DNA of 33,341 bases from contig JAGHST010000050.1 of the NCBI GenBank assembly GCA_018065695.1, positions 1-33,341 on the forward strand, read 5' to 3'. The DNA comes from Candidatus Cacconaster caballi (lineage in GTDB: Bacteria > Bacteroidota > Bacteroidia > Bacteroidales > UBA932). Shown here piece by piece: positions 1 to 33,341 of the stretch; positions within the stretch are counted from its first letter, which is position 1; the number at the start of each line of letters is the position of its first letter. Below the pieces are notes generated by a model. The model worked only from the letters and a program-made list of their open reading frames with translations, searched no databases and was not told the origin of the DNA. The translations under genes were made by a program, and so were the position numbers.

Positions 1-200
1 AAGTCCATATCCTTCCTGCCATAGACTTCCCTTATGAAGTCCGCCAGATGGGCACAGACTATCCCATAGCGGTTGTAGGTACCTCTGGAACAGGTAACAC
101 CAACCTTTTTACTGAATTCAATATTGTGGTTCCTGAAATAAGCCACAAGCTGTACGCTTCGGGAGCGCTGCTTCAAAATTCTGAGAATCTTTGCGTTCAT
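1..200 (-). CDS. Tyrosine recombinase-like protein, N-terminal part only (runs off the left edge)
   Basis: Reading leftward from an ATG at 200-198, an open frame of 66 codons continues to the window edge. Its residues 20-66 resemble the SAM-like core-binding domain of Bacteroidetes tyrosine recombinases (integrases of conjugative and mobilizable elements): a short YFRNHN-like helix, then GTYNRY, then HLADFIREVYG and a following KDMD that matches the usual 'y-g-v-x-D-i' turn. Family members normally carry about 90-100 residues of arm-binding domain before this point. Here the frame is closed by a stop about a dozen codons upstream of the ATG, so that domain is missing. It is therefore either a short recombinase or a decayed remnant. 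The catalytic Arg/His/Tyr region would lie outside the window, so activity cannot be judged. Identification is by motif resemblance only. Confidence 0.55.
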   Translation of the reverse strand, partial: MNAKILRILKQRSRSVQLVAYFRNHNIEFSKKVGVTCSRGTYNRYGIVCAHLADFIREVYGRKDMD

Positions 201-282
201 TGTGTGTATGAATTTATTGTTAATCAAAAGGTTTCACTGCGTATTGAAGTAAATATATCATTTATTTAACCAAAAAAAAGCA

Positions 283-311
283 TTGTGATTCAAAAACTAT
301 TACTATCTTCG
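283..311 (+). promoter_or_regulatory. Putative Bacteroidetes-type promoter of the first susC
   Basis: A TTG at 283-285 is followed after 18 bases by TATCTTCG (304-311), one mismatch from the Bacteroidetes -7 consensus TAnnTTTG. It lies 64 bases before the susC ATG at 376, leaving an A/T-rich leader of roughly 55-60 bases. No ECF-sigma operator or riboswitch fold is evident. The rest of the 201-375 gap is A/T-rich and holds nothing else I can name. Confidence 0.4.
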
Positions 312-375
312 CTTTAATATACCTTTTTATTAATATAACACAGATTTATTACTTAACACCTAAAACAAAAATCTA

Positions 376-3300
376 ATGAAAAAAGTTTTGACATCGTTGG
401 TAATCTGTCTTTTCGCGTGCATTACAGTTTTCGCACAGAATATGACAATTACCGGTACTGTCACCGCTACTGACGACCCTCAGGGCATCCCTGGCGTTTT
501 CGTTATGGTGAAAGGTACTTCAAACGGTACTTCAACAGGTGCTGATGGACAGTATACCATTCAGACTGAAAAAGGTGCCGTTCTCGTTTTCTCAATGCTC
601 GGCTACACCACTCAAGAAGTGACTGTAAGCGCCGCTTCCAAAGTTGACGTCGTGCTTGAGGCTGAAACCACTCTTCTTGGTGAAGCTGTCGTTACGGCTT
701 TGGGTATGAAGAGGGAGAAGAAAGCCCTTACCTACGCAGTCCAGGATCTCAAGGGAGAATCACTTCTCGAAAACCGTACAGCAAATATCGGTACCTCCCT
801 TTCAGGTAAGGTGGCCGGTATGCTCGTCACCGGTACAATTTCTCCGGGCGGTTCAAACCGTATAGTAATCCGCGGTGAATCTTCACTCAACAACAACCAG
901 CCGCTCCTTGTTATTGACGGTGTGCCTTATGACAACACTCAGGACAATGACTCTATCAGCGGTGCATCTTACGGCGGATATGACTACGGTGACGGTATGG
1001 GTATGCTCAACGCTGATGATATCGAGTCCATCTCTGTCCTCAAAGGCCCTTCAGCAGCAGCTCTCTACGGCTCACGAGGCGGCAGTGGCGTTATCCTCAT
1101 CACCACCAAGAGCGGTAAGAACAATCAGAAACCTCAGGTGACATTCTCAAACAACACCACTTTCGAGACTGTCGCTCTCCAGCCGGATTTCCAGAATGAA
1201 TTCGGTCAGGGCCAGAACGGTGTGTTCGATCCTAATGCCCGCGTTTCCTGGGGTCCTGCAATGGGAACTCCGGTAGAGCACTGGAAGACTCACCAGATGA
1301 CTCCTATGAAAGCCGAAAACAACAACTTCGACTCATTTATGAAGACCGGTTACGCAACAACCACTTCACTCGACGTTGCCGGCGGTACAGAAAAGGCAAC
1401 CTATCGCTTCGGTGTGTCACATCTCCAGCAGGAAGGCGTCATTCCTAACAACGGTCTTCAGAAGACCAACGCCACCGCCCGCGTAAGCGCTGAAATCCTC
1501 CCTCACCTCACAGCTGAGGCAAAGATTCAGTTCGTACATCAGATAGGCAAGAACCGTGTCGGTGTTGGTGCCAGCGGAAACAACCCTATCTTCGCTCTCA
1601 TCTACTCTCCACGAAGCATCAACCTTCACGATATGAAAGAGATTTTCGATGAGGATGGCAACTATCTCGACTGGGCATATTACAACAACGGCGGAAAGGT
1701 CACCCTCTCCACCTTCCAGAACCCGTACGCTCTGTGCGAATATTACGGCAACGAGGATATCACCAACCGTGTAACTGCTCACGGCAACCTCAAGTATGCT
1801 CCTGTAAAGTGGTTCGACATCAAGGCTCAGTATGGTATCGATACATATAACGTCAATAAGGAACTCTGGCGCCGCGAAGGTCTCTGCACCGTTTCAACAG
1901 ATGGATACTATTCAATGAGCACCAGATATTTCAAGGAAATCAATGCTGACGTGCTTGCATCTTTCCACTTTGACAACATAGGCGGTTCAAATTTCAACCT
2001 CTCAGCAAATGCAGGTGCCAACCTCATGCACCGTACAGCCAAGAGCACTTCTGAATCCGCAAGCGGTCTCACCATTCCTCACCTCTATACTATCAGCAAC
2101 GGTAAGACCATTTCTTCAAGCAGCAGCAAGTCTGAAAAAGAGATTCAGTCAGTATATGCAATGCTCCACGCAGAGTACAACGGATACCTCTTCCTGGATT
2201 TGACAGCCCGCAACGACTGGTCATCAACCCTTCCTAAAGGCAACTGGTCTTACTTCTATCCATCAGCATCACTGGGATGGGTCATCACCGAGATGATTGA
2301 CAAATGCGGCGGAAACGTTCCATCCTGGCTGACATACGCAAAACTCCGCGGTGCATACGCACAGGTAGGTAAGGATACCGATCCATACAGCCTCTATCCT
2401 ACTATGGGTACTTCACAGAATCAGGCAGGCGGACGTCTTGTCATGAACCTTCCTGGCACACGCCCTAACGCAGAGCTCAAGCCTGAACGTCAGGACGGTT
2501 ATGAAATCGGTTTCGAAACCCGCCTGTTCAACGGCAGATTCGGCTTCGACTTCACCTGGTACAACCAGACCACAAAGAACCAGATTATCAGCCTTGCAAC
2601 TTCAATCACTTCAGGTTACACCTCAAGAATGATTAACGCAGGTGCCATCAACAACAAGGGTATCGAACTCATCGTTGATGCAGTTCCTGTAGAGACCAAG
2701 GACTGGAACTGGAAGATTCAGTTCAACTACACAAAGAACTGGTCAAAGGTTCTCGAACTTGCCGAAGGCATCGACACATACGTTCTCTCACAGCCTATGT
2801 CACGTATTTCCGTAGTGGCAAAGGTAGGTGAACCTTTCGGCGACATCTATGCAAAGGATGTCAAGACTGACGACCAGGGACGTGTTCTTACCAAAGGCGG
2901 TAAAGTTCAGATTACATCAGAAGAAATCTACAAGGGCAATATGAACCCTGACTGGATGGGTACTCTCACTTCCACTCTCAGATGGAGAGACTTCGACTTC
3001 AGCTTCCTCATCGACGCACGTATCGGTGGCAAGATGTATATGGAGTCTATGCCTCGTCTCGAAGGCAACGGCCAGTTGAAGTCAACCGTTCCGGGCCGTG
3101 CTGAATACTACGCTACTGGCAAGGGCCTGATTACAGACGGTATCGACATTGATACAGGACTTCCTAACACCGTTGAACTCGATCCTACCGCTTACTACAG
3201 CCAGTGGGGCAGTGCTCGCGGCCACTATGTATATGATATGACCAATGTCCGTATGCGTGAAATGAGCCTCGGATACCGCTTCCCTCAGAAGTGGTTCACC

Positions 3301-3480
3301 AACTCCATTGTTAAGGGTATGAAACTCAGCTTTGTAGGAAACAATCTCTTCTTCTTCTACAATGCTATGCCAAGTGTTGACCCGGAGTGCTCATATTCAA
3401 CAGGTACAGCTCAGGGATATGAATCCTGCTCACTTCCTTCAACCCGTCGTTTCGGCTTCAACTTCAACATTACATTCTAA
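376..3480 (+). CDS. SusC/RagA family TonB-dependent outer-membrane transporter
   Basis: 1034 residues, the usual length for SusC-type transporters. A signal peptide ends at the FAQ near residue 21. A carboxypeptidase-D regulatory-like beta-sandwich (about 25-100) follows. Next come the plug domain (about 110-225, with VVTALGM at its start, RGESSLN and LLVIDGVPYDN) and a long 22-strand barrel region ending in a terminal Phe, as needed for outer-membrane insertion. It should import a bound nutrient, typically a glycan fragment or peptide, across the outer membrane using TonB energy. The partner SusD-like lipoprotein starts 21 bases downstream, and a glycoside-hydrolase-like lipoprotein comes after that. 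The 'ALGMKRE' start of the plug differs from the 'VVVGYGTQ' form of the second SusC here, so the two pairs belong to different subgroups. The substrate cannot be told from sequence. Confidence 0.95.
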   Translation: MKKVLTSLVICLFACITVFAQNMTITGTVTATDDPQGIPGVFVMVKGTSNGTSTGADGQYTIQTEKGAVLVFSMLGYTTQEVTVSAASKVDVVLEAETTLLGEAVVTALGMKREKKALTYAVQDLKGESLLENRTANIGTSLSGKVAGMLVTGTISPGGSNRIVIRGESSLNNNQPLLVIDGVPYDNTQDNDSISGASYGGYDYGDGMGMLNADDIESISVLKGPSAAALYGSRGGSGVILITTKSGKNNQKPQVTFSNNTTFETVALQPDFQNEFGQGQNGVFDPNARVSWGPAMGTPVEHWKTHQMTPMKAENNNFDSFMKTGYATTTSLDVAGGTEKATYRFGVSHLQQEGVIPNNGLQKTNATARVSAEILPHLTAEAKIQFVHQIGKNRVGVGASGNNPIFALIYSPRSINLHDMKEIFDEDGNYLDWAYYNNGGKVTLSTFQNPYALCEYYGNEDITNRVTAHGNLKYAPVKWFDIKAQYGIDTYNVNKELWRREGLCTVSTDGYYSMSTRYFKEINADVLASFHFDNIGGSNFNLSANAGANLMHRTAKSTSESASGLTIPHLYTISNGKTISSSSSKSEKEIQSVYAMLHAEYNGYLFLDLTARNDWSSTLPKGNWSYFYPSASLGWVITEMIDKCGGNVPSWLTYAKLRGAYAQVGKDTDPYSLYPTMGTSQNQAGGRLVMNLPGTRPNAELKPERQDGYEIGFETRLFNGRFGFDFTWYNQTTKNQIISLATSITSGYTSRMINAGAINNKGIELIVDAVPVETKDWNWKIQFNYTKNWSKVLELAEGIDTYVLSQPMSRISVVAKVGEPFGDIYAKDVKTDDQGRVLTKGGKVQITSEEIYKGNMNPDWMGTLTSTLRWRDFDFSFLIDARIGGKMYMESMPRLEGNGQLKSTVPGRAEYYATGKGLITDGIDIDTGLPNTVELDPTAYYSQWGSARGHYVYDMTNVRMREMSLGYRFPQKWFTNSIVKGMKLSFVGNNLFFFYNAMPSVDPECSYSTGTAQGYESCSLPSTRRFGFNFNITF

Positions 3481-3501
3481 CCATCAAACCTAGAGACAAT
3501 C

Positions 3502-5181
3502 ATGAAAAATATTTTCAAAGCATTATTTACTGCTGCAGCTGTCCTTCTTTTGATGTCAAGCTGCACCGGCAAGTTCGAGGAGATGAACATAAGCCCTAAT
3601 AGCCCTTCATCCTCAACTGCAGACCCTAAGATGGAGTTCCAGTATGCTCTCAGCCGTTCAATCTGCTACAGAAATACCTATCAGAGTGATGAACTCATCA
3701 TGTTTACGGAATTCTGCGAGTATGATGCAAACACCACACAGGCAAGAGCTGACTATGATATTACCGATGCCGATACAGGCGATATGTGGAGCAGAGGTTA
3801 CTCAACTCTCAAGGAACTCAACAACATTATCCGCATCAGCGGCGAAGACCCTCTTTATGCAAACCTCATCCAGATGGCAAAAATCTGGAGATGCTGGGTG
3901 ATGCTCCGCACGACCGACATCTATGGTGACATTCCGTACAGCGAGGCAGCTTCAGACGATGCACACCTTCCTAAGTACGACACACAGAAGGAAGTTTACT
4001 ACCTTATGTTCACCGAACTTAAGGATGCTGCAGACGCTCTTGATGCAAGCAAGGCCAACACGGTTGGTGATTATGACCTCATCTATCAGGGTGATGCAGC
4101 GAAGTGGAAGAAGTTTGCAAACTCCCTCCGTCTGAGAATGGCTTGCCGTATAGCTGACGTCGATCCATCGAAGGCAGCTACCGAAGCTGCAGCTGCTATC
4201 TCAGCAGGTGTGATGACTTCCAACGCAGACGGCGCATATATGACAATGGGAGCAGAAAGCAATAGCGACTATACTTGGAATCCAATCTATTACGGAAGAA
4301 CTTCAACCCACTCTGCCTGCCATATGTCTCTCGCTTACGAGCGTCTCGTGACCAATCTTGGTGGCGTGGCTTGGCCTACGGCAGCGGATCAGGCAGCAAA
4401 CAAGCAGATTACTGATGCAAGTGTAAATGCGGTCAGCCATCCTGAAAAAGTTGACCCTCGTTCTCCTATCCATTTCCAGCCTGCAGGTACACTCAGTATT
4501 TCTGATCCTGCATTCAATGGTTTCTGGAGAGGTTCAGAACCTGGCCATTCAAGCAACAAGTGCCTCAGCGGTGAGCTTATCGGCCTTCCTGCAGGAGTTG
4601 TTGACAACTGCCAGAACTATGCAAATATGTCTCTCTACTACCGTTCGAATCCTGAAATTCCTTGGACCATTATGAAGTACAGCGAAGTTTGCCTGCTGAA
4701 GGCTATCGCCGGTGCAAGAAATCTCGCTTCTGTCGATGCCAAGTCTGCATATGAAGAAGGTATCAGGGCCGATATGGAATTCTACGGTGTTCCTGCTGCA
4801 ACCATCAATGCTTATCTGAATTCAACAGACAAGAACTACTATGGAACTTCAGTAGCATACAATGACAACTCCGGTTCATGCAACACTGCTCTTGACAAGA
4901 TCATCACTCAGAAGTACATTGCAGGCTTCTTCGAGGGAGCTTTCGAGGCATGGAGTGACCATCGTCAGTATCACAAGCCTACTCTCATCCCGTTCGCAAA
5001 CATTTGCGCGAACTTCATAAGGAGCCAGGCCGACTACGACAACAATACTTCAGATGCTTATCTTCTGAGATTGTACTATCCTTCATCAGAGTACAACACC
5101 AATGAAGAGAACGTCCGTGAAGCTGTCGCACGCCTCGGCGCAGACACCTACCAGAAGAGAGTTTGGTGGGACGTTGATTAA
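3502..5181 (+). CDS. SusD/RagB-like nutrient-binding outer-membrane lipoprotein (SusD-like 2 type)
   Basis: 559 residues. A lipoprotein signal ends in LLLMSSC, with Cys21 as the lipid-anchored residue. The FEEMNISPNSP stretch just after it is typical of the SusD-like_2 subgroup (usual form FEEINTNPN), and the rest is the helical, TPR-containing fold of the family. It would sit as a surface-exposed lid on the SusC-like barrel encoded 21 bases upstream and capture the substrate. A strong hairpin terminator follows 19 bases after the stop, so susC and susD form a two-gene unit with the next gene at least partly separate. The pairing with SusC is firm; the ligand is unknown. Confidence 0.93.
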   Translation: MKNIFKALFTAAAVLLLMSSCTGKFEEMNISPNSPSSSTADPKMEFQYALSRSICYRNTYQSDELIMFTEFCEYDANTTQARADYDITDADTGDMWSRGYSTLKELNNIIRISGEDPLYANLIQMAKIWRCWVMLRTTDIYGDIPYSEAASDDAHLPKYDTQKEVYYLMFTELKDAADALDASKANTVGDYDLIYQGDAAKWKKFANSLRLRMACRIADVDPSKAATEAAAAISAGVMTSNADGAYMTMGAESNSDYTWNPIYYGRTSTHSACHMSLAYERLVTNLGGVAWPTAADQAANKQITDASVNAVSHPEKVDPRSPIHFQPAGTLSISDPAFNGFWRGSEPGHSSNKCLSGELIGLPAGVVDNCQNYANMSLYYRSNPEIPWTIMKYSEVCLLKAIAGARNLASVDAKSAYEEGIRADMEFYGVPAATINAYLNSTDKNYYGTSVAYNDNSGSCNTALDKIITQKYIAGFFEGAFEAWSDHRQYHKPTLIPFANICANFIRSQADYDNNTSDAYLLRLYYPSSEYNTNEENVREAVARLGADTYQKRVWWDVD

Positions 5182-5200
5182 CTGTTCATTCAAATAATCA

Positions 5201-5231
5201 AAGCCGTGCTTTTACAAGTACGGCTTTTTTT
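5201..5231 (+). terminator. Intrinsic terminator after susD
   Basis: An 11-pair stem (5201-5211 with 5216-5226, one G-U pair) with a TTAC loop is followed by an uninterrupted T run to 5231. This is a textbook rho-independent terminator for the susCD pair. The next gene starts only 15 bases beyond it. Confidence 0.85.
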
Positions 5232-5232
5232 A

Positions 5233-5240
5233 TAACTTTA
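5233..5240 (+). promoter_or_regulatory. Possible -7 element directly upstream of the GHL10 gene
   Basis: TAACTTTA at 5233-5240 is one mismatch from TAnnTTTG and lies six bases before the ATG at 5247. It sits immediately behind the susD terminator. If used, transcription would begin at or within a base or two of the start codon. No good -33 TTG is found at the expected spacing, so this is tentative. Confidence 0.3.
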
Positions 5241-5246
5241 CTCCGT

Positions 5247-6410
5247 ATGAAAACCTTTATCAAATCCCTCACTTTTGCAGCAATGGCTGTCGTTTTGATT
5301 TCGACAGGTTGCAGCCGCAACAAGACCGAAGACCTGAAGGTCTGGGCTTGGTTGGGAACGAATGCCGCCCAAAGTGATTCGCTCCTCGAACACTACTTCC
5401 GCAATGCCGCTGAGGCAGGCATAGATGCGGTCTTCTACGAATCCCACGGTGGATATCCTGAGATTCTTGACAGCACCACCTTCACCGACCTTGCGGGAAT
5501 CGACCATCTCACGAGAGCCGCCCGCTTTGCCGAAAAATACGGTGTGGAACTCCACGCCTGGATGTGGACCACAAACCGCTGCGAGAAGACTCTCCGCAAG
5601 GCTCATCCCGAATGGTATCAGGTCACGGCAAAGGGAGAAAATCTGGCCGATATTAAAATGTACAACAGGGAGCACTACAGGTTCCTTTGCCCTAATCACG
5701 AGGGCGTAATGGACTATATGAAGGAAAGAGTCCGCGAAATCGCCGCCATTGAAGGCGTTGCAGGCATACATATGGATTTCATAAGATATCCCGACGCCAT
5801 GCTGCCATATGCCCTTCACGAATCCAGAGGTGTGGTTCAGGATCGCATCTATCCTGACTGGGACTGCTGCTATTGCGACGAGTGCCGTGCCAAGTTCAAG
5901 GCGGAGACCGGTATAGACCCTCTCGACCTTGAAGATCCGACTTCAAATGAGCAGTGGATGCAGTTCCGCTACCGGACGATGGCCGATTATGCAAGTGAAA
6001 TTGCAGCCGAAATCAAAGCCTGCGGCAAGATATCTTCGGCTGCAGTGTTCGCAACTCCGGAAGAGTCCAAGAAGCTTGTGCGTCAGGATTGGGTAAATTT
6101 CAGGAATGTGGACTACTTTATGCCGATGATATACAACTCAGCCTACGGATTCCCTGACGAGTGGATTGAAACCGCCACACGCGAAGGAATTGAAGGTCTT
6201 AAAGCTGCAAACAATCCCGCAGGATTCCTTTCCGGTCTTTCAATGGGAGGACGCCGGATGAGTGAAAGAGTTGACAGCCTGAAGGCTTGTGCGGCTTATG
6301 CCGTTGCCGGCGGCTCACCCGGCATTTGCATCTTCTCTCTGGATAGCTTCAACCGTGCTGAAAACGGATGGGCAGTCCTCAAAGAGATAGTAGCCAGCAT
6401 AAAGCAGTAG
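5247..6410 (+). CDS. GHL10-type glycoside-hydrolase-like lipoprotein
   Basis: 387 residues. A lipoprotein signal peptide ends at LISTGC (Cys22). The body looks like a TIM-barrel of the glycosyl-hydrolase-like 10 (GHL10, YngK-like) type: WAWLGTN near residue 34, an ELHAWMW strand, HMDFIRYPD at 175-183 (the strongest family signature, with Asp177 a likely catalytic or substrate-contact acid) and FMPMIYN in a later strand. A cysteine cluster CCYCDEC (207-213) followed by 'RAKFKAETG' is seen in several related carbohydrate-active lipoproteins and may be structural or metal-binding. Placed directly behind a SusC/SusD pair, it probably trims or processes the imported glycan at the cell surface or in the periplasm. 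Exact activity is not predictable and no classical GH family is claimed. Confidence 0.75.
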   Translation: MKTFIKSLTFAAMAVVLISTGCSRNKTEDLKVWAWLGTNAAQSDSLLEHYFRNAAEAGIDAVFYESHGGYPEILDSTTFTDLAGIDHLTRAARFAEKYGVELHAWMWTTNRCEKTLRKAHPEWYQVTAKGENLADIKMYNREHYRFLCPNHEGVMDYMKERVREIAAIEGVAGIHMDFIRYPDAMLPYALHESRGVVQDRIYPDWDCCYCDECRAKFKAETGIDPLDLEDPTSNEQWMQFRYRTMADYASEIAAEIKACGKISSAAVFATPEESKKLVRQDWVNFRNVDYFMPMIYNSAYGFPDEWIETATREGIEGLKAANNPAGFLSGLSMGGRRMSERVDSLKACAAYAVAGGSPGICIFSLDSFNRAENGWAVLKEIVASIKQ

Positions 6411-6434
6411 AGAATAAACAGTTACAGATAAAAA

Positions 6435-6460
6435 AGAGGTCGGCTTTTCAGCCGGCCTCT
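6435..6460. terminator. Bidirectional terminator between the two convergent Sus loci
   Basis: An 11-pair stem (6435-6445 with 6450-6460, one G-U pair) and a TTTC loop. The plus strand continues into GATTTTTATC, and the minus strand into a T run made by the A tract at 6431-6435. It is placed 24 bases after the GHL10 stop and 24 bases after the end of the minus-strand susD at 6485, so it can serve both converging units. Confidence 0.85.
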
Positions 6461-6484
6461 GATTTTTATCATACAGACTATCTG

Positions 6485-8257
6485 TTACCAACCAGGGTTC
6501 TGACCTATCTGAGGGTTGTAGTCAGCCTGACCTGAAGGGATAGGACGCAGGTACTGACGAGCCTCGAACTTGCGGTCACCATAGCTTGCTGTCGAGAGAT
6601 ATCCTCTTGAATCAGTCTTGGCTGTGCTGCCATTTGCAATGTGGTCACCTACCCAAGCACCGGAAACGATGTCAGGATATTTGACAGTGTCGAGTTTGTC
6701 GAGCTGATGCCAACGGATGAGGCACCAGTAGCGGTCATCGTTGTCGTACATAAGTTCTACGCGGCGCTCACGACGTACTTCCCAAAGAAGGTCACTGATA
6801 CCCATATTGTTCTTAGGGTCAGCCTTCGGAGTTTTGGAAAGGTGAGGCATACCTACGCGGTCACGAAGCTTGTTGATGTCTGCAACTGCACCATCAGCAT
6901 CACCGGTTTCAGCGCAAGCCTCTGCATGGTTGAGAAGAATGACTGCAAGCCAGTAAACCGGAGCGTCGGTGTAGCAGGAGTTTGCATTGTTTCTGTGAAT
7001 CCACTCGATGTTGAGGTTGTCGAACTTCTTCACACCGTAGCCGGAAGAAGAAGTAGTAGCCATAGATCCACCATCGTAGCCGATACGTGGAGTTGCTGAT
7101 GTACCGTTGTACATGAGGCAATCGTCAACGTCGATGGCAAGACGTGGGTCACGGGTTGCAAGAACTGCAGAGAGGTCTGTATCCCAAGTGGTTGTTCCTT
7201 CTACTACTTTCTCTGTGAAGACAGCTTTGTCATTCTTGTCGCAAGTTGTGTTTGCGAGGCATTCGCCGTCGATGAAGAGGAATGAGTCGAAAGCATCCTT
7301 TGACATACCCTTCTGAGTTGTGGAAGAAACGGTATAGTCGCTGACACCGTGGGTGATAAGGCTGGTCTCATACTTTTTGTACATAATCATTTCAGTATTG
7401 CCTGCCAAATCGAGTGAATTGTAGTTGGCCTGATATGCCGGATATTTTGCAAATACGCCACCAGGTCCAGGCTGTGCGTTCTCCTTGGTATTGAGTGCGT
7501 ACATTGAATTACCGATGATAGCGGCCGATGCTGATTTCGACTCAGTGAGGAACCTTTCTGCACGAGATTTGTCGGCAGCCTTGCCGTTCTCGTCAGCAGT
7601 GCGATACTTGCAGAATGTTCCCTCATAGAGGCAGATTTCAGACTTGATAGCCTGTGCAACCTGCTGATTGAACTCAGTCCTGCCTGATGTTGCAGGGATA
7701 TTGAGAACAGCATAGTTGAGATCTTCGAGAACTTTGTCCATAACGCCGTCACGATCCTGACGAGGTCCGTAGAGAACGTCTTCGTCCTGAGGAGTGAGAA
7801 CTTTCTCAACCCAGTAGCAATCACCGAACTGGCGAACCAGCTCATAGTGTTGCATAGCTCTGTAGAGACGTGCTATGCCTTCCCATTTCGCTTTCTTTGT
7901 CTCGCTCATTCCAGGAACGTCCTTGATGTGTTCGATGAGAATGTTTGCACGACGGATCTCAGAATAGCAGTTGTTCCAATTTGAGTTGGAAGCATCTACA
8001 GATGTTGACTTCCAGTTCTGGAATGAAGATGATAGCTGGTTGTCGTTGAGCGATGGGAAATAGAAATTTCCTGAACCGCCGGTTCCGTAGGCAGTGAATG
8101 TTGAATAGAAGTAGTTGGCATACAATTCAACGTTTGCTTCACTTGACCAATAGTTGTCGTTTGTGAACTTTGTAAGAGGGTCCTTTGTGAGAACTTTTTC
8201 ACAGGATACCAGTACAAGGCTCGCGATAACAGCAAGTATAAATATTGATTTTTTCAT
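6485..8257 (-). CDS. SusD/RagB family nutrient-binding outer-membrane lipoprotein
   Basis: 590 residues, the normal RagB/SusD length. The signal peptide ends in SLVLVSC with Cys19 as the lipid anchor. The mature start 'EKVLTKDPLTKFTNDNYW' and the following NVELYANYFYSTF and RRANILIEHI stretches are characteristic of classical SusD proteins (helical TPR part). The C-terminal RERRVELMYDNDDRYWCLIRW block is the well-conserved late SusD motif. The gene is second in a minus-strand pair, 19 bases behind the SusC-like gene. It should bind the ligand at the cell surface and hand it to that transporter. The substrate is unknown and no enzyme gene is attached to this pair. Confidence 0.95.
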   Translation of the reverse strand: MKKSIFILAVIASLVLVSCEKVLTKDPLTKFTNDNYWSSEANVELYANYFYSTFTAYGTGGSGNFYFPSLNDNQLSSSFQNWKSTSVDASNSNWNNCYSEIRRANILIEHIKDVPGMSETKKAKWEGIARLYRAMQHYELVRQFGDCYWVEKVLTPQDEDVLYGPRQDRDGVMDKVLEDLNYAVLNIPATSGRTEFNQQVAQAIKSEICLYEGTFCKYRTADENGKAADKSRAERFLTESKSASAAIIGNSMYALNTKENAQPGPGGVFAKYPAYQANYNSLDLAGNTEMIMYKKYETSLITHGVSDYTVSSTTQKGMSKDAFDSFLFIDGECLANTTCDKNDKAVFTEKVVEGTTTWDTDLSAVLATRDPRLAIDVDDCLMYNGTSATPRIGYDGGSMATTSSSGYGVKKFDNLNIEWIHRNNANSCYTDAPVYWLAVILLNHAEACAETGDADGAVADINKLRDRVGMPHLSKTPKADPKNNMGISDLLWEVRRERRVELMYDNDDRYWCLIRWHQLDKLDTVKYPDIVSGAWVGDHIANGSTAKTDSRGYLSTASYGDRKFEARQYLRPIPSGQADYNPQIGQNPGW

Positions 8258-8276
8258 ATTCTTTGTCCTCCCTTAA

Positions 8277-11200
8277 TTAGAATGTAAGCTGAACGCCGAA
8301 TGAGTAAGTGCGCATGAGAGGATCCACGCGGCCCCAGTCGTAATTGCTCTTTTCATTGATTTCAGGGTCAATGCCGAGACCTTTGTTATGGTTGATAAGG
8401 TCGATAGCATTGTTGATGGTACCATACACTCTGATTTTCTCGATAGAGATCTTGCGAGTGGCTTTCTGAGGGATAGTGTATCCGAGGGTGATGTTCTTCA
8501 GACGGAGATATGCCATATTGAGGATATATCTTGACTGAGGATAGAAGTTGTAGCGGCCTGTCTGAAGGATATTTGAAGAAGCCTTGCCCTGGCTGCCTTC
8601 ACCCGGGTAGAGACGAGGCTGTGTGTGGCTCTGGTCGATTGTACCTGTGCCTGCGATAGCTTTCTCGATTTCTGCATTGCTTACATAGTCCATCTGAGAT
8701 GCGTAGATGGCATCTGCACCACGTGAGTAAGGCATTACGAACTGAGAGACTGTCCAGATGTCACGTTTGCCCACGCCCTGGAAATAGAGGTCGAGGTCAA
8801 AGCCGTTCCAGCTTGCGCCGGCGCGGAGTGAATACTGGAAGCGCGGCTGGCTGTTACCAATCTTGATAAGGTCGCCGTGGTCCTCTTCTGTACCTTTGCC
8901 CCAGTCGATCTTACCATCGTTGTTCTTGTCGACGAACTTGATGTCACCTGTCTGGAACTTGAAGCTGCCGCTTTCGAGAGCTGTCTGGTCAAGGCTGGCT
9001 ACGTCAGCAGGATTTGCGAAGTAACCTGCGGTTTCGAAACCCCAGATGTCTCCGTAGGTCTTGCCTGAATATGTAGTGTTGAGCAGAGGGTTGTCGTTAT
9101 CCCAGTGTGTTACGACTGTAGTGAAGTCTGAAAGGTTTCCGATAGCGTAAACGTTCCAGTTGCCGAAAGTCTTGTGCCAATCGAGGGTGAGTTCCCAACC
9201 GCGTGAGCGGAGGTTACCTGCATTCTGCTTTGCAGCGCCGGTACCGATTACTGCAGGGAGGGTCTTGCCAGGAGCAAGCATACCGATGGTCTCTCTCTGG
9301 AACCAGTCGAAGGTTACGTTGAATTCTCCATTGAAGAAGCCCATATCGAGACCTACGTCTGTAGTGTTGATTGTTTCCCAGGTAAGGGTAGGGTCAACCA
9401 TTGAAGGCATTGAGAAGTAGCTGTACTTTGAAGAGCCTGTTCCGAGCCAGTTGACTGCATTTGACTGCTTTGACATAGTCTCGAGGAATACGTCAGTACC
9501 GATTTCCTGGTTACCGATTGAACCGTAGGAAGCGCGGAGTTTCAGGTTGCTGATAACATCCTTGGCGTTCTGGAAGAAAGATTCCTCTGAAATTCTCCAA
9601 CCTGCGGATACTGAAGGGAAGAATGCCCAGCGGTGCAGTTTAGGGAACTTGGATGAACCGTCATAACGGCCGTTGAGCTCGATGAAATAACGGTTGTCGA
9701 AGTTGTAGTTGATTCTTCCGAAGAAACCTGCTGAACCCTGATGGGTGTGGCTCTGTGTGTAAGAGTAGAATGTAGGGGTCAGTGCAAGTTCAGGGAGGTT
9801 AGGATCCTGGATATCGTGGTTCTCATAGTAGAGATACTGATAGTCGGACTCGTCTGCGTTGAAACCGAGCATTGCGGTGAAGTTGTGCTTGCCACCCCAG
9901 GTTGCTTCGTATTTACCGTAGATATTGGTGTTGTATCCGTAGGTGAATGAGCGGTCTGTCTCAACGAAAGTCGAGCTGCCCATATTTGCTGCAGCGAGAG
10001 TGCCGTCTGCGTTCTTGATGTTGCTCCAGGTGTTGACCAGATAAGAGTCAAGACCTACGCCCTTGTACTGGGTGTTCTTGAACAGATAAGTGAAGTCAGC
10101 ATTGAGAGTGAGGCCTTTTGTGAAGGTGATGGTGGTGAAGGCGCCGAGACGGAGGTTGCGGGTCTTGTCGTAAGAGTCACCTGCAGTCTTGCGGTAGCCG
10201 ATCATGTTTCGTGCATCAACCTGATTGCCGTCTTCATCCTCGAAGTAGCCCCAAGGACCGAACATTGAACCCCATCTCCACATATATGTGTAGTTTGCCT
10301 GACGCATATACGGGTAAGTGTATTTCTTTTCAGAGTAGTTGACACGGGTTCCGACCTTCAGCCATTTGGTTATCTGAGAGCTGAGGTTCACGTTTGCAGT
10401 GAATCTTGAAACCTTGTCAGGGTTGAAGTTAACAAGGCCCTGCTCCTGGTTGTAACCGAAAGACATATAATAGTTGGTCTTGCCGGTGCTGCCCTGGATA
10501 GCGATGCTGTGGTTCTGTGAAGGGGTTGCATTGTTGAACATGATGCCATTGACATCCCAGTCTGCCACATAGCTGGCCTGACGGCTTCCTGCCGGGAAGA
10601 AGTAGTCATCGCCTTCAATCATCTTGCGGTAGCCAGACTTCTTTCCGTGCTTGTTCTGCCAAGCAATTGCTGCTGCCTGATATTCAGGAGAGTTGAAGTA
10701 CATACCGAAGAGTTCAGGGTCTGCCTTGATGTTTTCATTTGCATCGCAGAATGCATACATCTGGTTGACGACGGTGTCATAGTCAGGAAGGTTTGTTGCC
10801 TGGCTCCAGCCGAAGTTGTTGTTGTATGTCACTGAGAATTTTTCTTCCTGCTGAGAGCCGCTCTTTGTTGTGATGAGAACGACGCCGAATGCAGCGCGGG
10901 TACCGTAGATTGAGGTAGAAGCGGCATCCTTAAGGATGGAAATCTTCTCAATGTCGTTTGGATTGAGGTAATTGATATTGTCAATTGGCACTCCGTCAAC
11001 TACATAGAGAGGCGGTGTGTTGCTTGTGGTCAATGTACCGATACCACGGATGGAGATTGACGGGTCATCGTTGATGTTACCGGAAGTGTTGAGGATTGTA
11101 AGACCAGGAACTGCACCCTGAAGAGCTTTGCTGAGGGATGCGGTAGGTTTTGAATCCAATGTCTTGGTGACATCGACTGTTGAAACGGCGCCGGTCAGGT

Positions 11201-11561
11201 TTGCCCTGCTCTGTGTGCCGTAACCGACTACGACGACATCGTCAAGGAACATAGTGTCATCTTCAAGGGTAGCGTCGATGACGGCTCTACCGTTGACAGC
11301 CACTGTAAGATCCTTGTAGCCCATACAAGAGAATACGAGGCTTCCCTTTGAAGGAGCCGTAAGCTTGTATGCGCCAAGGCCGTCTGTTGTTGCTCCGGTG
11401 TTTGTTCCCGCAATGAGAACATAAGCACCTACAACAGGCTCGCCAGCTTTGTCGGTAACTTTACCGCTTACGCTGACATTCTGAGCCCACATTGTGCCTG
11501 CTGAGAGGACCAATGCGAACATAGCTACGAAAGCATAGCCAAGTTTTTTGGAAACTGACAT
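8277..11561 (-). CDS. SusC/RagA family TonB-dependent outer-membrane transporter
   Basis: 1094 residues. The signal peptide is ended by MWAQ near residue 27, then a carboxypeptidase-regulatory-like domain (about 30-105) and a TonB-box-like DDVVVVGYGTQ (about 107-117). The plug domain has ISIRGIGTL and PLYVVDGVPIDN and is followed by KISILKDAAS. The C-terminal barrel ends in a terminal Phe. This is the most common SusC form, unlike the first pair in this window. It is first in a minus-strand unit with the SusD-like gene. A hairpin terminator from the gene upstream lies in its leader, so it probably has its own promoter, but no convincing one was found. The ligand is unpredictable from sequence. 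Confidence 0.95.
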   Translation of the reverse strand: MSVSKKLGYAFVAMFALVLSAGTMWAQNVSVSGKVTDKAGEPVVGAYVLIAGTNTGATTDGLGAYKLTAPSKGSLVFSCMGYKDLTVAVNGRAVIDATLEDDTMFLDDVVVVGYGTQSRANLTGAVSTVDVTKTLDSKPTASLSKALQGAVPGLTILNTSGNINDDPSISIRGIGTLTTSNTPPLYVVDGVPIDNINYLNPNDIEKISILKDAASTSIYGTRAAFGVVLITTKSGSQQEEKFSVTYNNNFGWSQATNLPDYDTVVNQMYAFCDANENIKADPELFGMYFNSPEYQAAAIAWQNKHGKKSGYRKMIEGDDYFFPAGSRQASYVADWDVNGIMFNNATPSQNHSIAIQGSTGKTNYYMSFGYNQEQGLVNFNPDKVSRFTANVNLSSQITKWLKVGTRVNYSEKKYTYPYMRQANYTYMWRWGSMFGPWGYFEDEDGNQVDARNMIGYRKTAGDSYDKTRNLRLGAFTTITFTKGLTLNADFTYLFKNTQYKGVGLDSYLVNTWSNIKNADGTLAAANMGSSTFVETDRSFTYGYNTNIYGKYEATWGGKHNFTAMLGFNADESDYQYLYYENHDIQDPNLPELALTPTFYSYTQSHTHQGSAGFFGRINYNFDNRYFIELNGRYDGSSKFPKLHRWAFFPSVSAGWRISEESFFQNAKDVISNLKLRASYGSIGNQEIGTDVFLETMSKQSNAVNWLGTGSSKYSYFSMPSMVDPTLTWETINTTDVGLDMGFFNGEFNVTFDWFQRETIGMLAPGKTLPAVIGTGAAKQNAGNLRSRGWELTLDWHKTFGNWNVYAIGNLSDFTTVVTHWDNDNPLLNTTYSGKTYGDIWGFETAGYFANPADVASLDQTALESGSFKFQTGDIKFVDKNNDGKIDWGKGTEEDHGDLIKIGNSQPRFQYSLRAGASWNGFDLDLYFQGVGKRDIWTVSQFVMPYSRGADAIYASQMDYVSNAEIEKAIAGTGTIDQSHTQPRLYPGEGSQGKASSNILQTGRYNFYPQSRYILNMAYLRLKNITLGYTIPQKATRKISIEKIRVYGTINNAIDLINHNKGLGIDPEINEKSNYDWGRVDPLMRTYSFGVQLTF

Positions 11562-11616
11562 AGATGTAAGTTTTTTTAGTTAAAAATTTTACCTGACGCT
11601 TCCGGTTTCAAAAGCA

Positions 11617-11648
11617 ACAGCGGAGAACTCCGTGGAATTCTCCGCTGT
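11617..11648 (-). terminator. Hairpin downstream of the membrane-protein gene, upstream of susC
   Basis: A perfect 11-pair stem (11617-11627 with 11638-11648) with a 10-base loop. It starts 29 bases past the stop of the gene ending at 11678 (minus strand) and is followed in that direction by TGCTTTTG, a weak T run. It is best read as the terminator of that gene. Because it also lies 56 bases before the susC start, an attenuator role is possible. Confidence 0.6.
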
Positions 11649-11677
11649 CATATAACAAAAAGTCCGTAGATGGACGT

Positions 11678-12736
11678 TTACTGCTCGGCGCGGGCCATTG
11701 CCTCTTCGAAATCCGGAGTACCCTTCCAGACCTCGTGGGTATATGGGTTGATGCCCTGTGCCTTGGCGCGCTTTATTATGAAGCCCAGAACCAGCACATT
11801 GGCAACCAGAGCGAGTATCGCCACGATGCCCTGTGCTACCGGAGAGCCAAGAGCAGGCTGAACTGCAGGGTTGGAAAGGTCGATAGCCATTGTGTTCTGC
11901 GCATATTCTGCACCGTATATTACAGGAAGAGTCGAGAACTTGGTTCCAACCTGGAACAGAGGCACTACCTGAGCGAACATACACCAGATGGCCAGAGTGT
12001 TGGCACGGTTCTGAATCCAACCGCCCTTGTTCCACAGCATAGCGGCGAATGTCGGAGCTGCAAGAAGCGCGAGTCCGCAGTACCAAGAGTGGGTAGGAAG
12101 GTTCAGGTATGTGTAGGTGAAATTCCAAATGTCATAAGCGATTATGAAGGAGAATGTCATATCAGGCCACAGCATATCCTGCCTGTTCTTATCCTTGGAA
12201 CTGTAGATGCCCCACCAGCCTGTCATACAGAGAATGTTGAGAATGCCGGCAATGCCGTTGAGCCAGTTCCACCATCCGCCATAGAGCCACACACCTTCGC
12301 TTGAATACCACCATCCGCCGGTGAAGCCGCCTTTGATGGCCGATTCGAAATCGGAGCCGACTGCAATCAGGATATTGAGTGCGACGATGATGAAAGGAAA
12401 CGGCTTGAACCATTCCTTTGCACCGATGCCCCATTTGTATTTGAGCATCATGAAACCGATACATCCTGCAGTTGCGGCATAAAGTTTCGCATAGTGGAAC
12501 CATCCGTTCATATAGACGTGTGTCGGATTGTTCAAAGCCCATTCTGCACCGCAGGAAGCACCGACGGCGATTGCAATGAAGTAGGCTGTCAGAGCCAAAG
12601 GCACCACCAGAAAGAAGAATATTCCTCCGGCCTTCGTGCGACGTGCTATCTCATTGGTGACAATGAGGCTGACGAATACCAGCAACCATCCCAGAAGCTG
12701 GTACATCGAGAAATCTCCATAAAGATGGAATAACAT
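11678..12736 (-). CDS. Polytopic inner-membrane protein of unknown function (DUF5692-like)
   Basis: 352 residues with about eight or nine hydrophobic spans (for example residues 11-28, 38-60 and later stretches) and many Trp/Gly-rich loops (GGWWYSSEG, GGWWNWLNG, TGWWGIY). The C-terminal tail after the last span is hydrophilic and likely cytoplasmic. I recognise the overall pattern as that of proteins labelled DUF5692, but from memory only. No transporter or enzyme motif is evident. The first ATG is used here; Met11 (MYQLLGWLL) is an alternative start and leaves an equally good first membrane span. The gene stands alone, divergent from the FeS flavoprotein gene 101 bases away and separated from susC by a hairpin. 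Confidence 0.6.
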   Translation of the reverse strand: MLFHLYGDFSMYQLLGWLLVFVSLIVTNEIARRTKAGGIFFFLVVPLALTAYFIAIAVGASCGAEWALNNPTHVYMNGWFHYAKLYAATAGCIGFMMLKYKWGIGAKEWFKPFPFIIVALNILIAVGSDFESAIKGGFTGGWWYSSEGVWLYGGWWNWLNGIAGILNILCMTGWWGIYSSKDKNRQDMLWPDMTFSFIIAYDIWNFTYTYLNLPTHSWYCGLALLAAPTFAAMLWNKGGWIQNRANTLAIWCMFAQVVPLFQVGTKFSTLPVIYGAEYAQNTMAIDLSNPAVQPALGSPVAQGIVAILALVANVLVLGFIIKRAKAQGINPYTHEVWKGTPDFEEAMARAEQ

Positions 12737-12797
12737 AAGATTGAATTATATTAATTGGTAATTGAAGTGTCACCGAATACTACCGCAAATTACAAAT

Positions 12798-12813
12798 TAT
12801 TTTTGTAAGTTTG
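12798..12813 (+). promoter_or_regulatory. Putative -7 elements for the FeS flavoprotein-hypA unit
   Basis: Two adjoining perfect matches to TAnnTTTG, at 12798-12805 and 12806-12813, lie 24-32 bases before the ATG at 12838. No TTTG is seen at the usual -33 spacing for either one. The downstream copy would give a leader of about 18 bases. Confidence 0.45.
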
Positions 12814-12837
12814 TGAAAGATATTCAATTTATTTACT

Positions 12838-15684
12838 ATGCCGGACATTTCAAACAAATTCGTCCCTGCCCATAAAGGTGACAAGAACCCCAATAAGAAA
12901 CTTCTCAAATTCGTCAGAAAAGTAACCGACCGCGTCCCGGGTAAAATCAAAGGCATTACCACCTACGATCCGGAATATTGGGGACTGGCCTGCATTTTCG
13001 AGGATGAGATGGACTCGAAAACAAGAGAAGCGGCGCTTGACCTGCTGCTGGATGTGGTTTCGAAGAAGTTCATGAGAGTTCGTGAACACCGTCCCTACAG
13101 GATACTCGTCGAATGGAATCATAAAAAGCACTACACGGAGAGCGACGAAGAGTTCGATGCCCTGCTGGATAAACTGGCATATTTCGGAATGCTGGAATAT
13201 GACTACGGTGACAAATATACGAAGGACGGTCCGGTGGAAGGGACGACCTACAACAGGGAGGACAGGGAATATTGGGTTCCCCTCTTTGTACCGGGTTCGG
13301 CCGAATATACCAATATGAACACGGAGTTGATGGACCGTCATCCGGAGCTTGCAATGTTCTTCGAGCGCATGACATTCCTCCCTCTGGAAAAAATTACACC
13401 GATGGTACCTCCGGGAGGAGCCGGCATAGGAATGCACGTCATTCCTGTAGAGAAAGCTATCTCTATGGAGAGCCAATCTATTGATATAGAACATATTTCA
13501 TATTGGTTAAAAAAATATGAAGGCCACATCGGCGCAGCAATATGTTCCTGCCGCTACGGCCGCAAGAAATTGGACGAAGGATGTGCCGACGATTACCACG
13601 ACTGGTGCATCGCAGTCGGAGATATGGCTGATTACTGCCGTGAGACAGGACGCGGACGCGATATCACGTACGAAGAGGCGATGGAAATTTTCAAGCGGGC
13701 CGAGGACAACGGATACGTACACCAGATAACAAACATCGACGGTGAAGGCAAGATATTCGCCATCTGCAACTGCAATGTCAAGATATGCAACGCCTTACGA
13801 ACTTCTCAGCTATTCAATACCCCGAATCTGTCGCGCAGCGCATACGTTGCCAGGGTGGAGAAGGACAAATGCGTCGCCTGCGGCCGATGCGTGGAATATT
13901 GCCCTGCCGGCGCAGTAAAACTCGGTCAGAAACTCTGCACCTCGCACGGAGAAATACAATATCCTAAGCATGAATTGCCTGACGATCACAAATGGGGAGT
14001 GGAAAAATGGGATGAAGATTACCGCGACAAGAATCGCATAAATTGCTATCCGACCGGAACAGCCCCATGCAAGACTGCCTGCCCTGCTCACATTGCAGTA
14101 CAAGGCTATCTGAAGAAGGCCGCCGAAGGCAAATACAAGGAAGCACTCGAACTGATTAAAAGGGAGAATCCGTTCCCGGCTGTATGCGGGCGCATATGCA
14201 ACAGGAGGTGTGAAGACGCCTGCACACGAGGGACAATAGATAAGCCTATCGCAATAGATGCTGTCAAGAAGTTCATCGCTCAGCAGGACCTGAAAGCAGA
14301 AACACGCTTCGTTCCAGAAATAGTAATCGGCTCTAACAGAGGACGCTGGAAGGAGAAAATCGCCATTGTCGGCGGAGGTCCGGCCGGCTTGTCCTGCGCT
14401 TATTTCCTTGCAACGATGGGATACTGCCCGACAGTGTTCGAAAAGAATGAAGAACCGGGAGGTATGCTCCGCTACGGTATTCCTTCATATAAGTTGGAAA
14501 AAGATGTCATCGCCGCCGAGATTGATATAATGAAAGAAATCGGAGTGGAAATCAAAACCGGAGTAGAAGTCGGCAAGGATGTTACCATCGCTCAGTTGCG
14601 CGAACAGGGCTTCGTAGGCTTCTATGTGGCCATCGGCTGCAGCGCAGGCCGTCTGCCGGGCATCCCCGGAGAAAATCTGGAGGGCATCGGCACTGCCATC
14701 AGTTTCCTGCACGAGGCCAATACAGGAAAGGTGAAACTAAGTGGTGATGTGGTTGTTGTGGGAGGAGGCAACGTTGCCGTAGATGCAGCCCGCGTAGCAA
14801 AGAGAAGCGGAGCCGCGAGCGTTACTATGGTATCTCTGGAGACGGAAGAGATTATGCCCGCCTCACCGGAAGAAAGGCGTGAAGCCACAGAAGACGGCAT
14901 AGTTTTCAAATGCGGATGGGGGCCGAAAGAAATCCTTGGCGACAAAACGGCAGAAGGCATTGTATTCAAGAAATGTACGTCCGTATTCGATGATGAGCAC
15001 CGTTTCTCCCCGAAATATGATGAAGAGCAGTTGTTGACACTCAATGCCGGTACCATCATCTTTGCCATAGGACAAACCGTAGTGCTCGGCGACCTGCTTG
15101 AGGGAACAAAGGTCGAATTCGCTCGCGGAGTGTTCCCGATAGCGGACAAACTCACCTATCAGACGGCACAGGAAGACATATTCGTGGGCGGAGACTGCTA
15201 TACGGGTCCAAAGTTCGCCATCGATGCCATCGCTGCCGGCAAGGAAGCGGCCGAATCCCTGCACAGGTTCGTGCAGCACGGCCATATGACCATCGGGCGC
15301 AACCGCAGGGATTTCATCGAACTTGACAAATCAGACATTGTCGTTCCTTCATACGACAACTCATCGCGCCAGGAAGCCGGAAAAGAGCCTCAGAGCGATC
15401 CTTTCCGCGACTACCACAAAACTCTCACCGAGGAGCAGGTAAGGAAGGAAACAGCAAGGTGTCTGTCCTGCGGTGCATCGGTCGTTGACCCTAACAAATG
15501 CATCGGTTGCGGTGTTTGCACCACAAAGTGCGCCTTCGATGCCATACATCTGCACAGGGAATTGCCTGAAGCAAGCAAACTTACCGTATCAGAAGACAAG
15601 TTCGGTGAAATATTGCCATACATCTTCAAACGCAGCAAAGCCATCAGAATCAGGCAGAAAGCTGATAAAAAGAAGGAACGGTAA
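12838..15684 (+). CDS. Multi-cluster iron-sulfur FAD/NAD(P)-dependent oxidoreductase (GltD/NfnB-like core)
   Basis: 948 residues, about twice the length of a GltD-type subunit. Residues 1-330 form an N-terminal region with two Cys groups (C236/C238 and C310/C312/C317) of the kind found beside ferredoxin domains in anaerobes. A ferredoxin motif CX2CX2CX3CP follows at 345-355. The GltD-type region has C411, C415, C450, C454, C458 and C462, then an FAD Rossmann motif GGGPAG (512-517) and a nucleotide-binding GGGNVA (642-647). A C-terminal ferredoxin segment has C875, C878 and CX2CX2CX3C at 888-898. It should be a soluble electron hub between NAD(P)H and a low-potential carrier. The physiological partner is unknown. 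hypA starts six bases after its stop, so the two are probably cotranscribed, linking it to nickel metabolism by context only. Confidence 0.85.
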   Translation: MPDISNKFVPAHKGDKNPNKKLLKFVRKVTDRVPGKIKGITTYDPEYWGLACIFEDEMDSKTREAALDLLLDVVSKKFMRVREHRPYRILVEWNHKKHYTESDEEFDALLDKLAYFGMLEYDYGDKYTKDGPVEGTTYNREDREYWVPLFVPGSAEYTNMNTELMDRHPELAMFFERMTFLPLEKITPMVPPGGAGIGMHVIPVEKAISMESQSIDIEHISYWLKKYEGHIGAAICSCRYGRKKLDEGCADDYHDWCIAVGDMADYCRETGRGRDITYEEAMEIFKRAEDNGYVHQITNIDGEGKIFAICNCNVKICNALRTSQLFNTPNLSRSAYVARVEKDKCVACGRCVEYCPAGAVKLGQKLCTSHGEIQYPKHELPDDHKWGVEKWDEDYRDKNRINCYPTGTAPCKTACPAHIAVQGYLKKAAEGKYKEALELIKRENPFPAVCGRICNRRCEDACTRGTIDKPIAIDAVKKFIAQQDLKAETRFVPEIVIGSNRGRWKEKIAIVGGGPAGLSCAYFLATMGYCPTVFEKNEEPGGMLRYGIPSYKLEKDVIAAEIDIMKEIGVEIKTGVEVGKDVTIAQLREQGFVGFYVAIGCSAGRLPGIPGENLEGIGTAISFLHEANTGKVKLSGDVVVVGGGNVAVDAARVAKRSGAASVTMVSLETEEIMPASPEERREATEDGIVFKCGWGPKEILGDKTAEGIVFKKCTSVFDDEHRFSPKYDEEQLLTLNAGTIIFAIGQTVVLGDLLEGTKVEFARGVFPIADKLTYQTAQEDIFVGGDCYTGPKFAIDAIAAGKEAAESLHRFVQHGHMTIGRNRRDFIELDKSDIVVPSYDNSSRQEAGKEPQSDPFRDYHKTLTEEQVRKETARCLSCGASVVDPNKCIGCGVCTTKCAFDAIHLHRELPEASKLTVSEDKFGEILPYIFKRSKAIRIRQKADKKKER

Positions 15685-15690
15685 CAGACT

Positions 15691-16062
15691 ATGCACGAAC
15701 TTGGAATAGTCTTCTACATCATCAGGGACGTGAAAAAGGTCGCTGAAGAAAATCATTGCGGACGCATCTCAAAAGTAGTTATGGACATTGGAGAGGTGTC
15801 GACAGTGGTGCCGCATCTTCTGACTGACTGCTGGGAATGGGCCGTAAAGAAAGAAGAACTGCTTGAGGGATGCAGGCTTGAAATAAATACAACGCCGGCA
15901 GTGACTTTCTGCGAAGACTGCAAACGCGAATACGACACCGTCAAGCACGGAAAGACCTGCCCCTATTGCAAAGGAGGGAACACCTGGTTGCTTAGGGGCA
16001 ATGAGGTGGAGATAAAGGAGATTGAGGTCAGCGGCTCTGATGGCGGAGCACCGGAGACTTGA
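15691..16062 (+). CDS. hypA: HypA-like nickel metallochaperone
   Basis: 123 residues, slightly longer than the usual 113-118. It begins with the required Met-His-Glu (His2 and the N-terminus bind nickel). Two CXXC pairs, C74/C77 and C90/C93, form the structural zinc site. The C-terminal LRGNEVEIKEIEV strand is also typical. HypA delivers nickel together with HypB, usually for [NiFe]-hydrogenase maturation. Here it follows the FeS flavoprotein gene by six bases. Its last 35 bases overlap, tail to tail, the end of the 96-residue membrane gene of the hypB operon. No other hyp gene and no hydrogenase or urease structural gene is in the window. Confidence 0.9.
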   Translation: MHELGIVFYIIRDVKKVAEENHCGRISKVVMDIGEVSTVVPHLLTDCWEWAVKKEELLEGCRLEINTTPAVTFCEDCKREYDTVKHGKTCPYCKGGNTWLLRGNEVEIKEIEVSGSDGGAPET

Positions 16063-16318
16063 GCACCACCATTATTGTCCATACCAGTGTCACCACAAGC
16101 GACATCGGTATTCCTACGGTAAGCATCTCTTTCAAGCTGAAGGTGAAAAGCTCTCCGTGAGCGATATGATCTACTATCAATACCAGAGAACCGCCCCATA
16201 GCATCTTCTCAAGTGATGGAAGTTGAGCCTTCCAGACTGAATCGTTGGAATTTTTGGTGGCCCTGCGGCTGATGGTTGTAGCAACGGCCTGAGCAAGAGG
16301 TACTATAAAACAAGACAT
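16028..16318 (-). CDS. Small membrane protein downstream of hypB, function unknown
   Basis: 96 residues with an ATG 11 bases after the hypB stop, the same spacing used within the rest of the operon. Three hydrophobic spans are visible: the N-terminal MSCFIVPLAQAVA, the middle KMLWGGSLVLIVDHIAHGE and the C-terminal MSLVVTLVWTIMVVL. Charged residues between them include an SRRATKN loop and a conserved-looking Asp-His pair inside the middle span. No family name comes to mind, though similar short proteins beside hyp genes seem familiar. Its end overlaps the hypA coding end by 35 bases on the opposite strand. The consistent spacing and membrane pattern argue that it is a real gene, perhaps acting with the nickel chaperones, for example in nickel entry or anchoring. 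That role is inference. Confidence 0.65.
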   Translation of the reverse strand: MSCFIVPLAQAVATTISRRATKNSNDSVWKAQLPSLEKMLWGGSLVLIVDHIAHGELFTFSLKEMLTVGIPMSLVVTLVWTIMVVLKSPVLRHQSR

Positions 16319-16329
16319 AGCGGGTTATA

Positions 16330-17007
16330 TTAATTTTTGTTTTTCCAATTTTTAACTTCGGTCAGCAACCAGTCGGTGAAAGCCTGAACTCCTTCTCCTG
16401 TCTTTGCGCATATTGGCATTACCTTCGCCTTGGGATTGCGCAGATGAATGTTTCTGACACATTCCTCATAATTGAAGTCGAAATAAGGGGCGACGTCGAT
16501 TTTATTGACAAGTACCACGTCACAGATTGAAAACATCAAAGGATACTTCAATGGCTTGTCGTGCCCTTCAGGAACACTGAGTATCATAACGTTGCAACAA
16601 CTGCCCGTATCGAACTCAGCCGGGCATACCAGATTTCCGACATTCTCCAGAATCGCAAGGTCCGTCTCCTGCAACGTCAGATTTTCAAGCCCCTGTCGAG
16701 TCATTTCAGCGTCCAGATGGCACATACCCCCCGTATGAAGTTGTATCGTCTCTATTCCGGTCTCCTCCTTTATTTTTCTGGCATCGACATCGCTGTCGAT
16801 ATCAGCCTCCATCACGGCAATTCCAAGCTTGCCCTTCAGAAGGCTGATAGCGCTTATCAGCGTTGTGGTCTTTCCACTTCCCGGCGACGACATCAGATTC
16901 AGGAGGAACACTCCCCTTTCCTTCAATTCCTTTCTCAAATTGTCGGCATCCCTGTCGTTATCCTCGAAGATACTTTTCTTTATTTCGATTATTCTGACTT
17001 CATCCAT
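16330..17007 (-). CDS. hypB: HypB nickel-incorporation GTPase
   Basis: 225 residues, the short form without an N-terminal His-rich or CXXCGC nickel site. The G-domain is complete: P-loop SPGSGKTT (41-48), the ENVGNLVCP block (121-129) and NKID (168-171). The conserved metal-site residues at the dimer interface are present as C96-H97 (in GGMCHLD) and C128. The protein should hydrolyse GTP to drive nickel handover with HypA. It lies 11 bases behind the C1 peptidase gene and 11 bases before the small membrane gene, so it belongs to the long aro-peptidase operon and not to that of hypA. Identification is firm; the nickel enzyme it serves is not in the window. Confidence 0.93.
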   Translation of the reverse strand: MDEVRIIEIKKSIFEDNDRDADNLRKELKERGVFLLNLMSSPGSGKTTTLISAISLLKGKLGIAVMEADIDSDVDARKIKEETGIETIQLHTGGMCHLDAEMTRQGLENLTLQETDLAILENVGNLVCPAEFDTGSCCNVMILSVPEGHDKPLKYPLMFSICDVVLVNKIDVAPYFDFNYEECVRNIHLRNPKAKVMPICAKTGEGVQAFTDWLLTEVKNWKNKN

Positions 17008-17018
17008 AATTCAGCAAA

Positions 17019-18395
17019 TCAGAACATGTAGTCCCAGGCCGGCAGTTTCGAAGGCTTGCTCTTCAGAGCCTTCAATGCCTTATCACTCAGATATTTCTTC
17101 TCAATTACAATGCGGAAAAGATATTCGTTGAACCACTCGTCCGTGAAAGTGACGTAGCCTTTGTTGCCGGATTGAGGGCCCCAGCTGTTTTCAAACTCCC
17201 ATTTGACCGGTACGTCATTGGCGTCAGTATCGCAACCGATGAGTGTCATTGCGTGTGAAGAGCCGCTCTGGCGGGTCAGGATGCGGGCCTTCTTGTCCAT
17301 ATCGAGTTTCACTCCGAAAAGGGACTCGTAGTCATAGTTTTCCATTGAAAGAATGCCTTCTGCACGTTTGCTCTGCTTTCCGACATCGCAGGAAACATAG
17401 AGTGGAGTGTTGTTCTTGATGGCGGCAAGAGCAGATGGCTTTATCTCTTCATTAGGAAGATTCAGATATACCCAGTTGACCCCTTCATAGGTGTTGCGGT
17501 AGTTCTCTATCTCGTAAACTTTGTAGTACTCCCTTGTCGGGTCGTTCATTATCATTACATATGTGTCCGGATTGTAGTCCTGAGGAACTATTCCGCGATA
17601 GAATTCCAAAGGTGTGGTCTTGAGCTCGCGGATTTCTCCTGCAGCGGTTTTGTATCGCCAGGTGAATTCCGTAGGAGGCTCGCCCAAGCAGAGGGCAAGC
17701 ACGCGGTAGACGTCTTTCAAAACCTCGATTTTCTTTTTCTCCACGTCTGCCTTGGAGACACCGGCATTGACCATTTCGCGAAGCTTGTATCCGCCCGTAC
17801 GGAGGACTTCCTTAATCACGCCGGCCATCTGTGAAGTGTTGTTGGAGTGCTCTGTCTCAGGCATTACGTTCTGAGGGACCACTCCGTATTTTTCGGCAAC
17901 GTCATAGAAAAGGTTCCAAACGCCTCCGTCAGCCACGGGAGCCTTGAAATAGAAGGCCACGGCCTCGTCGAGAAAATCCTTGTCGGCTGTGGCAATCGCA
18001 TTTTCGAGGAAAAGGTTCGCTTTTTCGAACTGATCCCAGAAAAAACAGTAGTTGTGTGAAAAATCAAACTCCTTGAGGCCGTATTTCTTCATCACGGTCG
18101 GACGGAGGACATTCATCGAGGTGAACATCCAGCATCTTCCGCTGCTGAGCTGATTGGTGATGCCCTTGACATCGACACGATACTTGAAGTAGTGATCCAC
18201 GGCACCGTCTTCCTTATAGTTCTGAGCAAGGCTCTTGATGTCTTTGTGGTGCGTCAGCACATTCTGGAGTGCCACGGTCGAAGGGTCTTTCACAAATGAA
18301 TCCTTGATTTGTTTCAGTTCGGTCTGGCCGATAGTCTGGGCGAATGCGCCGACGGCAATAAGCAGAGCCGACGCCAAAAGTGTAAGTTTTTTCAT
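17019..18395 (-). CDS. Secreted C1-family aminopeptidase (PepC/bleomycin hydrolase type)
   Basis: 458 residues, including a clear signal peptide ended by AFAQ (about residue 20), so it works in the periplasm or outside, unlike the cytoplasmic PepC of Firmicutes. The papain-like catalytic set is complete: oxyanion Gln82 and Cys88 in NQLSSGRCWMF, His381 in GSSHAMTLIG and Asn403 in FENSWG. The protein ends in ...LPAWDYMF, close in position to the C-terminal tail that in bleomycin hydrolases reaches the active site and limits cutting to free N-termini. It probably removes amino acids from peptides. The gene is six bases downstream of the M24 peptidase gene and 11 bases upstream of hypB. Confidence 0.88.
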   Translation of the reverse strand: MKKLTLLASALLIAVGAFAQTIGQTELKQIKDSFVKDPSTVALQNVLTHHKDIKSLAQNYKEDGAVDHYFKYRVDVKGITNQLSSGRCWMFTSMNVLRPTVMKKYGLKEFDFSHNYCFFWDQFEKANLFLENAIATADKDFLDEAVAFYFKAPVADGGVWNLFYDVAEKYGVVPQNVMPETEHSNNTSQMAGVIKEVLRTGGYKLREMVNAGVSKADVEKKKIEVLKDVYRVLALCLGEPPTEFTWRYKTAAGEIRELKTTPLEFYRGIVPQDYNPDTYVMIMNDPTREYYKVYEIENYRNTYEGVNWVYLNLPNEEIKPSALAAIKNNTPLYVSCDVGKQSKRAEGILSMENYDYESLFGVKLDMDKKARILTRQSGSSHAMTLIGCDTDANDVPVKWEFENSWGPQSGNKGYVTFTDEWFNEYLFRIVIEKKYLSDKALKALKSKPSKLPAWDYMF

Positions 18396-18401
18396 ATCAG
18401 T

Positions 18402-19793
18402 TTAGTTTTGCATTTCATTTTCAACGTCCTTGACAGTAATCGGAAGTCTCTTCGCCCCGAGAAGGCGAGCCCCGGTGGAAGTGATGAGAAGGTCGTCCTC
18501 CAGCCTGATGCCGCCGAAGTTGTAGTAGGCCTCCAATTTGTCGAAATTGATGTACTGCCCATTGTGGCCCTCTTTCTTCCACTGTTCAATAAGAGCAGGA
18601 ATGAAGTAGATGCCCGGCTCATCAGTCACGACATTGCCAGCTCTGAGCCTGCGGGCCATTCGAAGCGAGCCGAGACCGAGCTGTTTTGCACGCACCTGAT
18701 CATCGTCATAGCCGATGTAATCTTCACCGAGATTTTCCATATCGTGGCAGTCGAGGCCCATATTGTGGCCCAGACCGTGAGGCATGAACAGACCCTGTAC
18801 ACCGGCATCGACCATCTCTTCCACGTCTCCTTTCAAAAGGCCGAGATTGGACAGCCCCTTGACTATGATGCGGGCCGCACCGAGATGCATGTCACGATAG
18901 GTCACGCCCGGACGGGCATTTTCAAGCACAAACTGGTTTGCGGTGGAGACAATTGTATAGATTTCGGCCTGTTGCTGTGTAAATTTGCCGCTTGTAGGGA
19001 TGGTGCGGGTGTTGTCTGAACAATAGTGCGACTTCAATTCGCAGCCGGCATCTATCAGAAGCAGACGGCCGGGGGTGATGATGCCTTCGTGGCCGTGGTT
19101 GTGCATCGTCTCGCCGTGTTGGGAGAGGATGGTCGGAAAACTGCACATATAGCCTCCGCTGGCGCAGATGCCCTCCATCACTCCCACCAATTCCTGCTCC
19201 ACCATACCGGGACGCATCATCTTCATAGCGGAATAGTGCATCGCGTAGCCGAGATTGCAGGCTTTGTCTATCTCTTCAATCTCACAAGGCTCCTTGACAA
19301 GACGCTGGCTGACGATTGCCCTGATGAACTTTTCGCTGGCGGCGGATTGCATCGAACCAAGCGGAATGCCGAGCACGCTGTTGAGATATATCTTGTGGGA
19401 ATCCCTGTACGGAGGCAGGAAGTGAATCACCCTGCCCTTGCGCTGAGCCTCTGCAAGAAGCGAATCCAGATGGGAAAGCGAAGCGCTGCGGCTCACTCCC
19501 ACCTCAGCCGCCTGCTCGGCAACTGAAGGCTGCGGCCCCATCCAGATGATGTCGTTCATATCGACATCGTCGGCAAAAATGCATTCCTCTCCGCTGTCGG
19601 CATCGATGACGGCGGCAAAATCGGGACGGTCTATACCGAAATAGTACAGGAATGAACTGTCCTGACGGAAAAGATATGCGTTGTCGGCATTGTTGCAGGG
19701 AGATTCCTGATTACCGAGAAAGAGAATCAGGCCTTTATCGATATTTTCGAGAAGTTTCTTTCTTCTCGCCACATAAACGGATTTGTCAAACAT
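18402..19793 (-). CDS. M24B metallopeptidase, aminopeptidase P/prolidase family
   Basis: 463 residues, normal for PepP-like enzymes. An N-terminal domain (about 1-175) has the LFLGNQESP and SSFLYYFGIDRPD pattern seen in Bacteroidetes homologues. The C-terminal pita-bread domain carries the dinuclear-metal ligands: LLIDAG and YCSDNTRT (two Asp), PHGLGHNMG (His), TDEPGIYF (Glu) and GGIRLEDD (Glu). No signal peptide is present, so it is cytoplasmic. It should cut Xaa-Pro bonds. The gene lies seven bases after aroC and six bases before the secreted C1 peptidase. The pair could finish the digestion of proline-containing peptides. Whether it prefers dipeptides (prolidase) or longer peptides (PepP) cannot be told. 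Confidence 0.88.
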   Translation of the reverse strand: MFDKSVYVARRKKLLENIDKGLILFLGNQESPCNNADNAYLFRQDSSFLYYFGIDRPDFAAVIDADSGEECIFADDVDMNDIIWMGPQPSVAEQAAEVGVSRSASLSHLDSLLAEAQRKGRVIHFLPPYRDSHKIYLNSVLGIPLGSMQSAASEKFIRAIVSQRLVKEPCEIEEIDKACNLGYAMHYSAMKMMRPGMVEQELVGVMEGICASGGYMCSFPTILSQHGETMHNHGHEGIITPGRLLLIDAGCELKSHYCSDNTRTIPTSGKFTQQQAEIYTIVSTANQFVLENARPGVTYRDMHLGAARIIVKGLSNLGLLKGDVEEMVDAGVQGLFMPHGLGHNMGLDCHDMENLGEDYIGYDDDQVRAKQLGLGSLRMARRLRAGNVVTDEPGIYFIPALIEQWKKEGHNGQYINFDKLEAYYNFGGIRLEDDLLITSTGARLLGAKRLPITVKDVENEMQN

Positions 19794-19800
19794 ATCGGGG

Positions 19801-20841
19801 TCAGATGGAATTAGGGCGTTTAAGCATATCCTTCATAAGAAGGTCTGCGAGAGTTATGGCGGTCATCGCTTCCACAACAGGCGGTACGCGCAGAGCGAAA
19901 CAGGTGTCGTGACGCCCCGGTACCGATATATCAGTCATACATTTGTTGATGAAATCGAAGGTTGACTGCTTCTTTATGATACTGCTGGTAGGCTTGACTG
20001 CAATGCGGAAAACGAGCTCATTGCCGTTCGATATGCCGCCGTTGACTCCGCCGGCCCCGTTTCGGGAGGTGTGACCTTTGGCGTCGATGAACGGATCGTT
20101 GTGCTCGGAGCCTTTCATTCGCGAAGCAGCGAAGCCGTCTCCGAATTCTATGCCGCGGATGCCGGGGATTGTAAATATGGCGTGAGAGAGCATTGATTCG
20201 AGAGAATCGAAGAAAGGCTCTCCAATGCCTGCAATCATATTGTTGCAGCGACACTCGATAATGCCGCCTATGGAATCGCCTTCCTTGATGGTGCTGTCCA
20301 GAAGTTCTTCTACCTTGGACCAGTCTTCCGTGGAAATTCCGCCCACTTCAATCAGTCGCGCCTTGATGCTGATAGGGTCCACGATTTTCTTGGCCACGAC
20401 ACCGGCACCCACCAGAGGGAGCGTCATACGGCCGGAGAAGAAACCGCCACCCATAAAATCGGTGTTCTCAAAGTCGCGTTTCCTGGACGAATATTTGATA
20501 TAGGCCGTAAAATCGGCGTGGCCCGGACGGGGAACGTTTCGGAACGGAGTGTAGTCCTCCGGATGGATGTTGTTGTTTTCGAAGGTGATGGTCAGAGGCT
20601 TGCCGTTGGTTACATATACGCCGTCCCCATTCTTGCCAACACCGCTCTCTATTTGCGGAACATCTTCCTCTATGCGGGATGTTGTGCCCTTGGCGCCACT
20701 TTTGCGGCGAAGGATATCCTCGGTGAAGTCTACACTGTCCAAAGGGATGCCGGCAGGGACACCGCTGATGGTTATACCGATGACCGGAGCATGGGAGGCT
20801 CCGAAAATCTGGACCTTGAATTGGTCTCCGAATGTGTTCAT
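19801..20841 (-). CDS. aroC: Chorismate synthase, divergent
   Basis: 346 residues; catalyses 5-enolpyruvylshikimate-3-phosphate to chorismate with reduced FMN, the last shikimate step. The two catalytic histidines are kept: His17 in FGASHAP and His108 in RPGHAD. However, the usual GESHG reads GASHA, and the common GGRSSARET signature is replaced by GGGFFSGRMT (131-140), closer to the 'HFSGR' form I associate with clostridial enzymes than to the form of Bacteroides. The RNGAGGVNGGISNGN and VPGRHDTC stretches confirm the family. The gene starts four bases after aroDA and ends seven bases before the M24 peptidase gene. Function is very likely; subgroup assignment is from memory. Confidence 0.9.
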   Translation of the reverse strand: MNTFGDQFKVQIFGASHAPVIGITISGVPAGIPLDSVDFTEDILRRKSGAKGTTSRIEEDVPQIESGVGKNGDGVYVTNGKPLTITFENNNIHPEDYTPFRNVPRPGHADFTAYIKYSSRKRDFENTDFMGGGFFSGRMTLPLVGAGVVAKKIVDPISIKARLIEVGGISTEDWSKVEELLDSTIKEGDSIGGIIECRCNNMIAGIGEPFFDSLESMLSHAIFTIPGIRGIEFGDGFAASRMKGSEHNDPFIDAKGHTSRNGAGGVNGGISNGNELVFRIAVKPTSSIIKKQSTFDFINKCMTDISVPGRHDTCFALRVPPVVEAMTAITLADLLMKDMLKRPNSI

Positions 20842-20845
20842 CTCT

Positions 20846-22813
20846 TTATTTTTTCTTCGTTAATTTTCCGACTGTCTCTACAAAGTTAGGAAAAGATTTG
20901 TCAGTTGCATCCATATTGTCGATACGAATTTGACCTTTTACCCTCAATGACGCCAAATAAAGTGCCATTGCCAGACGATGATCTCCGTGTGAGGAGCACT
21001 CCACAACGTCTAAAACATAGTTCTCGCGGCCCTGAATGAAGAGTTCGTCTCCGCACAGGCGGGTGCGGACTCCGATTTTTGCAAACTCCCCGCAGAAGGT
21101 CTTAACCCTGTCGCTTTCCTTGTTGGCAAGACGCTTCACTCCTCCTATCACGCTCTCGCCTGCGGTGAATGTTGCCAGAAGGAACAGAGGCGCGAACAGG
21201 TCCGGCGAGTCGGTCAGGTCGAAATAAAACGGACAGAGGATGCTCTTGCGAACGCTGAGCCTGCCCTCCTTCATCTCCACGTCTATGTTGGAACTTTCCA
21301 TTACAGGCAGGATGACGGCATCGGCCTGAGCGGAATATTCATCCAGATTCTCGATGGTGATGTCGCCCATAATGGCTCCCGCCGCCATCAGCATTGCGGC
21401 TGCGCTCCAATCCTTTTCCACCTCCAGCCCCTGCACCGGACGGATTGTCTGCGGGGCTTCGATAACGTACGAGCGGTGGAACACGGCGGGCTCGTCGCTG
21501 TCGAGGAATCCATCGTCCTCCCCGTGCTCCTCATCCACCCGGCGGATATCCTTCAAGCCGAAATACTCCGCTATTGAAGTGGTAAGGTCGAGATATGGAG
21601 CACTCGCGACATTGTTTATGCCAAGATAACTCTTTCTTTCGCACTGGCTCAGAGCCAGAAGCAGTCCTGATATGGTCTGGGAACTCCTGCTTCCGTCGAT
21701 TATCTCCCATATGTGGTGCAAATTGCCCTCCACAATCACCGGAAGATATGATTTGTCGGTATAGGTGACTTTCACTCCCGCTTTACGGAGAATCTTCTTC
21801 TGGTCGTCGAGTTTGCGGCCCAGCAGAGTTTTCTCGCCTGTTATGGTCACAGGTTCGCGCGAAAGACCGCAAAGGGGAATCAGCAGACGTGCCAGAAGTG
21901 CAGACTCGCCTACCTCCAGGCGGCCGTCACGCACTTTCAGGCCTCCGGCGGCGATGTTCTGATGGCCCTCGATTGTGATGGTGGTGTCCTCCACGAATAC
22001 CTCCGCATAGAGGCTCTCCGCCACCCTTATCGCAGCTCTCACGTCACCGGAGAGGGTCACTCCGAAAAGCCTGGTAGTGCCGCTGGTGAGCGCGGCAAGC
22101 AGAATCGCCCTTTGGGCAAAGCTTTTCGATGAGGGAAGGTTGCTGACCGTGCCTTCCAATGTCAATTCTTTTTTGCTTATGAAATCGAAAAACTGCGGTT
22201 GTCCCTGGGCGGTGGCTCCTTTCCTGGTGGGCGAGAGATAGAAAAAAGGCGCTCCTTTGGCAAAAGAGACGAGTCTTGAATCTCTTCCGTTTTCGCCCAT
22301 GGCAAATGCCACAAGCTGATCCCCGGGGAATTTATCATATAACTTGACCACTGTGTCCCCATCGGTGTCACTGATGGCTCTGGTCACTATTTTGACTATG
22401 TCGGCACCTTCCAGAAAGGCGGAGCGTGCGATTGCCTCAAGTGTCTCAAGGGAATCTGTGGCCACTCTGTTGTGATAGGAGACAATGAGTTTGCATCCCT
22501 TGTTCAGAGCAAGGTTCATCAGCCATTTGCGATTCTTTTCCGGATAGTATGTCGGTATATCGACATAATCGGCTCCGGCAAGAATGGCCAGAGAAAGCAG
22601 TTCGGTCGCTTCTTCGACAGTGACATCGTCTGTTGTGTGGCAGGTGGCGATAAGGACGGAATTGCGCCTGAGCGAGAATATTTCGCGCAGCTGGTCATCG
22701 TCCATCAGACAACTGTCCAGCCTTATCTCTATGGCTGCATCTCTGCGGGTACTTACCATGTAGCCCGTATAGTTGTAGGAGGCCTCTTTCAGGCTGAAAC
22801 AGAGCGTTCCCAT
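20846..22813 (-). CDS. aroDA: Fused type I 3-dehydroquinate dehydratase and EPSP synthase
   Basis: 655 residues with two enzymes in one chain. Residues 1-215 are a type I dehydroquinase: EIRLD with Glu29, His114 in SYHN and the Schiff-base Lys141 in DIVKIV. Residues 216-655 are EPSP synthase: Lys230 in LPSSKS, GSRSSQT, VEKDWSAA, SPDLFAP, KESDR, HGDHRLAM and DKSFPNF all fit in order. The PEP-loop usually written GNAGTAMR reads GESALLAR (302-309); the Arg is kept, but the position aligned to E. coli Gly96 is Ala. It performs shikimate steps 3 and 6. The ATG start gives an immediate first strand (LCFSL), and it overlaps the aroB end by 25 bases, suggesting translational coupling. The fusion order is uncommon; the SDH and kinase steps are not encoded nearby. 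Confidence 0.92.
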   Translation of the reverse strand: MGTLCFSLKEASYNYTGYMVSTRRDAAIEIRLDSCLMDDDQLREIFSLRRNSVLIATCHTTDDVTVEEATELLSLAILAGADYVDIPTYYPEKNRKWLMNLALNKGCKLIVSYHNRVATDSLETLEAIARSAFLEGADIVKIVTRAISDTDGDTVVKLYDKFPGDQLVAFAMGENGRDSRLVSFAKGAPFFYLSPTRKGATAQGQPQFFDFISKKELTLEGTVSNLPSSKSFAQRAILLAALTSGTTRLFGVTLSGDVRAAIRVAESLYAEVFVEDTTITIEGHQNIAAGGLKVRDGRLEVGESALLARLLIPLCGLSREPVTITGEKTLLGRKLDDQKKILRKAGVKVTYTDKSYLPVIVEGNLHHIWEIIDGSRSSQTISGLLLALSQCERKSYLGINNVASAPYLDLTTSIAEYFGLKDIRRVDEEHGEDDGFLDSDEPAVFHRSYVIEAPQTIRPVQGLEVEKDWSAAAMLMAAGAIMGDITIENLDEYSAQADAVILPVMESSNIDVEMKEGRLSVRKSILCPFYFDLTDSPDLFAPLFLLATFTAGESVIGGVKRLANKESDRVKTFCGEFAKIGVRTRLCGDELFIQGRENYVLDVVECSSHGDHRLAMALYLASLRVKGQIRIDNMDATDKSFPNFVETVGKLTKKK

Positions 22814-23739
22814 ATAACAGGTTTGCCAATGTCTTCAAGCAAAATGAATTTCTGTCTGTCGCCGCTGCGCTTCTTGTCCTGAAGGATAGCCTTCATCAGT
22901 TGCGCGGCAGGAATGTCGCACTCTGTCGGAAGTCCGACGGAGTAAAGGTCTTTCTTTATGGCAGCGGCTGTTGCAGGCTGGAGCAGGCCCTCTTTTACAG
23001 ATTCGTCACAAGCCATTGAAATGCCTATGGCCACCGCTTCTCCATGCAGATAGAGGTCGGAGCACTTCTCTATGGCGTGGGCGAAAGTGTGTCCGAGATT
23101 CAGGATATGGCGGCGGCCTCTGTCCTGATAATCTTCCGCCACTATGCTGCTTTTTATCTGCACGGCGCGTCTGACGAGCGTGTCAAGTATGCCCGGCTCT
23201 GGCGTCCCTCTCGAAAAACACCTGACTGCAGCGGCATAACTTTCTGCGTCTGCAAGGAGGAATGTCTTTATCATCTCGGCGGCACCGCATCGCAACTGCC
23301 TGTCAGGCAGAGTGACGGTCAGTTTCGGGTCTATATAGACAAATTCCGCCCCGGCGAAGCAGCCGAGGATATTCTTGAAGCCGTCGAAATTCACTCCGCA
23401 TTTTCCTCCGATGGAAGCATCTACCTGGGCCAGCAGTGTTGTAGGGACAAGGCCGTAAGGCATTCCACGCTTATAGATTGAGGCCGTCAGGCCCACAAGG
23501 TCCGTCACGATGCCGCCGCCTATGCCCAGCAACAGAGTGTCGCGACCGGCCTCCTGTTCGAGAAGCCAGCGGACGATGGACTCTACTGTCCTGAGACTTT
23601 TTGCCTGCTCCGAGGCGTGGACATAATAGACGGGACAGGGCGGCTTTGGAAAACGGCTGCTCTTAAAAAAATCATCAACAACGGCCACTGTATGGCTGTT
23701 GTTGATGACCGGATAGGAGTATATTACGTTATCTTTCAA
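22789..23739 (-). CDS. aroB: 3-Dehydroquinate synthase (short N-terminus, start uncertain)
   Basis: About 316 residues from a TTG at 23739; usual AroB is 340-370. Converts DAHP to 3-dehydroquinate with NAD and a divalent metal. Visible motifs: GIGGGIVTDLVG (NAD), PTTLLAQVDASIGGK with GVNFDGFKN, an AAEMIKT segment, NLGHTFAHAIE and LHGEAVAIG, which hold the metal-binding Glu/His residues. The frame also stays open upstream to an ATG at 23796 and a TTG at 23820, but those would overlap the previous gene by 68 or 92 bases. The extra residues there look like an out-of-frame reading of that gene. The TTG at 23739 overlaps its stop by 11 bases and fits coupling. The first NAD-domain strand is therefore short or degenerate. 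It is followed by aroDA with a 25-base overlap. Confidence 0.88.
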   Translation of the reverse strand: MKDNVIYSYPVINNSHTVAVVDDFFKSSRFPKPPCPVYYVHASEQAKSLRTVESIVRWLLEQEAGRDTLLLGIGGGIVTDLVGLTASIYKRGMPYGLVPTTLLAQVDASIGGKCGVNFDGFKNILGCFAGAEFVYIDPKLTVTLPDRQLRCGAAEMIKTFLLADAESYAAAVRCFSRGTPEPGILDTLVRRAVQIKSSIVAEDYQDRGRRHILNLGHTFAHAIEKCSDLYLHGEAVAIGISMACDESVKEGLLQPATAAAIKKDLYSVGLPTECDIPAAQLMKAILQDKKRSGDRQKFILLEDIGKPVIWERSVSA

Positions 23740-24943
23740 TGCTGCCGGCAACAATGTTGGCAATACGTGCGCGAAGTTTGCCTGTACCACCCTCATCCTT
23801 CGGATGTACACGGTGGGCAAGGACTATTACGGCAGTCTTGGAATCGAGGTCCATAATGATGGAAGTGCCTGTATAGCCTGTATGGCAGATGGTGCGGGTG
23901 CGGCTGGTAAGGTCTCCGCGAAGGCCTGCAGCGCTGCTGCGGTTGTCCCAGCCGAGGGCGCGGCCGATCCACTCGTCATTGTCTGAAGGGACGGTAGCCA
24001 TTGCCTCTACTGCTGCAGGGCTGAGTATGCGGCGCCCGTTGACGGCTCCGCCGTTCATGATGGCTGCGCAGATGACTGATGCGTCTTCAGCATTTGTGAA
24101 GACACCGGCATTGCCTGAGTTGCCTGAGTTGGCCAGACGTGCGAGCGGATCGTGAACCTCACCGAGGAGGCAATTGCCGTCTTCCTGAACCTCGGTAGGA
24201 GCAACGAGAGGCATCAGTTCCGGATGACGTTTCTTAGGCTCGTAGCAGGTGTGCTTGAGACCGAGCTTTCCGAACACGTTCTGCTCTGCATAGTCTTCGA
24301 GCTTCATACCGGTAATATTCTGGAGAATATTCTGTACGGTCACGAAATTCAGGCAGCTGTACATATAGCCGGTCTTTGGACGGAAGTTGCGTTTCACTTC
24401 ATTGGCGATGTGCCAGATGAGGGAATCAGGACTGTCCTCACCGAATCTTTCGAGATAAGATGCGGTGGCGATGTATGGAGCTATGCCTGATGTATGTGTC
24501 ATTACATCCTGTACGGTGATGTCAACCTTTTCGCCTGTCTCGGGATCAACCCAAGGCTTGTAGCCGGGGATATACATATCCACCTCATCCGTAAGGCGGA
24601 CGCGGCCGTCCTCTATGAGTTGCATGAATGAAAGGGTTGTGCCTATACATTTGCTGCAGGATGCCATATCGAACATTGTTTCAGGCGTCATAGGGATTGT
24701 GTCCGGATATACCTGTTTGTTGCCGTAAGCCTTGAGAAAGACTATCTTGTCACCGCGCACGACTGACACGACAGCGCCGGGGATATTGCCTTCCTCTATG
24801 GCAAGTGCCACCTCACGGTCAATCTGTGCGAGTTTCTTGGAGTTCATCCCCATCTGCTCCGGGGATACTTTCTTGATTGTGCCCTCTTGTGCGCAGCTTG
24901 CGACAAAGGCAATCATAAGCAGGATGTAAAAAAGCTTTTTCAT
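23729..24943 (-). CDS. Beta-lactamase-fold serine hydrolase lipoprotein (class C/EstB-like)
   Basis: 404 residues. The lipoprotein signal ends in AFVASC (Cys17). Catalytic pattern: Ser95-x-x-Lys98 in ASCSK, Tyr195 in YSCLNF, and HTG at 354-356. The second motif reads Tyr-Ser-Cys where true class C beta-lactamases have Tyr-x-Asn, which points to an esterase, peptidase or cell-wall amide hydrolase rather than an antibiotic-resistance enzyme. It would act in the periplasm or at the outer membrane. It is the first gene of the long operon and its end overlaps aroB. A good promoter lies 24 bases upstream. The substrate is unknown; a link to peptide or peptidoglycan turnover would fit the two peptidases later in the operon. 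Confidence 0.85.
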   Translation of the reverse strand: MKKLFYILLMIAFVASCAQEGTIKKVSPEQMGMNSKKLAQIDREVALAIEEGNIPGAVVSVVRGDKIVFLKAYGNKQVYPDTIPMTPETMFDMASCSKCIGTTLSFMQLIEDGRVRLTDEVDMYIPGYKPWVDPETGEKVDITVQDVMTHTSGIAPYIATASYLERFGEDSPDSLIWHIANEVKRNFRPKTGYMYSCLNFVTVQNILQNITGMKLEDYAEQNVFGKLGLKHTCYEPKKRHPELMPLVAPTEVQEDGNCLLGEVHDPLARLANSGNSGNAGVFTNAEDASVICAAIMNGGAVNGRRILSPAAVEAMATVPSDNDEWIGRALGWDNRSSAAGLRGDLTSRTRTICHTGYTGTSIIMDLDSKTAVIVLAHRVHPKDEGGTGKLRARIANIVAGSIER

Positions 24944-24967
24944 AGTAGTGAAATATGCATATCTTCA

Positions 24968-24999
24968 CAAAATTAATAAATAATTTCTTAACTTTGCAA
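24968..24999 (-). promoter_or_regulatory. Promoter of the serine hydrolase-aro-peptidase-hypB operon
   Basis: On the minus strand, TTG (24999-24997) and, after 21 bases, TAATTTTG (24975-24968), a perfect match to the Bacteroidetes -7 element TAnnTTTG. The start codon at 24943 lies 24 bases further on, giving a leader of about 17-20 bases. The -33 part overlaps the tRNA-Leu promoter on the other strand. Confidence 0.6.
24989..24996 (+). promoter_or_regulatory. -7 element of tRNA-Leu
   Basis: TAACTTTG at 24989-24996 exactly fits TAnnTTTG and lies 22 bases before the first tRNA base at 25019, so the precursor would have a 5' leader of about 15 bases. A -33 element is not obvious. Confidence 0.55.
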
Positions 25000-25018
25000 C
25001 GCTATCGAACGAACACGC

Positions 25019-25102
25019 GCCCGGATGGCGGAATCGGTAGACGCGCTGGTCTCAAACACCAGTGGCCGCAAGGCTGTGCCGGTTCGACCCCGGCTCCGGG
25101 TA
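25019..25102 (+). tRNA. tRNA-Leu (anticodon CAA)
   Basis: An 84-base class II tRNA. The acceptor stem 25019-25025 pairs with 25095-25101, with the first pair a G-U. A D-arm (GCG...CGC), the anticodon arm CTGGT-CTCAAAC-ACCAG with anticodon CAA, a long variable arm with a GGCC/GGCT stem, and a T-arm GCCGG-TTCGACC-CCGGC follow. The long variable arm and the CAA anticodon agree on leucine (UUG codon). The discriminator base is A, as required for leucyl-tRNA synthetase. CCA is not encoded (ACTT follows), as is common in Bacteroidetes, so it must be added enzymatically. Confidence 0.95.
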
Positions 25103-25111
25103 CTTCTTATT

Positions 25112-25133
25112 AAGGGGGCTCTGCCCCCTTTTA
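25112..25133 (+). terminator. Terminator after tRNA-Leu
   Basis: An 8-pair G/C-rich stem (25112-25119 with 25123-25130) with a TCT loop starts nine bases after the tRNA and ends in a short T-rich tail (TTTTATT). Confidence 0.75.
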
Positions 25134-25159
25134 TTGTGTCCCTGCGGACACAAACTTTT
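25134..25159. terminator. Second hairpin shared with the converging lipoprotein gene
   Basis: An 8-pair stem (25134-25141 with 25146-25153) with a CTGC loop. On the plus strand it is followed by ACTTTTT, and on the minus strand by TAAAAGG after the gene that ends at 25168. It directly follows the tRNA terminator, so together the two hairpins insulate the tRNA from the converging gene. Confidence 0.6.
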
Positions 25160-25167
25160 TATCACAT

Positions 25168-25947
25168 TCAGATATTGGCTTTGGCCCAAGCGTAGATGAG
25201 GAAGTTCCTGTCGGAATTCCAAGCCTCCTGATAGCAGCGGGCTATTTCGGCCAGGAAGGCGAGCGAGCGTCTGCCGTCTTCGCTGTAGCCCACATCAGCA
25301 GTGCCGCCTGCAGCATAGTACATCTCGCGGGTTGTAGAGCAGATACGGGCATATCGGCCGGAATTTTCAGTGCACTGATCGTTTGTCATATGAAGATAGT
25401 ACTGAAGCTGCTCTTCCGTGCAGTGTTTGTCCCACGCTTTGTAAAGAGAGTCCGCCACATAAACCGTGATACCGTCCTTGAAAACGTATGGCTCGTAAAA
25501 CGTTGCCTCATACATATCTTCATATACGACTCCTGCTACGGCGAATTGAGCACCGCTCTGCCACTTGATGAACTTGCGTATCTTCTCGACATTCTCGAAT
25601 TCGATATTCCCGGTGACGTCATACACTGCATTCACAATCCATTTGGCGAGTTTCTCCGCAGAGGGATTGAGCATATAGACAAGACCTTTCTTGGGCTGAT
25701 TGATATATTTGTCAACACCTGTGTAATATTCCCAAAGCTGGACAGGATATCCTTCCCAGCCGGGAAGATCTTCACGGGTCTCCAGAAGAGTGCCCTGCAT
25801 ATATGCAGCATCAAGCACCTCCTGGCAACGGGATGTGAGAACTTCTAGAGAATCAGTGTAATACTTTTTCACCTGAGGGGCAATTTTCGGTCCGCCGCAA
25901 CCGGCCAGCAAAGCCGCAGCAACGATGAGAACAGCTATTCTTTTCAT
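25168..25947 (-). CDS. Lipoprotein of unknown function
   Basis: 259 residues from the ATG at 25947, chosen because it gives a standard lipoprotein signal (MKRIAVLIVAAALLAGC, Cys17) and lies about 33 bases below a perfect -7 element. An in-frame ATG at 25959 adds only four residues. The mature protein has no motif I recognise. It is predicted mixed helical, rich in Tyr, Trp and Glu, with an EEQLQYYLHMTNDQCTEN segment and a C-terminal AWNSDRNFLIYAWAKANI. Two spaced cysteines (in RYARICS and ARCYQEAW) could form a disulfide. It is a single-gene unit between the tRNA and the efflux operon, separated from tolC by 142 bases. No function is offered. Confidence 0.75.
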   Translation of the reverse strand: MKRIAVLIVAAALLAGCGGPKIAPQVKKYYTDSLEVLTSRCQEVLDAAYMQGTLLETREDLPGWEGYPVQLWEYYTGVDKYINQPKKGLVYMLNPSAEKLAKWIVNAVYDVTGNIEFENVEKIRKFIKWQSGAQFAVAGVVYEDMYEATFYEPYVFKDGITVYVADSLYKAWDKHCTEEQLQYYLHMTNDQCTENSGRYARICSTTREMYYAAGGTADVGYSEDGRRSLAFLAEIARCYQEAWNSDRNFLIYAWAKANI

Positions 25948-25980
25948 AATATTCCACATTGAATTTTTCAGTCCTGACAA

Positions 25981-25988
25981 CAAACTTA
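25981..25988 (-). promoter_or_regulatory. -7 element of the lipoprotein gene
   Basis: TAAGTTTG on the minus strand (25988-25981) is a perfect TAnnTTTG. It lies 33 bases before the ATG at 25947 and supports that start over the upstream TTG at 25983, which would fall inside the element. A -33 TTG at the right distance is not clear. Confidence 0.5.
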
Positions 25989-26089
25989 CAAAAAACTTCC
26001 GACTTTACATGAAAAAGTCTGATGGCGGCTCCGGGCTGACTGGCATAGACAAGAAGATAGATATCAGGACAATTCAGGATTGATGCCCG

Positions 26090-27448
26090 CTAACGGTGAG
26101 TGCCATACCTGCGCTTGTAGGCACTGACAGCTTTGCGGTGCTCTATGCAGTCATCGATGTATTGTTCCGCAGCGTTGCGGTATTGCAGTTCGGCCTGAAG
26201 GAGATCCGAGAGTGTTGAACGTCCTGCTTTGTAACTGCCCTCGCAACGCCAAAGTTGTGTCTGAGCATCGTCCATCAGTGATTTTGACATTTCCGCCTGA
26301 CTTTGCGCAGTCTCGATGGCGAGGAAAAGCTGATGCTTCTGTAGTTCCAGCTGAGCTTCAAGATACACCTTCTCGTTGCGTACTTTCTCTATTTCGTAAT
26401 CCATCCTGCGCGCCCTTTCCGCAGCCTTGCCTATGCCTGTGAGTGGAATCTTGACCGAAATAACGCCCATTCCGTTGAACTGTCCGCTGTTCTTGTTCTG
26501 AATGTTGTCATAGGCGTAGAACAGACCTATACCCACTTCCGGCAGGAATTCACCGATAGAAACCCTCTTCTCCAGTTTTTTGGCCTTTTCCTGGATTTCC
26601 AGCAGGCGGGATTCGATTGGCAGGGCGTCACTCTCGGCCACAATGGATTCGACAGATTCAATGCTGTCAAGTTCGCCCGACAGCCGGTAGCTGTCGAGTT
26701 TGAGATATTCGTATTTGAAGCCTATGGCATTGAAAAGGTCCATCTTGGCAAGTTTGAGCCCGTTGCGCAGCTTTACGCGTCCGGACGAGAGTTCCGCCAT
26801 CTTCTGCTTGACATTAACGACGTCTGCGTCGGCCACAAGACCGGCCTCCTGTGCAGAACTTACGAACCTGTAGAGGGAATCTATTACGGCTCCGGCCTTA
26901 TCAAGTGTTGTCATCTTCTCCTGAAGCGCAACCACCAGCCAGTATTTTCCCTCCACTTCTTCACGGATGTCGCGGATTTTCACCTCTGCCTGCAGCTGGG
27001 AGGCCTCAATACCTACAGCGGCCAGCCTGTTGCCGTTGAAAATACGTCCTCCGGCATAGATGGGTTGCATAAGTGACAGTGAGGTTGCGTATCCTTTTTT
27101 CATCGTAGTATATCTCGTCTTCAGCCCGTTTTCGTTCGCCAGATTGACGTAGGCGTTATTGAGCTCCCATGCAAAATCCGATGTGCCGAGGATATCGGTA
27201 GGGCTGATGCTGATCAGGGGTTTCTGCGCGTAATAGCCCAATCCGTAAAGAGATACTGTGGGGAAATACTCCCAGGTCAACTCGCCTTTCAGCGCCTTTG
27301 ATGAGAGGATGTCAAGCCGGGTGTTCTTTACATAGGGGTTGTTGTCTTCGCCCATTCTCAGACAATCTTTCAGAGTCAGGATTTCCTGAGCGGGGGAAAG
27401 TGAACAGATGAATATGGAGGCAAGCAGAAGAATCTTTTTCATACTCAT
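26090..27448 (-). CDS. TolC-family outer-membrane efflux protein
   Basis: 452 residues. A signal peptide of about 21 residues is ended by LSPAQ, and there is no lipobox Cys. Two OEP-type repeats follow with the usual long coiled-coil helices (for example around 180-240 and 360-430). LTLKDCLRMGEDNNP at the start of the mature chain and LSLMQPIYAGGRIFNGN near residue 120 are hallmark TolC stretches. It forms the trimeric outer-membrane exit channel for the RND pump. The ATG overlaps the RND stop in an ATGA arrangement (27445-27448), which indicates translational coupling. It is the last gene of the operon. Confidence 0.92.
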   Translation of the reverse strand: MSMKKILLLASIFICSLSPAQEILTLKDCLRMGEDNNPYVKNTRLDILSSKALKGELTWEYFPTVSLYGLGYYAQKPLISISPTDILGTSDFAWELNNAYVNLANENGLKTRYTTMKKGYATSLSLMQPIYAGGRIFNGNRLAAVGIEASQLQAEVKIRDIREEVEGKYWLVVALQEKMTTLDKAGAVIDSLYRFVSSAQEAGLVADADVVNVKQKMAELSSGRVKLRNGLKLAKMDLFNAIGFKYEYLKLDSYRLSGELDSIESVESIVAESDALPIESRLLEIQEKAKKLEKRVSIGEFLPEVGIGLFYAYDNIQNKNSGQFNGMGVISVKIPLTGIGKAAERARRMDYEIEKVRNEKVYLEAQLELQKHQLFLAIETAQSQAEMSKSLMDDAQTQLWRCEGSYKAGRSTLSDLLQAELQYRNAAEQYIDDCIEHRKAVSAYKRRYGTHR

Positions 27449-30400
27449 TTACTGTTTTTGAAAACCAGCCAGTATGATACCGGCATTACAAGGACGACAA
27501 GGCCGATGGAGAGCATTGTACCGAAACAGATGACCAGCCCCATAGGCATCCACAGAATGTCACCGCTGAGAATCATCGGAAGCACTCCAAGGGCTGTGGT
27601 GCAGGAGGTGAGGAAAATGGGTCGCATTCTCCTCTGGCCGGCAAGAATCGCTGCCTCGCGCACTTCAAATCCCTTTACCGACCTGAGGTACTCGGCATAG
27701 TCGAACATTATTATTCCATTCCTGACGATGATGCCTACAAGGCTGATCAAGCCGAGAACAGCCGGCATCGTGAGATCCATATTGAATGCCCACAGGCCGA
27801 ATGACGCACCGAAGAGGCATAGAGTGCTCAAAAGCATCGTGAGAATGGAGATGCTCCACTTTCTGAAGTGAATCAGAAGGAAGAGAAACAGGATGGCTAC
27901 AGCCGCAATGAAACTCCAGGCAATCTCCGGGAAAACCATATCGTTGGTTTCGCTAAGACCGCCATACGATATTTTTACACCTTCAGGCAGTAGAGGCCTG
28001 ATGTGACCGTTGATATAGCTGTCCACCGACTTCATTGCCACCGGCTGGCTAAGGCCCATCTTCATATTGGCGGAGATGATGATGGATTCTTCCCCTTTAG
28101 TCCTGACAATCAGTGGTTTCTTCCAGCCGGGCGTAATATTGGCAACTTGGTTCAACGGAACATAGACCCCCGGTTTGAGCGAGGGAACAAGCAGACGGCC
28201 CAGGTCGGCATAGTCCATATTATCGTCTATGTTGCTGCCGTACAGATTGATCGGGATTTTCTCACCATCTTCGTATATATTGGCCAGATTCCTTCCGGCA
28301 AGCATACCGTCCAGACTGAGCGAAACCATTGTCTTGTCTATGCCAAGGCGCGCGGCCTCTTCAGGCTGAAGAGAGACATCAACGAAGGCACTCGTCTCAT
28401 CACCTTCGCTGTGGATGTACTTGAGGCAATCGCTCATTCCGTACATAAACCATCTGATGCTGTCGGCGAGAGGCTTGAGTTCTTCGGTGTCTCCGCCTTG
28501 AAGTATTACTTCAATTGAATTGCAATGCTGATAGTCTATCTGCTTGAAATAGATGATGGCACCGGGGAACAGATGTTCATATTTGCTCTCGTATTCCTTC
28601 AGGACCTCTACAGTGGCTGAGGGAGAGACTGTGTTGACAATAAGCTGGGCGACATTGGGACCGGGCAGCAGGGGTGTATAGGTGGCGTGGAAACGTGGGG
28701 CGCTCTCTCCGACGAATGCGGTGACGGATTTTACCCTCGGGTCGGCGCAAAGTATTGCGGAGAGCGAGTCGCTGACACGTTTGGTGTCGCGCAGGGATGA
28801 GTTGTTGTCCAGCACGATTTCGGTGGCGAAACAGTCTCTGCTTGCACCGGGCAGCATCTGGATATTCACCTTCGAGAACATCAGGATGCCGAGCGATATG
28901 GCAATGATGCCGAGAGCAATGGTAAATCCGAAGTGGTTGAAGCAGAAGATCTCGCATCTGTTGTAAAGCTTCTGCATCCTTTCGAAGAACCAGTTCTGGG
29001 CACGTGATGCAAGGGTATCGTCAGAGTGCGCTTTCTTTATGAAGCGTATTTCGAGAGAGGGGACGACAAGCATCGCGTAGGCAAGGGAGCAGGCGAGCGC
29101 TATCGTTATGATCCAAGGGAAAGAGGCTACGAAGTCTCCGAGATATCCGCTTGTGATGTACTTGGTCGGGAAGAACATCGCACTGAGGGCGAAGGTGGCG
29201 ATAAACATCGGCATGAACAGATCCCGGGCGCTTTTCCGTGCCGCTTCAGTTCTGTCTCCGTATCTGCCGAGTCTGTCCATATAGCCGTCCATCGTGATGA
29301 TGGAGTCGTCGACTATCATTCCAAGTACCACTATCAGCGCTGCGAGTGTCACTGTGTTGAGTTCCATTCCTGTCATGTACATCACGGCGAGCGTGACGGC
29401 AACGCAGACCGGTACTCCGGAACCGGCAATCAGGGCCGAGCGGATAGGGAAGAGCATCATCATCACGAAGATGACGACGAGCATCGCTATGAAGAGGTCC
29501 CTTATGAAACTCATTATGGAATCTTCCACGACTTTGGGCTGGTCGGTGATTCGGCTGACATGGACGGAATCCGGAAGGTCGGCTTCGAACTCAATGAGAG
29601 CCTTTTCAACCTCCTGACCGAATTCTACGATATTGTTGTTGTCCCTCATACATACATTGATGACGACGGCGCTGTGGCCGTTGTAGCTTACCGAGGGACT
29701 GTCTTTCTTGAGGCGTCTTTCGACTGTAGCTATATCTTTTAGTCTCAGGTAGTTCCCCATATCGTCACAATATACTATACAGTCTTCTATCTCCTGTTCC
29801 GAGGTGACGGGATTGTCTATGACAATGGGAGAAGTTGCGTAATCGGTATCGAATATTCCGCCGGAAGTGCTTAGGGTGCTGCTTTTGTATTGCAGCATCA
29901 GTGAGGCGGGACTGATGCCGTATGCGGAGAGTCTGTCCGGATCCAGGGTGATTGCAATTTCCTCCGGCTCAGCTCCCAAAACGGTAGCCCGGGCCAATGA
30001 GGGGATATGTCTCAGTCTGGCGCAAAGGTCTTCGGCATATTTTTTTATCTCTGAATTGCCCTTGTCGTCTGATTCCAGAGCGATGAGAAGGGCTGTGGTG
30101 TCGCTGAAATCGTCCAGAACCACCAATGCCATCACTGCGGGAGGCAGTTGCAGTTTGAAAACGTTGAGAGTATGCTTTATCTTGGACCATGTTCCCTCGA
30201 TCTTTTCCATAGGAACTGTGAGATCGATGTAAATATAGCAAATCCCATCCTTGGATACGGATTTGAGAGTCGTCCTGTCAACTTCGGGAAAAGTGCAAAT
30301 CAACTCTTCCAGAGGTTTGGTTATCTGTTTGCTGACCTCTTCAGCCGTTGCGCCGGGATAAACGGCGGCCACAAGCCCCTGCTTTATATGGAATGTGGGC

Positions 30401-30528
30401 AGTTCATCCCTGTTCATTTTGAACAGGCCGATGATGCCTGCCGCTATAACAGCCACAAGAAAAACGTAAATGAATTTTTTGCGCCTGATAGCTCCCGTTA
30501 TTATATCTCTATTGCCTAAAATGCTCAT
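27445..30528 (-). CDS. RND-family multidrug/efflux transporter (AcrB-like)
   Basis: 1027 residues with the 12-span RND layout: a first span near 19-36, two large periplasmic loops (about 40-330 and 560-850), and blocks of spans after each. Key proton-relay acids Asp407 and Asp408 are in GMIVDDSII in the fourth span, the same numbers as in AcrB. The tenth-span region reads GIIVRNGIIMFDYAE, so the residue near the usual Lys is Arg936. MNRDELPTF after the first span is the standard 'ExP' entry to the porter domain. It is predicted to export small molecules by proton antiport through the TolC partner. Genes upstream and downstream each overlap it by 4 bases. Drug type versus metal type cannot be settled, but the heavy-metal (CusA) methionine set is not evident. 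Confidence 0.93.
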   Translation of the reverse strand: MSILGNRDIITGAIRRKKFIYVFLVAVIAAGIIGLFKMNRDELPTFHIKQGLVAAVYPGATAEEVSKQITKPLEELICTFPEVDRTTLKSVSKDGICYIYIDLTVPMEKIEGTWSKIKHTLNVFKLQLPPAVMALVVLDDFSDTTALLIALESDDKGNSEIKKYAEDLCARLRHIPSLARATVLGAEPEEIAITLDPDRLSAYGISPASLMLQYKSSTLSTSGGIFDTDYATSPIVIDNPVTSEQEIEDCIVYCDDMGNYLRLKDIATVERRLKKDSPSVSYNGHSAVVINVCMRDNNNIVEFGQEVEKALIEFEADLPDSVHVSRITDQPKVVEDSIMSFIRDLFIAMLVVIFVMMMLFPIRSALIAGSGVPVCVAVTLAVMYMTGMELNTVTLAALIVVLGMIVDDSIITMDGYMDRLGRYGDRTEAARKSARDLFMPMFIATFALSAMFFPTKYITSGYLGDFVASFPWIITIALACSLAYAMLVVPSLEIRFIKKAHSDDTLASRAQNWFFERMQKLYNRCEIFCFNHFGFTIALGIIAISLGILMFSKVNIQMLPGASRDCFATEIVLDNNSSLRDTKRVSDSLSAILCADPRVKSVTAFVGESAPRFHATYTPLLPGPNVAQLIVNTVSPSATVEVLKEYESKYEHLFPGAIIYFKQIDYQHCNSIEVILQGGDTEELKPLADSIRWFMYGMSDCLKYIHSEGDETSAFVDVSLQPEEAARLGIDKTMVSLSLDGMLAGRNLANIYEDGEKIPINLYGSNIDDNMDYADLGRLLVPSLKPGVYVPLNQVANITPGWKKPLIVRTKGEESIIISANMKMGLSQPVAMKSVDSYINGHIRPLLPEGVKISYGGLSETNDMVFPEIAWSFIAAVAILFLFLLIHFRKWSISILTMLLSTLCLFGASFGLWAFNMDLTMPAVLGLISLVGIIVRNGIIMFDYAEYLRSVKGFEVREAAILAGQRRMRPIFLTSCTTALGVLPMILSGDILWMPMGLVICFGTMLSIGLVVLVMPVSYWLVFKNSK

Positions 30529-31550
30529 TCAGTTGTAACTTTCATTCCTGCTGAAACCTTCTGAAATCCCTCTGTGATGACTTTGTCTCCCTGAGAGAGC
30601 CCTTCGGAGACGATTACGCCTTTGCCGGCGTATCCTCCTGTCTTTATATATGCCTTCTGGACGGTTCCGTCGGCATACAGCCATACGAATTTACCGTTCC
30701 TGTCAAGCTGAACCGCCGATGAGGGAATCACGAGCGTTGTCTCTCCCGGAGCCTGGAATCTGACTTTGACGGCCATTCCGGGCAAGAGTTCCCCGGGAAT
30801 CCTGTCCAGCTTGAGATTGCAGTCGTAACTGTGGGAGAGAGCGGATGAGATGAGGTTCTTGGATATGACTTTAGCCTTCAGGCTCTCTATGCCGAGGGCG
30901 GGGACATCGACAAGGGCCTCACATCCTTGGGTTATGTTGCCTATTTCGTTCTCGTGGACCGGTATCCTGATTTCGAGGCCGTTCATATCGAGGATTGAGG
31001 CAATGCGCTGGGCGATGGCGAGATCTTCGCCTTCATCCGCATATACCGCACTGACAACTCCGGCGTAGGGTGCCTTGACAGAGCAGTCTTCGAGTGATTT
31101 GGATGCGGATTCCATAGCCGCTTCAGCCTGTGCGAGTCTGGTCTTTATCTCCATATACTGGATTTCGGAGATGCTGCCTTGGGGATAGACCCGTGAGGCT
31201 CTGTCGTATGCGTCACGAGCCTGCTCAAAAGAGGCTTTCGCAGCCTTGAAGGCGCTTTCGGCGGTTTGGGATTCGACTTTTGCCAGAATCTGCCCGCTTT
31301 TGACCACATCTCCCTTTCTGACGAAAATTAATACGAGCTTTCCGGAATGAGGGGAGGAGACGCTTGCGGTTCTGGATGGTATCACCGTGCCGATGAAAGA
31401 GAATCTGTCCGGTACCGCTTGCGGAGTGACCTCCGTCACGGTTACTTTTATCTGTTGCTTCTCCGTGCTTCGGCCTTGGTGCAACAGGTCTGCCTTGCAG
31501 GCGACAAGGCAGCTCAGGCTGAGGAATAAGGCGAGTAACTTGCTATTCAT
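30525..31550 (-). CDS. RND periplasmic adaptor (membrane-fusion) lipoprotein
   Basis: 341 residues. A lipoprotein signal ends with SCLVAC (Cys18). The domains are in normal order: a beta-barrel strand (VPDRFSFIGTVIPSRTASVSS), the first lipoyl half (GKLVLIFVRKGDVVKSGQ, about 70-87), a helical hairpin (about 95-155, ESQTAESAFKAAKASFEQARD), the second lipoyl half (SVKAPYAGVVSAVYADEGE) and the beta-barrel/membrane-proximal part (ELLPGMAVKVRF, VIPSSAVQL). It joins the RND pump to the TolC channel. Its stop overlaps the RND start (ATGA), and its ATG overlaps the stop of the small lipoprotein gene by eight bases. Confidence 0.92.
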   Translation of the reverse strand: MNSKLLALFLSLSCLVACKADLLHQGRSTEKQQIKVTVTEVTPQAVPDRFSFIGTVIPSRTASVSSPHSGKLVLIFVRKGDVVKSGQILAKVESQTAESAFKAAKASFEQARDAYDRASRVYPQGSISEIQYMEIKTRLAQAEAAMESASKSLEDCSVKAPYAGVVSAVYADEGEDLAIAQRIASILDMNGLEIRIPVHENEIGNITQGCEALVDVPALGIESLKAKVISKNLISSALSHSYDCNLKLDRIPGELLPGMAVKVRFQAPGETTLVIPSSAVQLDRNGKFVWLYADGTVQKAYIKTGGYAGKGVIVSEGLSQGDKVITEGFQKVSAGMKVTTE

Positions 31551-32061
31551 TTCGTGTGGCTACGCAGTTGACGTTTGATGAAAGTATCTTGCAGGAAGTG
31601 CTTCCGGATTTGAAGGTTCCGTTATATTGCATCTCGAATATTATGGTGTTGCCGTATATGGTTCCTTCTCCTTCAACGCTTACCGGAGTATCGATGGAGG
31701 TGCCCAGTATGCTGAGCTCGTTCATTATGGAGACTGTCCTTTCCACAGGGGAGAGGACAATCCTGCCGTCGCTCAATCTGCCGTTGAATACTACAGGGTT
31801 TCCTCCTGTGATGTTCATTGTGATTACAATTTCATCACCCGCTTTCGGAAGTATCTTCATCTGACCGCTTTCGGGCACAAGGGATGATTTGAACACAGTG
31901 TCTCTTTCCGGCAATATCTCTCCGACTGCCGGCTGATTGCCGAGGATCTCCAGGACACCTCCGTTCTTGAATGAATAACTGCCGCTGACTGCATCAACGG
32001 GACTCTTCTGGCATGCGCAGGCCAAAATGGCCGCGAATATCAATATGTATGCTCGTTTCAT
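31543..32061 (-). CDS. Small lipoprotein opening the RND efflux operon, unknown function
   Basis: 172 residues from the ATG at 32061, which gives a lipoprotein signal (MKRAYILIFAAILACAC, lipid on Cys15 or Cys17). The frame stays open to an upstream TTG, but those bases contain the promoter. The mature part looks all-beta with repeats of short strands (GSYSFKNGGVLEILG, VISMNITGG-like, GTIYGNTIIFEMQY), as in lipocalin-like or DUF-type Bacteroidetes lipoproteins; no exact family is recognised. It overlaps the adaptor gene by eight bases (ATGAATAG), so it is surely cotranslated with the pump. It might sense, bind or hand over the exported compound, but that is inference. Confidence 0.72.
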   Translation of the reverse strand: MKRAYILIFAAILACACQKSPVDAVSGSYSFKNGGVLEILGNQPAVGEILPERDTVFKSSLVPESGQMKILPKAGDEIVITMNITGGNPVVFNGRLSDGRIVLSPVERTVSIMNELSILGTSIDTPVSVEGEGTIYGNTIIFEMQYNGTFKSGSTSCKILSSNVNCVATRNE

Positions 32062-32069
32062 AACTGATG

Positions 32070-32101
32070 CAAATGTACACAATATTAATAAGATTAATCA
32101 A
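32070..32101 (-). promoter_or_regulatory. Promoter of the RND efflux operon, with nearly no leader
   Basis: On the minus strand, TTG (32101-32099) and, after 21 bases, TACATTTG (32077-32070), a perfect TAnnTTTG. The -7 element ends eight bases before the ATG at 32061, so transcripts probably start at, or within a few bases of, the AUG. The -33 part overlaps the last codons of the PI-PLC-like gene. Confidence 0.55.
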
Positions 32102-33102
32102 TCTGTGTTGAAATGGATTTTCGTTGACAATCTGTTGTGATTTATCAATGCTCTCAGCAGTTTGTCGCCACATACCGGGTATTTTCCGCATTTGCTTGCC
32201 CCGGCGAAGTCCATCATGACGATTCCGGCACTTCCGTTCAATCCCTCTATCCATTCGGCTGTCAGACTGTTGACATTCTGTGCGTTTTCCCTGTAATCCG
32301 GGGCTCCGAAAATGCCGGACGTATATCCTGATGCGTGATTTATGCACCACGTTCCGGGTGCCGCTCCGCCGGCGAACTCATTGAGCATATTCCTTATGGC
32401 ATCGAGTTTGTCCTCTTTCCCGTTGGGATCATAGTAGTCCTGAACCCACAGAGCGCCCTCGTTGATTCCTGCCGATTTTTGCAGTCGGATATCTTTGCCC
32501 GAGTACCAGTTGCTGACGAAGGCACCTATTGGGCCATTCTCATATGGGTTGCGTGAGATGAAAAGAATCTTTCCCCGTATCTGTCCTACTGTCAAGTCAG
32601 GCTTGAAGTCTCTGACGACTCTGTTTTCGGGCAGAGAGGAGAGGATATCGTATAAAACCCCGGACCATCTGCTGTCTGCATTGTCGGCCTCTTCCTCGTG
32701 GCGGATCAATACTATTGCAAACTCGGATGGATTGCGGCCCAAAAAGTCGAGAATCGTATCTATGGCATCGGCAAACAGGACATTGGTGTCATAGACATCG
32801 TGGAAAATCTTCATCCGGTTGTCTGCTATCGCCGGTCGGAGGTCGAATGCACGTACTCCATAATTCAGCTGCTCTGAAATCGTCATAGCCTGGGTTCTTG
32901 CGAAAATCTCCACGAAAGGCGTATTGATTGTATATGATGCGGCATCGTGCGAGCCGGGGATTGAAAGTGATGCGACCGGGGTGTCATCCGCCACGGCGGA
33001 AAGCCACCCCGATGAGTCTGTGGCATTATCTCCCAGAATGATTTTCGTGCAGGATGCAGAAAACAGAGCAAATATGAGTGTCAGGTATGTCAGTCTTTTC
33101 AT
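32098..33102 (-). CDS. Phosphatidylinositol-specific phospholipase C X-domain lipoprotein
   Basis: 334 residues from the ATG at 33102 (an upstream TTG adds three residues but overlaps the -7 element). The lipoprotein signal ends in FSASC (Cys18). The bacterial PI-PLC catalytic pair is visible: His52 in IPGSHDAAS and His101 in KIFHDVY, with an AFDLRP strand (Asp87) between them as in Bacillus and Listeria enzymes. A WYSGKDIRLQKSAG and a C-terminal GIVMMDFAGAS strand complete the TIM-barrel. It is anchored in the cell envelope, so it may act on host or diet-derived inositol phospholipids or on glycosyl-PI anchors; Bacteroidetes also make their own inositol lipids. It ends 36 bases before the efflux-operon ATG. 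Confidence 0.85.
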   Translation of the reverse strand: MKRLTYLTLIFALFSASCTKIILGDNATDSSGWLSAVADDTPVASLSIPGSHDAASYTINTPFVEIFARTQAMTISEQLNYGVRAFDLRPAIADNRMKIFHDVYDTNVLFADAIDTILDFLGRNPSEFAIVLIRHEEEADNADSRWSGVLYDILSSLPENRVVRDFKPDLTVGQIRGKILFISRNPYENGPIGAFVSNWYSGKDIRLQKSAGINEGALWVQDYYDPNGKEDKLDAIRNMLNEFAGGAAPGTWCINHASGYTSGIFGAPDYRENAQNVNSLTAEWIEGLNGSAGIVMMDFAGASKCGKYPVCGDKLLRALINHNRLSTKIHFNTD

Positions 33103-33108
33103 ATGTTG

Positions 33109-33116
33109 CAAATTTA
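33109..33116 (-). promoter_or_regulatory. -7 element of the PI-PLC-like gene
   Basis: TAAATTTG on the minus strand (33116-33109) fits TAnnTTTG and ends six bases before the ATG at 33102, again predicting a leaderless or near-leaderless mRNA. No TTG is seen at the usual -33 distance. Confidence 0.45.
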
Positions 33117-33341
33117 CTCAAAAGAGCCGGATTCCCATATCACTGGCGAAAACATTCACGGATATCAGCTCCGGACGCATTATCAGGGCAGCCGATTTGT
33201 ACACACGCCAGTCACTCGCGTTTTGTGCAAGGCTCATCCTCGCATACGAATGAATTATTTGCAGAATGGGTTGACATTGCGGTAAGGACAGCCTCAGCCG
33301 CAGACAGCAAGTTATTTGCGGAGCAAATGACGCAGATGGCG
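33117..33341. other. Right-edge stretch without an identifiable gene
   Basis: I see no RNA gene, repeat or recognisable protein here. On the minus strand one frame is open from the window edge to a stop at 33120-33118 (about 73 codons, ending MRPELISVNVFASDMGIRLF). It could be the tail of a gene beyond the edge, but it matches no family I know, and short open frames on both strands make chance likely. Confidence 0.3.

What the first reader, a model, noticed from the sequence alone, without database searches (positions are those of the whole stretch)
12838..17007. Orphan HypA/HypB pair tied to a multi-cluster FeS flavoprotein and a small membrane protein
hypA follows a 948-residue GltD/NfnB-like FeS flavoprotein by six bases. 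hypB and a 96-residue three-span membrane protein converge on it from the other strand. Both chaperones keep their metal residues (HypA His2 and four zinc Cys; HypB C96, H97, C128). HypC, D, E and F and any hydrogenase or urease subunits are absent from the window. In known systems HypA/HypB serve [NiFe]-hydrogenase or urease. Here the client may be a distant enzyme, or the unit may form an undescribed nickel-dependent redox module.
Basis: partly seen in the sequence, partly recalled or inferred. Interest (0 to 1): 0.72.

Follow-up and report, generated by a model that had tools for sequence, protein, structure and literature searches.

The report
IsrA-type reductase module with nickel chaperones
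A gut bacterium in which no nickel hydrogenase was found keeps two nickel-loading proteins beside a large electron-transfer enzyme of a family thought to hydrogenate carbon-carbon double bonds, and related bacteria from plant-eating animals keep the same genes together, so it may bear on how such guts saturate plant compounds.

Summary
The window holds the 948-aa FeS flavoprotein, hypA, a 96-aa hydrophobic protein and hypB as described. In related loci the commonest layout is one strand: hypB, flavoprotein, hypA, small gene, DUF5692 (33 of 59 loci with full flanks). Among 149 genomes of the family, the 10 with HypA over cut-off are the 10 that match the flavoprotein's N-terminal domain (one of them through a shorter ferredoxin-type protein). 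HypD and the [NiFe]-hydrogenase large subunit reach cut-off in 0 of 149.

It is not an undescribed class. The flavoprotein shows the testable features of IsrA, the putative isoprene reductase of Acetobacterium wieringae, whose homologues were already reported beside HypA, HypB and DUF5692 (PMC10134865). Best reading: an NAD(P)H-driven ene-reductase that hydrogenates an unfunctionalised C=C bond and receives nickel from HypA/HypB. Nickel site and substrate are unproven. New here: the small membrane gene, the herbivore-gut Bacteroidales set, and a DUF5692 swap in the window's subclade. One result cuts against the published nickel-site idea: its six cysteines also stand in relatives without adjacent Hyp genes.

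The parts
11678..12736 (-). DUF5692 polytopic membrane protein, 352 aa; fifth member of the module, here divergent from the flavoprotein
   Evidence: PF18948 452.6 bits; found at 61 of 80 related loci and 46 of 59 with full flanks; groups with a clostridial copy in a tree of 23 chosen sequences
12838..15684 (+). IsrA-type FeS flavoprotein, 948 aa: N-terminal domain of about 335 aa with CxC motifs C236/C238 and C310/C312 plus C249, C257, C317; 4Fe-4S at C345-C355; PF14691 and PF07992 core; C-terminal 4Fe-4S C888-C898
   Evidence: domains; conserved residues; found at 78 of 80 related loci
15691..16062 (+). hypA nickel metallochaperone, 123 aa, divergent from hydrogenase HypA
   Evidence: PF01155 107.9 bits; TIGR00100 78.9 bits, below its cut-off of 88.1
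16028..16318 (-). small hydrophobic protein, 96 aa, no family; invariant C3, D50, H51, E56 among 36 chosen relatives
   Evidence: found at 59 of 80 related loci and 46 of 59 with full flanks
16330..17007 (-). hypB nickel GTPase, 225 aa, C96-H97...C128
   Evidence: TIGR00073 230.7 bits, over its equivalog cut-off; found at 64 of 80 related loci and 57 of 59 with full flanks

Best explanation
The five genes form one module built round an IsrA-type ene-reductase. Shown here: the genes are real, stay together in relatives, and occur without HypD or a [NiFe]-hydrogenase large subunit in the genomes searched. Inferred from domain order: NAD(P)H reduces FAD in the NfnB/GltD-like core, electrons run along the 4Fe-4S clusters to the N-terminal domain, and a metal site there reduces an unfunctionalised, probably conjugated, C=C bond. 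Inferred from gene association: HypB (GTP-driven) and HypA load nickel into this enzyme without the HypCDEF route that builds the Fe(CN)2CO half of a hydrogenase site. Inferred more weakly: DUF5692 and the small hydrophobic protein bring a greasy substrate out of the membrane or dock the enzyme there. In the anaerobic gut the reaction would serve as an electron sink.
For: Architecture and spacing match the published IsrA: the two CxC motifs are 74 residues apart in both (C236/C310 here; C180/C254 in IsrA), and the first 4Fe-4S site follows at the same distance. Neighbours match the published neighbourhood of 988 IsrA homologues (HypA 0.73, HypB 0.56, DUF5692 0.40). In 149 family genomes HypA over cut-off and the N-terminal profile pick the same 10 (chance 9e-16 if genomes were independent, which relatives are not). 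HypD 0 of 149. A clostridial plasmid record carries hypB-flavoprotein-hypA-DUF5692 in a row (54-70% identity). In the window's subclade DUF5692 sits on the other side of the flavoprotein and is of clostridial type, yet stays adjacent, which argues for a shared function. [quoted passage not shown]
Against: No enzyme of this family has been purified, as far as the papers seen say. The six cysteines are also kept in 16 ferredoxin-type relatives with no detectable hyp gene in the fetched flanks, and 4 of their 16 genomes show no HypA (2 of these are 98-99% complete), so the cysteines alone do not call for nickel. DUF5692 is missing at 13 of 59 and the small gene at 13 of 59 full-flank loci, and DUF5692 occurs without HypA in 3 of 149 family genomes, so neither is strictly required. 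The isoprene-specific operon has a second hypA and a ferredoxin gene, absent here.
Confidence: 0.5

Rival explanations
1. The flavoprotein is an iron-sulfur ene-reductase or electron-bifurcating oxidoreductase without nickel; HypA/HypB here deliver another metal or help build the six-cysteine cluster.
For: The six cysteines are kept in relatives without adjacent Hyp genes. The core is closest in sequence to NfnA/B-type, GltD-type and formate-dehydrogenase-linked subunits of the PDB. HypA falls below the hydrogenase equivalog cut-off.
Against: The known metal ligands of HypA and HypB are conserved, and HypA goes with the N-terminal domain in 10 of 10 family genomes. H200 is invariant in 18 Bacteroidales and the clostridial protein and could be a further ligand (role inferred).
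Confidence: 0.27
2. HypA/HypB serve another nickel enzyme elsewhere in the cell and sit beside the flavoprotein for regulatory or historical reasons.
For: The own genome is only 80.7% complete. Three of the 10 HypA genomes have a partial LarA-like match over cut-off. Ni-SOD and other nickel enzymes were not searched.
Against: The two are inseparable across 149 family genomes and adjacent at 78 of 80 related loci. No hydrogenase, HypD, urease, LarA or CODH was found in the own genome.
Confidence: 0.12
3. The module is a membrane-bound NAD(P)H dehydrogenase or regulator in which DUF5692 and the small protein are the electron-accepting part, with no C=C reduction.
For: Two hydrophobic proteins travel with it at most loci; no substrate is known in Bacteroidales.
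Against: DUF5692 and the small gene are each missing at 13 of 59 full-flank loci while the flavoprotein and hypA stay; the one studied family member is induced by a diene substrate (PMC10134865).
Confidence: 0.08

Closest known systems
IsrA / isr operon, putative isoprene reductase of Acetobacterium wieringae ISORED-2 and strain Y (PMC10134865; PMC9765523)
   Same: About 900-aa flavoprotein with PF14691 + PF07992 core, extra 4Fe-4S sites, N-terminal domain without a Pfam family, two CxC motifs 74 residues apart; HypA and HypB beside it; no [NiFe]-hydrogenase.
   Different: One hypA instead of two, no separate ferredoxin gene, DUF5692 and a small hydrophobic gene added; by published coordinates the 26-residue insert of the isoprene type seems to be missing. 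No substrate known.
Clade 9 IsrA homologues of other anaerobes (PMC10134865, sections 8 and 10), incl. the Subdoligranulum record OY725877.1
   Same: HypA, HypB and DUF5692 as frequent neighbours; the Subdoligranulum cluster has the same four genes in a row.
   Different: The small gene is absent in Subdoligranulum and not named in the sections read; a GntR/FCD regulator stands divergent there, none was conserved at the Bacteroidales loci.
[NiFe]-hydrogenase maturation (HypABCDEF)
   Same: HypA and HypB with their metal ligands.
   Different: No HypD and no hydrogenase large subunit over cut-off in 149 family genomes; HypA below the TIGR00100 cut-off.
NfnB / GltD / dihydropyrimidine dehydrogenase electron-transfer units
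   Same: Residues about 390-880 of the flavoprotein align to PDB chains of this kind.
   Different: The N-terminal 335 residues have no sequence match in the PDB (best E 0.82).

Membership tests
IsrA homologues (clade 9 of PMC10134865) | About 900-aa protein with PF14691 and PF07992 core | tested here: met
   948 aa; PF14691 81.9 bits, PF07992 92.4 bits; feature
IsrA homologues (clade 9 of PMC10134865) | N-terminal part without a recognised domain | tested here: met
   No Pfam match before residue 322 among the 25 families listed
IsrA homologues (clade 9 of PMC10134865) | Two CxC motifs 74 residues apart within a six-cysteine site | tested here: met
   C236/C238 and C310/C312 with C249, C257; IsrA C180/C182 and C254/C256
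IsrA homologues (clade 9 of PMC10134865) | Two further single 4Fe-4S sites, one before and one after the core | tested here: met
   C345, C348, C351, C355 and C888, C891, C894, C898
IsrA homologues (clade 9 of PMC10134865) | Direct alignment or tree placement with IsrA itself | not tested
   The IsrA sequence is in no collection that I could still search
Isoprene-type isr operon (cluster I) | 26-residue insert at IsrA 756-782 | tested here: inconclusive
   From published coordinates only: the span between the first and last 4Fe-4S sites is about 25 residues shorter here; domain start recalled, not computed
Isoprene-type isr operon (cluster I) | Second hypA and a separate ferredoxin gene in the operon | tested here: not met
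   One HypA in the whole genome; no such genes beside the module
[NiFe]-hydrogenase maturation system | HypD present | tested here: not met
   0 of 149 family genomes; 4 of 14 controls ring
[NiFe]-hydrogenase maturation system | Hydrogenase large subunit present | tested here: not met
   Over cut-off in 0 of 149; 3 weak partial matches below it
HypA family | PF01155 over cut-off, His2 and two CxxC | tested here: met
   107.9 bits; H2, C74, C77, C90, C93
HypB family | TIGR00073 over cut-off, CH...C motif | tested here: met
   230.7 bits; C96, H97, C128

The most novel reading that the evidence does not exclude
Uncultured herbivore-gut Bacteroidales carry a nickel-dependent, hydrogenase-free hydrogenating enzyme that saturates conjugated dienes taken from membranes or plant lipids, for example conjugated linoleic acid to vaccenic acid, with DUF5692 and the small protein as substrate-handling membrane partners. 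That would give HypA/HypB a new class of client and give rumen biohydrogenation a missing enzyme.
Probability: 0.18. Interest if true: 0.85.

Novelty: new variant of a known kind. Interest (0 to 1): 0.55.

Why it matters
HypA and HypB are known for hydrogenase and urease; a stable pair without either points to a further nickel client, and the partner is one named gene that can be expressed and assayed. The finding also moves the IsrA family from an isoprene-reducing acetogen into many Bacteroidales of ruminant and horse guts, where unsaturated plant lipids are hydrogenated on a large scale. A 2011 paper whose title I saw in the reference list of PMC9626764 names unclassified uncultured Bacteroidales among likely main actors in ruminal biohydrogenation; no gene was tied to them in what I saw. 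If the substrate is a diene lipid, milk and meat fatty-acid profiles and hydrogen balance in the rumen come into play.

Tried and rejected
Hydrogenase elsewhere in the genome: rejected within the limits of an incomplete genome. Urease: the over-cut-off partial match in the own genome lies in an Amidohydro_3 protein. LarA: the own match is a DUF362 protein. CODH/prismane: none in the 10 HypA genomes of the family; G640, an 11th genome of the order, has one.

Nickel site equals the six-cysteine domain: tested with ferredoxin-type relatives. All 20 aligned rows keep the six cysteines and C317, among them 16 loci without detectable hyp genes in their flanks. Of the 16 genomes of these loci, 12 have HypA over cut-off on another contig and 4 have none (G459 and G694 are 70-78% complete, G578 and G695 98-99%). 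In the opposite direction, G044 has hypA-hypB beside such a ferredoxin-type gene without FAD module; one case only. So the idea is neither proven nor excluded.

DUF5692 as a general Bacteroidota gene: rejected; over cut-off in 1 of 296 phylum genomes, the own one.

Other conserved operon genes: in 80 loci the only further wide clusters (57 and 11 loci) were on the opposite strand and, from the example coordinates, antisense shadows of the flavoprotein and DUF5692; I did not check each member. The next cluster occurs in 6 loci.

Literature: 'DUF5692' occurs in 1 paper and 'isoprene reductase' in 2 of the held open library; searches joining Hyp proteins with fatty-acid hydrogenation, CLA or gut gave nothing on this system. 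PMC12583861 was checked for HypB and is about another system (passages).
Full report
What is there. The window is contig 53 of a 1.38-Mb, 80.7% complete genome. HypA and HypB belong to their Pfam/NCBIfam families and keep their metal ligands; HypA is below the hydrogenase-HypA equivalog cut-off.

Is it conserved. HypA found 233 encoding stretches among GTDB species genomes, of which the best 80 were kept as loci L017-L096. In these 80 the flavoprotein is present at 78, hypB at 64, DUF5692 at 61 and the small gene at 59, many contigs being cut short. Counting only the 59 loci with enough flank: flavoprotein 59, hypB 57, small gene 46, DUF5692 46; 33 have all five on one strand in the order hypB, flavoprotein, hypA, small, DUF5692. 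The window's own layout (DUF5692 minus, flavoprotein plus, hypA plus, small minus, hypB minus) occurs in 3 others (L017, L019, L020), and a shorter form in L018 and L022. No further neighbour was conserved widely (with the caveat given under Tried and rejected). A full set also stands in G640, another family of the order.

Who carries it. From the record titles, 38 of 80 loci name a ruminant or horse source (27 RGIG records from goat, sheep, yak, buffalo and deer; 7 horse; 4 deer or reindeer). A further 25 bear RUG or Tb.RUG names (rumen genomes by my recollection), 13 only SRR numbers, and 4 others no clear host (tally). This reflects which genomes are in GTDB as well as biology. In the wider phylum sample DUF5692 is over cut-off in 1 of 296, the own genome.

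Co-occurrence. In 149 genomes of the family, HypA is over cut-off in 10 and weakly matched in 3 more. The N-terminal profile of the flavoprotein matches the same 10 and no other; in G044 the match is a ferredoxin-type protein, not the flavoprotein, so nine have the flavoprotein. DUF5692 is over cut-off in 12: nine of these ten and three without HypA. HypD 0 of 149, [NiFe] large subunit over cut-off 0 of 149. The unlisted genomes of these searches were not shown to me, but the listed handles agree, so I take the draws as the same. Chance values of 9e-16 and 3e-11 treat genomes as independent, which kin are not.

Where it comes from. A Subdoligranulum variabile plasmid record (OY725877.1) encodes hypB, flavoprotein, hypA and DUF5692 in a row without the small gene, with a GntR/FCD regulator divergent. 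In a tree of 23 chosen DUF5692 sequences the window and its four near relatives group with this clostridial copy (local support 0.96): 71.8% identity, against 60.2-63.1% to 15 other Bacteroidales. The flavoprotein does the reverse: 77.2-82.5% to 13 other Bacteroidales, 63.4% to Subdoligranulum. The HypB tree keeps the window's subclade next to the other Bacteroidales, though its identities overlap (67.1-79.0% against 68.9%). The simplest reading is that this subclade exchanged its DUF5692 gene and kept the new one beside the flavoprotein. The trees are small and my choice of rows was by hand.

What it is. PMC10134865 (abstract, sections 8-10 and passages read) describes IsrA, a 901-aa oxidoreductase induced by isoprene in an operon with two HypA, HypB and a ferredoxin; the host has no [NiFe]-hydrogenase or hypCDEF. 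Its 988 homologues have HypA (0.73), HypB (0.56) and DUF5692 (0.40) near them, and the authors propose that a six-cysteine site with two CxC motifs may hold nickel. The window protein matches in core domains, in the unassigned N-terminal part, in CxC spacing and in the extra 4Fe-4S sites. I could not align it with IsrA itself. By published coordinates it lacks about 25 residues between the outer 4Fe-4S sites, which fits the absence of the insert reported for the isoprene type; this is inference. [quoted passage not shown]

How it most likely works. NAD(P)H to FAD to a chain of 4Fe-4S clusters to a site in the N-terminal domain, where a C=C bond is reduced: inferred from domains. Nickel by HypA/HypB: inferred from gene association. 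DUF5692 and the small protein as substrate or docking partners: weak inference from their hydrophobic nature and linkage. The substrate is open; a conjugated lipid or terpene is plausible in a herbivore gut. In A. woodii and A. fimetarium an oleate hydratase gene lies near the homologue, a hint towards fatty acids.

Result against the nickel-site idea. Sixteen ferredoxin-type relatives in Bacteroidales keep the same six cysteines and C317 but show no HypA or HypB in the fetched flanks. Twelve of their 16 genomes have HypA elsewhere and four have none, two of these near complete. These proteins carry two more cysteines at positions 313 and 315 in the second motif, and so does the G044 protein that does have hypA-hypB beside it. 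So the cysteines alone cannot be read as a nickel signature. H200 and H295 are invariant in the flavoprotein set of 19 rows including the clostridial one; H200 lies in a stretch that the ferredoxin-type G044 protein lacks. Whether they bind metal is unknown.

Verdict. Real, conserved, hydrogenase-free within the limits of incomplete genomes, and a new variant of a known, still uncharacterised kind.

Noticed in passing
L125 2446-4560 (G044 contig 128): A three-gene unit hypA-hypB-ferredoxin-type protein (360 aa) with the six cysteines but no FAD/NAD(P)H part; HypA 31% and HypB about 49% identical to the window's.
   Followed up: partly
L134-L147, L149, L150: A family of 350-430 aa ferredoxin-type proteins with the same six-cysteine domain, spread in Bacteroidales, with no hyp genes detected beside them; function unknown.
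   Followed up: partly
L126 1453-2550, L128 6966-8069, L129 164-1270; L100 7995-8924: DUF5692 genes without flavoprotein or hyp genes nearby in three family genomes and on a Latilactobacillus curvatus plasmid, so DUF5692 may have a role of its own.
   Followed up: partly
window 19801-23820: Chorismate/shikimate genes and two peptidase genes run on the minus strand into hypB; the peptidase next to hypB was not found at the other loci.
   Followed up: no
window 26090-31550 and 32098-33111: An RND-type efflux set (OEP, ACR_tran, HlyD) and a PI-PLC-X domain protein at the end of the window.
   Followed up: no
window 376-5181 and 6485-11561: Two outer-membrane receptor pairs that look like SusC/SusD; for the first gene Pfam gives TonB plug and CarboxypepD_reg domains, the SusD label is from reading the sequence.
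   Followed up: no
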